Below, in pieces: positions 1-64,000 of a stretch of DNA of 64,000 nt. The position numbers and the translations under genes were made by a program. This DNA is from Archaeoglobaceae archaeon (lineage in GTDB: Archaea > Halobacteriota > Archaeoglobi > Archaeoglobales > Archaeoglobaceae): positions 1 through 64,000 of the forward strand of contig JALVJV010000013.1 in NCBI GenBank assembly GCA_027028145.1, in the 5' to 3' direction. The stretch's first letter is position 1; each line of letters opens with the position of its first letter. A model generated the notes under the pieces. The model searched no databases and was not told the origin of the DNA. It worked only from the letters and a program-made list of their open reading frames with translations.

Positions 1-388
1 TCGATGCAGGAATTTTATCTAAAATAACCTTGACAAATAGATTGTATGCCTCCTTGGGATCTTCAGGTAGCTTCGTTTCCGTTTGTCGGCTCTTTAGTTC
101 CTCAATTTGCTTCCTGAGTTCTTCATTTTCTTCTTTTAGTTTTTGATAGTCCTCATATGAGATAACCAGTTCTTGGGTTTTCTCGATGATTTGTTTGGCG
201 ATAGAAAGTAAACCTGCTCCAAGATCATAGTTTTCAAGAAGATGATACATAAAATCAACATCTGTAACGCTTGTTCCTGTGGCATTTTCAATTTGTTCTT
301 TTAAATCATCAATAATTCTCCTAAGTTGTTTATCGACTGTAATGCTCGATCTACCCCTGCCTTTGAGGTATTTATTGATGTCAACCAT
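1..388 (-). CDS. Helical/coiled-coil protein, truncated by the window edge
   Basis: Reading leftward from ATG at 388 the frame stays open to the window edge (129 codons visible), so the C-terminus is missing. The N-terminus (MVDINKYLKGRGRSSITVDKQ) is basic and followed by helical sequence. Residues about 80-105 are a Lys/Glu-rich coiled coil (KLKEENEELRKQIEELKSR). The start overlaps the stop of the upstream ribbon-helix-helix gene by 8 bases, and GGGAGG lies 10 bases before the ATG, so the two are probably co-translated. A DNA-binding or partner protein of the small regulator is plausible from context only; the family is not recognised. Confidence 0.75.
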   Translation of the reverse strand, partial: MVDINKYLKGRGRSSITVDKQLRRIIDDLKEQIENATGTSVTDVDFMYHLLENYDLGAGLLSIAKQIIEKTQELVISYEDYQKLKEENEELRKQIEELKSRQTETKLPEDPKEAYNLFVKVILDKIPAS

Positions 389-539
389 GACTACTTTGCA
401 CCTCCCTTAATCTATCAAGTTCTTTTTGCCCAGCAACATAGAAAAAGTCCGCAACGCTTCTGAATAGTCTTCTTTTTACTAATCGTTCGATTTCTTTATA
501 CATCCCGTCTGGAACTTCAATCTTAACCGCTTTTGACAT
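381..539 (-). CDS. Small ribbon-helix-helix (CopG/Arc-like) DNA-binding protein
   Basis: This 52-residue frame begins with a beta strand pattern (KAVKIEVPDGMYKEI) followed by two amphipathic helices, the layout of ribbon-helix-helix repressors common in archaeal viruses and plasmids. GGTGGG precedes the ATG by about five bases. It is divergent from the winged-helix gene at 697, with about 160 bases of AT-rich promoter sequence between them, and it overlaps the next leftward gene by 8 bases. A role as copy-number or gene-expression repressor is inferred from fold and position. The TTACTTAGTTATG / TTACTTGGATATC strings in the shared upstream region are possible operator half-sites. Confidence 0.65.
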   Translation of the reverse strand: MSKAVKIEVPDGMYKEIERLVKRRLFRSVADFFYVAGQKELDRLREVQSSHG

Positions 540-696
540 CTTTCCCACCTTCTTTATTATATGATTACTTAGTTATGTTAAGATAACTATACTAAACTAC
601 TTAAAAGTTACGGTTTCGTTACTTGGATATCATAATATAGCTTAGTTATTATAAAATAAAAAAGGTTTAAAAACATATTCAAGAACTATTTGTAGT

Positions 697-1008
697 ATGC
701 CAAAAAAACGTAAGTATTTATTGGATTATTTGGATTGGGAAACATATCAAATATTAAAGGCTCTAAGTGTTCAGCCCCTTGCGTTTACAGAATTGCAGAA
801 GTATACTTCCCTATCTAAACCCAATTTCGATGCACGTCTGAAAGCGCTAATTTCATTGAGTATTATTCAAGAAATTCTCGTCGATACACCTGAATCTAAA
901 CATAAAAAGAAAAAATACACCCTAACGGACTTTGGAAAATATATCCTTGAAAAATTAGATGAAATTTATAAAGAAGCAGAGAAAAAACAATGTGTGTCGC
1001 TCGTTTGA
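697..1008 (+). CDS. Winged-helix transcriptional regulator
   Basis: A 103-residue protein. Residues about 15-70 form a winged helix-turn-helix: helix ETYQILKAL, turn region FTELQKYTSLSKPNFDARLKAL, then a wing with basic sequence (KHKKKKYTLTDFGKYIL), as in MarR/HxlR-type regulators. It ends with an acidic helix. It is transcribed away from the ribbon-helix-helix gene, and its 3' side faces the palindromic repeats at 1028-1201, which are the obvious candidate binding sites. Upstream TATA-like sequence (AAAGGTTTAAAAACATATTC) lies about 30 bases before the ATG and there is no clear ribosome binding site, suggesting a leaderless transcript. It probably controls the AT-rich part of the element; the specific targets are unknown. 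Confidence 0.75.
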   Translation: MPKKRKYLLDYLDWETYQILKALSVQPLAFTELQKYTSLSKPNFDARLKALISLSIIQEILVDTPESKHKKKKYTLTDFGKYILEKLDEIYKEAEKKQCVSLV

Positions 1009-1027
1009 GTGCAAAAGTTTGAATGAT

Positions 1028-1201
1028 TTTCATGAAATTTCATGAAACTGCGAGCGAAGGTATTTAAATTCATTTTGCTAATAAAATTCATAGAACTGAG
1101 TATAAAGGAAAAGAAGAAAATAGAAGCTCTTTATAATATTGCATGAATTTTTGTCGAGTTTCATGAAGTTTCATGTATTATATACATGAAGTTTCATGAA
1201 A
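1028..1201. repeat. Iteron-like palindromic repeats, core TTTCATGAAA
   Basis: The 10-base palindrome TTTCATGAAA occurs back to back at 1028-1037 and 1038-1047 and again at 1192-1201. Near copies are TTTCATGAAG at 1159-1168, TTTCATGTAT at 1169-1178, and its inverse ATACATGAAG at 1182-1191. The second cluster is also an inverted repeat centred on TAT near 1180. Tandem short palindromes in a gene-free AT-rich tract of an element are typical of replication origins (iterons) or of multi-site operators. The adjacent winged-helix protein is the first candidate binder. Confidence 0.7.
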
Positions 1202-1597
1202 CCGACGACACATCCTTCATAGACCGACCTCTCCATTTCTCAAGAACTCTTTTCTCGATTTTTTTCAACTTCGAAGAATAAAAACGTTGACAACGTCTTC
1301 AACAACTTCTTTAACGAATACTAACAAGATCAAATCTGATCAAATCTAATAGAATTGCTGTTAAGTTCTATTATATTAGATAGACGGTTCTATTAGAATT
1401 ATCGAATAGAACAACAACATAACAATAACAAACAACCTATCTTAACTTGGATGCAACAACCTATGTGAAGGAAAAGAAAGAGAAAATTCTTGCTAATAAT
1501 TTATAAAGATAGATAAATCATATGTTCTATTTACATTAATTGGGAGATTCTATTATTCCAGCTGGGGATCAACCACTAAAGACATAGATACAAGCAC
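1202..1597. other. Gene-free AT-rich tract with a second repeat family
   Basis: No convincing gene lies here. GATCAAATCT is tandemly repeated at 1328-1347. GTTCTATTA/TAATAGAA strings then recur in both orientations at about 1345-1354, 1364-1380, 1387-1398 and 1402-1412, making overlapping hairpins. Together with the palindromes at 1028-1201 this is a roughly 550-base regulatory or origin-like region. A 74-codon leftward frame at 1576-1800 overlaps the coupled gene 1598-1837 in another frame and is not called. Confidence 0.5.
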
Positions 1598-1837
1598 TCA
1601 CTTATTGGTTTCAATTGGAATTTCCCATTTCTTAACTGTTGGATAAATTTGCAAAATAACACACTTATTCTCATGAAAATGTATATACCTAACCCAAATC
1701 CAAAGTTTTTGTTCTCTTTTAGGTTCACAGATTTTAGATTTATCTGATTCAAACCTTGAAACAACATGCTTGAATTCAAATTTAAAAGGTAATGATTCAC
1801 CCTCCTTCATAGCATCAATAGTATTAAATACACTCAT
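1598..1837 (-). CDS. Hypothetical protein, last gene of a three-gene element operon
   Basis: A 79-residue protein (MSVFNTIDAMKEGESLPF...) rich in aromatic residues and predicted beta structure (LWIWVRYIHFHENKCVILQIY). Its ATG overlaps the stop of the 1834-2388 gene in an ATGA arrangement. That coupling is the reason for choosing this frame over the competing overlapping one. No family is recognised. It is the third gene of a leftward operon of unknown function in the AT-rich part of the element. Confidence 0.6.
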   Translation of the reverse strand: MSVFNTIDAMKEGESLPFKFEFKHVVSRFESDKSKICEPKREQKLWIWVRYIHFHENKCVILQIYPTVKKWEIPIETNK

Positions 1838-2388
1838 AAAATTATTACCTCAACAACACCATCTTTCCTTCTTCTAATAAGTGTATTCTCGTCAAGCTCT
1901 TTAATTTCGCCCTTTTTTAACTCTATAATCTCTGCAGGAGTTAATTTTTCGAGCATTATTATTACTTCTCTCACTATTTTCTTTAGTTCGGGATACTTTT
2001 CGGACATTATATCGATCTCTACAAGCTTACGTAGCTCATCCTCATTTAATGTCTCCCCTTTTTCAATTTTTCTTTTCAATTCTTTTATTTTTTCTTTAGC
2101 TCTTTCAACCTTTTCAGAAGTTTCCCAATAGCTTGCAGGATTATCAATATATTTTGTTTCAATCTCTGAATAATCATGAGTTTTAGATAATACATCAATA
2201 GGTATCTTCCTTAAAAGTATATTTTCCAAGATTTGGCTTTTCTTTCTTTCTTCTAACAACTCTTTATATGTTTCTCTCAACTCCTTTTCTAATTCCATTT
2301 TTTCATGTTCAAGACGTTTAATTTCTGATTCATAAAATTCCCACTTAGTCTTGGGATATCTTATTGGTATTGTTCCTGTAGTCATCAT
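1834..2388 (-). CDS. Coiled-coil hypothetical protein
   Basis: A 184-residue charged protein. Residues about 15-55 form a long heptad-like helix (YESEIKRLEHEKMELEKELR), and a second helix pair at about 90-120 is Lys/Glu rich (AKEKIKELKRKIEKGE). The C-terminus ends in a short basic beta hairpin (RRRKDGVVEVIIL). The start overlaps the preceding gene by 44 bases and its stop overlaps the next start by 4. The family is not recognised. A structural or DNA-handling partner of the upstream 228-residue protein is possible, inferred only from coupling. Confidence 0.65.
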   Translation of the reverse strand: MMTTGTIPIRYPKTKWEFYESEIKRLEHEKMELEKELRETYKELLEERKKSQILENILLRKIPIDVLSKTHDYSEIETKYIDNPASYWETSEKVERAKEKIKELKRKIEKGETLNEDELRKLVEIDIMSEKYPELKKIVREVIIMLEKLTPAEIIELKKGEIKELDENTLIRRRKDGVVEVIIL

Positions 2389-3031
2389 TCATCACCTTTT
2401 TTTTAGCAGTAGTTAGGTTGTTAAGGATATTTAACATTTGTTTAGATTTTTCAACAATAATCTCCTGTATTTCCCTCATAAATGAAATTGCATCTTCTCG
2501 AATTGGCTTATCACTAAATTCTTCCAAACTTTCAAGAGATTTTTCAGTTAGATTTGCGATTAACCATAGCAAATAGTCTAAAGGTTCCTTAAAGTATAAA
2601 ATTTCTTTACCAAATGATAATGCTCTAACCTCAATGAAAGGTATTTGTAATTCTTCGTTATACTCGTAATCTACTTCGGTGGTCGTAATTGGATTAATGA
2701 ACTCATGTTCCTCAAACCAAATAGCATTAAATTCATCTTTTAGTATTGAATAGTTAGCAAGCTTTGAAAATATCCATCTTTTATCTTCCTCAAGCTCAAT
2801 ATTAGATAACCAGTTTTCTACGATCTCACTTTTATTGAGTATCTCACGTATTATCAAAAATACATTTTTATTTTTCTTTTTAAACGATCTCAAATTTTTT
2901 CTTATATCCTTTCCAAGTAGATAATCCTCTAATAAACGATTTAATATATCAAATACGACATCCGCATTATCACAAACAAACTTAACAGCCTCTATAAAAC
3001 CTTCCGGAATTTTCTCCTCGCCCTTTTCCAC
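2345..3031 (-). CDS. Hypothetical helical protein, first gene of the AT-rich operon
   Basis: A 228-residue protein, mostly helical and acidic in the first 120 residues (ILNRLLEDYLLGKDIRKNL). A middle segment around 115-150 is richer in beta strands and aromatics, and the C-terminus is basic (TTAKKKVMNDDYRNN). Its 3' end overlaps the next gene by 44 bases in another frame. Upstream at about 3032-3060 is an AT-rich stretch without a clear SD. No known domain is recognised. Codon use is strongly A/T-ending, unlike the genes after 4700, consistent with a different origin from the virion-gene block. Confidence 0.65.
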   Translation of the reverse strand: MEKGEEKIPEGFIEAVKFVCDNADVVFDILNRLLEDYLLGKDIRKNLRSFKKKNKNVFLIIREILNKSEIVENWLSNIELEEDKRWIFSKLANYSILKDEFNAIWFEEHEFINPITTTEVDYEYNEELQIPFIEVRALSFGKEILYFKEPLDYLLWLIANLTEKSLESLEEFSDKPIREDAISFMREIQEIIVEKSKQMLNILNNLTTAKKKVMNDDYRNNTNKISQD

Positions 3032-3170
3032 AGTGGTTATTTTTAAAAGATACTACTTAAACTTATCGAATTTTTTTAATCCCAAAGATAAAACAGTATT
3101 AAGAACAAGCAGGAGGTGAGAGGGAATCTCTACAAAAAGAAGACTAGAAGCTAAAATAGATTTTAATCGT

Positions 3171-3683
3171 TTGAAATTATTATTATTGGAGATTATTATG
3201 TTTTTTGGTGTAATTATCTTAGTGGGGGTTATGCAATATAAATTAGACCCATTCTGGCTTACAATACCACTAGTAGCCTTATCTTTACTTATAGCTAAAA
3301 TTAGTGAATTAAATGAATATCCACCCCAAAATCTTATAAGATTATTAAAATCTTATTATAAATTAACTTTTCCAAATTCACTAATTCTTCTTACGTTAAT
3401 TATTGGTATAATTCAGATAGGACCCTCAACAACAATTAAAGATATCCTTAATGTAGCTGTAAAGTCAGCTTCTTACTCTATATTCTTTGGACTTATGTTT
3501 GGTGGGCTTATAGCTTTTAGTGAAATATTAAGGTTTAGAACTCTTGAGGAACTTTTAGAAAAGCATAAGGACGCAGATTGTTATACTACCTTAGGAATCC
3601 TTTTAATGTTTTTTTTAATGCATGTTGTATATTTAGGAATAGCACTATTAATGTTAGCAATACCCTACATCTACAAAATATGA
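3171..3683 (+). CDS. Multi-pass membrane protein, unknown function
   Basis: A protein of about 170 residues with some five hydrophobic segments: roughly 5-20, 27-43, 70-86, 101-118 and 141-165. Short charged loops such as LRFRTLEELLEKHKDAD separate some of them. The start is uncertain. TTG at 3171 has no ribosome binding site, while a strong AGGAGGTGA at 3111-3119 lies far upstream and the frame is open from 3120 without an ATG, GTG or TTG before 3171. An N-terminus extended by basic residues, through an unusual start codon near 3126, is therefore possible. It is the only rightward gene between 1009 and 13072 and may be a cargo gene of the element. Confidence 0.6.
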   Translation: MKLLLLEIIMFFGVIILVGVMQYKLDPFWLTIPLVALSLLIAKISELNEYPPQNLIRLLKSYYKLTFPNSLILLTLIIGIIQIGPSTTIKDILNVAVKSASYSIFFGLMFGGLIAFSEILRFRTLEELLEKHKDADCYTTLGILLMFFLMHVVYLGIALLMLAIPYIYKI

Positions 3684-4390
3684 CTTAAGCTAACTTTGAG
3701 ATAGATGCTATTAAAGAACAAAGAGGCAGTCTTCAACTTAAATACAATTTTATAATGAATACCGAAAACTTACGAGCTTGGAGATTGATGCAGGATCCGG
3801 TAAGGATCCTGTAAATGCAGAATGTGAACTCGATTATAAATAATAGCAATAACGCTTTAATGATTATAAGTTCTGGTAGCTGGTTCCAGCCTAAGGTGGT
3901 TATAATCTATAAGTCTCGAGCTTAGTAACACTCCAAGGGTATTCTCGAGATAGTATAATGCGGACCTACAGGGTTAGCGATCTCCCGGTTACAACCTTTT
4001 TCAGCCGAAAGGAGCTAATAACACCGAGATTTAAATCTCGAAGTATTATGCTATTCTAAGCGAAAGAAGCTTGTTGATAAGTTTTTCATCATCCTGTGGT
4101 CCAACTTAAGTATGATACTCTTTAGCATAGTTGAGGACGTCCTCAGCATTGTCATAATATGACACTCGTTTAGACCAAAGCGAAGTATTACCATTCAACG
4201 TTGAAATAAAAATTCTGAGGGTTTGTTAATTAACGTCGGTTTAGAAAGGAGATTTCGGGAAAAGAAGAGATTTGCGAGGAGATATATTTCCGTCTGATGA
4301 AGGTGTTACTGAAGGATGATCCAGATGTATTAGTTGTTCAAAATTTCGCAATCTCGCAATTTTACAAAAATGGGGGATAAAAATTAGATT
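3684..4390. other. Gene-free, palindrome-rich tract; possible structured RNA or origin
   Basis: No open frame of note on either strand for 700 bases. Perfect inverted repeats cluster here: 3791-3798/3804-3811 (CAGGATCC, 5-base loop), CGAGATTTAAATCTCG at 4025-4040, TGAGGACGTCCTCA at 4132-4145, GTCAT-AAT-ATGAC at 4151-4163, and TCAACGTTGA at 4195-4204. A longer imperfect stem has TCTCGAG on the left (near 3913) and CTCGAGA on the right (near 3945). A stem with CTCC/GGAG arms follows at about 3980-4014. This density suggests a folded transcript or a site for replication or packaging rather than decayed coding sequence. Which one is not determinable here. Confidence 0.5.
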
Positions 4391-4522
4391 TTAATGAGTA
4401 AAAAATCGTATAATCCAAGGAAACGCCAAGATCAAGATGATTACTAATATCGTCCACCAGTCTATAAGACCTACACATGGTTTGATTTTAGGCTCAGGAG
4501 GAGGCGTTCGCGGTGCGATCAT
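4391..4522 (-). CDS. Single-span small membrane protein (43 aa)
   Basis: This 43-residue frame has a strong ribosome binding site (AAAGGAGGAATTG) just before the ATG. It has a proline-rich N-terminus (MIAPRTPPPEPKIKPC) and one hydrophobic helix (WWTILVIILILAFPWIIRFF, residues about 22-41). It follows the 45-residue gene by 21 bases on the same strand and ends the leftward virion-gene block. Its size and topology resemble minor membrane proteins of enveloped archaeal viruses; no family is recognised. Confidence 0.65.
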   Translation of the reverse strand: MIAPRTPPPEPKIKPCVGLIDWWTILVIILILAFPWIIRFFTH

Positions 4523-4543
4523 TCAATTCCTCCTTTACACTAA

Positions 4544-4681
4544 TCAAAATTTGAAACTGATCATGAGAATAAATAGAGTGAGGAGCCAGCAATACCAGAA
4601 TCTATGATCTTTGGTAACACCATACACAACACACCAGATCCATAAAATTAGTATTATAAAGCAGGCTAATGCATTTGCCAT
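4544..4681 (-). CDS. Small membrane protein with two hydrophobic segments (45 aa)
   Basis: A 45-residue frame starting at ATG 4681, with GGGAG about nine bases upstream and 19 bases after the stop of the preceding gene. Residues 1-21 (LACFIILILWIWCVVYGV) and 28-43 (FWYCWLLTLFILMISF) are hydrophobic, separated by a short charged turn (TKDHR), giving a helical hairpin. Placement inside the same leftward series and the spacing support expression. The function is unknown; a small virion or envelope protein is the simplest reading. Confidence 0.62.
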   Translation of the reverse strand: MANALACFIILILWIWCVVYGVTKDHRFWYCWLLTLFILMISFKF

Positions 4682-4700
4682 GTTCTAACTCTCCCGAACC

Positions 4701-5036
4701 TCAAGGATAATGTTCCTGCATCCAGTCGGATGCTTCCTCGTATATTTCCGCAATTTCCTTCCACTTCTTCTTAGTGCTTGGACTGAACTTGGGATTCTTA
4801 GCGCCAGCCCTTGCCCTGTTAGCCGCATACTGCGTTGCCCATAGAATCGTAAGCTTTCGTTCCTTCGACCTTGCATGCTTGAACAGATTCTCCAACTTTT
4901 TGCAAGCCTCTTCGGCACCTCTTATCGACCTAAACGTGACTATCCGAGCCAAGTCCTTATGTTTAGGCGGTTTAAACAGATCTCCCTTCTTCGACTTTCC
5001 TAAGGTCTTCTTAAACTTCCTACCCAAAACCACCAC
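4701..5036 (-). CDS. Basic hypothetical protein of the virion-gene block
   Basis: About 111 residues and strongly basic: the N-terminus is RKFKKTLGKSKKGDLFKPPK and the middle has HARSKERKL and ANRARAGAKNPKFSPSTKKK. The C-terminal third is acidic/helical (EIAEIYEEASDWMQEHYP). The charge pattern suggests nucleic acid binding, which in a virion-gene block could mean genome packaging; this is inference. The start is ambiguous between GTG at 5036 and TTG at 5027, the latter better spaced from GGAGG. It overlaps the end of the preceding gene. No hydrophobic span. Confidence 0.68.
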   Translation of the reverse strand: MVVLGRKFKKTLGKSKKGDLFKPPKHKDLARIVTFRSIRGAEEACKKLENLFKHARSKERKLTILWATQYAANRARAGAKNPKFSPSTKKKWKEIAEIYEEASDWMQEHYP

Positions 5037-5214
5037 CTCCGAACTTCTTTTTCAAAAATTCATCCGCTCTCCTCTCAAATTCGATAAGAGAACCGTCGAT
5101 CTTTTTGATAATCGAGACTATATTCCCTTCCATTACCTTCCGATAGTTTTCTATCACCTCCACGTTGAACAGATCCTCGTATCTGACCAGCTTATCCCCT
5201 ATCTTCAGCAACAT
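5020..5214 (-). CDS. Small hypothetical protein (64 aa)
   Basis: The frame is open from 5265, but the preceding gene stops at 5225 and GGTGGTGGGG stands directly before ATG 5214, so the product is probably MLLKIGDKLVRYEDLF... with 64 residues. It has alternating charged helix and beta sequence (VSIIKKIDGSLIEFERRADEF) and a glycine tail (KKKFGGGGFG). The 3' end overlaps the next gene. Family not recognised. Confidence 0.62.
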   Translation of the reverse strand: MLLKIGDKLVRYEDLFNVEVIENYRKVMEGNIVSIIKKIDGSLIEFERRADEFLKKKFGGGGFG

Positions 5215-5224
5215 CCCCACCACC

Positions 5225-5629
5225 TCACTCCCTCGTCTTATACAGGAGATACAGCAATCCGGCAAAGCTGAAGATGAACACCCACATGAGTATGATCTGA
5301 ATCGGTTCTGTGAACGGGCTGACGAAGTTAAGCACGGTCAACAGCACACTCAGAAGAATGCTCATTACTGCAATTCCCTCAACGGATCTCGTCTTGAACC
5401 AAGTTAGCCCGATGACGGCTAAACATAAAGCGAATAAGCCAAAGCCGTGCGTTTCGGTTACGAGCATTTTCTCCAACGGCTTAAACATCGTAGTGTTGTT
5501 GCTCATAAAGCCCTGCAACCAGCTTATTTGCTCACTCATGTTTATGCTAACGTTGGGTAGTGTAGTATTAAACCGGAATGCGGGAGGATTCGTGAAGTTG
5601 TTAATGTCAACTTGAGTGAAATCAACCAT
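5225..5629 (-). CDS. Membrane protein of the virion-gene block, three spans
   Basis: Residues 1-50 after the ATG are soluble and Asn/Thr rich with several N-glycosylation sequons (NVSINMS, NNTTMF). Three hydrophobic segments follow (FGLFALCLAVIGLTWF, GIAVMSILLSVLLTVLNFV, PIQIILMWVFIFSFAGLLYLLY), ending with KTRE. The topology suggests an exposed N-terminal domain with a membrane-embedded C-terminal part. An upstream GTG at 5638 is possible, but GAGGTGGTG is better spaced for ATG 5629. It sits immediately after the 126-residue membrane gene. Likely an envelope protein; no family assigned. Confidence 0.72.
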   Translation of the reverse strand: MVDFTQVDINNFTNPPAFRFNTTLPNVSINMSEQISWLQGFMSNNTTMFKPLEKMLVTETHGFGLFALCLAVIGLTWFKTRSVEGIAVMSILLSVLLTVLNFVSPFTEPIQIILMWVFIFSFAGLLYLLYKTRE

Positions 5630-5631
5630 TT

Positions 5632-6012
5632 TCACCACCTCACGGCTCTAAATCCTCTTATCAAGTTGTAAACGGTTCCGGCGAATGCTATCGCATTCAT
5701 AACGTATATCGGGAAAGCAAGCTCGGGAGGGAGACCGAGCATCTCTATCGTCTTCTGGACGAGCATCGGTGCCGAGATCAGCATCGTAAACACCAACTGC
5801 AACGACGTTTTTATCAGGTCGAGCATAGCGCCTACGTTTCCGAGTAATCCGTTGCTCTGATTGTTCAAAGCGTTAACCTGCGTTTGAATTTCGTTCTGAA
5901 GCTGAGCTATATTCGTAATCCGATAAACGTAAGGATAAGCGGTAGTATATGAAGCAACGCCGATTGCGAGCGTTACGCATAAGCAGAAGATGTATATCTT
6001 AAAGAAGTTCAC
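5632..6012 (-). CDS. Membrane protein with N-terminal signal/anchor
   Basis: A 126-residue protein whose GTG start overlaps the stop of the 805-residue gene (GTGA) and is preceded by GGTGAGG. Residues 4-22 are a signal or anchor (IYIFCLCVTLAIGVASY). Residues 35-65 are Asn/Gln-rich helix (LQNEIQTQVNALNNQSNGLL), and two further hydrophobic stretches follow at about 68-85 and 100-118. It could be an accessory membrane subunit for the large surface protein encoded just upstream, inferred from coupling only. Confidence 0.72.
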   Translation of the reverse strand: MNFFKIYIFCLCVTLAIGVASYTTAYPYVYRITNIAQLQNEIQTQVNALNNQSNGLLGNVGAMLDLIKTSLQLVFTMLISAPMLVQKTIEMLGLPPELAFPIYVMNAIAFAGTVYNLIRGFRAVRW

Positions 6013-8426
6013 GATTCCTCACCCCTTCGCAGGAAGCTTAACCCTGTTATGAATGCGGATACAGCGATCACAGGGTAAGGAACGTGAGGAGTCAGACCGC
6101 TCCAAGCTCCAAAACCTAACAATAAGGTAGCTATAAGCAGGGCGAATGGCATGTTGGATCTCGTTCCGGCCAATACCAAGCAACAGCAACCCAAGAGTAG
6201 GAACACTTCAACAGGTAGCTTAAGCCATCCCGGAACGGGCAGAGTTACGTTTGTGAAGTTTAATTCGGTCCGATTGGTTGAGATGTTGAATCCTCCACCA
6301 ATGTTGATTATATAATAGTCCGATGCGGGATATAGCGTAAGGACTTTCTCTCCGTTGTTTATGTTTATTTCATACGGTCTGGTTTTGTTAGCCCAAAATA
6401 CGACCGAACCGTAACCGTCGGTCGTTAGATTGATTACCCTACCGGTAGTTATGTCTTTAATAGCGACCGGAACGCCGACTAAGACGTGCCCTGCTTTGAT
6501 AATCTGCAGGGTAACGGAGTGGGTAGGAGCATATTGAATTGTTTGAGAACCTCCCTCGATCAGGGAACATATAACGGTTAAAGAGGTATCGTTGTTCAGA
6601 TAGATTTCTTTGATTCCGTAGAATTTGTTATCCGAAGTGGTAACGGAGATAGAGTATAATCCGGGAGGCAACAAAGTAATTGCGGTTCCGTTTTCGGTTT
6701 TCATGCTAATGACGTTACCGGTATCCTTATTTTCAATGCTGACTTGGAATGAGGAGAGATAATTGCCCAATGTCGTTTTGGCTTTAACCGTCAGCAGGTA
6801 TAATGGCGTAAGAGTAAAGTCTATCCTCGTTTTACCGGTAAATACAACCGAAGATTGAACGGTTTTAAATCTCTCTTTTTCAACTTTTATTGTGTAGGTT
6901 CCATCTGATGGAGGTTTTATATCGTAGAATCCAGCCGAATTAGAGTAAACGGTTGCATTCCAAGTGTCGTTGTAAACCGTAACTTTAGCACCCTCAACAG
7001 GATTTCCAAAAGGCTCAACCCTAATTATACCGTAAATCCCGGTTAAACTGGTCGAATTGATTAGAGTAAAGTTCACGTAATAGATTCCAGCCACATCAAA
7101 GTTTAATGTTCTTATATCGCTTTCATATCCGGTTAAACTTGCCTTTGCATCTATATCAACTTCTGCAAGTAAGCCTGCGACTTGATAGTATCCGTTCGAA
7201 TCCGTAGTGGCATTATACCATTTCCCCGCTTGATTAAACGAAACTAATGCGTTTGCTAAGGGTTTTCCGTTCTGATCCTTTACGTATCCTCTGATCGCGA
7301 CTTGCTCGAGAACTCCAAATGAATCGTAAGCCAATTCCACTCCATCACTCCTCGTGAGAATTGCGTAATACGTTCCTCCCGTTATTGGTGCCCTGAATTT
7401 GATCGTTCCAGATGGTAAAGATGTTAGCTGAATGGTGTCCACGAGATCGCCGTTCGAATCGTATATCTTGATGTAATAACTATATGAGCTATCATAGGGA
7501 TCAATGTTATAGGTCGCTGTTATTAATTCATTTGAATAATATTCATCTTTATCAAGTATTATGCTATTATTAGCTTGGCCATCGGCGTAGTAGAAGTATG
7601 TCGTCGACGCTGTTAGGTTGTCAACAATTAGTTCGACTTGATACAATCCCAAATCCCAATTCGTGATGTTTACGCTTGCCGTGCCGAACGTTTTGTTGCC
7701 CAGATCTATCGTATCGATGATTTTGCCAGAATCGAAATCTCTTATGTTTATTTTAACATCTGAAGCCCAAGGACGAGCATCATATTTAAGATTGAGGAAT
7801 GTGCTTGTTGTCGGTGTTTTATATAATATGTTGTCAACATCTTTCACTTCTACGAAATCGTAGTTGGCGATATCGTCGATGTAAAGCGACAAAGAGTTTG
7901 GATCAACAGCTCCATAACCATAATGATAATAAATAATTATTTTGTTTATTTTCGTTGCTCCTGTTCCTGTCCACTCTTTGACATTTCCATCCACATATAG
8001 TTGTAACGTATCTCCTACGAGCGTGACATATACGTAATGCCAATTTCCGGTTGTTAACGCATTTGATAAATACACCTTACCGTTGTCCAACAAAACACCA
8101 ACTTCGTATGTTGCGGCTGATACTGCTCCCGGATAAACCCTGAAAGCCAATATTCTTGAACTTGGAACATTTATATATACTTCTAACGTTGTATAGTAAT
8201 CCATTTTAGCTACAAACTTTCCAGCATAATCATTTCCCAGATTATATACAGACGCTGTATATGAAACATATACTGAACTTCTTGAGTAAATACCGTGTGT
8301 TAAATTGATGTGTCCATCGTCGAAATCCTCGATCATCGTAGCGCTTGCCAGTCCGAGCAAACTGATGATAATCAAGAATGCCAATGCAACCCGAAACAGC
8401 ACATTATAACCTGAAAAATCTCTCAA
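6009..8426 (-). CDS. Large viral surface (spike/adhesin-like) protein with LamG and carboxypeptidase-regulatory-like domains
   Basis: An 805-residue secreted protein. Residues 9-29 are a signal segment. Residues about 32-195 form a concanavalin/LamG-type jelly roll, with the typical GNWHYVYVTL and LQLYVDG strings. Ig-like beta domains follow to about 370. Two or three carboxypeptidase-regulatory-like (prealbumin) modules lie at about 375-640 (GYVKDQNGKPLANALVSF; NPVEGAKVTVYN). The C-terminus has three hydrophobic spans (about 735-800) and a basic tail (RRGEES). TTG at 8426 is chosen because GGAGGTGGAGG precedes it. LamG plus membrane anchor is known from adhesins of archaeal spindle-shaped viruses such as PAV1, and pleomorphic viruses use an anchored spike. 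It is the best candidate for host attachment or fusion. Confidence 0.82.
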   Translation of the reverse strand: MRDFSGYNVLFRVALAFLIIISLLGLASATMIEDFDDGHINLTHGIYSRSSVYVSYTASVYNLGNDYAGKFVAKMDYYTTLEVYINVPSSRILAFRVYPGAVSAATYEVGVLLDNGKVYLSNALTTGNWHYVYVTLVGDTLQLYVDGNVKEWTGTGATKINKIIIYYHYGYGAVDPNSLSLYIDDIANYDFVEVKDVDNILYKTPTTSTFLNLKYDARPWASDVKINIRDFDSGKIIDTIDLGNKTFGTASVNITNWDLGLYQVELIVDNLTASTTYFYYADGQANNSIILDKDEYYSNELITATYNIDPYDSSYSYYIKIYDSNGDLVDTIQLTSLPSGTIKFRAPITGGTYYAILTRSDGVELAYDSFGVLEQVAIRGYVKDQNGKPLANALVSFNQAGKWYNATTDSNGYYQVAGLLAEVDIDAKASLTGYESDIRTLNFDVAGIYYVNFTLINSTSLTGIYGIIRVEPFGNPVEGAKVTVYNDTWNATVYSNSAGFYDIKPPSDGTYTIKVEKERFKTVQSSVVFTGKTRIDFTLTPLYLLTVKAKTTLGNYLSSFQVSIENKDTGNVISMKTENGTAITLLPPGLYSISVTTSDNKFYGIKEIYLNNDTSLTVICSLIEGGSQTIQYAPTHSVTLQIIKAGHVLVGVPVAIKDITTGRVINLTTDGYGSVVFWANKTRPYEININNGEKVLTLYPASDYYIINIGGGFNISTNRTELNFTNVTLPVPGWLKLPVEVFLLLGCCCLVLAGTRSNMPFALLIATLLLGFGAWSGLTPHVPYPVIAVSAFITGLSFLRRGEES

Positions 8427-8685
8427 AAGCCTCCACCTCCAAAGCCTTTCTGAATGCCCAAATGATAGCCACTACGATGAAGATGTAGGGAATCCAAGCC
8501 ATGATGTAAGCGCTGAAATTTGCTAAATCCACGATCTCTTTACAGTGGATACTATTTCCGAACCAGATTGCCCATTCTTTTAGATATTTCCAAACCGGGA
8601 ATATTGCAAACCAATACACTACGCTAACGGCTATTATCGTTGCAATCATCTGAAAAAATATTGTAGCACTGCCTTTTTTGTCCAT
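8404..8685 (-). CDS. Small membrane protein, two spans
   Basis: The product from ATG 8685 is about 93 residues (MDKKGSATIFFQ...). Hydrophobic segments at about 7-26 and 53-75 flank a short loop with one Cys (NSIHCKEIVDLA). The C-terminus is a charged helix (ALEVEAFERFFRL). GAGGTG precedes the ATG, and a GTG three codons upstream is the alternative start. Its 3' end overlaps the start of the large surface protein by 23 bases, so the two are translated together. The function is probably structural; no family recognised. Confidence 0.7.
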   Translation of the reverse strand: MDKKGSATIFFQMIATIIAVSVVYWFAIFPVWKYLKEWAIWFGNSIHCKEIVDLANFSAYIMAWIPYIFIVVAIIWAFRKALEVEAFERFFRL

Positions 8686-8695
8686 TAGCATCACC

Positions 8696-10879
8696 TCAGA
8701 ACAGAATATCCCATATATCTTTCACAGGACTCTTAACAGCCTCTATCTCGCTCTCTGATCTATTCGGACTTACCAAGTCGAGTCCTCCCAAATCTATCGG
8801 CAATCTTAATTCCGGAACGTTAATGTCTGGAACCTTATACGGAGGGCGGGTATGTGGAAGCGTAGTATCAGTTTTAGGCTTAGGAGTCGTAATCGTAGGC
8901 ACATCGGGAATCGTTAGCTCAGGAATGCCGATGTCCGGTATCGTTTGCTCGGGAATACTAAGCTTCGGAACCACTCCAATATCCAAGAATTCGCCAAGCT
9001 TTTCCGGAACATCTAACGAGGGTTTGGTAACGACCTTTTCGAACGTATCTAGGACCGTATCCAAACCAGTCTTGAATCCCAATCCAACATCAAAGTCGAC
9101 ATTTACAACGTTATCCGTCAGATCTTTCAATTTCTGATCTACATCTACGTTAATAGCGGGCTGAATATGATTAGGATTTCTGATTCCTCCAAGATATCCA
9201 AATCCTACACCGTATAGCGGCTTTAAACGATCGTAAGCATCCTCCGCAATCCTTGCAATCGGCTTGAGCATTTCTCCAACGTCGAGCTTAGATTCAAGCG
9301 GGCTGAATAGATCTTCCGGATTTACCTTAGGGTTGTAAAACGCCTTTTCGGTCTTCGGAACTTCCTTAACTTCTAAGGCTGATACCTCAGCACCTGCGGG
9401 ATTGATCTGCTCTGATAATATGCCACCGGACTCTATCTTTTTACTCTCTTCTTTGGAGATCCTCTCGGGCAACTGAGCGATGCCATCGAGGTCTTTCGAA
9501 ATAGCATCTAACCGTTCGTTTAATTCTTTGCCGGGAACTTCGGGAGATTCAAGCATTCTCCATCGAATTAATTTGACGTTGCCCTTGTAATTCACGTAAT
9601 CTTTACCTAACGGTGTATCCGTAAGCTCGCTGAACGGTAGCTCGTTGATACGAATCGGAATATCATCTAGCACGCTGAATCTTTCCGAGATGAACCTAAT
9701 CTGTTTTGTGATCGGAGAAACCTTCATGGCGGATATTCGGGTTACTGCATCCTCCATAGTCGTTTTGAGAATTCCCTTGTGTCCGAGCGGACTCTTATAG
9801 AATTGATAAACCTCTATTTTCTGAATAGGTTCGTTCGTTATTATCTTTTGGGTTAGCTTGCTCTCGGGCTTAACTCCAAAATTGATATTACCTTCTCCCA
9901 CATCGACGTTAAAAATAGATCTGATCATTTTGGCATGAGTATCTTCGATTTTGTTCAGCTTTAGCAACGCCGGATTGTCGGCGAATATTTTCTTTTCTCC
10001 CGATTCCGTCGTAATCACGGTTAGTTCTCCTACTTTATTCATTTTTGTCAGCTTTGAGAGAGGTTCGTTGATTTTGCCCGTAACTCGTTCGGCAACCTTT
10101 GAAAGCATGGGATCTATTTTGGATGCCAAGTTCCCGACCGATGTTTTTACGGTATCCGGAACGACTTTCCCAACGGCTTTAGCTCCTGCTCCAACAGCCT
10201 TAGCAATACCTTCTCCAGCTAAGTTTTCCATCTCGGCTTGATAACCTAAATGCCCGTATGCACCTATCAACTCTTTCTCGGCATCGGTTAATTTCTCTCC
10301 CTTAAGTCTTGCTTCCCATCCGCCCAATCCCGCTAAAAAACCTTCTACGGGTCTCGTTGCCAATCCGACGCAACCAGCTATAAGATCGTTAACTACCGGA
10401 ACTGGAATCTTCCGGTGAATCCACTTCTCGGCTCCCTCTTCCCATTTACTCAATTTATATGCTAAATTGAACAAAGCCGATTTCTGCCTTAAAGATTCTT
10501 CAGCTTTTAAAGCCTCAATAGGAGATTCTATTTTGTTTACAACCTGTATATCATTACCTTTAATTCCATGAATCAACGCCTTAGCCTGCGGACTCAGTTG
10601 TTCGTTCAGATACTGCAGGGTTTCCGCCTTAACGAATGCCTTATGTATTTCCGGAGAATCCGGCGGTTGTTTCGGCTCGGCTGCCGATACTTCTGGATGC
10701 GGTTTGGAATTAGATGCGGCACAATGCAAGGCACCGTCCAAATCCAACGTTGATTCCGAATTTACTACCGGTTGCGGTTGCTGATTTGACTGACCGTAAA
10801 TTTCCGGGAAATGCTGCTTCAGATAAGCCTCGTATTCCTCCTCCGTTTGAAATACGCCGTAAGGAGTGTAGATAGTCAT
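8696..10879 (-). CDS. Large structural-type protein with proline-patterned C-terminus
   Basis: About 727 residues from ATG 10879 (GAGGTG upstream; a GTG three codons earlier is possible). The N-terminus resembles a short alpha motif (TEEEYEAYLKQHFPEIYG). Residues about 160-250 are Ala/Gly rich and weakly hydrophobic (AKAVGAGAKAVGKVV), as in membrane-active virion proteins. Residues about 640-710 carry an irregular repeat with I/V-P at intervals of 5-8 residues (IPEQTIPDIGIPELTIPDVP; VPDINVPELRLP). No transmembrane helix is clear. It lies between two membrane-protein genes of the virion block. A tail, scaffold or tape-like role is conceivable but unsupported by any recognised domain. Confidence 0.72.
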   Translation of the reverse strand: MTIYTPYGVFQTEEEYEAYLKQHFPEIYGQSNQQPQPVVNSESTLDLDGALHCAASNSKPHPEVSAAEPKQPPDSPEIHKAFVKAETLQYLNEQLSPQAKALIHGIKGNDIQVVNKIESPIEALKAEESLRQKSALFNLAYKLSKWEEGAEKWIHRKIPVPVVNDLIAGCVGLATRPVEGFLAGLGGWEARLKGEKLTDAEKELIGAYGHLGYQAEMENLAGEGIAKAVGAGAKAVGKVVPDTVKTSVGNLASKIDPMLSKVAERVTGKINEPLSKLTKMNKVGELTVITTESGEKKIFADNPALLKLNKIEDTHAKMIRSIFNVDVGEGNINFGVKPESKLTQKIITNEPIQKIEVYQFYKSPLGHKGILKTTMEDAVTRISAMKVSPITKQIRFISERFSVLDDIPIRINELPFSELTDTPLGKDYVNYKGNVKLIRWRMLESPEVPGKELNERLDAISKDLDGIAQLPERISKEESKKIESGGILSEQINPAGAEVSALEVKEVPKTEKAFYNPKVNPEDLFSPLESKLDVGEMLKPIARIAEDAYDRLKPLYGVGFGYLGGIRNPNHIQPAINVDVDQKLKDLTDNVVNVDFDVGLGFKTGLDTVLDTFEKVVTKPSLDVPEKLGEFLDIGVVPKLSIPEQTIPDIGIPELTIPDVPTITTPKPKTDTTLPHTRPPYKVPDINVPELRLPIDLGGLDLVSPNRSESEIEAVKSPVKDIWDILF

Positions 10880-10889
10880 TGCCGACACC

Positions 10890-11306
10890 TCACCTGTTAA
10901 TCACAACTGGCTTGGATCCCGCTGGAACCGTCGGAGGCTTAGGTATTGTCGGAACCGAAACTCCTCCGTGTGTAAAGATCCAAATTGCGATGACCGCCAA
11001 GGCGAAAGCCATGATCAGCACTACGAACAGGAAATACTTTCTGAAATCGTCTTTAATAGGTTGTATGAAATCTAAAATTAGCTTCAAATCGTTCTTAGCC
11101 ATCGCTTCAGCGAATAGGTGAGCGTTGGAACTCCTCAACCAGAAATACGCTTTCTGAGGATTCACCGTTTTAAACATAGCTGCCTGAACGTATAGGCTTA
11201 AAATCGGAAATAGTAGGTCTGCGTATTTGATAACCTTCTCCTCAGCCTTCTCTCGGACTTCATCTTCTTTACGTCCTAACTTCAGCTTCAATTTCACTTC
11301 TAACAC
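10890..11306 (-). CDS. Virion-block protein with single C-terminal membrane span
   Basis: A 138-residue protein. A basic, charged N-terminus (LKLKLGRKEDEVREKAEEK) is followed by a soluble helical domain. One membrane span lies at about 95-115 (YFLFVVLIMAFALAVIAIWIF). A proline-rich tail follows (VPTIPKPPTVPAGSKP), similar in flavour to the proline pattern of the next gene. The start overlaps the preceding gene by 38 bases. Family not recognised. Confidence 0.7.
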   Translation of the reverse strand: MLEVKLKLKLGRKEDEVREKAEEKVIKYADLLFPILSLYVQAAMFKTVNPQKAYFWLRSSNAHLFAEAMAKNDLKLILDFIQPIKDDFRKYFLFVVLIMAFALAVIAIWIFTHGGVSVPTIPKPPTVPAGSKPVVINR

Positions 11307-11808
11307 CTCTATTCATCTGATTAATCCAATTAACAAACTCTTCAAACGTTTTGAACGTTCTACCCTGTCTGATTGCTATTTCCATGTATCTCTCGAATTC
11401 TTCAACGCTGATTCCAAATTCTTTCTCAAGCCAGTCAAAAAACGCCATCAGATCGATTCTAAGCCCCTTTCCGATGGATCTCCAGATCGTTTGCAACGGA
11501 ACCCCATCTAATCTATATACTGCGTCGTAATCCACCGGGATTTTGGTGTATTTGTCGAGAACGGCATAACCGCTTTCAAATTTGCAGGGAATTAGATTAA
11601 CGCTTTTCGTCTCACTGCGAACGTCCAACAGCATCTTTTTCGCTATCTTCGCATGGAAAACTTTAAACATCGTCGGAACGCTCGTTCTGAGCCATATTAG
11701 TGTAAATATACTTGTTAGCGATGATGCAATTATCAGCAGTCCGATCTTGAAATATAGCCCGCTGAAAAGCAGAATCATCGCGAGGACAATTATAGACTCA
11801 ACCAACAT
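11269..11808 (-). CDS. Virion-block protein with N-terminal membrane hairpin
   Basis: A 179-residue protein. Two hydrophobic segments at about 4-42 (SIIVLAMILLFSGLYFKIGL; LLIIASSLTSIFTLIWLRTS) are followed by a cytoplasmic or lumenal soluble domain rich in charged helices (EKEFGISVEEFERYMEIAIR) that ends near RSEIEAEVRT. The ATG overlaps the previous stop by 11 bases. The arrangement, one protein with an N-terminal anchor then one with a C-terminal anchor, suggests a membrane-associated complex. No known family. Confidence 0.7.
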   Translation of the reverse strand: MLVESIIVLAMILLFSGLYFKIGLLIIASSLTSIFTLIWLRTSVPTMFKVFHAKIAKKMLLDVRSETKSVNLIPCKFESGYAVLDKYTKIPVDYDAVYRLDGVPLQTIWRSIGKGLRIDLMAFFDWLEKEFGISVEEFERYMEIAIRQGRTFKTFEEFVNWINQMNRGVRSEIEAEVRT

Positions 11809-12253
11809 TCTGCTTTACCTCCTGCTGAATTTCGGCTCTACCGTCTTTGCTTTCTCCAAATAGCCTGCTAAGCAAACCTTTCTTCCCGGATTCATCCGAC
11901 TTCTGCGGTAGAGGAGACGGAATGTAACGCTCGATCACCTGTGTTGTCGGTGCGGACAAGAGTTTAAGCGTCGTTCCCTGCAAACTCTTCCCGCCCACGA
12001 TCCTTATCAAATCTCTGATAGCCAAATGATTGAACAGGAGTTCCGGGTGTAAATCGAGCTCGTAAGGTCGCATGTTCATCAGCTCGTAGTTTCTTTGAAT
12101 ATCAATACTCAGCTGAATGCTCTTCAAATCGTAAATGCTGAGAATTGTTGAGGCTAAATCCTTCCTGAGCTGAATGTGCTTGTTCTGAATAGGTCTCGGT
12201 ATGTCCGGAAAGACCGCAAACTTCCACCTATCGTTTAGAATGCTCTCGTTCAC
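11798..12253 (-). CDS. Soluble hypothetical protein of the virion block
   Basis: A 151-residue protein starting with a GTG that overlaps the previous stop (GTGA). There is no hydrophobic span; it is mixed alpha/beta (RKDLASTILSIYDLKSIQL) with a flexible basic C-terminus (LPQKSDESGKKGLLSRLFG). It is the only clearly soluble product among the first genes of this block and could be an internal or assembly protein. Not recognised. Confidence 0.7.
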   Translation of the reverse strand: MNESILNDRWKFAVFPDIPRPIQNKHIQLRKDLASTILSIYDLKSIQLSIDIQRNYELMNMRPYELDLHPELLFNHLAIRDLIRIVGGKSLQGTTLKLLSAPTTQVIERYIPSPLPQKSDESGKKGLLSRLFGESKDGRAEIQQEVKQNVG

Positions 12254-12603
12254 GTTAATCCCTCCAGCTTGAGTTCTTTCTCGATTCTGAGCCGTTTGGC
12301 AAGTTCGACCAAGTTCCAGAACACCTTAACGCAGCAGAAAATACCGAAGAGCATAAACATCAAAGCTAAAGGCAAACTTTGCTGCAGAACTGTCGTCGTG
12401 TAGGTGTAAACCGTAGTATTCACGTTGTAGATGTAGGTATAGGGAACCTCGATCTGCATCGCACCCAAACTTGCTATAAAGTTCAGCCCGGCTCCGAGAG
12501 CCGGAATAAGGATGTTAAGATGTCTTAAGTCGTAATTGATCAGACTCAAAAAAAAGAGGGTTAACGAGATTCCTGCGGTTATGTAAAACGCCGTGTCGAG
12601 CAT
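12250..12603 (-). CDS. Four-span membrane protein of the virion block
   Basis: A 117-residue protein with hydrophobic segments at about 5-22, 30-46 and 78-98, and a weaker one between. A Tyr/Thr-rich exposed loop (YTYIYNVNTTVYTYTTTVLQ) and a basic helical C-terminus (LAKRLRIEKELKLEGLT) complete it. Its ATG overlaps the previous stop (TAATG). As the second gene of the block, paired in size with the candidate major protein, it may be a second membrane-embedded structural subunit. Confidence 0.7.
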   Translation of the reverse strand: MLDTAFYITAGISLTLFFLSLINYDLRHLNILIPALGAGLNFIASLGAMQIEVPYTYIYNVNTTVYTYTTTVLQQSLPLALMFMLFGIFCCVKVFWNLVELAKRLRIEKELKLEGLT

Positions 12604-12956
12604 TAAACACCTCCTCCACCGCCCTCTCCTCTGCTCGTGAACAGCGAAATTATTGCGAACGCAACGAGAGCTATCGCGATTATGAATATGAACTGCAGAA
12701 TTGAGAAACCGACGGTTCCAGCAGTGTTAATGAAGCTTACAGTTTGGTTAGCCCACGTCGGGCTTGATATGCTGTTAGCCAATGAGATTCCCAGACCGCC
12801 CATGTAACCCATGATAATACCCAAGACTATAACGACAAGAATCAGCGTTCCCGCGGCTATGGCTATGTTCGCCCCTCCAGTCCTGTTGTATAGCATTGCC
12901 ATTTTATACCAATTCCTCGCTTTCAAAATTCCTCTAACCTTAGAACTCGGTCTCAA
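12603..12956 (-). CDS. Candidate major virion membrane protein (two-helix type)
   Basis: A 117-residue protein that opens the leftward block. A TTG at 12956 is the start, with a strong GGAGGTGA seven bases before it. The N-terminal 25 residues are basic (SKVRGILKARNWYKM). Two hydrophobic helices follow, about 30-55 (IAIAAGTLILVVIVLGIIMG) and 80-106 (FSILQFIFIIAIALVAFAII), joined by a Gly/Ser/Asn loop, with a glycine tail (RGEGGGGGV). The same layout is found in the small major capsid proteins of spindle-shaped archaeal viruses and in the membrane proteins of pleomorphic ones. The first position and strong ribosome site suggest high expression. Assignment rests on topology, not on a sequence match. 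Confidence 0.68.
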   Translation of the reverse strand: MRPSSKVRGILKARNWYKMAMLYNRTGGANIAIAAGTLILVVIVLGIIMGYMGGLGISLANSISSPTWANQTVSFINTAGTVGFSILQFIFIIAIALVAFAIISLFTSRGEGGGGGV

Positions 12957-12974
12957 TCCGTTCTCACCTCCTAC

Positions 12975-13060
12975 CTATCGAAAATCTATTAAAATAAAAT
13001 AAAAAATTTATTAAACATTAATATACATTAATGCGTAATAATGTTTATTAATGAATAGCA
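12975..13060. promoter_or_regulatory. Divergent promoter region with ATTAAT repeats
   Basis: Between the leftward virion block and the rightward regulator gene lies AT-rich sequence. ACATTAAT occurs directly repeated at about 13014-13031, with TTATTAATG at 13046-13054 after the sequence turns through GCGTAATAATG, giving an imperfect inverted array. TTTATTA at 13044-13050 is 25 bases before ATG 13073, as expected for a TATA box of a leaderless transcript. The repeats are probable binding sites for the AbrB-like protein, switching between the two blocks; this is inference. Confidence 0.55.
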
Positions 13061-13072
13061 CGGATAATATAC

Positions 13073-13273
13073 ATGCCCAAGCTAAGTTCACTTATGCGGG
13101 TAGTTCGAGTTCAATATTCCAAATCAAGGACAGGTCAATACCATATAACTATCCCGAAAGAGATTATTAAGCAATTCGGACTTAAAAAGGGCAGTCTTCT
13201 TACGATAGTCGATGATGAGGACTGTATCAAGCTCATTCCGACGGAAAAGGTGAAGGAAAAGCTTTTGAGGTGA
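13073..13273 (+). CDS. AbrB/SpoVT-type transcriptional regulator
   Basis: A 66-residue protein containing one swapped-hairpin AbrB domain at residues 10-55: SRTGQYHITIPKEIIKQFGL then KKGSLLTIVDDEDCIKLIP. Such proteins bind DNA as dimers. The spindle virus PAV1 carries a regulator of this domain family, from memory. It opens the rightward block, overlaps the next frame, and its promoter region lies between the two divergent gene blocks. It is the natural candidate for the early/late switch of the element. Confidence 0.85.
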   Translation: MPKLSSLMRVVRVQYSKSRTGQYHITIPKEIIKQFGLKKGSLLTIVDDEDCIKLIPTEKVKEKLLR

Positions 13274-13278
13274 TCGCT

Positions 13279-13761
13279 TTGAATTTCGTTCCTCAGGTGA
13301 AGGATATCGATTTTAGGAGAGACGGTTATACGGTAAACGTTTGGCAGGCAATAGCCCTCGCAAGGGATTCAATTTTGGACGAAGAACAGTTCGATAAGGC
13401 GCTTGATGCTTTAGAGGCAATTCTTATCCCGAGCATGTCCTTAGATGAGTTAAGAGAGTTGGAGGAAATCAGAAAGAGAAGGGATATGATAGTGAATACC
13501 GTTATGCAACTGAAAAAGGCGAAGATGTTGGAATCCGCATCTCCTTTCGATAGTCAAGTCCTTCAGGCTACAGAATACTACAACAAGGTTCTGTCATCTG
13601 CGAAGTATGAGTTTAATCTGTTGAGATACAAACTGCTGATCAAAACAGCTTACAGAATTTTCGTCGTGAAGGACTCTCAGCCGTATTCGGACAAATCCCT
13701 TCTTCCGGACATTCAGAACGTTTACGATAAATATGAAAAGTATATAGCGGAGGGAGAGTGA
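13279..13761 (+). CDS. Helical hypothetical protein (early-type block)
   Basis: About 160 residues. The frame can start with GTG at 13270 overlapping the AbrB stop, but GAGGTGAT lies just before TTG 13279, so that start (MNFVPQVKDIDFRRD...) is preferred. The product is almost entirely helical with acidic and basic heptads (LDELRELEEIRKRRDMIVN). It is translationally coupled to the gene downstream. No family recognised; position next to the regulator and ATPase suggests a replication or maintenance role. Confidence 0.65.
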   Translation: MNFVPQVKDIDFRRDGYTVNVWQAIALARDSILDEEQFDKALDALEAILIPSMSLDELRELEEIRKRRDMIVNTVMQLKKAKMLESASPFDSQVLQATEYYNKVLSSAKYEFNLLRYKLLIKTAYRIFVVKDSQPYSDKSLLPDIQNVYDKYEKYIAEGE

Positions 13762-14072
13762 TGAAAGGCATTATCAGGGAAGATATACAGCAGATATCTT
13801 ACGATATAATACTTTTGAGCACAATTTTAGATATCAAAGAGGCTAAGAAGGAGGGCGATTGGGATCGAGCGTTTAGATTGATCGATGAACTTGAGAATTT
13901 GTTGGCACCTTACGGCATTGAGGAATTCCTAAGAAAGGAAATGAACGGTAAGGAGTTCAAAGATGCTAAGGAACTATACACTTTTAAGGAGAGAGTATTG
14001 CTGAAAAAGGCTAAGATGTGCGGTTTTCTGCCGCCGGGTAGATATGCTGGATCCAACAAGAGCAATATTTGA
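13761..14072 (+). CDS. Small helical hypothetical protein (early-type block)
   Basis: A protein of about 103 residues from ATG 13761, overlapping the previous stop by one base and preceded by GGAGGGAG. It is helical and acidic in the first 60 residues (DIKEAKKEGDWDRAFRLIDE), with a basic helix (KERVLLKKAKMCGFLPPGR) near the end. It sits 9 bases before the ATPase gene and is probably its co-translated partner. Not recognised. Confidence 0.65.
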   Translation: MKGIIREDIQQISYDIILLSTILDIKEAKKEGDWDRAFRLIDELENLLAPYGIEEFLRKEMNGKEFKDAKELYTFKERVLLKKAKMCGFLPPGRYAGSNKSNI

Positions 14073-14081
14073 GGTGGCTTT

Positions 14082-14972
14082 ATGGATATTCTCAAGACCA
14101 TCGCTGGTCTGATCAAACATCGTCTGTTCTTCTACGATGAGCATTATCCTATGGTTATCGTAGGTTATCCGGGTGTTGGCAAAAGTTCAACAGGTTTAGC
14201 TCTTGCCGAGGCAGTAGATGAGACTTTCGACGTCGAAAGGGTTGCTTTTAAACCAAGTGAATTCTTCGAAATTGCTAAAAATATCGAAAGAGGACAGGCG
14301 ATAATGTTCGACGAAGCTGGTATTGGTCTGCACGCAAGAGAGTGGCAGACCACTACGAACATCATTTTCTCTAAGTTGACGCAGATCTACAGATTTCTAA
14401 ACGTCTTTGTGGTTTTTACGGTTCCGGATATAAATTACATTGATTCTCATGCCAGAAATGAGATGAAGGCTATTCTCGAGTTGACGCATAAGGACATACA
14501 TGATGAAGTTGTGGTAGGTCATTGGTGGGTAGTTAAGAGGAACAGAGCCTTTGGAATAACGAACTATGAAAAATTGAAGATATATGATAATGGAGATCCG
14601 ATTGAAATAGATCCCGTAAAACTACCCCGTCCGTCCAAGCGGTTATGGAAAGCCTACAAGAGAAAGTCGGAAACTTACAAGAAAAACATTCTCGACGAAC
14701 TTTACGAGGAACTGCAAAAGCTTGAAGAGGGTGTAGTAACTAAAGGAATTGATAAAAGAACGGTTAGGCGACTTATAAATGAAGAAAAAGCTCTTATTAG
14801 AGCTTATGAATATTTCAGTAAAGAGCTTGGAATGAGCGATAGACAAATTGCGGGCGTATTTGGAGTATCTCATGTAACCTTACTAAATTGGAAATCCATT
14901 TGGAATTCTGGATCTAACGGCAATGACAAAGAAATTTCACAAGTTGGTAAATTGGTAAGTGGTAAGCAATAG
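14082..14972 (+). CDS. Viral P-loop ATPase with C-terminal helix-turn-helix
   Basis: A 296-residue protein. The Walker A motif is at residues 28-36 (GYPGVGKSS) and a Walker B at 72-78 (QAIMFDEAG). Sensor-like Thr/Asp residues follow (VVFTVPDINYID). The core resembles the short viral and plasmid ATPases with a DEAG motif found across archaeal mobile elements. Residues about 240-273 are a separate helix-turn-helix (MSDRQIAGVFGVSHVTLLNW) joined by a charged linker, so the ATPase is probably directed to specific DNA. GAGGTGG precedes the ATG. It ends the rightward block and is followed by a hairpin (AACCTAT/ATAGGTT). Genome packaging, replication or partition are possible roles. Confidence 0.8.
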   Translation: MDILKTIAGLIKHRLFFYDEHYPMVIVGYPGVGKSSTGLALAEAVDETFDVERVAFKPSEFFEIAKNIERGQAIMFDEAGIGLHAREWQTTTNIIFSKLTQIYRFLNVFVVFTVPDINYIDSHARNEMKAILELTHKDIHDEVVVGHWWVVKRNRAFGITNYEKLKIYDNGDPIEIDPVKLPRPSKRLWKAYKRKSETYKKNILDELYEELQKLEEGVVTKGIDKRTVRRLINEEKALIRAYEYFSKELGMSDRQIAGVFGVSHVTLLNWKSIWNSGSNGNDKEISQVGKLVSGKQ

Positions 14973-15264
14973 GATAAACCTATTATAGGTTCTAACAGAG
15001 AAAGAAGAAATTTTATTCGTTTATTTTATAATTTTAAATCTGAAAAGATGTTAATAAGGTCTTTTGCAAAATCCAGTGGCTGCTTATCGAGAGTTTGATG
15101 ACCAAGCGGACAAACATATAGATTTTGCTTAGTTAAACGAGCTTAGTTTAATACCGGTTAGAAGAAGTCAGCAGATTAGAGGAAAAATATGGTCTCTGGC
15201 TTGACCAGCCGGGCTGGAGTGTAAAAATTCTACCGGCGAGCTCGCCACTTTAAAAATATAAATT
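14973..15264. other. Gene-free spacer with hairpins between ATPase and integrase
   Basis: AACCTAT-T-ATAGGTT at about 14976-14990, followed by T-rich sequence, could end ATPase transcription. CCAGC-CGG-GCTGG at 15205-15217 and the perfect palindrome GGCGAGCTCGCC at 15235-15246 lie just past the integrase stop and could end its transcript or bind recombination accessory proteins. A 35-codon frame ending at about 15250 (RLEEVSRLEEKYGLWLDQ) may be a decayed small gene. Confidence 0.45.
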
Positions 15265-16104
15265 TTAACCCTCCAGAGGAAACTTATCTACAACCTTAGA
15301 ATAGAACTCATCAGCTTGTCTAGCCTTTGCCAAGTAATGCATAGCACCAACGTTAGCTGGTCTTCTACCTTGGATAAAGTCTGCAACCTCTGGGGGAACT
15401 CCATGCATTATTAAAAAGTTGTAATGCCATTTTCTGATAGTGTTAGCGGAAACTCTTTCATGCTTTATTAGATCCTTAGCATGAGAATAGCTTATCTCGA
15501 TCTTTCTGAGTTTCTTGGCAAAGTCTGCTGGCATGTATGCAAAGAATCCCCGTTTATTGCCTTTTGACGTGCTAATTATCGGATATCTTGCAATTCCTTT
15601 CTCTTCGATGACTATAAGGTTTTGAACATCGAAGTTTGCAAGCATTTCAACAGCTTGAGAAAGTCTTATGCCTGAATAAACAAGCAATTCAAACAGAATC
15701 TTTGCTTTTTCGTCTGTCAGATCCCTATAAGCTTCAATAAGCTCTTCATCACTTATAAAGACATCTCTTGAAGATGCCTGTTCAATCTTACAGACCTTTC
15801 TGAACTTATCGAGAATTGCAGAATCTACACCTTTAACCTCTTCGTAGAAGTTCAAGAGGTTTCGAAAAGCTTTGGCAACCCATCTTTTCACACCTTTGGA
15901 ATCAATTCCAGATAAGATATTATACAGATCTTCAGGGGTCTTTATCTCTTTATTAGCGGCATATCTGTCCAAATAATTAAGATAATACGTCGCAGTTGTA
16001 ATCTCAATCCTATTGTAAAGCCACTGCTTGAACTCTTCCCTTATGGCAGGATAGTTGATCTTGAAGCTGATGGAAGTCCTTTCGAGCCGGTGACCCGGGT
16101 TCAA
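15265..16104 (-). CDS. int: Tyrosine recombinase (integrase) of the element
   Basis: A 279-residue archaeal tyrosine integrase. Visible catalytic positions are Arg147 (SGIRLSQ), basic residues around 181-184, Arg224 with His227 (TIRKWHYN), Arg247 (GRRP) and the nucleophile Tyr257 (MHYLAKA). An N-terminal SAM-like/core-binding part occupies residues 15-110. The frame starts at a TTG lying inside the tRNA-Glu fragment, so the first codons are read antisense to the tRNA T-arm; a shorter start is possible. After integration the sequence upstream of the gene is chromosomal: trmB ends 46 bases away on the same strand, so int could be read through from it. The gene is intact, so excision may still be possible. 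Confidence 0.88.
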   Translation of the reverse strand: MNPGHRLERTSISFKINYPAIREEFKQWLYNRIEITTATYYLNYLDRYAANKEIKTPEDLYNILSGIDSKGVKRWVAKAFRNLLNFYEEVKGVDSAILDKFRKVCKIEQASSRDVFISDEELIEAYRDLTDEKAKILFELLVYSGIRLSQAVEMLANFDVQNLIVIEEKGIARYPIISTSKGNKRGFFAYMPADFAKKLRKIEISYSHAKDLIKHERVSANTIRKWHYNFLIMHGVPPEVADFIQGRRPANVGAMHYLAKARQADEFYSKVVDKFPLEG

Positions 16105-16119
16105 ATCCCGGCCGGAGCA
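16079..16119 (+). other. attR: Right attachment site: 3' part of tRNA-Glu(UUC)
   Basis: The sequence runs from the anticodon loop (CTTTCGA, anticodon TTC at 16081-16083) through the 3' anticodon strand GCCGG, the full T-arm (CCGGG-TTCAAAT-CCCGG) and the acceptor strand CCGGAGC to discriminator A at 16119. The 5' side does not match: AAGTC stands where CCGGC should be. So the identity block starts in the anticodon loop, where tyrosine integrases usually cut. It shares 30 bases with the tRNA-Glu(CTC) at 23084, but the anticodon stem differs, so the target was the UUC isoacceptor. Confidence 0.85.
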
Positions 16120-16149
16120 TCGTTTTAACTTGACATCTCAATAAGGAGC

Positions 16150-16836
16150 CTAATTTTCAAGTTCGACCAAATCCGATGCGAGTATGGAATCCAAGAACAT
16201 CTTGTAGAACTCCACAAACCCGGCTCCACCGCCTACGATCACGATCGTTTGTCTATTTTTGAAAAATATCGCAACAGTCTTTCCGTCCACGAGAACCAAT
16301 CCGTGCTTGGATTTCGTCTTAAACCGAATTCTGTAAAGTTCGAAGGGTAGATCCTTCAGTTCGTAAACATTGACTGCACAGATCTTACCCTTAGCTTTGC
16401 TCCGCCTCAAAGCTGAGGTTATCTCCTTCGGAATAAAGGACGCCGCAACGACAATCTCCTTTGCATTTACAATGAGTTCGACGATCTTATCTATCGCCAC
16501 ATCGCCCCTATATATTTTTATTTCCTCGGTTTTAGCCTTCTCAATTGCCGGAAGCTCTTCTCTCAGATACCTGAGATTTTCCTCTACTTTCTTGGAAAAT
16601 ATCCTCATAAGCTCTTCGGAATTTAAAGCCCTAAACTTCATCGGCTTACCGTATGCTTCAACGAGTCCCTTGTTCATAAGAGACTTTATCACGTCGTAGA
16701 CCGAAGTTCTCGGAATTCCGCTGTATTCGGCAACCTCCTTCGCCGTAAGCTCACCTTTAGCGATCAACGCAAGAAGAACCTTAGCTTCGTATTCGGAAAG
16801 TCCGAATGATCTCAAAGCTTCGATCATCTTCTCCAT
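16150..16836 (-). CDS. TrmB-family transcriptional regulator
   Basis: A 228-residue protein. A TrmB winged helix occupies residues 1-70 (LRSFGLSEYEAKVLLALI; SGIPRTSVYDVIKSLMNKGL). A coiled segment follows, and then a phospholipase-D-like effector domain (about 105-225) with beta strands such as IVVAASFI and HGLVLVDGKTVAIFF. TrmB proteins sense ligands and repress neighbouring transport genes. It is divergent from the surface protein/RND exporter pair, and the 75-base gap holds a TATA box usable in both directions and a palindrome. Distance from TATA to ATG (28 bases) suggests a leaderless, autoregulated transcript. Confidence 0.88.
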   Translation of the reverse strand: MEKMIEALRSFGLSEYEAKVLLALIAKGELTAKEVAEYSGIPRTSVYDVIKSLMNKGLVEAYGKPMKFRALNSEELMRIFSKKVEENLRYLREELPAIEKAKTEEIKIYRGDVAIDKIVELIVNAKEIVVAASFIPKEITSALRRSKAKGKICAVNVYELKDLPFELYRIRFKTKSKHGLVLVDGKTVAIFFKNRQTIVIVGGGAGFVEFYKMFLDSILASDLVELEN

Positions 16837-16858
16837 TAAAATGAGTAGTCGCTCGTAA

Positions 16859-16889
16859 AGTATTTATACATTTTTGTAGTTTCAACTAC
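16859..16889. promoter_or_regulatory. Bidirectional TATA box and candidate TrmB operator
   Basis: GTATTTATAC at 16859-16868 reads GTATAAATAC on the other strand and is placed for both trmB (28 bases from its ATG) and the exporter operon. Immediately after it in the rightward direction lies the hairpin GTAGTT-TC-AACTAC at 16876-16889, where rightward transcription would begin. A repressor bound there would block the exporter operon. Confidence 0.6.
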
Positions 16890-16911
16890 GACAAATTAGG
16901 GGGATGAAAAC

Positions 16912-18732
16912 GTGAGGCTAAGGTTCGTTTTGGTCTTGGTCGTTATGCTGATCGCTATCGGAAACGCTCAGGCACTTTATATCAAGGAAAAACCGAGCGT
17001 AACCGTCTCTATAGCCGGAACAAATCATCTAAAGAGGGGGACGAACGTCATCACGTTGATCGCCTACAACCCAGCGGAAGAGAAGAGGATCATTTACGAC
17101 AACCCCGAGCAGGCTATGTTCTTTAAGGGTAGGGAAAGTCTGCTATTCACGGCATACAACGTCTCGTTCGAATTGGAAGGGAATAAATACATCGAAGTAA
17201 AAACACCCGTCCAAAAAATTCCGGCTATACCTCCGATGAAACCGATTCAACTCAAGTTCATAGTTAAGGTTAAGGACTCGGCTAAGGCTGGAGAATACGA
17301 ACTGAAACTTAAGGTCAAATACGATATAATACACGACGTTGACGTCAACTTCGGAGTTCAGCAGTTCGCAATTCCTACGGTTTACAACATCTCTGGAAAC
17401 TACAGCCAATATGGAACGGTTTCGAACTACGAAATTTCTCAGTATTTGAACGAACTCTACATCGATTACACGCACAAGGAGCTTGAGATACCCATAAAGG
17501 TTTACGTAGATAAGGAAGATGTCAGACTCGAAGTTCTGAGCGTCAAAACCGAAAACTTCGAAGCCAAGGGAAAGGGACTCGTGACGGTTAAGGTTAAAAA
17601 CATCGGAGAAAAGACGGGCAAAAACGCATTCTTGGTTCTTATAACTCCAAACGGATTTTCCGTTAAGGCTAATCCTCCGGCTATGATGCAGATGCCGATT
17701 GGTCAGACACCCATGACGCCTACAACGATGCCGGTTATGCCAACCGGACAGATTCCATCTGCTATGATGCCTTCGACATCCGCGATGCCTCCAGCGATGC
17801 AGTCCTTGCTTACATCTACGAACGCTGTATTCGTCGGAGACTTGAAGCCGGGCGAGGTGGTTGAAGCTACGTTCCCCGTCAAGATAGAGGTCAGCGACGG
17901 AGGTAACTACACGTTCGAAATCAAAGCCGTCTATTTGGACGAATACGGAAACGTTTTGGAATCTAAGCCCGTTCCGTTCGGTGTTTACGTCTCGCCACCT
18001 CCGAAAATTGAAATAAAAAGCGTCGAAAGCAAGGTTTACGTTGGAAGCAGTGGAGATGTCATAGTTAGGCTTAGAATAGACAAACCGCTCAAAGAAGCGA
18101 GCGTTATTTTAAAGGTCAATCCGCCACTTTCCATCCTAAGCTCAGAATACTACTTGGGCAACGTCGTTCCGAACAAAGATTACGAAGCGATATTCAAGGT
18201 TGAAGCTTTGAAGGAGGCCGTAGCCGTGGTTTATCCAGCAACTCTGATAGTCAAATACAAGTCTATGAACGAGTGGACGGAGAGCGATCCGATAAGAATC
18301 GGAATTAAAGTCAATCCGAAGCTAAGATTCGAAATAATCGGAATTCCTAAGATAGCTCAGGGTGAGGAGAAGGTAATCACGGTCAAAATTAAAAACTTGG
18401 GTAACTTTACGCTCAGAGAGGCGACGGCGAGAATAACGATAGTCGATCCTTTCACTTCAACGGACGACACCGCATACATCGGAACGCTTAAGCCGGGGGA
18501 GGCGAAGAACATAAGCTTCAAGATAAAGGTGGACAAGGACGCGACTCCGAAGCTCTACGGACTCAATCTGGAGGTCAAGTATAAGGATCCGGAGGGCGAT
18601 TGGGCTATAAGTGAACCGACAAAGCTCGTTATCAAAGTGACTCCGGCAAAGCCAAACTTCGCATTGCTCGGAGGTATTTTGGCAGTCGTTCTGCTTACAG
18701 CGATAGGCTACGCCTTAAAGAGGAGGCACTGA
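16912..18732 (+). CDS. Secreted CARDB/NEW3-type surface protein (COG1361-like) with Met/Pro-rich linker
   Basis: A 606-residue protein beginning with GTG (GGGGGATG upstream). Signal peptide at 1-22 (LRFVLVLVVMLIAIGNAQA). Four or more Ig-like beta domains contain GTN, LKPGE and VKVKNIGEKTG strings typical of CARDB/NEW3 modules. One C-terminal membrane span (about 580-602, LLGGILAVVLLTAIGYALKRR) anchors it outside the cell. Residues about 258-306 are an unusual low-complexity linker rich in Met, Pro and Thr. It stands 1 base before the RND exporter gene, so it is probably the external partner of that exporter. Substrate unknown; Met-rich segments can bind soft metals, an inference only. Confidence 0.85.
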   Translation: MRLRFVLVLVVMLIAIGNAQALYIKEKPSVTVSIAGTNHLKRGTNVITLIAYNPAEEKRIIYDNPEQAMFFKGRESLLFTAYNVSFELEGNKYIEVKTPVQKIPAIPPMKPIQLKFIVKVKDSAKAGEYELKLKVKYDIIHDVDVNFGVQQFAIPTVYNISGNYSQYGTVSNYEISQYLNELYIDYTHKELEIPIKVYVDKEDVRLEVLSVKTENFEAKGKGLVTVKVKNIGEKTGKNAFLVLITPNGFSVKANPPAMMQMPIGQTPMTPTTMPVMPTGQIPSAMMPSTSAMPPAMQSLLTSTNAVFVGDLKPGEVVEATFPVKIEVSDGGNYTFEIKAVYLDEYGNVLESKPVPFGVYVSPPPKIEIKSVESKVYVGSSGDVIVRLRIDKPLKEASVILKVNPPLSILSSEYYLGNVVPNKDYEAIFKVEALKEAVAVVYPATLIVKYKSMNEWTESDPIRIGIKVNPKLRFEIIGIPKIAQGEEKVITVKIKNLGNFTLREATARITIVDPFTSTDDTAYIGTLKPGEAKNISFKIKVDKDATPKLYGLNLEVKYKDPEGDWAISEPTKLVIKVTPAKPNFALLGGILAVVLLTAIGYALKRRH

Positions 18733-18733
18733 G

Positions 18734-20944
18734 GTGATAGCTAAAATAGTTAGGAAATATCCGTTCTTCATAATCGGACTGACGCTCTCGCTCATAATTT
18801 TTTCCTTCTACTCCGCTCAGCACGTAGTTTACGAATACAACATCGACACGTTCTTCAGTAAGAACGACGTCATATACAGTCAATACAAGCTGTTTACGAA
18901 GGACTTCAGAGTGGGTTCGGAGAACATCTTCATATTCGTTAAGTGCGACGACGTAACGAATAGGGATGTCCTGAAATACATGCTCAGACTCGGAAACGAA
19001 CTTAAGCATCTTAAATACGTAGAAAACGTCGTTTCTCCTGCGTCGATTTTGGTTTCTATATACGGAAAGATTCCGGAAGATCCGATCATCATCCAGCAGA
19101 CTCTGAACAGATACTGCAAAGATCTAATTCCGACCAACACTTTGGCACTCATTTCGATCTCCATCTCCGCAACGGAATCTCAACAGAGGAACGAACTTGC
19201 GAAGCAGATTGAAGATGTAGTCAAATTCGTGCCGAAGCCCGCAGGTGTTTCGGTTTCGGTGACGGGATCTCCCGTAGTGGGATACCAGATAATGAAGTCC
19301 ATTCAGAAGAGCGTAAGGTTGACCACTACGGCTTCGGTTATCTTGATGGTTGTAATTCTCTTCTTGGTCTTCAGCGGTGTAGTTAGGAGGAAGATCTTCG
19401 CATTGGTTCCGCTTTTAATATCCGTATTCTCCGTAATATTCGTCTACGGAGCGATGCCGATCTTGGGAATTCCTATGACCGAAGTTACGAACGGATTCAT
19501 GCCGATTCTGATAGGTCTGGCTATCGAATACGCCGCCCAGCTTCAGAGCAGGTTCGAAGAAGAAAGAAAGGAGGGCAGGGGTATCGACGAATCCATAGAG
19601 ATCGCTATAAAGAGCACGGGTTTAGCCATTGCCTTAGCAATGCTGACGACTGTAATCGGATTTCTATCGATGCTGTTCTCCGGAGTTCCGGCTTTGGGCT
19701 GGTTCGGAATACTTTCGGCTTTGGGTTTGATCGTCGCATTCGTTCTAACCCTAACGTTCCTTCCGGCGTTGCTCAAGATAACGGACAAGGACGTTAAGGT
19801 TGAGGTTTCGAAGAAGGAAGAGACCGGAGTCCTCGAAAGGTCGTTGGGAGTCCTCGCGAAGGTTACGGCTAAGAGGTATAGAGCCATTTTGATACTAACC
19901 GTTGTAATAATAGTATTTGGTTTATACGGATACACCCAGATCAAGCTTGAGACGAATCCGAGGAACTACGTTCCCCAAGATCTCCCGGCGATAGTTTCGC
20001 TTAAAGAATTGGAGAGGCTCGTAGGCGGACAACACTACTACGTCGTAATTTTGAACTTCGACAAACTCGATCTTAACGTAGTAAAGAAGGCGGACGAACT
20101 TGGAAGATACATAACCCAGAGGGAAAGCTACGTGGACAACTACGAATCCCTTGCGAAGGCGATAGTTCAATTCTACGGACGAATGCCGGCAAACGATATC
20201 GAACTTGAGATGGTTCTGAACAGACTGCCGTCATACATAAGAGATAGATACATCTCTGGAAATCAGATTGCGATCTATCTGGCAAGCCACGTAAAGTCGT
20301 TCGATGAAGAGAAGAGGTTATACTACTCAATTCAGAAGGACGTCAGATTCTTCGGCTGGAAGGATGGCTTTTACGTCTCTGGATACACCCCGCTTCTGAT
20401 GGAGATGGGCAGACTCATGCTGTTCGGTCAGAGCAAGATGACCATAGCGGCTTACATCCTCATTGTCGCGCTTATGTTCGTAGTTTACAGGTCGATCACC
20501 AAGGCGATCGTTCCGCTCGTTTCCATAACGACGGTGATAGCAACCGTGAACGCGTTTATGTTCGTGTTCGGAATAAAACAGACGATGCTCAGCACCACCA
20601 TGAATTCGATGGTCTTGGGTTTGGGTATCGATTTCTCGATTCACGTTTTGGAAAGGTATCTTGAGGAGAGAAGGAAATTCGATCCCATGATGTCCGTAAT
20701 TAGAACCGTCGAAAGAACCGGGAAAGCCATAGCCACGTCAGCTTTAACGATGGCCGGAGGATTCGGCGCTCTGCTACTTTCACCGTTTCCGTTGATGCAG
20801 ACTTTCGGAGTTCTGTCGTTAGTTGCGATACTGTTCAGCTTGCTTGCGAGTCTTACGGTTGTTCCGGCGTTTCTAATGATTACGGAAAAGATCAAACCCG
20901 TTCGTGGAATTTCGTCTGTTGTAGGAGGTGCCGAAAACGTTTGA
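18734..20944 (+). CDS. RND superfamily (MmpL/hopanoid-type) exporter
   Basis: A 736-residue membrane protein with the RND duplication. TM1 (about 9-27) is followed by an external loop to about 195 and five further spans to about 350; then TM7 (about 375-395), a second loop and a second helix bundle at 560-725. Signature strings include GFMPILIGLAIEYAAQLQSRFEEE in the first half and GLGIDFSIHVLERYLEE in the second, where acidic residues would carry protons. GAGGTG before the GTG start overlaps the end of the surface protein gene. Archaeal members of this group (COG1033) export lipids or drugs; the substrate here is unknown. Controlled presumably by the divergent TrmB. Confidence 0.88.
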   Translation: MIAKIVRKYPFFIIGLTLSLIIFSFYSAQHVVYEYNIDTFFSKNDVIYSQYKLFTKDFRVGSENIFIFVKCDDVTNRDVLKYMLRLGNELKHLKYVENVVSPASILVSIYGKIPEDPIIIQQTLNRYCKDLIPTNTLALISISISATESQQRNELAKQIEDVVKFVPKPAGVSVSVTGSPVVGYQIMKSIQKSVRLTTTASVILMVVILFLVFSGVVRRKIFALVPLLISVFSVIFVYGAMPILGIPMTEVTNGFMPILIGLAIEYAAQLQSRFEEERKEGRGIDESIEIAIKSTGLAIALAMLTTVIGFLSMLFSGVPALGWFGILSALGLIVAFVLTLTFLPALLKITDKDVKVEVSKKEETGVLERSLGVLAKVTAKRYRAILILTVVIIVFGLYGYTQIKLETNPRNYVPQDLPAIVSLKELERLVGGQHYYVVILNFDKLDLNVVKKADELGRYITQRESYVDNYESLAKAIVQFYGRMPANDIELEMVLNRLPSYIRDRYISGNQIAIYLASHVKSFDEEKRLYYSIQKDVRFFGWKDGFYVSGYTPLLMEMGRLMLFGQSKMTIAAYILIVALMFVVYRSITKAIVPLVSITTVIATVNAFMFVFGIKQTMLSTTMNSMVLGLGIDFSIHVLERYLEERRKFDPMMSVIRTVERTGKAIATSALTMAGGFGALLLSPFPLMQTFGVLSLVAILFSLLASLTVVPAFLMITEKIKPVRGISSVVGGAENV

Positions 20945-20959
20945 TTTTTGTCGACACTT

Positions 20960-21715
20960 TCAACTCTTGACTTCAAACGTTATGTTCTCCTCTATCAGCC
21001 TTCTGAGAAGATCGTTTATCAGGCTTTCAGTGCAAACGACAACGACGTTGCAACCGTGGTGAGCGGATTCGACACAAACCTCTCTCGCACCGAAGAAGAT
21101 GGGTTCTATTCCTATCTTTCTGCAAGATATTAATGCCTCAACCCCCAAGGCGACAACTACGTCCTTTCCTTCGATCGTCTTCCTGAGCGCATCCAGATCT
21201 ACCGATCTGCTTCCCCCCTCGCATATGTCCGGAACCTTGAAAACTACGACCTTTCCCCTGTCCGGCGGCTTGAAATCATCTTTCGGCTTTATCAGCACCT
21301 CTTCGCCATCTTTTGCAGACGTCAAAGCAATGGAGTTCGGCTTTCCGTCCCTTTTGCAGTATATTAGCCCCCTATCGAACCAGTAGGTAACCTCATCGCC
21401 CTTCTTAATATCTCCGACCGCTATCGCAATAAGCGAGCGGGAGTAAATTCGCTTTAGCAGTTCCTCTGAAAAAACGTGAAGGTCGAATAGATTTTTAACC
21501 AGCCAATCAACCCCTTTGTCCGTAACTTCATAATAGCCCTTCTGAACCGTCCTTATCAATCCCTCAGCAGTTAATTCTTTGAAGTATTCCGAAATAGCCT
21601 GCGGTGTTAGGTTCAGCTTAGTCGCTATATCTCTCTGGTTGCATTTTCTGTTCGTGATTAGCTCAGCCAAGATCAGGAGCCTTATGGTGTCTCTTCTGCT
21701 GAGCAGAACCTTCAT
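20960..21715 (-). CDS. MarR-type winged-helix transcriptional regulator with C-terminal effector domain
   Basis: About 251 residues. N-terminal winged helix (residues 1-80: RRDTIRLLILAELITNRKCN; RDIATKLNLTPQAISEYFKE). A middle beta domain follows (IAVGDIKKGDEVTYWFDRGL), and then a Rossmann-like C-terminal domain ending in CTESLINDLLRRLIEENI. The open frame runs to 21808, but TTTATATAG at 21736-21744 is 25 bases before ATG 21715, indicating a leaderless transcript there. Its start overlaps the 3' end of the YkgJ-like gene by 53 bases in another frame. Target genes unknown. Widespread in Archaeoglobi as an uncharacterised family, from memory. Confidence 0.72.
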   Translation of the reverse strand: MKVLLSRRDTIRLLILAELITNRKCNQRDIATKLNLTPQAISEYFKELTAEGLIRTVQKGYYEVTDKGVDWLVKNLFDLHVFSEELLKRIYSRSLIAIAVGDIKKGDEVTYWFDRGLIYCKRDGKPNSIALTSAKDGEEVLIKPKDDFKPPDRGKVVVFKVPDICEGGSRSVDLDALRKTIEGKDVVVALGVEALISCRKIGIEPIFFGAREVCVESAHHGCNVVVVCTESLINDLLRRLIEENITFEVKS

Positions 21716-22178
21716 ATCCCAAATTGGCTCCATAGCTATATAAATTTGCGGTGATGTAATCCATACGTTTCTTCTCACCCAAGTAGATCTGAACGGCTTC
21801 CTCAACAAGCTTCCTCATCATAAAACTCGGCTTTCCCAAAACTACGTTCGGACAGGTGGAAACATCGACATACACGTAGAAAGTTTCGCCTTCATACTCG
21901 AATTCGGCGAGCTCACTACCCTTCTTCCGAATACTGAAGGGATACAGCTTGCAGGCTGTAGGCTTCAGTTCGCCCTGCAGAGAACAGAGGTTTCCGTGCT
22001 GAAACGGGCAAACATTTCCGATCTTCTTTATGTAGAACCTCCCGAATCTCTCCTCAACGAAGCCCGTTCCCTTAAGCCTGAGGTATTCGTAAAATCTCAA
22101 CGGAACCCTGTATTCTCTACAACACCTACCGCAAGCCGTGCAGTGCCAAGAGTGGACTTTCCTCCATGGAACGAGCAT
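21663..22178 (-). CDS. YkgJ-family cysteine-cluster protein
   Basis: A 171-residue protein with the family signature CTACGRCC near residue 14 (W-H-C-x2-C-x2-CC). Further cysteines lie at CPFQHGNLC and TACKLYPF and in the later STCPNV, a set thought to bind zinc or an iron-sulfur cluster. The biochemical role of the family is not established. The last 50 bases lie inside the start region of the next regulator gene. An AT-rich promoter (GTTAATATATCG) lies just upstream of the ATG. Confidence 0.85.
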   Translation of the reverse strand: MLVPWRKVHSWHCTACGRCCREYRVPLRFYEYLRLKGTGFVEERFGRFYIKKIGNVCPFQHGNLCSLQGELKPTACKLYPFSIRKKGSELAEFEYEGETFYVYVDVSTCPNVVLGKPSFMMRKLVEEAVQIYLGEKKRMDYITANLYSYGANLGYEGSAQQKRHHKAPDLG

Positions 22179-22214
22179 GTTAATATATCGTCAGATTTGC
22201 ATAAGCTTTTATCG

Positions 22215-22658
22215 CTAAAAAACCTCGTCGAATTCGACGTAATCTTCCGGTAACTCCTCAAGCTGTCCGGCTTCATCGAGCACCTTCTCTTCGATGTAAA
22301 TCGGGCAAGCCAATCTAACGGCTATGGCTATGCTGTCGCTCGGTCTCGCATCCACTTCGATCTCGTGATCGTTCTGCTTCAAAACTATCCTCGCATAGAA
22401 CGTGTTATCGACGAGATCGTCTATAACTATCTTCTCAACCCTCGCGTTTAGCTTTCCTATGATGTCAACCAGAAGGTCGTGGGTCATCGGTCTCGGAGGC
22501 ACCTGATTCTTCAGAGCGGAATGGATCGCCATCGCTTCCGCTATTCCGATGTAAATGGGAAGAAGTCTACCGTCCTCGGCTCTGAGAACGACTACGGGAG
22601 ATAACCCAAACACGCTCGGTGCGGCGAATACACCGAAGACCTCCGCTATCAACTCCAT
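22215..22658 (-). CDS. Bifunctional nuclease (BFN/DUF151) domain protein
   Basis: About 147 residues from ATG 22658. The frame is open to 22751, but the BFN domain starts at FAAPSVFGLSPVVVLRAEDG and family members are about 145-170 residues, with a TATA-like AGTATTAATAC some 30 bases before 22658. Core motifs are LLPIYIGIAEAMAI, PRPMTHDLLVDII and VDARPSDSIAIAVR, the last being the conserved acidic/Ser signature. The C-terminus is acidic (LEELPEDYVEFDEVF). Plant and bacterial relatives have RNase and DNase activity; the archaeal function is unknown. Confidence 0.88.
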   Translation of the reverse strand: MELIAEVFGVFAAPSVFGLSPVVVLRAEDGRLLPIYIGIAEAMAIHSALKNQVPPRPMTHDLLVDIIGKLNARVEKIVIDDLVDNTFYARIVLKQNDHEIEVDARPSDSIAIAVRLACPIYIEEKVLDEAGQLEELPEDYVEFDEVF

Positions 22659-22770
22659 TATAGTAGTAGGTAATTCCGAACGTATTAATACTTTCCCATA
22701 ACGTATTTGTAGACATTTATAATTATACGCTTCGAAAAGTATCTTAACCATTGTATCGCCTAAACGTTAG

Positions 22771-23067
22771 ATGCGAGGGCAAATTCGTGAGCGGGTTGCA
22801 AAGATAATAGATTCGTTTGATGTTTTAAAAATAATTCTTGATGATAAAGCCATTTGCTACGATGATAGGATAGTGATATTCGATCCTCCCTTCGAGATTC
22901 GGATTTTGAAAGGTGAGGAGATTATCATCTTTAGCTTCGGGGATGAGGATGTTGCGATTCTTTCCGAAAGTAAATGCTGGATAAAAGAGGGTTTCGAAGA
23001 TATCGTTGAGGAATGGGTTACAGCATTGACGTCGCTCGGATTCAAGAGGTATATTTTAAAGAAGTAA
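22771..23067 (+). CDS. Conserved-looking hypothetical protein (98 aa)
   Basis: A small soluble alpha/beta protein (MRGQIRERVAKIIDSFDVLK...) with alternating beta strands (FEIRILKGEEIIIFSFGDED) and a helical acidic stretch before a basic end (FKRYILKK). It ends 17 bases before the tRNA-Glu gene, convergent with it. Codon use matches the chromosome. No family recognised. Confidence 0.65.
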   Translation: MRGQIRERVAKIIDSFDVLKIILDDKAICYDDRIVIFDPPFEIRILKGEEIIIFSFGDEDVAILSESKCWIKEGFEDIVEEWVTALTSLGFKRYILKK

Positions 23068-23082
23068 ATGCTTATTAGAAAA

Positions 23083-23158
<76 letters not shown>

Positions 23159-23316
23159 TCAAAATAATTACACCTTTTTGAGTTTTTAAAAATTTTGGTG
23201 GTAAATTCGGACAAACGGGTAGGTATTTTAATTGATTACATATGCGACGGCTGTAATTTCCCGGCGCAGGTGGAAGTTTTAGCATTCTTTTTTAGCAAAA
23301 TTACTTTTCTATTTAC

Positions 23317-23877
23317 ATGGACTTGAGAACTCGACTCATCTTAAAACCCATCATCGGCGGAATACTTTTAGGCTTTTTCGTAATGTTACTGATATATCCG
23401 ATCTACAAATCCCTACTGGAGAGTCTGCTGGTCTCTTTAGGAATCGGTTTAGCCTTCGGATCGTTTTTGCTTCTGACGAATTTAATCTACTTAAAGAGAA
23501 TGGAGCGTAAATACGGCAGATCTCCTGAGTTGCTGAAGTGTCATCATACGAGAGAGCTCGAAATTGATATGCCCTACGATGAAGCATTCGATCTGTGCAT
23601 TAAAGCCGTTAAATCTCTGAAATGCAAAATCAGAGAAGAGAACCGTAATCTCGGCAAAATAATAGCGATAAAGCCGACGAAAGTTCCTTTGGATTGGATA
23701 TTTAACCAAGATCTGATAACGATTGAACTGCGAAGGCTTGACGGCAGAACTAAAATAAGGATTTCGAGCCAGCTTTATCCCCATCCGCCTACGGAATATT
23801 ACGTCGATTACGGGAGCAATTTGGAGAATGTGGAGAAGATCGTGGATATGCTGTTAAAGCATGCTTCCCGAATATGA
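23317..23877 (+). CDS. Membrane protein with N-terminal hairpin and soluble C-terminal domain
   Basis: A 186-residue protein with two membrane spans at about 10-28 and 34-54. A soluble alpha/beta domain follows (about 70-186) with a Cys in the conserved-looking helix FDLCIKAVKSLKCKIREENR and beta strands (KIIAIKPT; LITIELRRL; TKIRISSQL). The domain order resembles small DUF1499-like or START-like membrane-linked domains, but no assignment is safe. It is separated by 159 bases from the tRNA gene and convergent with the membrane gene set to its right. Confidence 0.7.
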   Translation: MDLRTRLILKPIIGGILLGFFVMLLIYPIYKSLLESLLVSLGIGLAFGSFLLLTNLIYLKRMERKYGRSPELLKCHHTRELEIDMPYDEAFDLCIKAVKSLKCKIREENRNLGKIIAIKPTKVPLDWIFNQDLITIELRRLDGRTKIRISSQLYPHPPTEYYVDYGSNLENVEKIVDMLLKHASRI

Positions 23878-23969
23878 TCAAAGCTACGATTAAGCCTATC
23901 CAACACGAAAACCAGAGTATTAAGGACGAATTTAAGCCCCTTAATGCGTAAACGGAACCGAGTGATATA

Positions 23970-24200
23970 TTAAAAATTGATATGAATATGCACATTCTTA
24001 ACGTTTCTATTATCTCCGCAGTGTATGTATGTTACAAAGGCGAATGCAAAAGGGACGAAGTTATAGCAGAATTCTTTAATACTCCATTTTTTCCCGACAC
24101 GGTGAATCCCACGTGGACTGTTGCACCTTGTCGTCCATCTCAAACCTAAGGTTAAAATTAGGCATAAAATTAACAGAACCAAAAGCAAACTTCTGCTCAT
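23970..24200 (-). CDS. Possible small membrane protein coupled to the Yip1-like gene (doubtful)
   Basis: ATG 24200 overlaps the stop of the Yip1-like gene in an ATGA arrangement and is followed by one hydrophobic helix (SLLLVLLILCLILTLGL). After about residue 20 the frame loses protein-like composition, and a neighbouring frame continues as FEMDDKVQQSTWDSPC. Either the protein is short or the gene is frameshifted like the one at 25127-25388. A further leftward frame at about 23795-23995 has two hydrophobic segments and may belong to the same decayed gene. Confidence 0.35.
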   Translation of the reverse strand: MSRSLLLVLLILCLILTLGLRWTTRCNSPRGIHRVGKKWSIKEFCYNFVPFAFAFVTYIHCGDNRNVKNVHIHINF

Positions 24201-24811
24201 CCCGTCACCTTCAAAAGCTTCGTAACTATGAGTGTGGTTATGAGCAAGGCGACAACTACACTGCAAAAGGCTCTCCAAGTCGAGAACTTATTTGATTCCC
24301 TGACCGCTATTACACATAAAGCCAAGCTCCAGAGCGTTAAGGCGAGTATTGATAAACCGAGGGTAATAATGGTTGGCGTGAACAGATGGGATATTATGTG
24401 CATTACCGTTTCGTGTGATAGCTGACCTTTTGTATTTTCAATAAGGACTTTGACATCTCCCGGAATCGATTTTAAGATTAGATAGCCAAGTATCGGTGGG
24501 AATATCAGCGGGAATCGTGCGTATCCGATTGCGGATAACAAGCCGACGAAGCTTGGATGTCCTCTCAGAGCTTTACCCATTATATACAGCAGAACCGCCG
24601 AAATAAGCCATTCCGCAACATCTCTGACCGCTCCCTCTAAACGGGTGTAGTCGAAGTAGAGAAATGCTGAAATGACGCTCGGAAGGATTACGATCAGCAA
24701 AGCCCCTATCAAAAAATTCTTCCCGTTCTCGCTTATTTCCTCAAAAGCACTCTTCGGTTTTAAAACCACATCCTTCAGCACGGATAGCGGTCTCAACATA
24801 CACACCTCCAA
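24197..24811 (-). CDS. Yip1-like membrane protein
   Basis: A 204-residue protein. It begins with a short cytoplasmic stretch typical of the family (VLKDVVLKPKSAFEEISENG), followed by five hydrophobic segments at about 32-52, 65-82, 88-120 (two) and 150-200. The family is common in archaea and often accompanies secreted or S-layer proteins; the molecular role is unknown. It is part of a leftward series with the genes 24813-25929, with an adjacent start two bases from the upstream gene. Confidence 0.75.
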   Translation of the reverse strand: MEVCMLRPLSVLKDVVLKPKSAFEEISENGKNFLIGALLIVILPSVISAFLYFDYTRLEGAVRDVAEWLISAVLLYIMGKALRGHPSFVGLLSAIGYARFPLIFPPILGYLILKSIPGDVKVLIENTKGQLSHETVMHIISHLFTPTIITLGLSILALTLWSLALCVIAVRESNKFSTWRAFCSVVVALLITTLIVTKLLKVTG

Positions 24812-24812
24812 G

Positions 24813-25124
24813 CTACTTTTCGCAAAGCTTTTTCACTTCCAATATTCCGAGTATTATCAAAGTGGCAAATATTGCTTTTGAGAGTGTCGTCAGTATCAGA
24901 TGCCAAGTGTATACCGAGTAAATCCGAAGTCCCAAAAAGATATCAAAACACGGAATTACTGCGGGTGAAATCATCTTTATCAAAAAAGCCGCACCGATGA
25001 AAAGCACGGCTTTTGATTTTATCCTGCGATACACGTAGAAACATGTAACGATGATTGAAAGCTCTATCAAGGTATTGATAAGAGAAAAGGCAAAAGTAAT
25101 CGGATCGATGTTACCCAATCCCAT
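24813..25124 (-). CDS. Four-span membrane protein, unknown function
   Basis: A 103-residue protein of four hydrophobic helices (about 8-28, 36-54, 58-78 and 82-98) ending EVKKLCEK. Its ATG stands three bases after the reconstructed end of the frameshifted gene upstream, and it ends one base before the Yip1-like gene. The helix spacing resembles small archaeal membrane proteins found next to CARDB-type surface proteins. No family name can be given. Confidence 0.7.
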   Translation of the reverse strand: MGLGNIDPITFAFSLINTLIELSIIVTCFYVYRRIKSKAVLFIGAAFLIKMISPAVIPCFDIFLGLRIYSVYTWHLILTTLSKAIFATLIILGILEVKKLCEK

Positions 25125-25126
25125 CG

Positions 25127-25388
25127 TTAACCCTCCATCGACTCCCTAAAACCTTGTTTGAAGCTCTTGTAGAGAAGAAGGGAAAAGCCGTAGATGAAAA
25201 TGATGCCACCGGCAATTGTAAGTGCCCCGATTGGTGCTTCCCGATATGATACCGGAGCTACCCATTACGTATCCCACGACGAGCAGATCGACTATCCTCC
25301 TATCCGTTTCTTCCAACCTGTCTGCGTGCCTCTTCAGTAGGTATAGAAAGATCAGTCCCAGCAGGAGTGAAATGATGGCAATATCCAT
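25127..25388 (-). pseudogene. Small membrane protein gene interrupted by a frameshift
   Basis: From ATG 25388 (GAGGTG upstream) the product is a membrane helix (DIAIISLLLGLIFLYLLKR), a charged loop (HADRLEETDRR) and a second helix start (IVDLLVVGYVMGSSG). Then the frame becomes non-protein-like (WHHFHLRLFPSS). Moving to the next frame near 25230-25250 restores a membrane protein, APIGALTIAGGIIFIYGFSL then LLYKSFKQGFRESMEG, which stops at 25127, three bases before the next gene. The exact placement of that stop shows the gene was once about 86-90 residues long. One inserted base, or two lost, explains it; a sequencing error is also possible. Confidence 0.75.
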
Positions 25389-25413
25389 CGAACACACCTC
25401 TTGAAAAAATTTG

Positions 25414-25929
25414 TTAAGAAATCATATGATGAGCAGAAATGTATACCTTAACAACCGTTTTCTTATCCAAATCTATCAAAGCCGAAACTATCCTATCGCC
25501 ATGCCAAGTAACACTGAAAAGCTCCTTTGGCTTGTAGAACTTCGCCGAAGTTTGGGGCAGAATCCTTCTCACGGTAACGATACCTTTTGCGTTTTTGGCA
25601 ATGGTTTCGTTGCTCATTGCTATCGACAACGCTTCAAGCTTAACGCTTTCCGGTAAGGCTTCCAAGCAGTATGATTTCAGGATAAGAGTTCCGTTGTCGT
25701 TTACGAAGAGATATATGTCTTCACCTTTAAGCTTAGAACATTTGGCTTTAACGTAGATGTAGTCACCCTTAACCTCAACGCTGACGTTGTCGTAGCTGAA
25801 ACCGTCGAAGGGGTAAAGGTAGTCTAGTATTTGATCCTTCAATTCCGCTGTCGAATTCTGATGGATTTTTGCATTATTTTGAATGCAACCCAAAAATAGA
25901 AGGGGAATGAGTAGGATTACCCACCTCAT
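25414..25929 (-). CDS. Putative lipoprotein
   Basis: A 171-residue protein with a lipoprotein signal: hydrophobic residues 3-13, lipobox LFLGC at 11-15, then a polar linker (IQNNAKIHQNSTAELK). The mature part is alpha/beta with strands VSVEVKGDYIYVKAKC and GIVTVRRILPQ and two cysteines (KCSKLKG; KSYCLEA). The start overlaps the end of the CARDB-type gene, so both are one transcript. It probably sits on the outer face of the membrane with that protein. Function unknown. Confidence 0.78.
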   Translation of the reverse strand: MRWVILLIPLLFLGCIQNNAKIHQNSTAELKDQILDYLYPFDGFSYDNVSVEVKGDYIYVKAKCSKLKGEDIYLFVNDNGTLILKSYCLEALPESVKLEALSIAMSNETIAKNAKGIVTVRRILPQTSAKFYKPKELFSVTWHGDRIVSALIDLDKKTVVKVYISAHHMIS

Positions 25930-27134
25930 TCTATCTCGACCTCTATGCTGAATCCGAAGCAGTTTTTAGGCATAACTTCCACCTTCCAAATTCCGTTTTC
26001 TGGGTTCTCTATCGTGTATATCTTCGTCTTGGTAGCACTTACGACCTTGTAGATTCCTTCGGTCTCTTCCCAAGGCGGAGCAAATTTGCCGGTTGTAACG
26101 ATAACCTTCTCTACGATCTTAGGCTTGACGTTAACGACACCGCTGGGCGATACTATTTTAACGTCGAAATCACCCTTGGCATAACTCCTACCGCCGATTA
26201 TTGGAATCGGTATACCCATGAAATCCGAGCTGACCTTCACCGTAAGCTTGCTCGCATTTTCTATCTCAATCGTTTTAACGAACGGCTCGGTCGGCTTCGT
26301 GAAGACGTTGAGGTTTATCTCCACTCTCTGCATCCATTCATCCAATCCCGGATCGTTTATGTTCAGCTTTACGGCTCCCCTCAAATAGCCCTTAGCCGTC
26401 GGAGGAACCCTTACCTTGATCTTAACTTCCACCTCGGAGTTTGGCGGTATGATTGAAGGCGACTCTATTTGCACGTTATCCTTGCTCAAATATTCTGCAA
26501 AACTGCTGATATACTCCGGTTTCACAAATTCCGGATTTAGTTTGAAAGATCTGTTTGCAGTGTTTTTGATTTTTATAGTGTATTCGTAGGTCTTTCCAGC
26601 CTCGACTACATCGCTTATATATCTCGGCGTTATCCTAACGCTCGGAGGAATCCAGACCTCAACGCTGAGATGCATTGCGTTGATGTATCTCGGAGTTCCG
26701 TAAGGCGTTGCAGTCGGAATCGTATCGTTCGTGAAGGCTATCGTGCAGGAATAAAATCCCTTTTCCGTATCTTTCGGAACTCTAACCGTAATACCGATTT
26801 CGGTCTCCTGCTTAGCCTTTAAAACGAAGTTGGATTTACTAAAGGATATCCAGCTTTTATCTATGATATTCTCCGCGTAAGGTTCGATCACGACCTTAGG
26901 CGTTATCCTTACATCCTTATCCGTCGGATTCTTTACCTTCACTGTGAACGTTGCGGAATCACCCGGTTTTAGCCTCAAATGTTTATAGCTCGGCGATATT
27001 ACGAGCTTCGTAATGTTACTGAAATATACGGGCTTCATCTGTTGCACCGGGACGGGTATCGGCACTTCTTCAGCCATACAGACCGTCGGTAGGATCAGTA
27101 ACAACAACGCTAATAGCACAACCCTTTTCATCAA
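25926..27134 (-). CDS. Secreted protein with NEW3/CARDB-type Ig domains
   Basis: A 402-residue protein with signal peptide (VVLLALLLLILPTVCMA). Two Ig-like domains typical of COG1470 follow: about 45-150 (LKPGDSATFTVKVKNPTDKD) and 160-265 (VEAGKTYEYTIKIKNTANRS; PPNSEVEVKIKV). A C-terminal beta domain follows to residue 402 without a membrane anchor. It leads the operon of lipoprotein, small membrane proteins and Yip1-like protein. A role as extracellular scaffold is inferred. Two codons MM at the start leave a three-base uncertainty. Confidence 0.8.
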   Translation of the reverse strand: MMKRVVLLALLLLILPTVCMAEEVPIPVPVQQMKPVYFSNITKLVISPSYKHLRLKPGDSATFTVKVKNPTDKDVRITPKVVIEPYAENIIDKSWISFSKSNFVLKAKQETEIGITVRVPKDTEKGFYSCTIAFTNDTIPTATPYGTPRYINAMHLSVEVWIPPSVRITPRYISDVVEAGKTYEYTIKIKNTANRSFKLNPEFVKPEYISSFAEYLSKDNVQIESPSIIPPNSEVEVKIKVRVPPTAKGYLRGAVKLNINDPGLDEWMQRVEINLNVFTKPTEPFVKTIEIENASKLTVKVSSDFMGIPIPIIGGRSYAKGDFDVKIVSPSGVVNVKPKIVEKVIVTTGKFAPPWEETEGIYKVVSATKTKIYTIENPENGIWKVEVMPKNCFGFSIEVEIE

Positions 27135-27755
27135 ACCACCCTATGTATAAAATTTCACGTAAAGTTAAAAAAGTTCTGACCATAACTTCAGAATATAAAA
27201 ATAATTTTAAAAATAAATTTTCGATTTGCTCGACAACCATGCAAATCCAATGTATGCGAAGAAAATTGAACTGAAGTAGCTCTTACCCTTTTAGATTTTA
27301 ATTGAGGTGGCTGGGATAGCATTCAAAGATTGATAAAATCTTAAGATTTAGGTAGAAACTCTTAATGGAATGGTCTTCTAAAATTTCTTACGAATTTTTT
27401 ATTTCCAGAATTACTCTTTCTACGTAGCTTCCTTTACCGAAGGTTTGTATGTTTTTCTGCTAAACAAGGTGCTTTATAGCTCTCTCACAAAACCTCTAAC
27501 AAATTCGTAAATTAGGAATGTATTTTAATAATTTTCCTTTTTACGTCTACCGCTATGAGAACTTGCCGTTAATTGCTATTTCTTCGAAAAACCTGAATTC
27601 TCCACTTTCAGAAACTATCTTCTTCAACTTTTCTACTGCCCTTTGAACCGATAACTTTGGCGACCTCTTATCGATAGCCCTTACAATAAACCAAGCCTAA
27701 CCAAATTCCTTAATAATCAAGATTGGACTAAAGTTTTTTATCCGTTGATCTGCTA
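27135..27755. other. Gene-poor stretch with possible gene remnant
   Basis: AT-rich sequence without an intact gene. A leftward open stretch at 27553-27696 reads AWFIVRAIDKRSPKLSVQRA and onward to a charged helix and stop. Its composition is protein-like but it lacks a start, so it is a likely remnant of an imported gene. Together with the broken hicA and the fragment after it, this forms a decayed region next to a tRNA gene. Confidence 0.4.
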
Positions 27756-27965
27756 ATGGAATTAATGAAGCTTAACGTAGTGATTTGGAAAGAAGAGGAT
27801 ATGTTTGTAGTAAAGGAAGTGTTTACGGGGGTAACTACACAGGGAAAAACAATAGAAGAAGCCTTGGAGAATATTAAGGAAGCAGTTGAGTTATACTTGG
27901 AGGAATTACCGGAATTGAAAGAAGAACTGGAAAATAGGGAGATTATCGGTGTCATGAATGTCTAA
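27756..27965 (+). CDS. hicB: HicB-type antitoxin
   Basis: A 69-residue protein with the HicB fold: beta strand LNVVIWKEEDMFVVKEVF, then TGVTTQGKTIEEALENIKEAVELYL, an exact match in layout to the family signature in which the toxin normally sits on the same transcript. It lacks a C-terminal DNA-binding domain, as in many short archaeal HicB proteins. The stop overlaps the ATG of the downstream hicA remnant. In HicAB systems HicB neutralises the HicA mRNA interferase; here the toxin is broken, so it may be a relic or an antidote to related toxins elsewhere. Confidence 0.85.
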   Translation: MELMKLNVVIWKEEDMFVVKEVFTGVTTQGKTIEEALENIKEAVELYLEELPELKEELENREIIGVMNV

Positions 27966-28176
27966 ACTTCCAAAACTCTGAATTCTTGTAAAGAAGTTCG
28001 GCTTTAAAGTAAGCAGACAGAAGGGTAGCCACGTAACTCTAGTGAAACACGAAGCCGGAAGAAAGATCGTAACGGTCGTTCCTCTACATCCAGAGCTGAA
28101 GCCTGGAACTCTCCTCGGAATCCTTAAGCTCGCGGAAATAAGTAAAGAAGATTTCCTGAAAGCTCTAAAAAAGTAA
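27958..28176 (+). pseudogene. hicA: hicA toxin gene inactivated by an in-frame stop
   Basis: Translating from ATG 27958 gives MSKLPKL, then TGA, then ILVKKFGFKVSRQKGSHVTL and a normal HicA ending (VVPLHPELKPGTLLGILKLA). The catalytic His and the KGSH motif of the double-stranded-RNA-binding-like toxin are present. The stop falls where family members have SGKEV or similar, and a few codons appear to be missing there. No ATG, GTG or TTG follows in frame before the conserved core, so no active toxin is expected. Loss of toxin with retained antitoxin is the expected direction of decay. Confidence 0.82.
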
Positions 28177-28320
28177 GAGCTAAGTAATTCGTCCCGACCT
28201 GACTTTGAAGATGAACAAGAAACTGCTCGAATTCTGTGACGAGGTATGGATATTCGGAAACGAGATTACTGGAATGAGAGAAGTGTTTGAACATTTAAGG
28301 ATCTGAACCAGAAGTAAAAG

Positions 28321-28394
28321 TGCCGAGGCCGGGATTCGAACCCGGGACCTTCGGATTATGAGTCCGACGCCCCAACCAGCTAGGCTACCTCGGC
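28321..28394 (-). tRNA. tRNA-Met(CAT), elongator type
   Basis: A 74-base cloverleaf on the minus strand: acceptor GCCGAGG/CCTCGGC, anticodon arm TCGGA-CTCATAA-TCCGA with anticodon CAT, T-arm CCGGG-TTCGAAT-CCCGG, discriminator A. It lacks the three G-C pairs of initiator anticodon stems. An Ile2 identity through C34 modification cannot be excluded. Its 3' end faces the decayed region holding hicB and the hicA remnant. Confidence 0.93.
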
Positions 28395-28475
28395 TTAGTA
28401 TCATGTATTCGAGTGTTATTAAAAACTTTTCGAAGCGTTAAAAAGGCAGTTAGAACCGGTATAAAAAAATGGAGG

Positions 28476-28685
28476 TCACTTGATCAGTTCTCTGGCAGCG
28501 AGCTTGATGTCATCGGCTTTGACTGTCTTTCTTCCGGAGTTCTTCGCAAGCTCGACAGCCTTCTTGGCGATCTTGATCGCATACTCCTCGATAGCCTCCG
28601 CCAAAGCTTTCTTCGCGGCTTCGCTAACCCTTGGCGCACCGGCGTTCCTTATTATCCTCTCGACGGGTGCAAGCGGTAATTCCAC
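28476..28685 (-). CDS. Archaeal histone
   Basis: The product from GTG 28685 is [16 protein letters not shown]..., 69 residues, matching the usual length and the usual MAELPIAPVGRIIKNAG beginning. GGAGGTGAT lies eight bases before this GTG; the ATG at 28691 would be too close to it. The histone fold comprises helix 1 ([11 protein letters not shown]), helix 2 ([20 protein letters not shown]) and helix 3 ([15 protein letters not shown]), including the RKTVKADD loop. Dimers and longer multimers wrap DNA. It stands alone between the tRNA-Met and the CBS gene, on the minus strand. Confidence 0.96.
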
Positions 28686-28942
28686 ATACATCACCTCCTT
28701 TAATTAATTCAATTTTCTACACAACCCTTATATAAATCTTTAGATTCATCGGAAGATTTATAGAGCGAGAAGTAGAGTATACCGTAAGAAGATCGCCAAA
28801 CTTTAGGTATGTTTTGGGCTTAACTCTTCGTATTTGAAAATTAGGGCGGATCTCGGCTATCGAGCCATCGTCGGTAACTGAGGGTGTTTTGGTGAATAAG
28901 TATAAATACGCCAAAAACCATCTACGATCGGGGGTGGTGTAT

Positions 28943-30127
28943 ATGGACGTTGAAAGTCTGAAAGAGTTAATTAGAGAAGATTACGACGTCATCGATGCAA
29001 ACGAGACTATTTCTAAGGTTATTCCGATGCTCGAAAAGTGGGAGGAAAAAAGTGCGATTCTCGTTGAGGAGAATGGAAAGATAATAGGTGTTGTTAGGGA
29101 AAGGGATCTTATGAGAGGTTGCGTAATGGTCAATCCTCATGAAACAAAGATCAAGCACTTCGTAGTTCGAACGGGCATACTATCTTTGGACGATCTGACT
29201 CCGGAGAAGGTTGCAAGGAGATTCGTCGAAGACTCGACCCCTTTCGTCATAGTTAAGTTAAATGGAAAATACGGCGTAATATTCGTCGACGACTTCCTCA
29301 AACTCGTAAAACCGGAATTTGAGGACGTAAAGGTTAAGGAGATTATGAATCCGGAAGTCGTAACGGTCAAAGACCATGACACGGTAGCCAAAGCTCTCGC
29401 TACGATGAGAAATCACGGAATAGACAGGGTAGTCGTTGTTGACGACAACAATAAGGTCGTTGGAATAGTTACCGGTAAGGATATAGTTGACAGAGTCTTG
29501 GCACCGAGAAAAAGGGCGAGACTCGGAGATGTCAGCGGTGAAAAGGAGAAAACGCTTTCGATTATGGTCGAGAGTATCATGAGCTATCCCGTAATAACGG
29601 CTAACAAGAACGACAGTGTGGCGAGCGTTATAGACACCATGATCGAAAAGAACATTTCGAGCGTAGTTGTAACGAAGGATGGATTCCCGGAGGGAATCGT
29701 GATAAAGAAGGATATACTCGAAAACTTCATAAAGAAGGCTACTCCGACGAAGTTCGATGTTCAGGTGATAGTCAGGAACCTCACACTCGACGATTTCGAA
29801 AAGGCGAGGATAAACGACGATCTGAACAACTTCATGGAAAAGTTCAAGGATTACTTCGGAGAGGCTATTTTGTTCGTGTATATAAGAAAGTTCAGGTGGG
29901 AATACTACAGAGGTCTTCCGTGGGTTCTCGTTAGGCTAAAGCTTGCGAGCGATAAGGGAACGTTCGTTGCAACCGGAGAAGGATGGGGTGCGGAATACGC
30001 CCTTCATGCGACGCTTAAAAAGCTTGAGAGGGAGATCCTCAAGGAGAAGGAACTGCTGACGGATAAGAGGATGATAAGGAGGTTCTACGAAGACGTTTTC
30101 TCGGACTTTACGAGCACGAGCGCTTAA
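28943..30127 (+). CDS. Four-CBS-domain protein
   Basis: 394 residues from ATG 28943. The frame opens at 28889, but AGTATAAATAC at about 28895 and GGGGGTGGTG at 28931-28940 place promoter and ribosome site inside that extension. Four CBS repeats lie at about 10-55, 60-115, 120-185 and 205-260 (DYDVIDANETISKV; VKEIMNPEVVTVKDHDTVAK; VESIMSYPVITANKNDSVAS). A C-terminal 130-residue domain with basic helices follows (FRWEYYRGLPWVLVRLKLAS). CBS pairs bind adenosyl ligands and sense energy state. The C-terminal domain resembles a ribosome-associated HPF-like fold seen in some archaeal CBS proteins, from memory; this is uncertain. Confidence 0.85.
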   Translation: MDVESLKELIREDYDVIDANETISKVIPMLEKWEEKSAILVEENGKIIGVVRERDLMRGCVMVNPHETKIKHFVVRTGILSLDDLTPEKVARRFVEDSTPFVIVKLNGKYGVIFVDDFLKLVKPEFEDVKVKEIMNPEVVTVKDHDTVAKALATMRNHGIDRVVVVDDNNKVVGIVTGKDIVDRVLAPRKRARLGDVSGEKEKTLSIMVESIMSYPVITANKNDSVASVIDTMIEKNISSVVVTKDGFPEGIVIKKDILENFIKKATPTKFDVQVIVRNLTLDDFEKARINDDLNNFMEKFKDYFGEAILFVYIRKFRWEYYRGLPWVLVRLKLASDKGTFVATGEGWGAEYALHATLKKLEREILKEKELLTDKRMIRRFYEDVFSDFTSTSA

Positions 30128-30133
30128 CCTTTT

Positions 30134-30559
30134 TTATAACCTTAGGAGATCGAGCAGATAGTCTCCGGTATACGTTTTAAGCGGAATGTTCAGCTTTTTT
30201 AACGCAACTTCAATGAATGCCGACTGGTAATCACCGTAACCTCGTGTCCCTCTGAACATGACTATCACTTCGCCGTAGTTGTCCTCTCCGTGCACTATGT
30301 AGTAATTGGCGCCTTGCTTGTTATTGCCCGATGGAATCACCACCTTAAAGGCTGGAAGCTTAACCCTTTTGAGCGATCCGACGAACTTCACGAAAGCTCT
30401 CTCATCGTAAAACTTGAATCTCCTGATTCCGTCGTTCGGCATCTTCTCCTTGTATATTATCGCATCAGCCAACGGCATTCGGAACGCATCTTCTATATCC
30501 TCTTCGTGTATCCTACTATACAGGCTTGAGACGTCACCCTCAACAGCTACCGCTTGCAT
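30134..30559 (-). CDS. Hypothetical protein (141 aa)
   Basis: A soluble alpha/beta protein with a strand-rich second half (FKVVIPSGNN; YYIVHGEDNYGEVIVMFRGTRG) and a helical end (AFIEVALKKLNIPLKTYTGDYLLDLLRL). It is convergent with the CBS gene, 7 bases away. The string MFRGTRGYGDYQS is distinctive but matches no family recognised. Codon use fits the chromosome. Confidence 0.7.
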   Translation of the reverse strand: MQAVAVEGDVSSLYSRIHEEDIEDAFRMPLADAIIYKEKMPNDGIRRFKFYDERAFVKFVGSLKRVKLPAFKVVIPSGNNKQGANYYIVHGEDNYGEVIVMFRGTRGYGDYQSAFIEVALKKLNIPLKTYTGDYLLDLLRL

Positions 30560-30665
30560 CGTTTACACCTCTATCAAACGTTTGGTTGAAGTAGTATTTA
30601 AAAATTGTTCTTTATAATTTAGTTACAAATGAATATATGAAGAAAAGTATCCGATTATGTAGGTG

Positions 30666-30683
30666 CATACGTAGCTACGTATG
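30666..30683. promoter_or_regulatory. 18-base perfect palindrome upstream of the GDP-mannose gene
   Basis: CATACGTAGCTACGTATG is its own reverse complement and lies 63 bases before ATG 30746, upstream of the TATA box (GTTATATTTTG, centred about 25 bases before the ATG). The position fits an activator site or a symmetric repressor operator. Confidence 0.55.
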
Positions 30684-30745
30684 TCGGGTTTTGCATTCAT
30701 CAAAATTAAGAAAAACGTTATATTTTGTTGACCGAACTATATTTT

Positions 30746-32101
30746 ATGAAGACAATAATACTCGCCGGTGGCAAGGGAACGAGACTATGGCCGTTAAGCA
30801 GGGAGGAGTTTCCGAAGCAGTTCCTAAAGATTTTCGACGATAAGTCACTACTTCAGGAAACTTTGGAAAGGGCCCTTCTTTTTTCTAAGCCCGAGGAGGT
30901 TTACATAGTTACCAATGAGAAGTATAGGTTTATGGTCATTCAGCACATTAAGGAGTTGGATGTTGAAATTCCCGATGATAACGTAATTTTAGAACCTTTG
31001 GCGAAGAACACACTTCCGGCCATATTTTACGGCGTAAAAACCATAATCGAAAACGACGGAAACGATATAGTCGCGGTTCTTCCGTCGGATCATCTTATCA
31101 GGGTTAACGACAGCTACATCAAAGCGTTTGAAAACGCCCAAAAGCTTGCTAAGAGTTACCTCGTTACGTTCGGGATTAAGCCTACCAAACCCCATACGGG
31201 CTACGGATACATAAAGCCCGGAGAACCTTTGGAAGGCGGTTTCAAAGTGGAGAAGTTCGTTGAAAAGCCGGATTACGAGACCGCAAAGAGATACGTTGAG
31301 GAGGGATACCTATGGAACAGCGGTATGTTCATGTTTTCGACGGATGTCTTCATGGAGGAGTGCATAAAGCATGCTCCAGAAGTCGTCATGGCTTTCGAGG
31401 AGGACGTTGAAACGGCCTATGAGAGGACACCTGACATATCCATAGATTACGGTCTGATGGAGAAAACGGACAAAGCGGCAGTTGTTCCTTTGAACGTTTT
31501 TTGGAGCGATGTAGGAAGCTTCGATGCGATATACGAGATAATGGAGAAAGATGAGAACGAAAACGCCGTTAAGGGGGAAGTAGTCTCCATAGACTCGAAG
31601 AACAATCTGATAGTAGGAGAGAGCCTCATCGCAACGATAGGAATTGAAAACGCGATAATCGTTGATTCCGGCGATGCCATATTGGTTTGTTCGAGAGAAG
31701 AATCGCAGAAAGTTAAGGACATCGTCAGAATTTTGAAGGAGAGAGGAGACAAGAGAGCGGACGTTCACAGAACGATTTACAGACCTTGGGGATCGTTTAC
31801 CGTGTTAGAGGAAGGGCAGTTTTACAAAATAATAAAGATAAAAATTCTTCCGAAGAAGGGCTTGGGTTTGAGAATGCACTATCACAGAAGCGAGCACTGG
31901 GTTGTTGTTAGGGGAACGGCAAAGGTAGAGGTTGACGGAAGGGAATTCTTACTCAGAACGGGCGAAAGCACCTTCGTTCCGGCTGGAGTAAAGTATAAGA
32001 TCGAAAATCCGGGAGTTCTGCCTTTGGAGGTTATAGAAGTCCAGATAGGCGAATACTTGGGTGAAGACGACATAGTGAGGTTCGAAGAGGATGAAAAATG
32101 A
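30746..32101 (+). CDS. manC: Mannose-1-phosphate guanylyltransferase / mannose-6-phosphate isomerase (type II)
   Basis: 451 residues from ATG 30746 (TATA box 25 bases upstream, so a leaderless transcript is likely; two TTG codons further upstream are alternatives). Residues 1-290 are a nucleotidyltransferase with the signature GGKGTRLWPLSREEFPKQFL and the LPSDH motif. Residues about 340-445 are the cupin isomerase domain (RPWGSFTVLEEGQFYKIIKI; MHYHRSEHWVVVRGTAKV). It converts fructose-6-P through mannose-6-P to GDP-mannose, used for N-glycans and for mannosyl-type compatible solutes. An 18-base palindrome precedes it, and the zinc-ribbon gene overlaps its end. Confidence 0.93.
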   Translation: MKTIILAGGKGTRLWPLSREEFPKQFLKIFDDKSLLQETLERALLFSKPEEVYIVTNEKYRFMVIQHIKELDVEIPDDNVILEPLAKNTLPAIFYGVKTIIENDGNDIVAVLPSDHLIRVNDSYIKAFENAQKLAKSYLVTFGIKPTKPHTGYGYIKPGEPLEGGFKVEKFVEKPDYETAKRYVEEGYLWNSGMFMFSTDVFMEECIKHAPEVVMAFEEDVETAYERTPDISIDYGLMEKTDKAAVVPLNVFWSDVGSFDAIYEIMEKDENENAVKGEVVSIDSKNNLIVGESLIATIGIENAIIVDSGDAILVCSREESQKVKDIVRILKERGDKRADVHRTIYRPWGSFTVLEEGQFYKIIKIKILPKKGLGLRMHYHRSEHWVVVRGTAKVEVDGREFLLRTGESTFVPAGVKYKIENPGVLPLEVIEVQIGEYLGEDDIVRFEEDEK

Positions 32102-32297
32102 GGAGATAGAGGTTCTCTGCCCGGTGTGCAGGAAGATACATAAATTTAAGCCGGAGGTTCAGGAGTTCCGTTGCAGGAAAAGGCATTTGGTTCTGCTTAA
32201 GGATAGGCACGGTTGGAGGCTTATGGAGGTTAAGGTGATAACCGGGAGGGAGGACAGAGAGCTGGATAGAATTTGGGGATCGAAGGACGAAGATTAG
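32091..32297 (+). CDS. Small zinc-ribbon protein
   Basis: A 68-residue protein with one visible CPVC pair and a later Cys (FRCRKRH) that could complete a zinc site, followed by a basic stretch (KDRHGWRLMEVKVITGRED). The ATG overlaps the last bases of the GDP-mannose gene (ATGAAAAATGA). Co-expression is likely, but a functional link is not evident. No family recognised. Confidence 0.72.
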   Translation: MKNEEIEVLCPVCRKIHKFKPEVQEFRCRKRHLVLLKDRHGWRLMEVKVITGREDRELDRIWGSKDED

Positions 32298-32358
32298 TGA
32301 AAGTTTCAGAACCCTTTTTATGTGTATTGTTTTTCAGAATTAATTTTATATTTTCAGA

Positions 32359-35031
32359 TTACTCAACTACGGAAACTCCGTTTTCCTTCTTAACCTTTAT
32401 AGCATGCTCGACCATCTCCTCAAACGTGTCATCGTGGCTTATAACGAATATCTGCTTGAATCCCTCGATTTTCGATAATTGCATCGCGAAGTTCCTTCTC
32501 CTCGTTTCATCCATGTTCTGCGTCGGCTCGTCGAAGAAAACTATGCCTATATTCGACAGAACCTTAAGCAAAGCCAATCTAACGGCTAAAGCCGCGCAGA
32601 TTTGCTCTCCACCGCTCATCTGTGCAAAATCTATCTCCCTTCCCATATACTTAGCCTTTATCCCGAAATCCTCAGTCCATCTAAGCTCCCAGTTGTAGTC
32701 GCCCATGATTTCGCAGAATATTCTGTTGGCTTCAGCCGAAACGGCTTCAACGTAAGCTTTCGTTATCTCCGGAATAGCCCTCTTGAATATATCTCTTAGA
32801 TCCTTTACGAACCTATACTTCCTCTCAAGCTTCTTTTTGTCTTCGATCTTCTTTTTCAGAATTTCCTCCTTCTTCCTGCACTCCTCTATCTCTCTTTCAA
32901 CTTCTTCGATCTGATTTTCAAGTTTGCTCAATTCTCCTTCAAGCTTGGACTTCGAATCTCTCAATTCCTGAAGCTTTTGCCTTAGAGCCTTGTAATCTTC
33001 TTCGTTGCACGATTCAGCGATTTTCTCCACTTCCGCTCTGATCCCTTCAAGCTTAGATTCTATTTCGTTTTTCCTATCTTCAAGCGATTTTATCGACATC
33101 ATTATTTCATCTTTCCTCTCGATCTCCCCCTTTAGCTTGATGAATCTATCGTAGCCGTCTCTGCTATTCCTCAGAATTTCCTTAAGCTTATCCGCTTTAC
33201 TTCTCAGTTCATCGAACCTTTTCTTCAAATCGTCGAATTCCGATAGTTCTTCGGAAATTTCTTCGATCTCATTCTCCTTAACACGAATATTTCTTATTAC
33301 CTCGTCCTTCTTCCTGACCTTATCGGTTAAAGTTATCTTCTTCTCAATCGATCCTTTAACGCTTTCGTATTCGCTTTCAACCTTTTGCTTAAGCTCGATC
33401 AGACTTTTGGCTTCCCTCAGTTCCTCAGTCAGAGCTTTGAGCAACTCGATCTTCTGATTTAGCTCCTGCTCAATGCTGTCCTTTGCCTCGATCTTGGTTT
33501 TTATCACGTTTATCTCATCTTCGAACTCCCTCTTCTTTCTGCATAGCTTGTCCAAAATTTTCAGCTTCTCTTCGAATTCGCCGATCTTAGCCTTGATCTT
33601 CGCGATCCTTTCCGCTTTAGCCTTCGCAACCTTAGCTATTCTATCGCAGTCCTCACCCAAAATGGGGCATATCCCATCCTTTATCCTCTCGAACTGTTTT
33701 AATTCGTCTTCAAGCATCTGCCTAAGCTTAGCCAAGGCTTGGATGGCCTTATCCCTCTTAGCCTCAACGTCATCCGGAATTTTTCTCAGTTTTTCCTCAA
33801 TTTCCCTAAGCCTCTCCGATCTGGCTTCGATCTCCTTAAGCTCTTCCTCTAACTTCGCTATTTCCCTTTCGAGCCTTTCCTTCTGTTCCTCAAGCGACTC
33901 AACCTTGCTTTCCGCAATCTCTATCTCCCTAAGCTTCTCCATGAGCTTCTCTTCCCTTTCGGCGAGGGGTTCTATTTTTCTCAGCTCCTCCTCGCTTCTC
34001 TCGATCTCATGAAGCTTCTTCTTAAGTTCATCGAGTTCGGCTTTGAGTCTCTCAAGCTTAAGCGACTTTGTCCTTAGATCTTCTATCCTGCCTTCGATTT
34101 CAGCTTTTTTCCTTTCAACATCCTCAAGCTCCCTTTCGGCTTTCACGTATTGCTCGTATATATCCTTAAGTAACTCAAGCTCCCTTTCAGCTCTTTCTAT
34201 CCTATTCAAATCCTCCCTAAACTTCTGAATGTTCGAGTTGACGTTTTCAAGTTCAGCAACGAGCTTAGCTTCCTCAACCCTCAGCTCGTTAAGTTTGCTA
34301 AGCGATCTCTCGATTTCATCTATTTTCCTTTCAATCGGAGCAAGATCTTTCTCTATTTCGGAAATCCGCGATAAAATCGAGTTCTTCTCGCCGTTCAAAC
34401 TTTTAAGCTTCGACTCAAGCCTATTCAAATTCTCTACATCTTTCTGGAGTAAAGCTATCTCCTTCTCGACATCTCTCAGCTTGGTTTCAACGAACCTCTC
34501 ATACTCCCTACTCCTTTCGAAAGCCTTCTTGTATCCTTCGACACCTATAAGCGGTGAGAATATCCTATCTCTAACTCCGGCACTTTCCAGAAACTGGGAA
34601 GTGATCTTACCCTGACTCACGCCGATCGCGTTTTCGAAGATAGTTTTTGCATCGATTTCGAAGCCGAAGGCATCCTTAACCCATTCCGTAACTCCGGCAA
34701 CACCTTCCGCACCGCCGATTCTAACTCCGGTTTCGGCATCTCTGACGAAGTATTCTACCGTTCTACCCTCCTCGATCTTCCTGACGACCTCATATAACCT
34801 TTCATCCTTCGGATTCACGATCTTTACCCTTATTTCAGCCCTCCTTTCTCCACGCTTGATGAAGTCGGATATGTTGTAGGGAAGGGTGTTAAAGAGTGCG
34901 AAGCCTATCGCTTCAAGTATCGTAGTTTTTCCGGCTCCGTTTTCCCCTATTATAGCATTAACCCCTCCTTCAAATCTTATGGTTTGATCCGAATAGCTTT
35001 TAACGTTTACGAGCCTTACCTCTCTTATCAT
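32359..35031 (-). CDS. rad50: Rad50 DNA repair ATPase
   Basis: 890 residues from ATG 35031, which lies within the 3' part of mre11 (the longer frame to 35070 is ignored). Walker A is at 29-37 (GENGAGKTT), the ABC signature is MSGGEQICAALAVRLAL near the end, and Walker B is IVFFDEPTQNMDE, with D-loop and H-loop (FVISHDD) following. Two long coiled coils of about 270 and 300 residues flank the hook. The hook is unusual: instead of Cys-x2-Cys it has Cys455 and Cys462 (CPILGEDC), a six-residue spacing. Rad50 tethers DNA ends and controls the Mre11 nuclease. Overlap with mre11 shows coupled translation. Confidence 0.96.
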   Translation of the reverse strand: MIREVRLVNVKSYSDQTIRFEGGVNAIIGENGAGKTTILEAIGFALFNTLPYNISDFIKRGERRAEIRVKIVNPKDERLYEVVRKIEEGRTVEYFVRDAETGVRIGGAEGVAGVTEWVKDAFGFEIDAKTIFENAIGVSQGKITSQFLESAGVRDRIFSPLIGVEGYKKAFERSREYERFVETKLRDVEKEIALLQKDVENLNRLESKLKSLNGEKNSILSRISEIEKDLAPIERKIDEIERSLSKLNELRVEEAKLVAELENVNSNIQKFREDLNRIERAERELELLKDIYEQYVKAERELEDVERKKAEIEGRIEDLRTKSLKLERLKAELDELKKKLHEIERSEEELRKIEPLAEREEKLMEKLREIEIAESKVESLEEQKERLEREIAKLEEELKEIEARSERLREIEEKLRKIPDDVEAKRDKAIQALAKLRQMLEDELKQFERIKDGICPILGEDCDRIAKVAKAKAERIAKIKAKIGEFEEKLKILDKLCRKKREFEDEINVIKTKIEAKDSIEQELNQKIELLKALTEELREAKSLIELKQKVESEYESVKGSIEKKITLTDKVRKKDEVIRNIRVKENEIEEISEELSEFDDLKKRFDELRSKADKLKEILRNSRDGYDRFIKLKGEIERKDEIMMSIKSLEDRKNEIESKLEGIRAEVEKIAESCNEEDYKALRQKLQELRDSKSKLEGELSKLENQIEEVEREIEECRKKEEILKKKIEDKKKLERKYRFVKDLRDIFKRAIPEITKAYVEAVSAEANRIFCEIMGDYNWELRWTEDFGIKAKYMGREIDFAQMSGGEQICAALAVRLALLKVLSNIGIVFFDEPTQNMDETRRRNFAMQLSKIEGFKQIFVISHDDTFEEMVEHAIKVKKENGVSVVE

Positions 35032-36403
35032 ACGCCTTCCTCCAATCCCAGACCTCCTCTTCTTCCTCAATCTCTTCCGACTTCTCCCTATCCTTCGGCT
35101 TGCTCTGCTTCAAATCCGCCAAGTCAGTTAGCCTGAGAACAGTCCTTCCCAACTTCGCACCTTCAGCTTTCTTTTCCGTTGGCTTGGTATCTGTAGATTC
35201 AAATTTCCCTTCAGCTTCAATCTTCTCAACCTCTTCCTCAGATTCGAGTATATCTTCGACGAGTTTATCCACCATTGCAACGTTGAATGATGAGCAGAAT
35301 ATCGACTTCAACCTCAAAACCTCCTCAACGATGTTTCCATAATCGTAGTTCTCCAAAATCTGCTTTATTACGCTCCTCTCTATAGAATCCTTGTTTTCGA
35401 AGTTTAGCTTAACCGAGTAAAAGCCGTCCTCGATGTCCCATTTGATTCTAACTACTATCGGATCGAAAACTTCTCTGACGATCCTTTTTATCCTATCCTC
35501 ATCGAGCATCTTCCTAACGCTTCTCGTCGTAGTTATCGTTAGATCCACAACCGGCTTTGTGTTTCTTCTGTGCTTGATCAAAAAACTCCTAAGCCCTTCG
35601 TAGTCGGGAGAATCCATCTTACATCCCAAAAGAACGAAATCCCTCCTACTATTTTCTATCAACTCGTATTTAATGCCGTCATCGACTTCGACATAGAAGA
35701 AACCCCTCTTAAATTCCAACTCCGTTATATCGCAGGTTTCCAAGCTTCCCGGGTTGAATATGAAGTCATCTTCAACGAAGCTCTTATGTATGTGTCCCAA
35801 AGCGACGTAATCTACTTTACCCTTAAGCCTATGCAGTTTGTTCGAACTTATGCAACCGTATAAATTCAGGTAGCCTTCTATACCTACGTGGGTCATGAAA
35901 ATCGTGAATCCGTTCTTCCTAATCCTACGTGAGTATTCGTCGAGTATATTCTCCGTTAAGGCTCCGTAATACTTCATGCCGTAAATTCTAACGCCGTCCA
36001 AATCTATGTAAGCTCCGCTTTCTCCATCCCATTCCTCAACGATCATAGTTCCTTCATCGAAGCTCGGCTTGAGATTGACTATCAACCCACTCTTTGCGAG
36101 ATAATCGAGCCAAGAAAAGCTCTCCCTAAAATACGTCGAGTCGTGGTTGCCTTCAACTGCAATAACAGGAATACCGGATTTTTTTGCCTTTTCCAGAGCT
36201 TTGGTGGCTTGGGCGAGTGTAAGAGGATCTATATCGCTCTTTTTATGGAAAAGATCTCCTGCAATTAGAATAAAGTCAACTTTCCTTTCAACTGCGAACT
36301 TTATAACGCTTAAAAAAGCCTGAGCAAAGTCTATAGCTCTTTCCTCGCAGTTGTATTGCTTATAACCCAAATGGACATCAGCCATGTGAACGAATTTGAG
36401 CAT
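35000..36403 (-). CDS. mre11: Mre11 DNA double-strand-break repair nuclease
   Basis: 467 residues from ATG 36403, preceded by GAGGTGA. Phosphoesterase motifs are visible: HMADVHLG near the start, IAGDLFHKKSDI, VEGNHDS, MTHVG and GHIHKSF, providing the metal-binding Asp, His and Asn residues. The capping domain follows to about 330, and the C-terminal part is acidic and basic in blocks (ILESEEEVEKIEAEGK; KSEEIEEEEEVWDWRKAYDK) that bind Rad50. It is the first gene of a two-gene operon. The herA helicase and nurA nuclease genes that often flank this pair in archaea are not here. Confidence 0.96.
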   Translation of the reverse strand: MLKFVHMADVHLGYKQYNCEERAIDFAQAFLSVIKFAVERKVDFILIAGDLFHKKSDIDPLTLAQATKALEKAKKSGIPVIAVEGNHDSTYFRESFSWLDYLAKSGLIVNLKPSFDEGTMIVEEWDGESGAYIDLDGVRIYGMKYYGALTENILDEYSRRIRKNGFTIFMTHVGIEGYLNLYGCISSNKLHRLKGKVDYVALGHIHKSFVEDDFIFNPGSLETCDITELEFKRGFFYVEVDDGIKYELIENSRRDFVLLGCKMDSPDYEGLRSFLIKHRRNTKPVVDLTITTTRSVRKMLDEDRIKRIVREVFDPIVVRIKWDIEDGFYSVKLNFENKDSIERSVIKQILENYDYGNIVEEVLRLKSIFCSSFNVAMVDKLVEDILESEEEVEKIEAEGKFESTDTKPTEKKAEGAKLGRTVLRLTDLADLKQSKPKDREKSEEIEEEEEVWDWRKAYDKRGKARKR

Positions 36404-36557
36404 TAAGCTCACCTCTGTTTTGATCAAGCAAAATATCCTCGCAAAGAATATATTTCATTTTTGCTTGAAAATATAAATTATACAACATATATAATGAAAA
36501 GGTTTTATAAATTGTAAAATCGCTACCGCTAAAAATAGTTTATGCAGAATTTGGACG

Positions 36558-37688
36558 ATGAAAGAATCTTCGAGACTTTCGCAGATTTCTACATCCCTAA
36601 TCAGAAGGATGTTCGAAATCGTCGAGAGGGCTAAGAGGGAAGGAAAGGAGGTTATAAATCTCTCGATCGGGGAGCCAGATTTCAGGACGGATGAAGAGAT
36701 CGTGGAAAGAGCTTGCAGAGCTATGAAGGAAGGATACACGCACTACACATCGAACTTCGGAATTCCCGAGCTTAGGATGGCTATAGCTGAGAGGTATGGG
36801 GTCGATGAGAGGAACGTGATGGTTACCGCCGGAGCAAGTGAGGCTTTGCTTAACGCGAGCTTGGCTTTCATAGAGGAAGGCAGTAAGGTCGTCATTCCTT
36901 CGCCGAACTTCCTATCATACTTCGTGTATGCAAAGATTTGCAAGGCTAAGATCGTTCAGATCAAAACCCATCGGGACGGATTCGTTTTGAATCCGGACAA
37001 ACTCAATGAAGTCCTCGATAGGAACGTTTCGATGATGTTTTTGAACTACCCGAACAATCCAACGGGTGTGGTTGCGGATGCGAAAACGCTGAAATCGATA
37101 GTTGAAGTTGCTCGAGATTACGATGTCATTGTTGTTAGCGATGAGATCTACGATCGGATATATTACGACGAAAAACCTACAACCTTGGCCGGCTACGAGA
37201 ACGTTATCGTTGTGAACGGATTTTCAAAATCGCTGGCGATGACCGGATGGAGAATGGGATTCGTAATTGCGGATGAGAATTTAATGGATTCCATGCTGAA
37301 GGTTCATCAGGTGAACGGGGTATGCGCTCCCGCCTTCGCTCAGAAGGCGATTGCAGAGGTTTTAGCGGATGGAACGGCTGATAAGATTGCGAGGAAGATG
37401 GTCGAAGAGTTCAGAAGGAGAAGGGATTTTGTGTATTCGAAGCTGAAGAAGTTATTCGATGTCGTTAAGCCGGAAGGAGCATTCTACGTATTTCCGAAAG
37501 TCGGAACCAACTGCATGGAGTTTGTGGAGAGGCTTTTACTTGAGAAGGGCGTGGCTTTAACGCCGGGAACTCCGTTCGGGGAGGGAAACGAAAGCTACGT
37601 TAGAATATCCTACGCAACATCGATGGATAACTTGAAAGTTGCAATGGAGAGGATTGAGGAGTTCGTGTATGGAGATCAAACAGCTTGA
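36558..37688 (+). CDS. PLP-dependent aminotransferase, class I/II (aspartate/aromatic type)
   Basis: A 376-residue fold-type I aminotransferase. The substrate-side start INLSIGEPDF is typical of archaeal AspC-like enzymes. PLP contacts include the NYPNNPTG loop, VVSDEIYDRIYYD, and the Schiff-base lysine in VNGFSKSLAMTGWRMGF. The C-terminal arginine is in SYVRISYATS. Its exact amino donor is uncertain; aspartate, aromatic or alanine transaminases share these motifs. The downstream GNAT gene starts 20 bases before this stop, suggesting a shared transcript. Confidence 0.92.
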   Translation: MKESSRLSQISTSLIRRMFEIVERAKREGKEVINLSIGEPDFRTDEEIVERACRAMKEGYTHYTSNFGIPELRMAIAERYGVDERNVMVTAGASEALLNASLAFIEEGSKVVIPSPNFLSYFVYAKICKAKIVQIKTHRDGFVLNPDKLNEVLDRNVSMMFLNYPNNPTGVVADAKTLKSIVEVARDYDVIVVSDEIYDRIYYDEKPTTLAGYENVIVVNGFSKSLAMTGWRMGFVIADENLMDSMLKVHQVNGVCAPAFAQKAIAEVLADGTADKIARKMVEEFRRRRDFVYSKLKKLFDVVKPEGAFYVFPKVGTNCMEFVERLLLEKGVALTPGTPFGEGNESYVRISYATSMDNLKVAMERIEEFVYGDQTA

Positions 37689-38259
37689 GAAATCCGAAGT
37701 CAGGGAATTCGTGAAGCTCCTATTCATATGCAACGAGGAGGAGTTTACCCATCTATTCGGTGACACGTTTTTGGCTATGGAGATAATGATGAACTACTAC
37801 TCGAATCTCAGCGATTACAGGGGGATTCTTATTGCCAAAGCCGGAAGGAAGGTTGCCGGGCTTATAGAGATGTGGATGAGTGAGTTCAAGCGTGAGAAAT
37901 TGCCTGTTAAAGACTTCGTAAAGGCGTTCGGATTCGTGAAGGGTTTGAAGTGCAGATTACTGCTTTCTTATTTCGGTAATAAGCCGAAGAGGGATGAAGC
38001 TTACATAAGATTTTTCTGCGTCCATCCGAGCTTGAGTTTGGATATCGGAAGGAGTCTGCTCGACAAAGCTCTTGAACTCGCTAAAGATATGGGAAAAAGG
38101 AAGATCAGCGTTTGGTTACCGGTTGAAAGCGATCTCGTTGATATATGCATTGAAAGGGGATTTGAGATAAAGAAGATGCTCGACAGTAACTTTGCGGAGA
38201 AGTATTTCGGAAAGAGGTATTACTATCTGCTCGAACTATCCGATCAACCTCTCGATTAG
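37669..38259 (+). CDS. GNAT-family N-acetyltransferase
   Basis: 196 residues from ATG 37669 (the longer frame to 37639 lies inside the aminotransferase). GNAT features are motif D/C-like strands (YRGILIAKAGRKVAGLIEMW) and the acetyl-CoA loop region (IRFFCVHPSLSLDIGRSLLD, then KALELAKDMGKRKISVWLP). It has an additional basic insertion (FVKGLKCRLLLSYFGNKPKR). Substrate unknown. The start is inside the previous gene's end and there is no separate promoter, so it is expressed with the aminotransferase. Confidence 0.8.
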   Translation: MEIKQLEKSEVREFVKLLFICNEEEFTHLFGDTFLAMEIMMNYYSNLSDYRGILIAKAGRKVAGLIEMWMSEFKREKLPVKDFVKAFGFVKGLKCRLLLSYFGNKPKRDEAYIRFFCVHPSLSLDIGRSLLDKALELAKDMGKRKISVWLPVESDLVDICIERGFEIKKMLDSNFAEKYFGKRYYYLLELSDQPLD

Positions 38260-38550
38260 GTCTCCGAGTAGTGTTCCGATGATGAAGGGAATCGCTATCG
38301 TTAGAACGAGTATCGTGAAGGCTATCACGGACAATCCCACCGCAAATAGGCTGAGAACCCCGGGAAGGAGCATCGCTATCAGAAGTCCGAAAATTAAGCC
38401 GAGCAGAAATCCTATGCCTATCGATTTCTTGAGCATGCCCAATCTGTCCTCTCTGCCCGGATGGAACAATCCGTAGATCACACCCAAGATGAAGAATATC
38501 AGCGGCAGATTCGGGATCGGAACTACGATACCCCACATCCTCATTACCAA
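38236..38550 (-). CDS. Small membrane protein (104 aa)
   Basis: Three hydrophobic stretches: about 13-29 (LPLIFFILGVIYGLF), 44-72 (SIGIGFLLGLIFGLLIAMLL, Gly-rich) and 72-98 (GLSVIAFTILVLTIAIPFII). Short loops with charged residues (HPGREDRLGMLKK) lie between. It overlaps the end of the convergent GNAT gene by 24 bases and starts 10 bases after sua5 on the same strand. The family is not recognised; a small transport or channel-like protein is possible. Confidence 0.68.
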   Translation of the reverse strand: MVMRMWGIVVPIPNLPLIFFILGVIYGLFHPGREDRLGMLKKSIGIGFLLGLIFGLLIAMLLPGVLSLFAVGLSVIAFTILVLTIAIPFIIGTLLGDLIERLIG

Positions 38551-38559
38551 AACCCCCCG

Positions 38560-39555
38560 TTAAACTTCGATTATTTCGTCCGACGCTTTCACGAGCCTAT
38601 TCGTAACGGCTTTAGCCAGTCCTCCGCCTTTGATCCCCTCAACGATTCCGACATCTACATCATCAAACTTTCGAAGGGTATCAAAGATCTTCCTCGCGTA
38701 TTCTTTGACGTCTTCGCCGATCTCAATCAGCAAATCCGCTCCGATGAGTTTATCGATTTTTCTAACGCCGACGCCGACTCTTAACCCTTTCTTTTTGTAT
38801 TCTTCTACCAATTTGGAGATTCTTTCCAGAACTTCTTCTCTGCTCTCTCCGAATACGACTATCAGCTTCGCTTTCGGTTTGTAGTGGGTGTATTTAATGC
38901 TCGGAGCCTCTGCGATTTCTACCCTACCGACGAGCTCTTCTATCTCTTCAGCCGGAATGGCTCCCAATCTGAGAATTTTCGGGGGCTTTGCAGTGGTGTC
39001 TATCACCGTAGACTCGATTCCTATTCCGGTTTCGCCTCCATCGACTATCGCATCTATTTTTCCCATGAAGTCTTCCATTACATGCTCGGCTTTCGTCGGA
39101 GACGGTTTGCCGGAGATGTTCGCCGAAGGAGTGGCTAAAGGAACACCGGCAAGTTCGACTATCTTCAGAGCTATCGGGTGATTTGGCATTCTAACGGCAA
39201 TCTTGCCCGTTCCAGCCGTGACCAAATTCGGAACGTTCGGTTTAGCTTTTAAAACTACGGTAATTGGACCGGGAAAGAACGACTTAATGAGCTTCTTTGC
39301 AGTTTCGTTGACTTCCGCAAGCTGGTATATCTGCTTTAAATCCGAAATGAGAACCGAAACGGGGTTGTCTGGGGGACGTTGCTTTACTTCAAAGAGCCTT
39401 CGAACCGCTCGCTCATTAAATGCGTTGGTTCCTAAGCCGTAGACGGTTTCGGTTGGAAAAGCGACGAGTCCGCCATCCTTAGCTATCTTCGCAACCTCTC
39501 TGAGTCTATCTTCATCTGGATCGTTCGGATCGATTTTAACTACGATCGTTTTCAT
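38560..39555 (-). CDS. sua5: Threonylcarbamoyl-AMP synthase (Sua5/YrdC)
   Basis: A 331-residue enzyme that makes threonylcarbamoyl-AMP from threonine, bicarbonate and ATP for the t6A37 modification of ANN-decoding tRNAs. The YrdC domain (residues 10-205) shows GGLVAFPTETVYGLGTNAFN, KQRPPDNPVSVLI, LVTAGTGKIAVRMP and TPSANISGKPSPT. A linker and the C-terminal Sua5 domain (about 230-331) follow. Length is that of full Sua5 rather than short YrdC. It is upstream of the small membrane protein gene. Confidence 0.95.
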   Translation of the reverse strand: MKTIVVKIDPNDPDEDRLREVAKIAKDGGLVAFPTETVYGLGTNAFNERAVRRLFEVKQRPPDNPVSVLISDLKQIYQLAEVNETAKKLIKSFFPGPITVVLKAKPNVPNLVTAGTGKIAVRMPNHPIALKIVELAGVPLATPSANISGKPSPTKAEHVMEDFMGKIDAIVDGGETGIGIESTVIDTTAKPPKILRLGAIPAEEIEELVGRVEIAEAPSIKYTHYKPKAKLIVVFGESREEVLERISKLVEEYKKKGLRVGVGVRKIDKLIGADLLIEIGEDVKEYARKIFDTLRKFDDVDVGIVEGIKGGGLAKAVTNRLVKASDEIIEV

Positions 39556-39707
39556 GAAATGTATATCGTATGAAATAGCTATAAAAATCGTTGTTCAACC
39601 GTTGACGGATGGACGATAGCATTTAGCTAAGCGAAAAATCGGTAATTTATCGGTATTTTTCGAGATAAAGGTGTTAGAACATTTGAAATTGGGAAATAAC
39701 GGATTGA

Positions 39708-39780
39708 AGCCACGGGCGGGATTTGAACCCGCGACCTTTGCCTTACCAAGGCAACGCTCTACCAGCTGAGCTACCGTGGC
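39708..39780 (-). tRNA. tRNA-Thr(GGT)
   Basis: A 73-base cloverleaf on the minus strand: acceptor GCCACGG/CCGTGGC, anticodon arm TTGCC-TTGGTAA-GGCAA with anticodon GGT, T-arm GCGGG-TTCAAAT-CCCGC, discriminator T as usual for archaeal tRNA-Thr, no encoded CCA. It lies between sua5 and the acidic protein gene. Confidence 0.95.
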
Positions 39781-39867
39781 TTGGTAGCTATTAAAGTAAC
39801 TCGAAATTAAAATTTTTTCCTCGAAACACCAAAAGACTTAAATTGTATCTCGGCCATCGGTCAGACT

Positions 39868-40140
39868 ATGGAAGACATCGAGGAGATATTCTTCATCGAA
39901 GAAGAAGAGGAAGAAGAAATCGATTCGGAAGATGAAGTCAAGTTAGCCGAGATATATAAGCTCGCGAACAAGCTGGTCAGGTTGTTGGACGAGCTCAAGA
40001 GCTATGAGTTGAAGGAAGCCGCATCGCTCATGCTCATCAAAGAGATCATAGGAGACGACAAACTCCTTTTGGGCTTGGCATCTAAGATGCTTCAGGACAT
40101 ATCCTTAGGATTTGAGGATGACGAGAGCTACGTCTCTTGA
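39868..40140 (+). CDS. Acidic hypothetical protein (90 aa)
   Basis: A highly acidic N-terminus (EEEEEEEIDSEDEVKLAE) is followed by a helical body (IYKLANKLVRLLDELKSYELK; AASLMLIKEIIGDDKLLLGL) and an acidic end. The TATA-like TTAAATTGTATCTC lies upstream. The HAD gene starts inside its 3' end. No family recognised. The acidic tail suggests a protein-binding role, for example with a basic protein, but this is speculative. Confidence 0.7.
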   Translation: MEDIEEIFFIEEEEEEEIDSEDEVKLAEIYKLANKLVRLLDELKSYELKEAASLMLIKEIIGDDKLLLGLASKMLQDISLGFEDDESYVS

Positions 40141-40699
40141 CACTTTCATTTTCGATTTGGACGGAACTCTGATCGAACTTAATTTGGACTTCGATGAAAT
40201 TAGAAGAACCGTAGGCGTTAGAGATAGATACATCCTCGAAGCGATTCTTAGACTCGATGAAGATGAAAGGCGAGAAAAACTTGAAATTTTGAAGGATTTC
40301 GAAATAAGAGCCGCATCGACTGCTAAGCTGATGCCCTACGCCAAAGAAGTGCTGAGATTGCTTGATGATCTCGGCTTGAAGAAGGGTATCGTAACGAGGA
40401 ACTGTAGGGAGAGCGTCGAGATTGTCATAAATAGGTTCGGCCTCGATGTTGATTTCGTGATTACGAGGGAAGATGCAAAGCCGAAGCCTTCGCCTGAGCC
40501 GATTCTATTGGCGTTAAAGCTTGCGAGGTCTAAGCCCGATACGGCGGTAGTTATTGGAGACTACAAGTTCGATCTTATAGCGGGAAGAAAGGCTGGAACT
40601 AAGACCGCGCTACTTCTGAACGAGAGAAACAGGGAATTCATAAACTTAGCAGACTACGTTCTAAAAAGCCTGAAGGAAATTGAAAAGCTCTTAAGGTGA
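40118..40699 (+). CDS. HAD-family phosphatase
   Basis: About 193 residues with the four HAD motifs: DTFIFDLDGTLIEL (nucleophile Asp and general acid), KKGIVTRN (Ser/Thr), KPKPSPEPI (Lys) and VVIGDYKFDLIAGRKAG (acidic pair). The cap is short and helical. The closest type is phosphoglycolate phosphatase-like. The TTG at 40112 and ATG at 40118 are both possible starts; ATG is chosen. The overlap with the acidic protein gene indicates one transcript. Confidence 0.88.
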   Translation: MTRATSLDTFIFDLDGTLIELNLDFDEIRRTVGVRDRYILEAILRLDEDERREKLEILKDFEIRAASTAKLMPYAKEVLRLLDDLGLKKGIVTRNCRESVEIVINRFGLDVDFVITREDAKPKPSPEPILLALKLARSKPDTAVVIGDYKFDLIAGRKAGTKTALLLNERNREFINLADYVLKSLKEIEKLLR

Positions 40700-40717
40700 G
40701 AGCGCTACGCCTAAACC

Positions 40718-41599
40718 ATGATCGGCAAGCTCAAGATGTATGCCGATTTCGTGAAGATCGAACACACCCTTTTCGCCTTACCCTTCGCCTATGCCGGAGC
40801 GTTTTTGGCATCCAAGGGATGGTTCGGCTTCAGATTGTTCGTTCTCATCCTCTTAGCCTTCACGGGCTTGAGAACGGCATCGATGTCTCTAAACAGGATA
40901 ATAGATAGGGAGATCGACGCTTTAAATCCCAGAACGGCAAACAGGCATTTACCGGCGGGATTGATATCGCTTAGGGAAGCTTACGCTATCGTTGCAGTTG
41001 GCTTGGCCGTATACTTCATTTCGGCTTATTTGATCAACGACTTGGCGTTCAAGCTCTCTCCTATTCCTCCGATCGTGTCCTACATCTACCCATACTTGAA
41101 ACGTTGGACTTGCCTGTGCCACTACGTTTTGGGATTGAACTTGGCGTTTGCACCTTTGGGTGGGTGGATTGCCGTAACGAATTCCCTAACTCCGAACGAT
41201 TGGCCTATAATTCTGCTCAGCATAGGTGTCATGTTCTGGGTTGCGGGATTCGACATGATATACGGACTTCAGGATCTCGAGTTCGACAGAAGGATGGGGT
41301 TGCATTCGGTCGGAGCGCACTTCGGAGTCAAATTCGCACTCGCTCTTTCCGCTTTAAATCACTTAATATTCTTCGCTTTGACGACGTTGGCACTCGTAAA
41401 GCTGATCGGAGGAGCGACGATTCCCGGTCTGATCGTAATAGCGATACTGTTGTTCTATGAGCACTACATAGTCAAGGACAGGTTCGACGAGAAGAGTATA
41501 CAGATAGCCTTTTTTTACGCAAACGCCATGATAAGTGCAGTTCTCTTATTCACAATCCTTCTGAGTTTGGTTTGTATTCGCCTATCGCTCTCCTTATAG
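40718..41599 (+). CDS. UbiA-family prenyltransferase (probable menaquinone pathway, MqnP-like)
   Basis: A 293-residue polytopic membrane protein with 8-9 helices. Both Asp-rich prenyl-diphosphate motifs are visible: NRIIDREIDALNPRT (N-x3-D-x3-D) with TANRHLPAG, and DMIYGLQDLEFDRRMGLHS. It transfers a polyprenyl chain to an aromatic acceptor. Archaeoglobales use a menaquinone-type quinone, and a futalosine-pathway prenyltransferase would have this appearance. The substrate is inferred, since related UbiA enzymes act in lipid synthesis. ATG 40718 is 18 bases after the HAD stop. The last 50 bases overlap the convergent DUF166 gene. Confidence 0.85.
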   Translation: MIGKLKMYADFVKIEHTLFALPFAYAGAFLASKGWFGFRLFVLILLAFTGLRTASMSLNRIIDREIDALNPRTANRHLPAGLISLREAYAIVAVGLAVYFISAYLINDLAFKLSPIPPIVSYIYPYLKRWTCLCHYVLGLNLAFAPLGGWIAVTNSLTPNDWPIILLSIGVMFWVAGFDMIYGLQDLEFDRRMGLHSVGAHFGVKFALALSALNHLIFFALTTLALVKLIGGATIPGLIVIAILLFYEHYIVKDRFDEKSIQIAFFYANAMISAVLLFTILLSLVCIRLSLSL

Positions 41600-42191
41600 C
41601 CCTCTCTATCGCAAGTTTATGGATCATCCCAGCCTTGTGTATTCCTCCCCTAAAACCGCGAGAAGCCAAGCAGGGATATATCTGGGTGAGGTAACCGGCT
41701 TTTGTCGGAGCATCTTCTACGCGCACACCTCTCAACTTATCCGCGACGAAAAACGTCGCCCCGCATAGTGCTGATCTTATTACCTTTACCTCCTTAAGTC
41801 TACCGAACTCATCGATGCTAACTTCGAACTCTGGAATTCCGAACTTCTCGAAGAACTTGCAACCCTTAACGAGCGTGGAACAGCAAACATCCTCAACTAC
41901 AACCTTAACCTTTCCCGATCTCTTTCTCAGAAACCCGAACTTTCCTGCTATCAGAACTATCTTAACTCCGGACTCTTCAGCCCTTCTAATCAGCTCGACG
42001 TTGACATCTGGATGGAAGGCGTAGCTTAGGATTATGTCCGTCTTAAATAGTTCCTCCGGAAAATCGAAACCTTCATCCAAAACGGGAGGCAAGTGATCGG
42101 GTAATCGATAAACGTAAATATCGAAGAATCTTGATATCGTTTTGGCGAAGATCTTCCTCGCATCGTCACCCAGCACTATCCCGACTTTCAT
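41550..42191 (-). CDS. DUF166 family protein
   Basis: A 213-residue protein of a family restricted to archaea and once mis-called thymidylate synthase. Features include an N-terminal Rossmann-like strand (MKVGIVLGDDARKIFAKTIS), a DIILSYAFHPDVN motif, clustered cysteines (VEDVCCSTLVKGCKFF; SALCGATFF) and the tail LTQIYPCLASRGFRGGIHKAG. Cysteines and the nucleotide-like fold suggest a redox or nucleotide role, but no activity is known. The gene is convergent with the prenyltransferase, and the 3' ends overlap by 50 bases. Confidence 0.82.
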   Translation of the reverse strand: MKVGIVLGDDARKIFAKTISRFFDIYVYRLPDHLPPVLDEGFDFPEELFKTDIILSYAFHPDVNVELIRRAEESGVKIVLIAGKFGFLRKRSGKVKVVVEDVCCSTLVKGCKFFEKFGIPEFEVSIDEFGRLKEVKVIRSALCGATFFVADKLRGVRVEDAPTKAGYLTQIYPCLASRGFRGGIHKAGMIHKLAIERAIRRAIGEYKPNSEGL

Positions 42192-42299
42192 CTGCCAAAG
42201 TTAACGGTCTTCGATTTAACGCTTATGCTAACATGATGTCGACACCTATCTTAAGATCGGTATCGAAAAGCTTTAATATATTTTGGCTAAGTTATAAAC

Positions 42300-42503
42300 A
42301 TGGATGATAGAGATGAAATGGAAAAGAAGATCATCGATGTGCTGAAAAATGCCGGAGTTCCTCTCGTTACTTCCGAAATAGCTGAAGAACTCAACGTAGA
42401 TAGGAGAGTGGTTTTGAGGAGGTTGCAGAGGTTGGCTATAGAGGGAAAGATAAAGGGGAGGAGAATAGAAGCGGCTAACGGAATCTGGATCTGGTGGATT
42501 TAA
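42300..42503 (+). CDS. Small winged helix-turn-helix protein
   Basis: A 67-residue single-domain DNA-binding protein: helix EMEKKIIDVLKNAGVPL, turn TSEIAEELNVDRRVVLRRLQ, then a wing and Trp-rich end (AANGIWIWWI). The TATA-like AATATATTTTGG lies about 25 bases before the ATG. It stands directly before the PCNA gene (48-base gap) and could control replication genes or be co-expressed with them; this is inferred from position only. Confidence 0.8.
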   Translation: MDDRDEMEKKIIDVLKNAGVPLVTSEIAEELNVDRRVVLRRLQRLAIEGKIKGRRIEAANGIWIWWI

Positions 42504-42551
42504 GGAAAAATTATAAATGAATTCATTCTTATATCGTTCGGGGTGATATAA

Positions 42552-43289
42552 ATGATAGACGCTATAGTCGGCGGCGAAGTTATAAAGACGGCTACAAAAG
42601 CCATAGTTTCACTCGTAAGCGAAGCAAGATTTCATTTTAAAGAGGAGGGTCTTCACAGCAGAGCCGTTGATCCTGCCAACGTTGCAATGGTCATCGTTGA
42701 TATTCCGAGGGAGTCTTTCGAAGTTTACAAGGTTGATGAGGAGAAGACGGTCGGTGTGGATGTAAACAGGGTTTACGATATTCTGAAAGCCGTAAAGAAG
42801 AAGGATCTCGTCGAAATCAAGATCGAAGATGAGAGCCACATGAAGGTGAAGTTCGGGAGCGTCGAATATTCAGTAGCTTTGATCGATCCCTCGGCAATAA
42901 GAAAAGAACCGAAGATTCCGGAACTTGATTTGCCGGCGAAGATCGTTTTAGATGCCGGAGAATTTAAGAAGGCTATTCAGGCTGCGGATAAGATAAGCGA
43001 TCATGTGGTATTTAGGAGCGATGAGACCGGATTTTACATCGAAGCCGAAGGAGATATCGACAAGATAACGTTCCACATGGGTGAGATGGAGCTTATCGAG
43101 TTCAACAAGGAATCGGCAAGATCGATGTTTTCCGTCGAATACTTAAAGGAATTCGTCAAGATCGCATCATCCGGTGATATCCTGACGATATATTTAGGTA
43201 ACAACTATCCTGTTAGGTTGGTTTTCGACGTCGCTGATGGAAGGTTGAAGGTTGAATACATTTTAGCTCCGAGAATCGAGGCGGAATGA
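42552..43289 (+). CDS. pcn: PCNA sliding clamp
   Basis: 245 residues, the usual length. The two-domain clamp fold is seen in KTATKAIVSLVSEARFHF, GLHSRAVDPANVAMVIVDI, LPAKIVLDAGEFKKAIQAAD and the C-terminal VEYILAPRIEAE next to the region that contacts PIP-box partners. It forms the ring that tethers polymerase and repair enzymes to DNA. Single clamp gene here. ATG 42552 has GGGGTGAT upstream. The stop overlaps the next gene by four bases, coupling clamp and primase expression. Confidence 0.97.
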   Translation: MIDAIVGGEVIKTATKAIVSLVSEARFHFKEEGLHSRAVDPANVAMVIVDIPRESFEVYKVDEEKTVGVDVNRVYDILKAVKKKDLVEIKIEDESHMKVKFGSVEYSVALIDPSAIRKEPKIPELDLPAKIVLDAGEFKKAIQAADKISDHVVFRSDETGFYIEAEGDIDKITFHMGEMELIEFNKESARSMFSVEYLKEFVKIASSGDILTIYLGNNYPVRLVFDVADGRLKVEYILAPRIEAE

Positions 43290-44410
43290 AGCCTTACCTT
43301 CCAATACTACCTTTTTTAGCCAAGTATCCGTTTCTGAAGCTTGCCGGAAAATTTCTCGAGTTCGAATACGGGAATTTAGATTCAATTCTGAAGTCGAACG
43401 ACGATCTCGTTTTATCCGCTAAGAAGCTTGGAATTAAGATCGTCGAATCAGTTTTGGAGGGTAAGATATGCCCCGAAATCGAAGCCCTCAAAGATCTGAA
43501 CGAGCCGTTTCTGTGCGAGGAGTGCGGAGTTAAAGAGTGCAGGTATAAAGCTGAGGACGAACTCGATAGATTCAGATTCTGCGACTATCCGCTTCACCAA
43601 TCCGAGATCTACTATAAAAAGCTAAAACTCGCGAAGATGATCGTCGTAGCCTACATCTTCTCAAAGATCGCGGTATCTAATTTAAATGAAGCTCTGAGGC
43701 ATAAGTTCGCCGTTAGAGAGGCGAGAAGATACAGGGAAATGCTCGAAAAAGAAAGTGTAGGTTTTCTTAGAATAGTGGCGAGGGACTTCGGTATCAAAGC
43801 TAAGGTCGTTGACGATAGTTTTAAAGTAGACGTCGTAGATTATCTGAAGGGAGCTGTCAAAATAAAAGCGGAAGAATGGAAGCTCGTAAACAGAAGACTC
43901 GAAGATGGTTTCGTATTCCTGAGCAAGAGGGAGTTCGTCAGACTGTTGGAGGAATACCTCAGGGAACGCTTGGGCGAGAGAATAGGTATTAAGATGGACT
44001 TGGGAGTTAGGTTTGAGGCTAAGTTCGAAGAGATCGACGTTAAGGATCTCGGAATTGAAGCTGAGTGCTATCCACCATGCATGAAGAAGATTCTCTCCGA
44101 TTTGAGAAACGGTTTGAACGTTCCTCATTCCGCAAGGTTCGCGATAGCATCATTTCTGCTGAACATCGGTATGAGCGTCGAAGATGTCGTCGAAATCTTC
44201 AGAACCGCTCCGGATTTCGACGAGGAGAAAACGAGGTATCAGGTCGAGCACATTGCCGGGCAGAGGGGAAAAGGTCAGGAATACATCTGTCCGTCTTGCG
44301 AAACTATGAAGAGCTACGGTAACTGCTACGCCGATGAGAAATGTTCCAAGATAAACCATCCGATCCAATACTATCTAAGATGCGTGAAGCGTAAAAACCC
44401 GAAAACGTAA
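43286..44410 (+). CDS. priL: DNA primase large subunit (PriL)
   Basis: A 374-residue helical protein that assists the PriS catalytic subunit and carries a [4Fe-4S] cluster. Cysteine-bearing regions are CYPPCMKKILSDL in the middle and the C-terminal YICPSCETMKSYGNC and ADEKCSKINHPIQYY, matching the family; a separate CEECGVKECR pair lies near residue 75. The PHSARFAIASFLL helix is characteristic. It overlaps PCNA by four bases (GAATGA). The small subunit gene is not in the window. Confidence 0.95.
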   Translation: MKPYLPILPFLAKYPFLKLAGKFLEFEYGNLDSILKSNDDLVLSAKKLGIKIVESVLEGKICPEIEALKDLNEPFLCEECGVKECRYKAEDELDRFRFCDYPLHQSEIYYKKLKLAKMIVVAYIFSKIAVSNLNEALRHKFAVREARRYREMLEKESVGFLRIVARDFGIKAKVVDDSFKVDVVDYLKGAVKIKAEEWKLVNRRLEDGFVFLSKREFVRLLEEYLRERLGERIGIKMDLGVRFEAKFEEIDVKDLGIEAECYPPCMKKILSDLRNGLNVPHSARFAIASFLLNIGMSVEDVVEIFRTAPDFDEEKTRYQVEHIAGQRGKGQEYICPSCETMKSYGNCYADEKCSKINHPIQYYLRCVKRKNPKT

Positions 44411-44414
44411 TTCG

Positions 44415-45065
44415 TCACTCGATTTTCTCCCCGATTTCGAATCCGTTTTTGTCGATCTTAAGGCTGTAGAAGTGTGTCGGCGGCGAAAGGGAGTTCTTCT
44501 TGATCCTTATTCCTCTCCTAACTTTCAGGTTGTCGACGACCTCTTCAAGCTCTATCACTACATCAACGAGTTCCTCGAACATAGCGAGAGTCCTATCGTC
44601 GACGAGTCTCTTATCTACCGTCAGAACAGTCGTAACGTTCGAATCTTTAAGAATTCCGACTATCTCTGAAAACAGCGAGTATATCTTCCTCGGATCGTAT
44701 AGGATCAGTAGGGGCTGAAGTATGTCGATGCATCCGAATTTCGTCGTCTTTGCGAGTTCTTTGATTGTGTGGCTTATCAGAAACAGTTCGTCCAAGTTCA
44801 GCTTCCTATCGCTCTTCTCGTATGTCGTGATTATCGTTAAGTTGGAGGTGTCCACCCCTCTGTCTTCAAAGAACTTTCTGATGTCTCTGATCCTCTTCCT
44901 GCCCAGAATTACGAAGCACCTCTCACGTCTCTTCAGAGATTCCGCAACGAAGTTTAGAGCTAAGAGATCCCCGAGTCCCGAGATGGTTTCTATCAGTATC
45001 GCTTTGCCCTCCTCAACACCACCGCCCAAGAGTTCGTCCAGCTTCTTTATTCCGGAAGAAAGCAT
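44415..45065 (-). CDS. KaiC/RadA-like protein with a degenerate Walker A
   Basis: A 216-residue RecA-fold protein. The KaiC start is present (SGIKKLDELLGGGVEEGKAI), but the P-loop reads ETISGLGDLLAL where active proteins have GxxGxGKT/S, so the key Lys and Thr/Ser are replaced by Asp and Leu. The Walker B region ILQPLLILYD is weak. It probably cannot hydrolyse ATP. It lies 6 bases downstream of the intact KaiC-like gene, so an inactive partner forming mixed oligomers is the obvious idea. Confidence 0.82.
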   Translation of the reverse strand: MLSSGIKKLDELLGGGVEEGKAILIETISGLGDLLALNFVAESLKRRERCFVILGRKRIRDIRKFFEDRGVDTSNLTIITTYEKSDRKLNLDELFLISHTIKELAKTTKFGCIDILQPLLILYDPRKIYSLFSEIVGILKDSNVTTVLTVDKRLVDDRTLAMFEELVDVVIELEEVVDNLKVRRGIRIKKNSLSPPTHFYSLKIDKNGFEIGEKIE

Positions 45066-45071
45066 CTTTGG

Positions 45072-45761
45072 TCACTCGAAAAGGCTTTCAGTCCAGTAAA
45101 CTTCAATTCCTCCCCTTTTGATCTTGTAAGGTCTAACCGTCGAATCGAAATCACTTCCCCTCATCTTCTTGATCCTGATACCCCTGACGACTTTACCCTT
45201 CACATCGTATGTGAGCAGTTCGATCACACCGCTAACTATGAAGTCCTCCGCACCCTCTTCAGGCTTTTGGGACGTTATCAACGTCGTAACGTTGAATTTT
45301 CTCAGAAGTTTGCACAGTATTAGGATCTCCCTTCTGTATTCGACTTCGCTCTTCGAAGCTATTTCGAGCATCGTTATCGGATCTATGACCACTCTCGTAG
45401 GTCTTATTTCTTCAAGCTTGGATTCCAAAGCCGATTTCAAACCTTGAACATCGGGAACGAGGTTTTCGAAGAACATATCGCTGAATATGCTCAGGTCTCC
45501 GGTGGGTGATGCATCGATGATGTGAATTTTGTCCGTTACATCCAAACCTAAAAAATGCATGTTTTCGATAACCTCGTCGGCGGGTTCTTCGAGGGTAACG
45601 TATATGACGTTCTCACCCCTTTTAGCTCCTTCCAACAGGAACTGAATGGATAGTATGGTTTTACCGCATCCGGCATTACCCTTAACGAGGTATGTTCTGT
45701 TGGGTATGAGACCACCCTTAAGCATCTCGTCCAAACCCATTATGCCCGTAGGGATTCTCAT
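45072..45761 (-). CDS. KaiC-like RecA-superfamily ATPase
   Basis: 229 residues from ATG 45761 (GGAGGGG upstream; the longer frame to 45797 is unlikely). Walker A is at GNAGCGKTILSIQFLLEGAK, catalytic Glu in VIYVTLEEPADEV, Walker B in RVVIDPITMLEIASKSEVEY. The ring-forming C-terminal part includes VRGIRIKKMRGS. KaiC-like proteins of archaea act in signal transduction, motility control or transcription control. Its partner downstream is the degenerate copy, and the upstream divergent gene is DUF371. Confidence 0.88.
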   Translation of the reverse strand: MRIPTGIMGLDEMLKGGLIPNRTYLVKGNAGCGKTILSIQFLLEGAKRGENVIYVTLEEPADEVIENMHFLGLDVTDKIHIIDASPTGDLSIFSDMFFENLVPDVQGLKSALESKLEEIRPTRVVIDPITMLEIASKSEVEYRREILILCKLLRKFNVTTLITSQKPEEGAEDFIVSGVIELLTYDVKGKVVRGIRIKKMRGSDFDSTVRPYKIKRGGIEVYWTESLFE

Positions 45762-45837
45762 CTTACCCCTCCTACCTCCTGACAATAATAATTCCAATAA
45801 TATTATTAAGCGTTTGGGTTGGCTTCCACTTGGAGAG

Positions 45838-46257
45838 ATGAAGGACGAGATAATCGCTTGGGGTCACGAAAACATCACGGCAAGGCACAGAACGACGCTT
45901 GAAGTTACGAAGGAAGAGAACCTTACGCTTAGAGGCGATTGCATAATAGGAGTTAAAGCAGACAAGGCGATACGCGATATCGATGAAAGGATAAAGGAAT
46001 GGCTAAGGGCCGGAAACAGAATCGAAATAGAGATAATTCTGCCCCAATACGGCTTGAAAGACTCTTTGGTGGGATTCGGTTCGAGGGATATGACGTTCGA
46101 ACACAAAACGGATATAGTGGTCAGGAAGAGCGACTACGTTTGCGAAAGAACTCTGGCTATCAGAGCGAACAAAGCGGCGAAGGATATAGACAGGGAGATC
46201 GTGAAGCTGTTAAAAGACCCTACAACTGAGCTCAGGTTTGTTATCAGAAGAGCTTAG
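45838..46257 (+). CDS. DUF371 family protein
   Basis: 139 residues from ATG 45838; the longer frame runs back through the KaiC gene and is not used. A beta-rich archaeal family of unknown activity: AWGHENITARHRTTLEVT, LRGDCIIGVKADKAIRDID and an internal duplicate GFGSRDMTFEHKTDIVVRKS with RTLAIRANKAAKDIDRE. The near-repeat of GHENITARHRTT / GSRDMTFEHKTD shows two homologous halves. It is divergent from the KaiC pair. Its end overlaps the convergent Cys-rich gene by 48 bases. Confidence 0.85.
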   Translation: MKDEIIAWGHENITARHRTTLEVTKEENLTLRGDCIIGVKADKAIRDIDERIKEWLRAGNRIEIEIILPQYGLKDSLVGFGSRDMTFEHKTDIVVRKSDYVCERTLAIRANKAAKDIDREIVKLLKDPTTELRFVIRRA

Positions 46258-46731
46258 CTCCGCGATCTTCTTCTTGATCTTTTCCTGCAGAACAAATCCG
46301 ATCTCAAGCTCCTCTCCGGCGATCCTTTGAAGCTCCTTTTCCTTCTCTCCGATCTTTTTTATAACTCTATCGCACAAAAACGTGACGCAAATTACCTCTC
46401 TCGCTCTAATTCTACAACCGTTCTCGCCAACAAAGAAGCATCCGTCCTCCTTGTATCTCTTTTTGGGCAACTTAACTCCCAACAGCAGGTTGATCAGAAG
46501 TATGTATTCGTCGTGCTCATCTTCGACCCACCTCTTACAGCAACTTCCCGTTTCCAATGCACATTGTCTGCAGACCTCCGTGACCCCGATCTTCCGCATG
46601 TAATCCCAAGTTCTTTCAATTGCAAAGTCTAATTTGCTTAACAAATCCCTTATTTCGTCATCCTGAAGGAGCACATGACCGTATTTTCTGTATAATTCCT
46701 CCGCTCGCTTTATCCTTTCTTCAACGCTCAT
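46210..46731 (-). CDS. Cysteine-cluster protein (YkgJ-like)
   Basis: A 173-residue protein. It has a Cys set that resembles the YkgJ zinc/iron-sulfur family: VCRQCALETGSCCKRWVEDE near residue 55, then DGCFFVGENGCRIRAREVIC and TFLCDRVIKKIGEK. Flanking helices are charged (RIKRAEELYRKYGHVLLQDD). No catalytic function is known. Overlap with the DUF371 3' end is convergent. Confidence 0.75.
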   Translation of the reverse strand: MSVEERIKRAEELYRKYGHVLLQDDEIRDLLSKLDFAIERTWDYMRKIGVTEVCRQCALETGSCCKRWVEDEHDEYILLINLLLGVKLPKKRYKEDGCFFVGENGCRIRAREVICVTFLCDRVIKKIGEKEKELQRIAGEELEIGFVLQEKIKKKIAELSSSDNKPELSCRVF

Positions 46732-46773
46732 CGATCACAAAAAGTTAAATATTGTTGATATATATTTTCGTTT

Positions 46774-47391
46774 GTGAATTCAATTGCGGTGCTGAGGCTC
46801 ATCGGATTATTGACGACAATCGTTGGGGCTATAGGTTATAGTTTCAATTTCGAGGGAATTGAAAGTGACATAAGAATTTTAAAAATAATGGCTATATTTT
46901 ATATACTAATTTCGGTTGAGTTCGTTTTTCACCACTTATACGTCAACGTCGAACGCTATCATATGGTCGTCCACTACGCCCTATCCGTTACCGCTTTAAC
47001 CATCGGCTTGATAACCCTGCAAATAGTCAGAAGGTATCCTCGGAGATTCATCCCAGCCAGATTCAAGGAGATCGTAGTTTACGGGGCTTTGATCTGGCTT
47101 GCGGATAAGAACATCAATTTCGAGGAGTTTCCGGACGCTACATACATAGCTCTAATAGTATCGTCGTTCGTAATAGCCGTAATGTCCATTTACATGTTTT
47201 ACACCATAAGAAAACTCAGAACGTTTTTCGTAATCGACGGAGAGTTTCTGATGGTTCTGAACTTCGTTATATACCTCATAGGACTTTCGACCGTCACCTT
47301 CTGCATACTACCTCTGATTATAGCAACCGTCATCGTTGTATACACCACCTACAGGGTTTTCGAAACGGCCAAACCGTTTATACTGCGGTAG
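46774..47391 (+). CDS. Six-span membrane protein, unknown function
   Basis: A 205-residue protein starting with GTG. Hydrophobic segments lie at about 8-25, 38-58, 68-90, 106-118 (weak), 127-150 and 162-198. Charged loops include NVERYHMV and RYPRRFIPARFKEI. The TATA-like GATATATATTTTCG lies only about 20 bases upstream, suggesting a leaderless start. No family is recognised; it lacks motifs of known transporters. It is followed, 94 bases later, by the DMT transporter. Confidence 0.7.
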   Translation: MNSIAVLRLIGLLTTIVGAIGYSFNFEGIESDIRILKIMAIFYILISVEFVFHHLYVNVERYHMVVHYALSVTALTIGLITLQIVRRYPRRFIPARFKEIVVYGALIWLADKNINFEEFPDATYIALIVSSFVIAVMSIYMFYTIRKLRTFFVIDGEFLMVLNFVIYLIGLSTVTFCILPLIIATVIVVYTTYRVFETAKPFILR

Positions 47392-47484
47392 CATCCTTCG
47401 TTGCTATTGTGCAGTTTGTTTTGGGTAGTGCGCGGTGTAATATGGAGAGTAGAGTTATCAGACGTAAGATCCTAAAAAGCGAAA

Positions 47485-48321
47485 ATGATCGGCGAAGCTT
47501 TGGCGATATTTTCAGCGTTCTGCTGGGCGGTAAACGGCGCGATATACAAGGTGGGACTAAGATACGGGGACATCCTGAGTGCGAACTTCGTCAGAGTTAC
47601 GCTAACGGCTTTTGGATTCTTTCTCATAATGCTCGGCAAAGGTGAGCTTGTAGGGATACTGAAAGAAACCGATCTGAGGATATGGACACTGCTCGTAGCT
47701 TCCGCCGTCTTTGCGTTTTTCGTTGGTGACATGCTCTACATGGATGCGATAAGAAGGTGCGGTGTTGCAAGAGCCGTTCCGATATCATCAACTTATCCGC
47801 TTTTCGTAGCTCTCTGGACCGCTATTCTATTCGGGAAGGTCGAACCAAACGTAATTTTGGGTGCAACGCTCATAGTTTTGGCTATACACATGATAACGGA
47901 AGATGGAGGTAGATCCCAACTCTTAGGCATAGTTTTCGCAATCTCGGCGGCGGTATTCTGGTCATTCAGCATCATGATCGTAAAACACCTCACGAACTAC
48001 CTACCGGCTGAGGCGATAGCTGGATTTAGATTCACGATCGTGTCCGCAATAACCCTCCCGTTTTTAGCCAAAAGGGGATTCAAAATCAACTTTAAATGCT
48101 TCAAGTGGATGTCCGCATCAAGTGCGGTGCTCGTAGCTGGAAACTACGCCTTCGTTTTGGCTTTGAGCGTATCATCAGCGACGAAGGTTTCGACTCTATC
48201 GTCGATATATCCAATTATAGCCCAGCTTTTCGCAGTGATCGTGAAGGAGAAGGTTACGGCAAAGATATTGGCCGGAACAGTTCTTGCGATATTCGGAGTC
48301 GTTGTCGTTATATGCGGATGA
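47485..48321 (+). CDS. DMT superfamily (EamA) transporter
   Basis: A 278-residue transporter of ten predicted helices in two EamA repeats. Repeat 1 starts GEALAIFSAFCWAVNGAIYK and repeat 2 LLGIVFAISAAVFWSFSIMI. Each ends with a typical PLFVALWTAILFGKVEPNVI or PIIAQLFAVIVKEKVTAKIL. Substrates of this family range over amino acids, nucleosides and other metabolites; none can be assigned. Single gene unit, GATCGGCG before the ATG gives no clear SD. Confidence 0.88.
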   Translation: MIGEALAIFSAFCWAVNGAIYKVGLRYGDILSANFVRVTLTAFGFFLIMLGKGELVGILKETDLRIWTLLVASAVFAFFVGDMLYMDAIRRCGVARAVPISSTYPLFVALWTAILFGKVEPNVILGATLIVLAIHMITEDGGRSQLLGIVFAISAAVFWSFSIMIVKHLTNYLPAEAIAGFRFTIVSAITLPFLAKRGFKINFKCFKWMSASSAVLVAGNYAFVLALSVSSATKVSTLSSIYPIIAQLFAVIVKEKVTAKILAGTVLAIFGVVVVICG

Positions 48322-48461
48322 TCCCGATCCTATCCAGCAAGATCGCTGAACCCATACCTCGTTGATCGTCTAATTTCTGAAGCTCTATTAAGCGAATATT
48401 GGACTGCTGTTCGACAATAATAACATTTATTAATCAGATTTAACATGACAGATTTGGGGGG

Positions 48462-49043
48462 ATGACCATTCTAATCGAGGTCAGATTTCACGGGAGAGGA
48501 GGGCAAGGAGTAGTCACAGCCGCGGATATATTGGCAGTTGCGGGCTTCAAGGAAGGATATTGGACGCTTTCATTTCCAATGTTTGGAGCGGAGAAGAGGG
48601 GGACGCCCGTAGTTTCATACCTAAGACTTTCGGATAGACCGATAGTTGAGAGGGACGAGATATACAACCCGAATTACGTCGTCGTTCTCGATCCAACGGT
48701 TATAGGCCCCGTTAGAGTTGAAGCAGGAATCAAGCAGAACGGAATGATTATAGCCAACTATCCCAAGCCGGCTGAAGAGCTCAGGAAGGAGCACTTCTCA
48801 AGTCTGAACGGATCGATAAAGGTTCTAACGCTCAACGCCACGAAGATGGCTATGGAGATACTCGGAAGACCGATCACGAACACAGCGATGGTCGGAGCGT
48901 TTGCCGGGGCTACGAAGCTCATAAAGCTTTCGACACTTAAGGAGACCGTTTTCGAGTGGTTCGAGAAGAAGGGTGAGGAGTTGGCGAATAAGAACGTCGA
49001 GTTGGTTGAGAAGGCTTACAAGGAGATGGAGGGTAAGGTATGA
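48462..49043 (+). CDS. porG: 2-oxoacid:ferredoxin oxidoreductase, gamma subunit (pyruvate type probable)
   Basis: A 193-residue subunit with the family signature GRGGQGVVTAADILAVAG, the AEKRGTPVVSYLRLSD motif and VGAFAGATKLIKLSTLKETV at the end. In the four-subunit enzyme this subunit (domain III) contacts coenzyme A side structure. First gene of the operon in the order gamma-delta-alpha-beta, like the porGDAB order in archaea. GGGGGG precedes the ATG; TATTAATC-like promoter sequence about 30 bases upstream. Confidence 0.9.
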   Translation: MTILIEVRFHGRGGQGVVTAADILAVAGFKEGYWTLSFPMFGAEKRGTPVVSYLRLSDRPIVERDEIYNPNYVVVLDPTVIGPVRVEAGIKQNGMIIANYPKPAEELRKEHFSSLNGSIKVLTLNATKMAMEILGRPITNTAMVGAFAGATKLIKLSTLKETVFEWFEKKGEELANKNVELVEKAYKEMEGKV

Positions 49044-49345
49044 AGATTACGCTCGGTGCGGTTTCCAAACCTTATTCGGCTTTGAAAATGAAAACGGGAG
49101 ACTGGGGAACCCATTGGCCGAAGGTCGACGAAGAGCTGTGCACGGGCTGTGGAACATGCGAGATGTTCTGCCCGGACATGTGCATCGAAGTCGTGAAGGT
49201 TGGAGAGGAGGAGGTCAACGGCAAGATCAAGGAGATAAAGAAGGTAAAAGTCAACTACGACTACTGCAAGGGTTGCGGGCTATGTGCCGAGGTTTGTCCG
49301 ACCAACGCTATTAAGATGGAGCTTAAGGATATTTATAAGGTGTAG
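49040..49345 (+). CDS. porD: 2-oxoacid:ferredoxin oxidoreductase, delta (ferredoxin-like) subunit
   Basis: A 101-residue electron-transfer subunit with two [4Fe-4S] motifs: CTGCGTCEMFCPDMC and CKGCGLCAEVCPTNA. The N-terminus GAVSKPYSALKMKTGDWGTH is family-typical. It passes electrons from the thiamine-diphosphate site to ferredoxin. Start overlaps the gamma stop (ATGA). Both clusters have the full set of cysteines. Confidence 0.94.
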   Translation: MKITLGAVSKPYSALKMKTGDWGTHWPKVDEELCTGCGTCEMFCPDMCIEVVKVGEEEVNGKIKEIKKVKVNYDYCKGCGLCAEVCPTNAIKMELKDIYKV

Positions 49346-49355
49346 GGTGATTTAA

Positions 49356-50537
49356 ATGGTTAGAAAGGTTGTTAGAGGTTTTTATGCAGTTGCTTATGCG
49401 GTGAAACTGTGCAGACCGTCCGTAATATGTGCGTATCCGATTACCCCGCAGACTGAGATCGTCGAAAACCTCGCGGCGATGTATGCGAACGGAGAGCTCG
49501 AAAATTGCCAATACATCACAGCGGAATCCGAATTCGGAGCGGCTTCGATTTTGGTCGGAGCTTCAGCAACCGGAGCGAGGACTTTCACCGCAACGTGCTC
49601 TCAGGGTTTGATTTTGATGAGCGAAGTTCTGTGGAACGCCGCCGGAATGCGTTTGCCGATAGTGATGGTTATAGCGAACAGATCCCTGAGCGCTCCGCTC
49701 AGCATATGGAACGACCACCAAGACAGCATGGCTATGAGGGATGCATGCATAATCCAAGTTTACGTCGAGAACAATCAGGAGGCACACGATATGATCCCGC
49801 AGGCTTACAAGATCGCAGAGAATAGAGATGTAATGCTACCGTTCATGGTTTGTATGGACGGATACAAGCTAACCCATGCTTACGAGCCGGTCGATCTCCT
49901 TGAGCAGGAGACGGTAGATAGTTTCCTTCCGCCATACGATCCGCCGATCAAATTAACTACGAAAGATCCACTAACCTTCGGCTGTTACGCTCCGCCGCAC
50001 TGCTACATGGAGTTCAGGGTTGTGATGCAGAGGGCTATGATGAGAGCTAAGAAGGTTATGGAAGAGGTGTTCAAGGAGTGGGCTGAGCTAACCGGAAGAA
50101 ACTGGGGTGGGCTTATATCGACTGATTACATGGACGATGCCGAAACCGCTGTTGTTGCCATGGGATCGGTCGTCGGCTTGGTTAGGGAAGTCGTCGAAGA
50201 GATGAGGAAAGACGGAAAGAAGGTCGGATTGGTCAAGATAAGGTCTTTCAGACCATTCCCGACGGAAGAGCTTAGAAAGGTAATGAAGGACGTTGAGAAC
50301 ATAGTCGTGTTTGAAAGGGCGGTTTCATTTGGTCACGAAGGCCCTGTTGCCATAGATCTCAAGTCGGCTTTATTCGGACACTGCAACGCCAAAGTTTACT
50401 CCTTCGCTGTTGGCTTGGGAGGCAGAGACATCCCGAGGGATCTGATAAGAAAGTGCATCAACAACGCCATTGAAGGCAAGGTCGATGAGGGATTCCACTT
50501 CGAAGGTGTTAAGGAGTTTGAGGAGGTGATAATTTGA
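49356..50537 (+). CDS. porA: 2-oxoacid:ferredoxin oxidoreductase, alpha subunit (pyruvate type probable)
   Basis: A 393-residue subunit with domains I and II. Substrate-side strings CAYPITPQTEIVENLA, TAESEFGAASILVGASATGA, SQGLILMSEVLWNAAGMRLP, and SIWNDHQDSMAMRD correspond to pyruvate oxidoreductase alpha chains, though the SEFGA and NDHQDS variants differ from the commonest wording. The C-terminal domain includes VKIRSFRPFPTEEL. Pyruvate is the most likely substrate; other 2-oxoacids cannot be ruled out. The reaction yields acetyl-CoA, CO2 and reduced ferredoxin, or runs in reverse for carbon fixation. Confidence 0.9.
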   Translation: MVRKVVRGFYAVAYAVKLCRPSVICAYPITPQTEIVENLAAMYANGELENCQYITAESEFGAASILVGASATGARTFTATCSQGLILMSEVLWNAAGMRLPIVMVIANRSLSAPLSIWNDHQDSMAMRDACIIQVYVENNQEAHDMIPQAYKIAENRDVMLPFMVCMDGYKLTHAYEPVDLLEQETVDSFLPPYDPPIKLTTKDPLTFGCYAPPHCYMEFRVVMQRAMMRAKKVMEEVFKEWAELTGRNWGGLISTDYMDDAETAVVAMGSVVGLVREVVEEMRKDGKKVGLVKIRSFRPFPTEELRKVMKDVENIVVFERAVSFGHEGPVAIDLKSALFGHCNAKVYSFAVGLGGRDIPRDLIRKCINNAIEGKVDEGFHFEGVKEFEEVII

Positions 50538-51412
50538 AGTTCTTCTTCTCAAGCGGTCACGGAGCATGTCCGGGATGTTCCTTGCCAATTGCCGTCAAGA
50601 ACGTCCTATACGCGTTGGAAGGTAAATGCTTCGTAGTGAATCCGACGGGTTGCTTGGAGATAATCAGTTCCCAATACGATAGGAGCGCTTGGGGTGTTCC
50701 TTACATCCATTCGGTGTTCGAGAACGCCGCCGCTGTTGCGGCTGGAATCGATGCGGCTTTAAAAGCATTGGGAAGGAAGGATGAAGGTCACGTGGTCGTT
50801 TTTGCCGGAGACGGAGCCACTGCAGACATAGGAATCGGTTGCCTCTCGGGAATGTTCGACAGAAATCACGACGTCCTATACATCTGCTTAGACAACGAAG
50901 CCTATCAGAACACCGGAAACCAGCAGAGCGGATTGACTCCACCGGGCTCGAACACTACGACGACTCCAGCTGGAAAGATACTTCCGGGCAAAATAGGAAG
51001 AAAGAAGGACATGGTTGCATTTGCATTAGCCCATAAAATCCCATACGTAGCCACTGCAAGCGTTGCTTATCCGACCGATATAAGGAGGAAGGTAAAGAGG
51101 GCCGTTGAGTTTGAAGGGGCGAAGTATATCCAGATCCTATGTCCATGCGTTACCGGGTGGGGTATAAACAGCAACGAAACTATCAAGGTCGCTAAATTGG
51201 CAGTTGAAACTGCTTTGTATCCTATCGTAGAATACGAGAACGGAGAATTGGTTAGGGTTAGAAAGATAAAGGAGAGAAAGCCCGTAGAGGAATATCTCAA
51301 GATACAGAGAAGGTTCAGGCATCTCTTCAAGCATCCGAAGGGAAAGGAGATAATCGAAGAACTGCAGAGGATCGCAGACGAAAATGCCAAGAGGTTTGGT
51401 TTAGACGAATAA
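50534..51412 (+). CDS. porB: 2-oxoacid:ferredoxin oxidoreductase, beta (TPP-binding) subunit
   Basis: A 292-residue subunit with thiamine diphosphate motif GDGATADIGIGCLSGMFDRN, then YICLDNEAYQNTGNQQSG and SNTTTTPAGKILPGKIGRKK. Cysteines for the catalytic cluster are at GACPGCSLPI and NPTGCLEI, and a later CPCVTGWG. It begins four bases before the alpha stop. The operon ends here; T-rich sequence (TTTAATTTTACAATTTTATTTT) just after the stop resembles an archaeal terminator. Confidence 0.94.
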   Translation: MKFFFSSGHGACPGCSLPIAVKNVLYALEGKCFVVNPTGCLEIISSQYDRSAWGVPYIHSVFENAAAVAAGIDAALKALGRKDEGHVVVFAGDGATADIGIGCLSGMFDRNHDVLYICLDNEAYQNTGNQQSGLTPPGSNTTTTPAGKILPGKIGRKKDMVAFALAHKIPYVATASVAYPTDIRRKVKRAVEFEGAKYIQILCPCVTGWGINSNETIKVAKLAVETALYPIVEYENGELVRVRKIKERKPVEEYLKIQRRFRHLFKHPKGKEIIEELQRIADENAKRFGLDE

Positions 51413-51538
51413 TTTAATTTTACAATTTTATTTTATCTGTTGGCATTTGGATGGTCTGGTGATGTTGCAACACTGTTGATAAAGTATTTAAATAATGCAC
51501 AATGCAAAATCACGACCGATGGTCTTGTTTTAAAGAAT

Positions 51539-52654
51539 TTATTCGTATCTCAAAGCCTCGATCGGCTCAAGCTTGCTCGCTTTCCACGCGGGATACATAG
51601 CGCTGATAAGAGCCGTAAGAATTCCAAACGCGATTCCGAGAAAAACGTATACGATCGAAGAAGGCGCAAAAACATACTTCGCGGTCTTCAAAATGAGGAT
51701 GTCTATTGAATAACCGCCCAAGAAGCTCAGCGCCCCTCCTACTGCACTTCCCACCAAACCCAGTATCAGAGCCTCGGTTAGGAACAACTTGAGTATCGTT
51801 TCTCTGTAAGCTCCGATAGCTCTCATCAAACCGATTTCCTTCGTTCTTTCAATAGTTGACATCAGCATTATGTTCAAGATGCTAATTCCGGCTACGAGCA
51901 AAGAGACTCCGGCTATGGCCATAAGAAACAACGTCACTTTTCCGAACACGTTCTTAATCCTTTCTATTATCATCTTCATCTCAAAGACGGAAACTTTGTT
52001 CTCCTTTCTGTTGACGATTTTGTCCACAGCCTTCTTAAAAGCGTCGATCTTGTCGATACTCCTGACTTTAACTATCACCATCGAATACTCCTTGTCGTTG
52101 AACACCCTGTCGAAATCCCTCAGCGGAAGTATCACCGCGTAGTTCGGATTTATGTCGAACCTCGCCCCTTCCTTTATGATTCCGGTCACCCTGAAATCTT
52201 TTCCTGCAACCGTTATTCTGCTTCCAACTCTGAGCTTGAAGAAATCGGCAATCTTGCTACCAACCAAACAACCCTTATACGTTCCTCTTTCGAGTTCGAA
52301 AAGATCCTTTGTTTTCCTAACGTCTATCCCGTATACCGTCACGTATGTCTTCTTTCCTCTGTATTCTACCAAAGCCGATTCGCTCTTAACGGGTATTACA
52401 GTCTCCGCGAACGGTATGGTTTCGATCTTTCTCACGGTCCTCGCATCTATCGATGTGTAGCCGTGAATGTAGTTGGGTGTTATAATTACCTCGTTCGCCA
52501 CATCTTTGAAATTTTCGAGTATTACAGCTTTCAGGCTCTCTCCGAATATACCTATCGAGCTAATAGCCATTACGCCGATAACGATTCCGATTATCGCGAG
52601 TGTGCTTCTAACCTTCGTCCTTGCGAGATTTCTCAACGCAAGTTCAATCAGCAT
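51539..52654 (-). CDS. MacB-like ABC transporter permease (FtsX family)
   Basis: A 371-residue protein. One N-terminal span (about 17-38, STLAIIGIVIGVMAISSIGI), an external periplasmic-core domain to about 235, then three C-terminal spans (LFLMAIAGVSLLVAGISILN; LFLTEALILGLVGSAVGG; FLGIAFGILTALISAMYPAW). The coupling helix motif is RTKEIGLMRAIGA. Such MacB-type systems transmit ATP hydrolysis to external proteins rather than opening a channel. It is the last gene of a three-gene operon; the start overlaps the ATPase gene by 11 bases. Confidence 0.93.
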   Translation of the reverse strand: MLIELALRNLARTKVRSTLAIIGIVIGVMAISSIGIFGESLKAVILENFKDVANEVIITPNYIHGYTSIDARTVRKIETIPFAETVIPVKSESALVEYRGKKTYVTVYGIDVRKTKDLFELERGTYKGCLVGSKIADFFKLRVGSRITVAGKDFRVTGIIKEGARFDINPNYAVILPLRDFDRVFNDKEYSMVIVKVRSIDKIDAFKKAVDKIVNRKENKVSVFEMKMIIERIKNVFGKVTLFLMAIAGVSLLVAGISILNIMLMSTIERTKEIGLMRAIGAYRETILKLFLTEALILGLVGSAVGGALSFLGGYSIDILILKTAKYVFAPSSIVYVFLGIAFGILTALISAMYPAWKASKLEPIEALRYE

Positions 52655-53315
52655 GGATTATCCTCCCGTCCCTAATCCTAACAACTCTGTCGCCGTAATC
52701 GGAAAGCGATGGATCGTGCGTAACCAGAACGACCGTAACTCCTTCTTCCACGTTCAACCTCTTTATTATGTCCATGACCACTTTTCCGCTTTTGGTGTCC
52801 AGATTTCCCGTAGGCTCGTCGCAGAGCAAAATCGAAGGCTCGTTTGCTAAGGCTCTCGCTATCGCCACCCTTTGCTGTTCACCGCCGCTAAGCTCTTTAG
52901 GCTTTCTGTCCTCCTTCCCCTTCAATCCTACGAGTTCGAGCAGTTCCTCCGCTCTACTGTGTCTTTTCTCCTTCGGAACGCCTTTGAAAACCATCGGAAG
53001 CTCGACGTTCTCCAAAGCGGTCAGCGTTGGAATTAGATAATACTGCTGAAACACGAAACCTATCTTGTCCCTCCTGAGTTCCGTAAGCTCCCTATCGCTT
53101 AGCTTTGAGGTATCCAAGCCGTCTATTATAACCTTACCGCTCGTAGGTTTGTCGAGACAGCCTATGAGATGAAGTAGCGTCGATTTTCCGCTCCCTGACG
53201 GACCCATTATAACGACGAACTCGCCATCCCTAACGCTTAGACTAACCCCGTTTAGGGCTACAACTTCGTGAATTCCTATTCTATACTTCTTTACGACGTC
53301 TACCAACTCTATCAT
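52644..53315 (-). CDS. ABC transporter ATP-binding protein (LolD/MacB type)
   Basis: 223 residues from ATG 53315, which overlaps the previous stop (ATGA). Walker A GPSGSGKSTLLHLIGCLDKP, Q-loop FVFQQYYLIPTL, signature LSGGEQQRVAIARALAN, Walker B ILLCDEPTGNLDTKSG and H-loop VVLVTHDPSLSDY are complete. The VFQQYYLIPTLTALENVELP wording is typical of LolD/MacB partners. It powers the permease encoded downstream, in concert with the surface protein encoded upstream. Confidence 0.96.
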   Translation of the reverse strand: MIELVDVVKKYRIGIHEVVALNGVSLSVRDGEFVVIMGPSGSGKSTLLHLIGCLDKPTSGKVIIDGLDTSKLSDRELTELRRDKIGFVFQQYYLIPTLTALENVELPMVFKGVPKEKRHSRAEELLELVGLKGKEDRKPKELSGGEQQRVAIARALANEPSILLCDEPTGNLDTKSGKVVMDIIKRLNVEEGVTVVLVTHDPSLSDYGDRVVRIRDGRIIHAD

Positions 53316-54631
53316 CTTCTCCTCTTCCAAGCGACGAAGACTAACATCAATATCGCGACGAGCGTTATAAGGGAAATCGCCAGCGGAAGAATCCCGTTTT
53401 CACTCTTCTTTACTCCCGTTTCAAAATTGGAAACCTTAACTTCGTAGGATTTCTCGAATCTCTCGCCTATCTCGTTCGTCCAAGTCGCCTTAAGCAAAAC
53501 TTTACTCGCATTGGTCGGAATGGTTATCTCAAAGCTATCGAAGTCCGAAGGATCGAGGTAATCGATGTAATACGTTTTTCCGTTTGCGGAAATTAGTATG
53601 TTGTATATCTTGCTCCTACCGTTGTTGCAGACATCTCCGGTGATCGTCAACCCGTTTAAGCTTTTTTCTATCTCGATGTCGCTGAACTGGAGTGTAGTTT
53701 CGTTCAAAACCTCGATCGTCACAACTTTACGCTCGGAGTGTTTGTTGTCGAACTCGTCCAAATATGTAACGTTTATAGTTACGTTCTTCATCCCAGCTGA
53801 TCCCGAACACCACTTGAATTTCACGAGTTTAGTCTCTCCGGCATTTATCATCGGAATTTCGACTGATTTCGTCGAGAATGAGCCGCCGGATACGTTTATC
53901 CTTACCGAGTATATGTTATCCTGCCTGAGATTCGAAATCTGAACGTTTATACCTATCACATCTCCAATCAGTGAGATAGGATACTCTGGAGTCGCGTTTA
54001 TCAAAACACCCTTGCTCTTCTTATACTCAACGTTCACGGTCTGAACGATCTCGTGGTAGTTTCTGCCGTTGTAGAATTCTATCTTGAATCTCAGCGGTTC
54101 GGGTTTCTTCGGCTCGAACTTGAAATACCCCTTCCCGTTCTTAACGTATATTACCTTCGGATTCGCATCGAACATCGGAATCACGATAACGTTGCTGATC
54201 TGAAGCGGAGATGAAATAGAAAATCCGACCTCGTTTACTTCGTTGAGATTAAACGTGGTTCTGTCCAGAACTATCTCGGGCATCTTGCTTTCAACCCTAA
54301 CGACGAATGCTTGCTTAATGCTACCGTTCATCGTGTTTATGATGACGTTTACCGTGTAAATACCGCTCCTCTTAGCCTTAATAGTAAAAGGGAGCTCGTA
54401 AGACTGAACCCAGCCGACGCTTGAAACTGAGTTCGGTTGTATCTCCAAGGCTGAAGGATGGTAAAAAGATATTCCGCTAACGTATGTGGGCTGTGGTAGT
54501 GAAATTATTAAATTGCAATCCGCTACATCGTTCGGCAGAAGAGTTTGCGGATTCATCTCGACCTTAACCACTTGTGCCGACGCTAAGGGGATTGTAAGCA
54601 AGATAACCGCGATTGCGACGATAAGTTTCAT
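53312..54631 (-). CDS. Secreted/anchored CARDB-type surface protein linked to the ABC system
   Basis: A 439-residue protein. Signal peptide (KLIVAIAVILLTIPLASAQ), several Ig-like beta domains with many N-glycosylation sites and CARDB-type strings (NVQISNLRQDNIYSVRINVS; AGETKLVKFKWCSGSAGMKN). The C-terminal membrane span is at about 413-436 (LPLAISLITLVAILMLVFVA) with a basic tail. First gene of the operon with the ATPase and permease. The arrangement parallels the 16912-20944 locus, where a similar protein partners an RND exporter. It may bind the substrate or guide assembly outside the cell. Confidence 0.85.
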   Translation of the reverse strand: MKLIVAIAVILLTIPLASAQVVKVEMNPQTLLPNDVADCNLIISLPQPTYVSGISFYHPSALEIQPNSVSSVGWVQSYELPFTIKAKRSGIYTVNVIINTMNGSIKQAFVVRVESKMPEIVLDRTTFNLNEVNEVGFSISSPLQISNVIVIPMFDANPKVIYVKNGKGYFKFEPKKPEPLRFKIEFYNGRNYHEIVQTVNVEYKKSKGVLINATPEYPISLIGDVIGINVQISNLRQDNIYSVRINVSGGSFSTKSVEIPMINAGETKLVKFKWCSGSAGMKNVTINVTYLDEFDNKHSERKVVTIEVLNETTLQFSDIEIEKSLNGLTITGDVCNNGRSKIYNILISANGKTYYIDYLDPSDFDSFEITIPTNASKVLLKATWTNEIGERFEKSYEVKVSNFETGVKKSENGILPLAISLITLVAILMLVFVAWKRRR

Positions 54632-54667
54632 CTGAAAAACATCGGATGTTTTGCATAAATAAGTTGC

Positions 54668-55285
54668 TCACAGTATCCGTTTTATAAATTTGGGCGGAAC
54701 GTGGTCGGTGGTGTAAACCCTCCCCTTCTTTCTTATCTCAAATCCCGCTTTGATCATGCCCTTAGCATCTATAGCCAACACAGCCGGATTCGGATGATGC
54801 CTCCTACCGACTTCTATCGCATCCTGAATCGTTTCTGACAGATGAACCTCCCTCCTCTTCATCGGTAGAAGACCCCGCTTAAGAATGGACGGAACGTTTG
54901 CCGGATGGGTTCCGTGGTAAAGCACCGGCGGAATTTCGGAGCTCTCGCTCCAGTCAACCTTAACTTTTATGCTGTGCCCGTATTTGGCTCGAATCTTCCC
55001 ATTCTTTATCTCGAACCTACCCTTAGGATCGAATTTGACTATTAGCTCGATCTCCTTCCTTCCAACGCCGTGCCTTTCTTTAACGACCTCGACAACTTTA
55101 TCCAGATCGGCCCATCCCCTCTCGTCCACTTCTATTCCGAACGAATATGGAAAATGCCTCAGCAATCCGCTTAAAAACTTGCTAACGAGCTCCCTCTTCT
55201 TTCCGTCGAGCAGAACCTTTCCGCGGCCGCATCTGCACGAGCCTTCGAAATCCCCGCATTTATCGCAAACGCCGAGCGGTTTCAT
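54668..55285 (-). CDS. kptA: RNA 2'-phosphotransferase (KptA/Tpt1)
   Basis: A 205-residue enzyme that removes 2'-phosphate from RNA using NAD. N-terminal zinc-like motif (CDKCGDFEGSCRC), then the RNA-binding winged helix (LVSKFLSGLLRHFPYSFGIE; DERGWADLDKVVEVV) and the ADP-ribose fold (YHGTHPANVPSILKRGLLP; VHLSETIQDAIEVGRRHHPN; KGRVYTTDHVPPKFI). Catalytic Arg-His-Arg-Arg positions are visible in LLRH and HPNP-flanking residues. Its archaeal substrate is unclear, since archaeal tRNA ligation does not leave 2'-phosphate. Confidence 0.94.
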   Translation of the reverse strand: MKPLGVCDKCGDFEGSCRCGRGKVLLDGKKRELVSKFLSGLLRHFPYSFGIEVDERGWADLDKVVEVVKERHGVGRKEIELIVKFDPKGRFEIKNGKIRAKYGHSIKVKVDWSESSEIPPVLYHGTHPANVPSILKRGLLPMKRREVHLSETIQDAIEVGRRHHPNPAVLAIDAKGMIKAGFEIRKKGRVYTTDHVPPKFIKRIL

Positions 55286-55320
55286 CGGAAGCGATTTAAG
55301 CTGAGAAGATTAAAATTTTT

Positions 55321-55382
55321 GAAGCCGATGATGAAATTTGCACGTGCTGAAGTGTGATGAACCTCCACGGTTCTGAGGTTTC
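55321..55382 (+). ncRNA. C/D box guide sRNA
   Basis: All four boxes are exact: C ATGATGA at 55328-55334, D' CTGA at 55347-55350, C' GTGATGA at 55354-55360, D CTGA at 55373-55376. Both guide segments are 12 bases: AATTTGCACGTG and ACCTCCACGGTT. The ends pair as a terminal stem, GAAGCC (55321-55326) with GGTTTC (55377-55382). It would direct 2'-O-methylation opposite the fifth base before each D or D' box, within CACGTGCAAATT and AACCGTGGAGGT. The targets, probably rRNA or tRNA, could not be identified here. It lies in the gap between kptA and dys. Confidence 0.9.
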
Positions 55383-55414
55383 AAAATTTTTAAGCCCTTC
55401 GCAAACCTTTAGGC

Positions 55415-56359
55415 ATGGAGCTTCCGAGGGTTGAGGACATAAGGCTTAAGGCAAAAATGAGCGTAAACGAGCTCGTCGATCAGTTGTTTAAGTCAGGCGG
55501 CTTCACTGCTAAGGATTTAGCCGTTGCGGTTGACATAATCGAAGAGATGGTTAGCGATAAGGAGACGACCGTATTTCTGTCTTTTCCGGCATGCATAGTC
55601 GCAACGGGAACGAGAGGAGTCATAGTAGAGCTCGTGAAACGAAGGCTCGTGGATGTTATCGTAACCACATGCGGAACGCTCGACCACGATCTTGCGAGAA
55701 TTTGGAGGGACTACTATCACGGTAGCTTCATGCTGGACGATGCGGAATTACACAAGAAGGGTATAAACAGGATCGGCAACATACTAACGCCCAACGAGAG
55801 CTACGGACTGATAATTGAGGAAAAGCTCCTGCCTATGCTCGAAGATATATACGGTGAGAAAAAAAGACTTTCGACGAAGGAGTTCGTTTGGGAGATCGGA
55901 AAAAGACTCGAAAACGAATCGAATGCTGAGAGCTCGATAATCTACTGGTGCTGGAAAAATAGAATTCCGATGTTCGTTCCGGGCATAACGGATGGAGCTG
56001 TGGGGAGTCAGCTTTGGATATTCTACCAAACGCACAGGGATTTCATCGTCGATGTGCTTAAGGATGAAGACGAGTTGAGCGATATTGTCTTCAATGCGGA
56101 GAAAACCGGAGCACTGATCATAGGCGGCGGAATAAGCAAGCATCATACGATATGGTGGAATCAGTTCAAAGGTGGCTTGGATTACGTCGTTTACATCACC
56201 ACAGCCGTGGAATGGGATGGAAGTCTGAGCGGTGCAAGGGTTAGAGAGGCAATCTCATGGGGTAAAGTTAGTGAAAGGGCAAAGCACGTAACGGTTTACG
56301 GCGATGCGACAGTCTTACTGCCGATAATCGTTGCGAGCCTGCTCGAAAGGCTCGGTTAA
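55415..56359 (+). CDS. dys: Deoxyhypusine synthase
   Basis: A 314-residue NAD-dependent enzyme that transfers an aminobutyl group from spermidine to a lysine of translation factor aIF5A. Family strings are TVFLSFPACIVATGTRGVI, VDVIVTTCGTLDHDLAR and NAESSIIYWCWKNRIPMFVP. The catalytic lysine is in GGGISKHHTI, followed by TTAVEWDGSLSGARVREAIS. The gene stands alone in the plus strand, with the guide RNA before it and a T-rich stop region (TTTTTTTATTC) after it. Confidence 0.96.
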   Translation: MELPRVEDIRLKAKMSVNELVDQLFKSGGFTAKDLAVAVDIIEEMVSDKETTVFLSFPACIVATGTRGVIVELVKRRLVDVIVTTCGTLDHDLARIWRDYYHGSFMLDDAELHKKGINRIGNILTPNESYGLIIEEKLLPMLEDIYGEKKRLSTKEFVWEIGKRLENESNAESSIIYWCWKNRIPMFVPGITDGAVGSQLWIFYQTHRDFIVDVLKDEDELSDIVFNAEKTGALIIGGGISKHHTIWWNQFKGGLDYVVYITTAVEWDGSLSGARVREAISWGKVSERAKHVTVYGDATVLLPIIVASLLERLG

Positions 56360-56430
56360 TTTTTTTATTCAATCGAATCGATCTGATGTAGATAAGGGTT
56401 CGGTTGCAACCCAGTTTAATACACTTTTTA

Positions 56431-56916
56431 TTAAAGTTCTCTTATGACCTTAGCCGGAACGCCTCCGGCCAATACGTTAGCCGGGATGTCCGAGTTTACC
56501 AAGCTATGCGCGGAGATTATCGAATTGTCTCCTATCGTAACTCCCGGCAGTATCGTGCAGTTCGCTCCGATCGTTACGTTTTTTCCTATCTTCACCTCGC
56601 CTATTCTGAGCTCATCTCTAAGGAATTCGTGGGCTAATATTACGGTGTTGTAACCTATAATCGTGTTGTCTCCGATTTCGATCAGCTCGGGATAGAATAT
56701 ATCGACAGTCGATTCCAAGCCGAATGCGACGTTCTTTCCGACTTTAACTCCTATACGTCTCAAAAGCCAGCGTTTCAATGCTAACGACGGTAGAATTCTG
56801 CAAACGGCAACAACAACGTAGTTAACGGCGACCCTTAGGGGGTTTCTAACCGTAGTCCAATAGCACATCGAGTTCTTATCCTTAGCCTTGATGACCGTTC
56901 TCAGTTTTCTTGGCAT
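56431..56916 (-). CDS. Hexapeptide-repeat acyltransferase
   Basis: A 161-residue left-handed beta-helix protein. Hexapeptide turns are visible in VGKNVAFGLESTVDIF, IGDNTIIGYNTVILAH, EVKIGKNVTIGANCTILPGV and TIGDNSIISAHSLVNSDIPA, ending in VLAGGVPAKVIREL. The catalytic-type His is at NTVILAHEF. Substrate likely a sugar or amino-sugar, as in maltose/galactoside O-acetyltransferases; no assignment is possible. Single gene, convergent with dys. Confidence 0.9.
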   Translation of the reverse strand: MPRKLRTVIKAKDKNSMCYWTTVRNPLRVAVNYVVVAVCRILPSLALKRWLLRRIGVKVGKNVAFGLESTVDIFYPELIEIGDNTIIGYNTVILAHEFLRDELRIGEVKIGKNVTIGANCTILPGVTIGDNSIISAHSLVNSDIPANVLAGGVPAKVIREL

Positions 56917-57011
56917 GCCCGATTGGATTTTGCTCGGGTATATGACTATTGCTTTTCATACCGAATTCTCTCCGCTGATGAGTCGCGATAACGGACAAAT
57001 AGGCTCGCTTA

Positions 57012-57476
57012 TTATTTAAAAAACGTTTTCCAGATTTTGTCCTTGAGATGATGGATGTTCTTAACGGCTTTTCCCTTCCCGCCTACCATCTCGCTTCCAT
57101 CTACAAGAGCGATACCAACAGCAAGGGGAGTCTCCTTCTTTTCAACAACGACGTAAACGAAATCTCCAGCCTTAATGTTCTCATCGGCTTCGACAATTCC
57201 GGGCTTCATGACATCCGCTCCGTTTATTATATGCGGCATAGCTCCCTCATCGACTACGACCTTTCCCTTGGAGGGCTTGAACTTCAGTAAGCCGTAGACC
57301 GTAAGATAATATCTCCCGTCGTGTTCCAATATCAGAGGCTCTCCGTCTACCAATATCACTACTCTGCCGTCGATCTCCACCCTTTCCATGCTACCTTTGA
57401 TTTCCACGCCGGTCGTTTCGGTCAAGCTCTTAGCTATCCGCTTTGCCTCCTTCTTTCTCAGCATGTGTCTCTTCAT
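57012..57476 (-). CDS. PUA-domain RNA-binding protein
   Basis: A 154-residue protein. The C-terminal PUA domain (about 75-150) has [40 protein letters not shown] and [20 protein letters not shown]. The N-terminal half carries a basic helix ([19 protein letters not shown]) and beta strands. PUA proteins of this size bind tRNA or rRNA. It is divergent from the Sm/L37e/PurF cluster, and the short promoter gap contains a TATA-like AAATAG stretch. Conserved beside Sm and L37e in related archaea, from memory. Confidence 0.9.
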
Positions 57477-57545
57477 ACAACACCTCCGATATTTTTAAAT
57501 AGTCAAGAGATGAACGAAGTTAAAAGCATTTTTGGAGGAGACGGT

Positions 57546-57770
57546 ATGGCTAAAAGACCACTCGATGTCCTGAACAAAGCGTTGCAAACGCCGGTCTTGG
57601 TGAGGTTAAAGGGAGGTAGGGAATTCAGAGGGATACTGAACGGATACGATATCCACATGAATTTAGTGCTGGAAGACGCGGAAGAAATTCAGAACGGGGA
57701 AGTGGTTAGAAAATTGGGAAGTGTTATAATCAGAGGCGATACGGTAGTTTTCGTATCACCTTCGCAGTAG
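57546..57770 (+). CDS. Sm-like (Lsm) archaeal protein
   Basis: 74 residues from ATG 57546 (GGAGG upstream); the longer upstream frame is not used. The Sm1 motif is [23 protein letters not shown] and Sm2 is [14 protein letters not shown], and the N-terminal helix is [15 protein letters not shown]. It forms a seven-membered ring that binds U-rich RNA. It leads a plus-strand operon with L37e and PurF, ten bases apart, an arrangement common in euryarchaea. Confidence 0.96.
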
Positions 57771-57779
57771 GTGATGTGA

Positions 57780-57959
57780 ATGTCGGACGGAACGGCCGCG
57801 ATGGGTAAAAGGGGAAGGAAGATCGTTCACATAAAGTGCAGAAGGTGTGGGAGAGTGGCTTTTCACAGGAGAAAGGGATATTGTGCCGCTTGTGGTTTCG
57901 GAAGGAGCAAGAGGTTAAGGAGCTACAACTGGCTGAAGAAGAAAAAGAAGAGCAATTAA
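57780..57959 (+). CDS. rpl37e: Ribosomal protein L37e (large subunit)
   Basis: A 59-residue basic protein with the L37e zinc finger: [19 protein letters not shown] then [16 protein letters not shown], ending in a Lys run (KKKKKSN). The four cysteines (C-x2-C and C-x2-C) are present. GGTGATGTGA precedes the ATG, which begins ten bases after the Sm stop. Its TAA directly abuts the purF ATG, so all three genes share one message. Confidence 0.95.
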
Positions 57960-59333
57960 ATGTGTGGCATAGTCGGCGTTTACTGTAACGACGAATCTTT
58001 AACTTCGAAGATAGCATACTTTACGCTATACTCGTTGCAACACAGGGGACAGGAATCAGCGGGGATAGCTATTGCAGATAGGGGATCTATCGAACTGCAT
58101 AGAGGGATGGGATTAGTTACCGAAGTGTTCAATGAGAATACTTTAACTAAGCTTAAAGGCAGTTCCGCAATCGGGCATGTGAGATACTCCACCACCGGCG
58201 AATCAAAACTTGAGAACGCACAACCGATTTTAGTTAAATCAAAAGCCGGATATTTGGCAGTAGGTCACAACGGAAACTTGGTCAATTACCCGCAACTCAG
58301 AGCCATGCTTGAAAACGAGGGAAGGATTTTCGTAACGAATTCCGACACCGAAGTGATCGCTCAACTGCTTTCGTCCTTTCTAATGAAGTTCGACGTCGTC
58401 GAATCCCTCAGCCTTCTGCACGAAAAGCTCATCGGAAGCTTCTCTTTGACTATTCTATTCAACGATGTCCTCATCGGTTTCAGAGATGCTTTGGGTTTTC
58501 GTCCGCTGTGCGTTGGCGAAACGGACTTCGGCTACGTGATCGCAAGCGAAACCTGTGCGCTCGACGCGATAGGGGCTGGGAGAGTTAGGGATGTCAAACC
58601 CGGGGAAGCCGTAATAATTCGGGAAGGCGATGCCGAGTTCGTTAAAATCGCCGAAAGCAAAAGGTTGGCCAGATGCGTCTTCGAATACATCTACTTCGCG
58701 AGACCGGATTCGGTGATAGACGGCGTCAGCGTTTACAGAGCCAGATACAGGATGGGCAAGATACTCGCAAAGGAGAGTCCGGTTGATGCAGATCTGGTTT
58801 CTCCCGTTCCGGACAGCGGAACTACTGCCGCAATAGGTTTTTCCGACGGATCGGGATTACCCTATCTGGAAGTTTTAATAAAGAACAGATACGTCGGCAG
58901 AACGTTCATCATGCCGGAACAGAGACTTAGGGAGCTTTCAGTCCAGCTCAAGATGAATGTCGTTAGAGAAAACGTTAAAGGAAAAAGGGTTGTTCTCGTG
59001 GACGATTCGATAGTGAGGGGCACGACTTCACGGAAAATAGTTGATATGGTTAGAAGAGCCGGAGCTAGGGAGGTTCACTTCAGAGTCGGAAGCCCGCCGA
59101 TAATAGCTCCGTGCTACTTCGGCATAGATATGTCGACGAGGGAAGAGCTGATTGCGAGCAACAAAAGCATTGAAGAGATCTGCAGGGTTTTAAATGCGGA
59201 CAGCTTAGCCTATCTGAGCTTGGACGGTCTTCTCAAAGCCGTTGGATTTAAGAGATGCGAACTCTGCTTAGCCTGTCTTACTTCGAGATATCCCGTTCCT
59301 GTGCCGGGAGAAGTTACTGAGCCACTCAGTTAG
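57960..59333 (+). CDS. purF: Amidophosphoribosyltransferase (PurF), first step of purine synthesis
   Basis: A 457-residue enzyme that makes phosphoribosylamine from PRPP and glutamine. It begins MCGIVGVY, so Cys2 is the nucleophile after Met removal with no propeptide. The Ntn glutaminase half extends to about 235 (LQHRGQESAGIAI; VRYSTTGESKLENAQP). The PRPP domain contains VVLVDDSIVRGTTSRKIVDM. Iron-sulfur-type cysteines are seen at CVFEY, and in RCELCLACLTSRYPVP. The last bases overlap the antisense guide RNA at 59320-59381. Downstream of L37e. Confidence 0.95.
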   Translation: MCGIVGVYCNDESLTSKIAYFTLYSLQHRGQESAGIAIADRGSIELHRGMGLVTEVFNENTLTKLKGSSAIGHVRYSTTGESKLENAQPILVKSKAGYLAVGHNGNLVNYPQLRAMLENEGRIFVTNSDTEVIAQLLSSFLMKFDVVESLSLLHEKLIGSFSLTILFNDVLIGFRDALGFRPLCVGETDFGYVIASETCALDAIGAGRVRDVKPGEAVIIREGDAEFVKIAESKRLARCVFEYIYFARPDSVIDGVSVYRARYRMGKILAKESPVDADLVSPVPDSGTTAAIGFSDGSGLPYLEVLIKNRYVGRTFIMPEQRLRELSVQLKMNVVRENVKGKRVVLVDDSIVRGTTSRKIVDMVRRAGAREVHFRVGSPPIIAPCYFGIDMSTREELIASNKSIEEICRVLNADSLAYLSLDGLLKAVGFKRCELCLACLTSRYPVPVPGEVTEPLS

Positions 59334-59381
59334 CGCAATATTCATCACTCATCAGGGGCGGGAGTAATCATCATCGTGGCT
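59320..59381 (-). ncRNA. C/D box guide sRNA, antisense to the purF 3' end
   Basis: On the minus strand: C box ATGATGA at 59374-59368, D' CTGA at 59355-59352, C' GTGATGA at 59348-59342, D CTGA at 59329-59326. Both guides are 12 bases: TTACTCCCGCCC and ATATTGCGCTAA. The flanks pair as AGCCAC with GTGGCT around the boxes. The D box and part of the second guide lie inside or next to the last codons of purF on the other strand. Predicted targets contain GGGCGGGAGTAA and TTAGCGCAATAT; which RNA carries them is not determinable here. Confidence 0.9.
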
Positions 59382-59461
59382 GTGATCGATGTATACTCGT
59401 CGTATCTTATTCATATTCGGAAAGTTTGAATTTTATATATCAAATAAAAATTGGTAAAAAA

Positions 59462-61138
59462 TTACTTCTTTATAAGATGAACCGCACATGCTATGCATGG
59501 ATCGAAGCTTCTCGTTATGAGCAAAGCGATGGTCGTGTTATATTTCTGCCCGTTAACCGGTTCCATGTTGAGTTCAGCCAATCCAAGCGGAGCCAAAGCT
59601 TTCTTAAGCAGTTCTCCGTAGTCATTGCCCCAAATGGCACTGCAAACGCTCGGAACGTCCATCGTCGGAAGCCAAGTCGTTCCGCACTGCAACGATGTTT
59701 CTACGGGTCCGGGTTGACCCATGTCATCCCTTGGGCTTAGATTCCAAGTGCTCGGAACGACGCACTGATACCTCTCTATGACTTTGTTGTTTATCTTTAG
59801 ATAATGCAACAGCGCTCCTCTCGGAGCTTCGTAAAGACCGAATCCTTCTCCTTTCTCCGGAACATCCTTGTATTTGCAGATCGAAGAATCCTTATACTCC
59901 GTTAGCATCTTGGCGAATTCGATCAGCTTGTTTGCACAGATAAGAGCGTTCGCAACCCTCGCGACTACTCTATCAAGAACGGATCCCTTCGGATTTCTAA
60001 CCTTATAGACGAAATCTCCCAAGTCTTCGCCGGTAATGGGATGCACCCTCGGAATCTTCCATTTCAAGCCGAACGTGTTTATCATCCTCGCAAGGGGTCC
60101 GACCTCGTAAACCTTTCCGTCGTATCTCGGCGCTTTTATCCAAGAGTAGGCTCCGGGCTTGTTCATATCAACTACGGTCTCCTCTTCGCTCGGCTTCATT
60201 CCGCTGTATTCGTCCGAATACCAAGCATACTTGACGTATTCTCTAATCTTGTTCAGATCGAAATCCTTAAAGTTGCCATCCCAAGCTCCCGCATGGAACA
60301 CCGCTGACAGTCTTCTACCCTTCTCACCGTAGGCTACCTTAAGCCAGTCGTCGTAGTTCTCCGGATCCGGCAACATTCCGTAACTTAGGAAGTAGCCGGT
60401 TCCAACGCCGATATCTTCAAGACCTCTTAAGTTTACACCCAATATCTCGCTGATCTTCTCGCCCACGGTTTCGTTGGCTTGAATTATAGCCTGTATATCT
60501 CTGATCATGGTATTCGCTACGAATTCCCAAAGTTCAACGGCCCTCGCCACCGTTCCGGCTATCCTCTCGTTCGTGGGCTTGACGGTAACTCCTCCGGGAT
60601 AACCGGATGCGTGATGGGGGAACTTACCTCCCCAAAGGGCGGTGATCTCGTTCGCCTTCCTCTGCATCTCTATGCACTTCGCATAGCTACTTCCGAGTCC
60701 GAGCTTGGCTATACCTTCTTTACCCAAAACCGGCGGAATCATCGGAGGATACTTGCAGAGGATTCCGAGTTCTGGACCTACGAGCAAATAAGTGTGTATC
60801 ATGTGGTCGTAAATGTAGTATGCGCACTGGATTATGTTCCTAATCAAAACAGCCGCCGGAGGAACCGGAACGGCATCAAATGCTATGTCCAAAGCCTGAT
60901 TCGAAGCTTCTGCATGCGCTGCCGGACAAACACCGCATATCCTTTGAGTGAAGAAGAAGGCATCTCTGGGATCTTTACCTTTCAGAAATATCTCGAATCC
61001 TCTGAACATCATTCCGGCACTTTTAGCTTCGCCGACGATGAACCATCTGCCAGTATCCGTCGTGATCTCCTTTAGGTTCATTTCAATTCTCAGATGACCT
61101 TCGATTCTCGTAACCGGATCAACAACAACCTTAACCAT
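59462..61138 (-). CDS. [NiFe] hydrogenase large subunit (group 1 type)
   Basis: 558 residues from ATG 61138 (GGAGGAG spaced five bases; the GTG at 61144 is unlikely). The nickel-binding N-terminal motif RICGVCPAAHAEAS and the C-terminal DPCIACAVH are both intact, supplying all four cysteines, along with HYLKINNKV and GRLSAV strings. After the last His only four residues remain (LIKK), whereas precursors of this family usually carry 10-20 residues to be removed by a maturation protease. The operon has only small and large subunits: no cytochrome b subunit and no protease gene follow. Divergent from the tetraheme cytochrome. Confidence 0.94.
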   Translation of the reverse strand: MVKVVVDPVTRIEGHLRIEMNLKEITTDTGRWFIVGEAKSAGMMFRGFEIFLKGKDPRDAFFFTQRICGVCPAAHAEASNQALDIAFDAVPVPPAAVLIRNIIQCAYYIYDHMIHTYLLVGPELGILCKYPPMIPPVLGKEGIAKLGLGSSYAKCIEMQRKANEITALWGGKFPHHASGYPGGVTVKPTNERIAGTVARAVELWEFVANTMIRDIQAIIQANETVGEKISEILGVNLRGLEDIGVGTGYFLSYGMLPDPENYDDWLKVAYGEKGRRLSAVFHAGAWDGNFKDFDLNKIREYVKYAWYSDEYSGMKPSEEETVVDMNKPGAYSWIKAPRYDGKVYEVGPLARMINTFGLKWKIPRVHPITGEDLGDFVYKVRNPKGSVLDRVVARVANALICANKLIEFAKMLTEYKDSSICKYKDVPEKGEGFGLYEAPRGALLHYLKINNKVIERYQCVVPSTWNLSPRDDMGQPGPVETSLQCGTTWLPTMDVPSVCSAIWGNDYGELLKKALAPLGLAELNMEPVNGQKYNTTIALLITRSFDPCIACAVHLIKK

Positions 61139-61140
61139 AC

Positions 61141-62175
61141 TCACTCCTCCTTCTTATCTTTCTTGACCTTATACGCCGTTGCACCGGCTAAAACAGATCC
61201 GCCAACCCAGATGTAATTCGGATCTATGTTGAAGAACGGTCTCCTGTTAGTTATAGGCTCGTAGAACGGTATGAATCTGTCCGGGAATCCCGGTTCCGCA
61301 CATCCTATGCAAGGGGCACCAACCTGAACGCAGTAGCTTACGTGGTTGTTCCACTTCCTCAGTGCGCAGTCCGTCATGACTTCCGGCCCCTTGCATCCGA
61401 ACTTGTATCTGCATCCTTCCTCTCCCGGTTTTGTCGTATATATGCCCAAGTCGTAATACGGTCTATACGGGCAAAGGGCGAGGTGCATGTTTCTTCCGAA
61501 GAACAGCTTCGGTCTGTTATACTCGTCCAACTCCAGCTTGATTCCCAACATCACGGACGTCAGAGTTATGACGAGGTGATCGGGATGCCCGGGACAGCAC
61601 GGAATATTTATAACCTTCCGTGCGAGATCGTCTCTTCCGATTTCCCTCAAAAACTCCTGCAAGCCCATAGCTCCCGTTGGATTCGGATGGGACGACGGAA
61701 TACCACCATAGCATGCGCAAGCTCCTATGGCTATTATGTGGTCAGCGTAATCGATTGCATCTTTAACGTGATCTCTGAAATCCTTGCCACCGATTACGCA
61801 GTATCCCTTCTTCTGAATTGCCCCTTCGACTATCAGAATTCTCCTACCTTTTGTTCCATTTTTCCACCTCTCCTTTAAATGCTCAGCAAGCCAGCCGGAA
61901 GCCGGTTCGATGGTTTCCATGTAGTCCGGCAGGGCTATCGGAAGCCTTGAGTTGCCGACGGTTATGCTCGTCAGAATTTCGAGGATGTCCGGATCGGTAG
62001 CTTGTGCGAAGGAAATCGTGCAACCCGTGCAAGCGGCGCCGTTTAGCCAGCAGATGTGCCAGTAGTCTTTTACTTCCTCGAGAGCGCTGACAATTTCAGC
62101 TTTGTAATTCGTTATGAATGCCGTAGCTCCCATCGCCGCCACCAACTTGAGAAAGTTTCTCCTACTCAACTTCAC
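61141..62175 (-). CDS. [NiFe] hydrogenase small subunit, Tat-exported
   Basis: 344 residues from GTG 62175 (GAGGTGG upstream). The Tat signal is SRRNFLKLVAAMGATAFI, so the enzyme works outside the membrane. Proximal cluster cysteines lie in CWLNGAACTGCTIS and GACACYGG, and further cluster ligands in CRYKFGCKGPEVMTDC and VGAPCIGCAEPGFPDRF. A weak C-terminal hydrophobic stretch (WVGGSVLAGATAYK) may tether it to the membrane. It feeds electrons from H2 outward. No membrane cytochrome gene accompanies it. Its promoter region is shared with the multiheme cytochrome. Confidence 0.94.
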   Translation of the reverse strand: MKLSRRNFLKLVAAMGATAFITNYKAEIVSALEEVKDYWHICWLNGAACTGCTISFAQATDPDILEILTSITVGNSRLPIALPDYMETIEPASGWLAEHLKERWKNGTKGRRILIVEGAIQKKGYCVIGGKDFRDHVKDAIDYADHIIAIGACACYGGIPSSHPNPTGAMGLQEFLREIGRDDLARKVINIPCCPGHPDHLVITLTSVMLGIKLELDEYNRPKLFFGRNMHLALCPYRPYYDLGIYTTKPGEEGCRYKFGCKGPEVMTDCALRKWNNHVSYCVQVGAPCIGCAEPGFPDRFIPFYEPITNRRPFFNIDPNYIWVGGSVLAGATAYKVKKDKKEE

Positions 62176-62202
62176 GTAAACCACCTCGTTAAAGATGACC
62201 AC

Positions 62203-62462
62203 AACTAATTTTTATCATTATTATTATTCATACTACACTACTTGCCATCAACTTACTTAACGTTTGCGATGTCTTTTATTTAAAATTTTTTGCAATTATA
62301 ATTACTTGATTTATTAAATTATTAACGACTTAGTAGCATAAAATAACAACAATAGTTGTGCAGATACTACCGTAAAAAACCGAAGGGTTTATACATGTTA
62401 ACGAATATTCAAAAAAGTTTATAAGGTTCGAAAGTTAAACTAAATATTAGGAGGTGTAGTTT
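62203..62462. promoter_or_regulatory. Divergent promoter region, hydrogenase and cytochrome
   Basis: About 260 AT-rich bases. GGTTTATACATG at about 62388 and GTTTATAAGGTTC at about 62417 are TATA-like for the rightward gene, which has GGAGGTG before ATG 62463. On the other strand ATTATTATTATTCAT-type sequence precedes the hydrogenase. Head-to-head arrangement allows joint control. No clear palindromic operator was found. Confidence 0.5.
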
Positions 62463-63239
62463 ATGAACATAGGAAAAGCCTTACTATTGGCAGTGATCAT
62501 AGCGGCAACGGGCTTAGTTGTCCTACCGAACACCGTCTCATTGTTCGCCGGTCAGCACTACTGGTATAACCTAAGCTATAGTAAGACCGTTCCATGCCAG
62601 AAATGTCACGCTGACGTGTTCGAAGAGCTGAATTTAAGTAACTTTCACATCCATTGGGGTGATCCAACCAGAGCAGACGCTCAGGACTGTGCGGCATGCC
62701 ACAGATCTAATCTGAGCATAACTTACGCCAACGTAACCGGATCATACACTCAAGTAGTTCCGGGTAAGCAGGCTCATGCTGCGAGCGTCGTTGCCTGTAT
62801 GCTATGCCACCAGCTGAATGCAAGCAAAGCGACATGGGCGCCGGGTCCGTTTGCGGGTGGATTCAACATAAGTGGATTTTCAGGAGTGAATTCACCATAC
62901 AACTACTCCAACGCAACATACAATGGTAAATTGGCCGCTCACAACGCGTTCATAGCGATGGCGATAAAGAACAACACACTTCCAGACTCAACCGAAGCCT
63001 GCGTTGCTTGTCATACGCACGTTGCAGTTAAGATAACGTGGCACCACAAGAGAAGCCTCGAATTCAACGTAACTATCGAGAATCCAGCTACACTGCCTAA
63101 CGGTGTGCATAACTGGAACATTACGGACTGGACGATTAACGGCACTGCTACCGCAATCTCGTGGGGTAACACGAGCGGTGTCGGTAACACCAGCTACTGG
63201 AGCGGCTGGCCAGGTAACGTGAGCGGCATATACTCGTAA
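62463..63239 (+). CDS. Secreted tetraheme cytochrome c, possible nanowire subunit
   Basis: A 258-residue protein with signal peptide (residues 1-29, ALLLAVIIAATGLVVLP). Four CxxCH motifs lie at Cys45 (CQKCH), Cys76 (CAACH), Cys112 (CMLCH) and Cys180 (CVACH). Extra histidines at 62, 64, 105, 160, 186 could be second axial ligands, allowing bis-His hemes. There are more than ten N-glycosylation sequons (NLS, NVT, NAS, NIS, NTS), and the C-terminus is Ser/Thr/Asn rich. GGAGGTG precedes the ATG. Tetraheme cytochromes have been reported to polymerise into extracellular filaments in Archaeoglobus and Pyrobaculum, from memory; this protein has the size and heme count expected, but identity is not proven. 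Confidence 0.85.
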   Translation: MNIGKALLLAVIIAATGLVVLPNTVSLFAGQHYWYNLSYSKTVPCQKCHADVFEELNLSNFHIHWGDPTRADAQDCAACHRSNLSITYANVTGSYTQVVPGKQAHAASVVACMLCHQLNASKATWAPGPFAGGFNISGFSGVNSPYNYSNATYNGKLAAHNAFIAMAIKNNTLPDSTEACVACHTHVAVKITWHHKRSLEFNVTIENPATLPNGVHNWNITDWTINGTATAISWGNTSGVGNTSYWSGWPGNVSGIYS

Positions 63240-63435
63240 TACTCGTAATCGCAAATTTATTTTTTATTTTTCACTTTTATAATTAGGACTGCTGGAATGC
63301 GTTGCGTGGACTTTGATATTATCGTTTGAACAATACAACATTTAAAAACAATTACTTTTAGTATACCGGTAACGTTGCCAATCTCGTAAAAAATATATTA
63401 AGAAAGTTAACAATTTATTTTTGGAGTTGATAGTC

Positions 63436-64000
63436 ATGGGCATAATGAGAAGGCACAAGATTTTGCTCGGATCTAAGTTTGTGATACCGGCTATAATATT
63501 GGGTCTTCTGGTTTTTCCGAGTATTGTTACCTATATGTTACATCCTTCAGCCGTAAGTGTTACTAAAAATGTAACCTATTTTGTGGCCACTACTGCTAAT
63601 GAAACCTTCAATACAACAATCGAAGCTTATCCGAATGTATATACCGAGATAAAAATACCTCAGAAAAAAGCTGAAAAAATAGGGGTAATATCAATATCTT
63701 TCAAAGTTCCAAAAAGGATGCCGCTAAAGGTTGTAGTAGCTAAGTTAAAATTCGCACCGGTTCCAGAACCAATCGAAATATACGATATTTACGAGTATGT
63801 AGATATAGAACTCATAAATTTAAAAACCAACGAGACAGTTCATCCGTCGGGTATTATACAATTTGAATTGCCCAAGGCATGGATAATTCAACATAATTAC
63901 GATCCAGAAAAGGCGGTTATGCTGGAATATCGGGGCAAGTGGATTAAACTAAGAACGAGAATGATCGGTGAAGACAACGAAAGTTATTACTATGTAGCTC
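63436..64000 (+). CDS. PGF-pre-PGF-type surface protein, truncated by the window edge
   Basis: The frame from ATG 63436 is open to the window edge (188 codons visible). Residues about 14-34 are a signal (FVIPAIILGLLVFPSIVTYM). Then a beta-rich domain contains VPKRMPLKVVVAKLKFAPVP and a later GIIQFELPKAWIIQHNYDPE with MLEYRGKWIKLRTRMIGEDN, the wording of PGF-pre-PGF domains found in archaeal S-layer and anchored proteins. It follows the cytochrome with a 196-base gap. Function probably structural at the cell surface. The missing C-terminus would show whether it is a PGF-CTERM protein. Confidence 0.75.
   Translation, partial: MGIMRRHKILLGSKFVIPAIILGLLVFPSIVTYMLHPSAVSVTKNVTYFVATTANETFNTTIEAYPNVYTEIKIPQKKAEKIGVISISFKVPKRMPLKVVVAKLKFAPVPEPIEIYDIYEYVDIELINLKTNETVHPSGIIQFELPKAWIIQHNYDPEKAVMLEYRGKWIKLRTRMIGEDNESYYYVA

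Follow-up and report, generated by a model that had tools for sequence, protein, structure and literature searches.

A provirus in an Archaeoglobus relative carries the morphogenesis module of a virus probably of the lemon-shaped LSV-48N kind

LSV-48N is an integrating virus of Haloferax that produces lemon-shaped particles, which are gone on curing, and establishes a chronic, non-lytic infection (PMC12714723). In its genome (PP151251), small membrane proteins come first, followed by an 824-aa protein, a pair of tiny membrane proteins, and a 904-aa spike, with more small membrane proteins after it. The pleomorphic virus AvPV1 infects the same archaeal class as the provirus described here (PMC10919331), and Thalassapleoviridae is the only family newly created for Archaeoglobi in the 2025 ICTV archaeal update. 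Our literature searches returned no report of a spindle-type virus of Archaeoglobi.

The stretch of DNA that we analysed, hereafter the window, is the initial 64 kb of C13, one of the 24 contigs of a genome of 1.52 Mb and 99.9% completeness. An earlier note on this DNA had described fourteen tightly packed leftward genes at 4391–12956, and all fourteen open reading frames were found at those limits, most of them adjoining their neighbours directly or sharing a few bases with them. Together they make up the morphogenesis module of a provirus that sits in the chromosome of a relative of Archaeoglobus. The module reads leftward from g1 (12603–12956, minus strand, as are all fourteen), a 117-aa protein made up of two long membrane helices and a tail rich in glycine, which we presume to be the major capsid protein. 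Percentages given below for L032 refer to the counterparts in that locus, which is described later. The next gene, g2 (12250–12603, 117 aa, three membrane segments), is 56% identical to L032 and syntenic in L058 and L041; g3 (11798–12253, 151 aa, soluble) is 50% identical to L032 and has an L041 homolog at E 0.0024; g4 (11269–11808, 179 aa, N-terminal membrane segment) and g5 (10890–11306, 138 aa, one membrane segment) are 47% and 49% identical to L032, and the two are apparently fused in L058. The large soluble g6 (8696–10888, 730 aa) has distant homologs in L032 and L022. It is followed by g7 (8404–8694, 96 aa, two membrane segments; 45% to L032 and a match to L064 at 1.1e-6), the 805-aa spike g8 (6009–8426), the 126-aa membrane protein g9 (5632–6012), which is the best marker across lineages, and g10 (5225–5638, 137 aa, three membrane segments; 38% to L032, with homologs in L058 and L064). 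The remaining products are g11 (5020–5265, up to 81 aa, its start uncertain; 40% to L032 over 40 aa), the basic 111-aa g12 (4701–5036) and, to the left of these twelve larger frames at 4701–12956, hydrophobic g13 (4544–4681, 45 aa), which has a near-identical frame in L009, and g14 (4391–4522, 43 aa), hydrophobic in its C-terminal half.

Of the twelve larger products, eight have one or more membrane segments by hydropathy, the exceptions being g3, g6, g11, and g12, in keeping with the note's description of mostly small membrane proteins. Searches of Pfam and PHROGs likewise agreed with it in finding no capsid, terminase, or tail family in the module, and its proposal of a morphogenesis module is sustained, the source being an archaeal virus of which little is known and whose virion is rich in membrane proteins. 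The proline pattern that it attributed to the 730-aa protein holds mainly for the C-terminus, the 56 prolines being densest in the last tenth (12 of 73 residues). Neither g1 nor g8 matched phage records at the nucleotide or protein level, IMG/VR yielded nothing when scanned with g1, the ATPase, and the g9 and capsid profiles, and PDB profile searches with alignments of the capsid, g9, and 730-aa proteins gave chance hits only.

The AF2 model of g1 (pLDDT 72) consists of helices at residues 5–60 and 66–112, and a Foldseek search with the capsid model returned only generic helical hairpins at E 0.76 or worse; the capsid role is presumed both here and for the LSV-48N counterpart. Homologs of g1 were found in genomes G003, G065, G009, G160, and G002 and on contig C23. 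Calling g8 spike-like, as had been done before, is a fair description, since the protein has a signal helix, a variable N-terminal beta domain, Ig/CarboxypepD_reg repeats (Pfam matches to CarboxypepD_reg and FlgD-Ig and a weak one to LamG), and three C-terminal membrane helices. Residues 1–190 are 55% identical to those of the sister provirus and residues 191–805 are 93% identical, a variability as expected of a putative receptor-binding tip. Confidence in the g8 model is low (pLDDT 56), and the structures that it matches are generic beta-repeat proteins. His1 structural protein 27 is also among the structural matches of g8.

The module is one part of a larger conserved block that also includes a divergent MazE/AbrB-like regulator and a B251/DnaA-like ATPase, both of these on the plus strand. 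The 66-aa AbrB/MazE-type regulator (13073–13273; PF04014, E 4.6e-9), a candidate repressor, is followed by two small genes for 163- and 104-aa proteins (13270–14072) that are kept beside the ATPase and have homologs in L009; the 163-aa protein also has a homolog in L032, and an r3-type gene is present in L058. The ATPase itself (14082–14972; phrog_5484, 2.8e-12) is a 296-aa P-loop protein with a C-terminal HTH. Although the two genes that follow the regulator are 96% identical to those of L009, the regulator shares no more than 34% identity with the L009 counterpart, as would be expected for immunity repressor exchange.

The provirus occupies tRNA-Glu(UUC), and the SSV-type integrase responsible has had its own gene split by the insertion. 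The C-terminal part of this tyrosine integrase, int(C) (15265–16137, minus strand; PF16795, 2.1e-52), reads out of a 42-nt 3' fragment of the tRNA that constitutes attR (16078–16119, plus strand) and runs from the anticodon loop to the tRNA 3' end. These 42 nt are identical to C21:1166-1207, which lies within an intact tRNA-Glu at C21:1163-1240, and the N-terminal part, int(N) (C21:902-1216), enters that tRNA in frame CSGRDLNPGHRLER, the frame of int(C) as well. Because int(N), tRNA, and int(C) together form the SSV-type arrangement, C21 holds the left end of the provirus, and a gap separates it from window position 1. The element extends rightward to 16119 and leftward past position 1 onto another contig. 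In G002, the same boundary and host site, with orthologous TrmB, 604-aa, and RND genes, hold a different provirus of the same type whose integrase and ATPase are 78% and 75–76% identical to those of the window but whose module has diverged, which confirms the right boundary and indicates that regulatory and structural halves have been exchanged. The AT-rich left arm (1–3683, no strand assigned), with genes for RHH, winged-HTH, coiled-coil, and membrane proteins, is probably part of the same provirus, and L032 contains a homolog of the frame at 1–390 (E 0.008). We rejected that frame as int(N), since C21 supplies an int(N) that enters this tRNA in a frame agreeing with that of int(C). Structured RNA was sought in the conserved noncoding blocks at 3740–4390 and found no support.

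To the right of these blocks, the module frames are all intact and under purifying selection. Twelve module proteins are 84–100% identical to their counterparts on G003:C33, from a second genome of the genus, the DNA is 93–94% identical, and the substitutions at codon positions 1, 2, and 3 number 141, 98, and 369. The third-position excess, together with the protein identity, indicates that the module frames are real, functional genes. Two elements from less closely related Archaeoglobaceae have the module genes in this order as well. L032 (G065, another genus) is an 18,994-bp contig with the entire module in the same order, its small proteins mostly 38–56% identical to those of the window; its integrase is unsplit and carries a tRNA-like segment, and the contig is probably a free circular genome. 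A search with the g9 profile found G377, G167, G341, and G160, the last from another family of the phylum, whereas the first three are presumably haloarchaea, to judge from their close LSV-48N homologs. All four share the module arrangement, except that in G160 g6 is displaced and g4 and g5 are apparently fused; syntenic modules are present in L032, L058, L041/L064, L056, L057, and L059. Since the module is present in these three presumed haloarchaea as well as in G160, the lineage spans several classes. Small integrated elements that retain, next to an integrase, no more than the gene for the presumed capsid protein occur in G009 (≈10 kb) and as a remnant on C23. Contig C10 of the window's own genome holds a second, distant provirus with 839-aa and 895-aa proteins and an AvPV1-type NTPase.

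Because the module is known from its genes and the assembly breaks the element across contigs, it might be read as a defective or domesticated remnant, or as a non-viral element that releases vesicles. We regard this as improbable, given the intact frames under purifying selection and the occurrence of the same module in several hosts and on an apparently episomal contig with an intact integrase.

To compare this lineage with LSV-48N, separate profiles were built for each position from the Archaeoglobi-side and the haloarchaeal-side groups, and all 256 combinations were compared. Four positional pairs match, namely the ATPase (98.7%), the g9-type 126-aa protein (96.6%), the spike (94.6%), and the presumed capsid protein (59.4%), and none of the remaining 252 pairings exceeds 2.9%. 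Since g9 served to find the haloarchaeal loci, only the three further pairs, which played no part in picking the loci, are fully independent of selection. In the reverse direction, the haloarchaeal (LSV-type) g9 profile matches the window g9 at 5.5e-7, and the capsid-like protein of G002 is matched by the capsid profiles of both clades (1.5e-11 and 5.7e-5). The ATPase, which is divergent from the module in LSV-48N as it is in the window, matches the LSV-48N DnaA-like protein by tblastn at 1e-19; its 98.7% profile match is to LSV-48N/L056, as against about 93–95% to SSV B251. The two viruses share a module order with two large proteins, a divergent B251/DnaA-like ATPase, a temperate, integrating habit, and homologous ATPase, spike, and g9 proteins; the presumed capsid proteins may be homologous as well. 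They differ in that the window comes from a hyperthermophile-related host class and has an SSV-type split integrase and another left arm, and in that most other genes cannot be aligned: g6 has no significant profile match to the 824-aa protein in the same slot, and at least eight of the twelve larger module genes have no detectable homolog in LSV-48N. Judged by these comparisons, the closest characterised virus is LSV-48N, a lemon-shaped virus of Haloferax. The earlier note had seen in the layout a resemblance to both pleomorphic and spindle-shaped viruses; the spindle half of that comparison is upheld by the gene order and the four gene pairs, and the pleomorphic half is not, there being no VP3 or VP4.

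The pleomorphic reading had been attached to AvPV1 as the first comparison to make, and would imply a membrane vesicle with a VP3-like matrix protein and a VP4-like fusogen, as in Thalassapleoviridae or Pleolipoviridae. Beyond the host class, the overlap with AvPV1 is limited to g12, a basic protein 33% identical to gp07 over 87 aa (blastp E 7e-6), and a more distantly related integrase (34%); an hhalign score of 99.9% between g12 and gp07 is circular because gp07 is in that profile, and the plain blastp match is the evidence. When the proposed check against VP3 and VP4 was run by profile, the Thalassapleoviridae profiles matched nothing at E<0.01, either in the window or among the relatives that were tested, and the best profile score for a VP3-like membrane protein was 3%. 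AvPV1 VP3, VP4, gp08, and gp09 have no homolog here, gene sizes and order differ, and the best 50 PDB structure matches of g8 include no HRPV VP4-type fusogen. The module contains no pleolipovirus-type NTPase, the ATPase of the divergent operon scoring 49% to the AvPV1-type NTPase. With gene order and four genes fitting a lemon-shaped virus instead, the AvPV1 comparison did not bear out, and this reading is strongly disfavoured.

Another rival reading is a member of Fuselloviridae proper. With SSV1 and SSV Lassen, the provirus has in common the SSV-type integrase that carries attP in its gene and is split on integration, the B251 ATPase family, a small two-helix membrane protein, a spike of about 800 aa, and a similar genome size. 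The merged capsid profile, moreover, has SSV VP1 as its best match among the compared virus proteins, at 23%. That score is not significant, however, and a comparison other than that with the merged profile gave 1.1% for the SSV VP1/VP3 capsid proteins; for the SSV VP4 (C792) spike, the haloarchaeal spike profile reached 6.3%, and the window g8 profile had no match above the scores listed. None of g1, g2, g7, g8, g9, and g10 significantly matches the SSV structural-module profiles that were tried, the gene order differs from that of SSV1, and integrase and ATPase are widely exchanged genes, so an SSV-like virus in the strict sense is quite unlikely. Halspiviridae are similar in having an ORF16-type ATPase (95.6%), but His1 has a protein-primed DNA polymerase, and its capsid protein is not significantly similar (5% with the capsid profile). 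The ATPase is the sole significant match with SSV and His1 alike. The families compared were Thalassapleoviridae and Pleolipoviridae, Fuselloviridae, and Halspiviridae; those of PAV1, the Eurekaviridae exemplar, and NSV1 lie outside this set. By these comparisons the provirus does not qualify as a member of either Fuselloviridae or Thalassapleoviridae.

We favour, with a probability of about 80%, a putative virus of the LSV-48N lineage as the source of the module, one that is temperate and whose spindle-shaped (lemon-shaped) particle would be built from membrane proteins; the unsplit L032 integrase, consistent with a free circular form, counts toward this spindle-virus reading. Its likeliest product would be a lemon-shaped particle released without lysis. 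The genome enters tRNA-Glu(UUC) at the anticodon loop by means of the SSV-type integrase, and the left end keeps an intact tRNA, as is seen on C21. In the life cycle that we propose, the regulator would repress the leftward operon from the divergent promoter region at 12957–13072, and upon derepression the element would excise and replicate with help from the ATPase. The 117-aa g1 and the genome would then come together in the membrane to form a lemon-shaped particle, with g8 as the anchored terminal spike whose variable, lectin-like N-terminal domain may bind the host surface. Soluble g6 could be an internal, terminal, or scaffold component, basic g12 may bind DNA, and particles would leave by budding.

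The provirus would be a new member, probably at family level, of the known lemon-shaped virus kind. More tentatively, and we consider this combined proposal rather doubtful, the family-level Archaeoglobi spindle group would belong to a phylum-wide lineage, and the elements with only a capsid gene would be satellites packaged with capsid protein that they supply themselves. AvPV1 was the obvious guess for this module but the wrong one, and it is corrected here. If our reading is true, Archaeoglobi would gain their first reported group of spindle-type viruses, going by the papers searched. The lineage, so far known from Haloferax only, would then reach hyperthermophile relatives and another family of the phylum, with four alignable genes through which to study how spindle virions are constructed and whether viruses and hosts diverged together.

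The genome that holds the window carries a second provirus on contig C10 (L022:1111-13039), which is very distant from the window provirus and similar to it in general layout. Unlike the window provirus, its block contains an AvPV1-type NTPase, and no capsid protein was recognised in it. Homologs of the presumed capsid protein lie in two integrated elements, each with an SSV-type integrase nearby: one in the same genome (L024:161-2967, contig C23) and one in genome G009 (L010:9186-19165), the latter additionally encoding a 1117-aa primase-helicase. Beyond the capsid-protein homolog, other genes of the morphogenesis module were not detected in either element, and both are possible satellites.

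The 111-aa basic protein encoded at 4701-5036 is common to the window provirus and AvPV1 (gp07); its gene has been swapped among viruses that share hosts and are otherwise unrelated. Between the window and G003, the second genome of the genus, the candidate repressor (13073-13273) has 34% identity, whereas the adjoining genes have 96%, a disparity that suggests heteroimmune exchange.

Two conserved noncoding blocks (3740-4390) recur in at least six places across the genus (other copies at L022:3-941, L068:17838-18552, L009:140-1062, L065:9802-11545, and L067:9985-10519), including sites outside proviruses. Most copies terminate in the near-palindromic ATTTTTAT...ATAAAAAT, and the small cargo between the blocks differs by copy, being RelE-like, HicA-like, a wHTH, an unknown ORF, or absent. 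The blocks and their cargo may constitute a non-autonomous mobile cassette with exchangeable contents.
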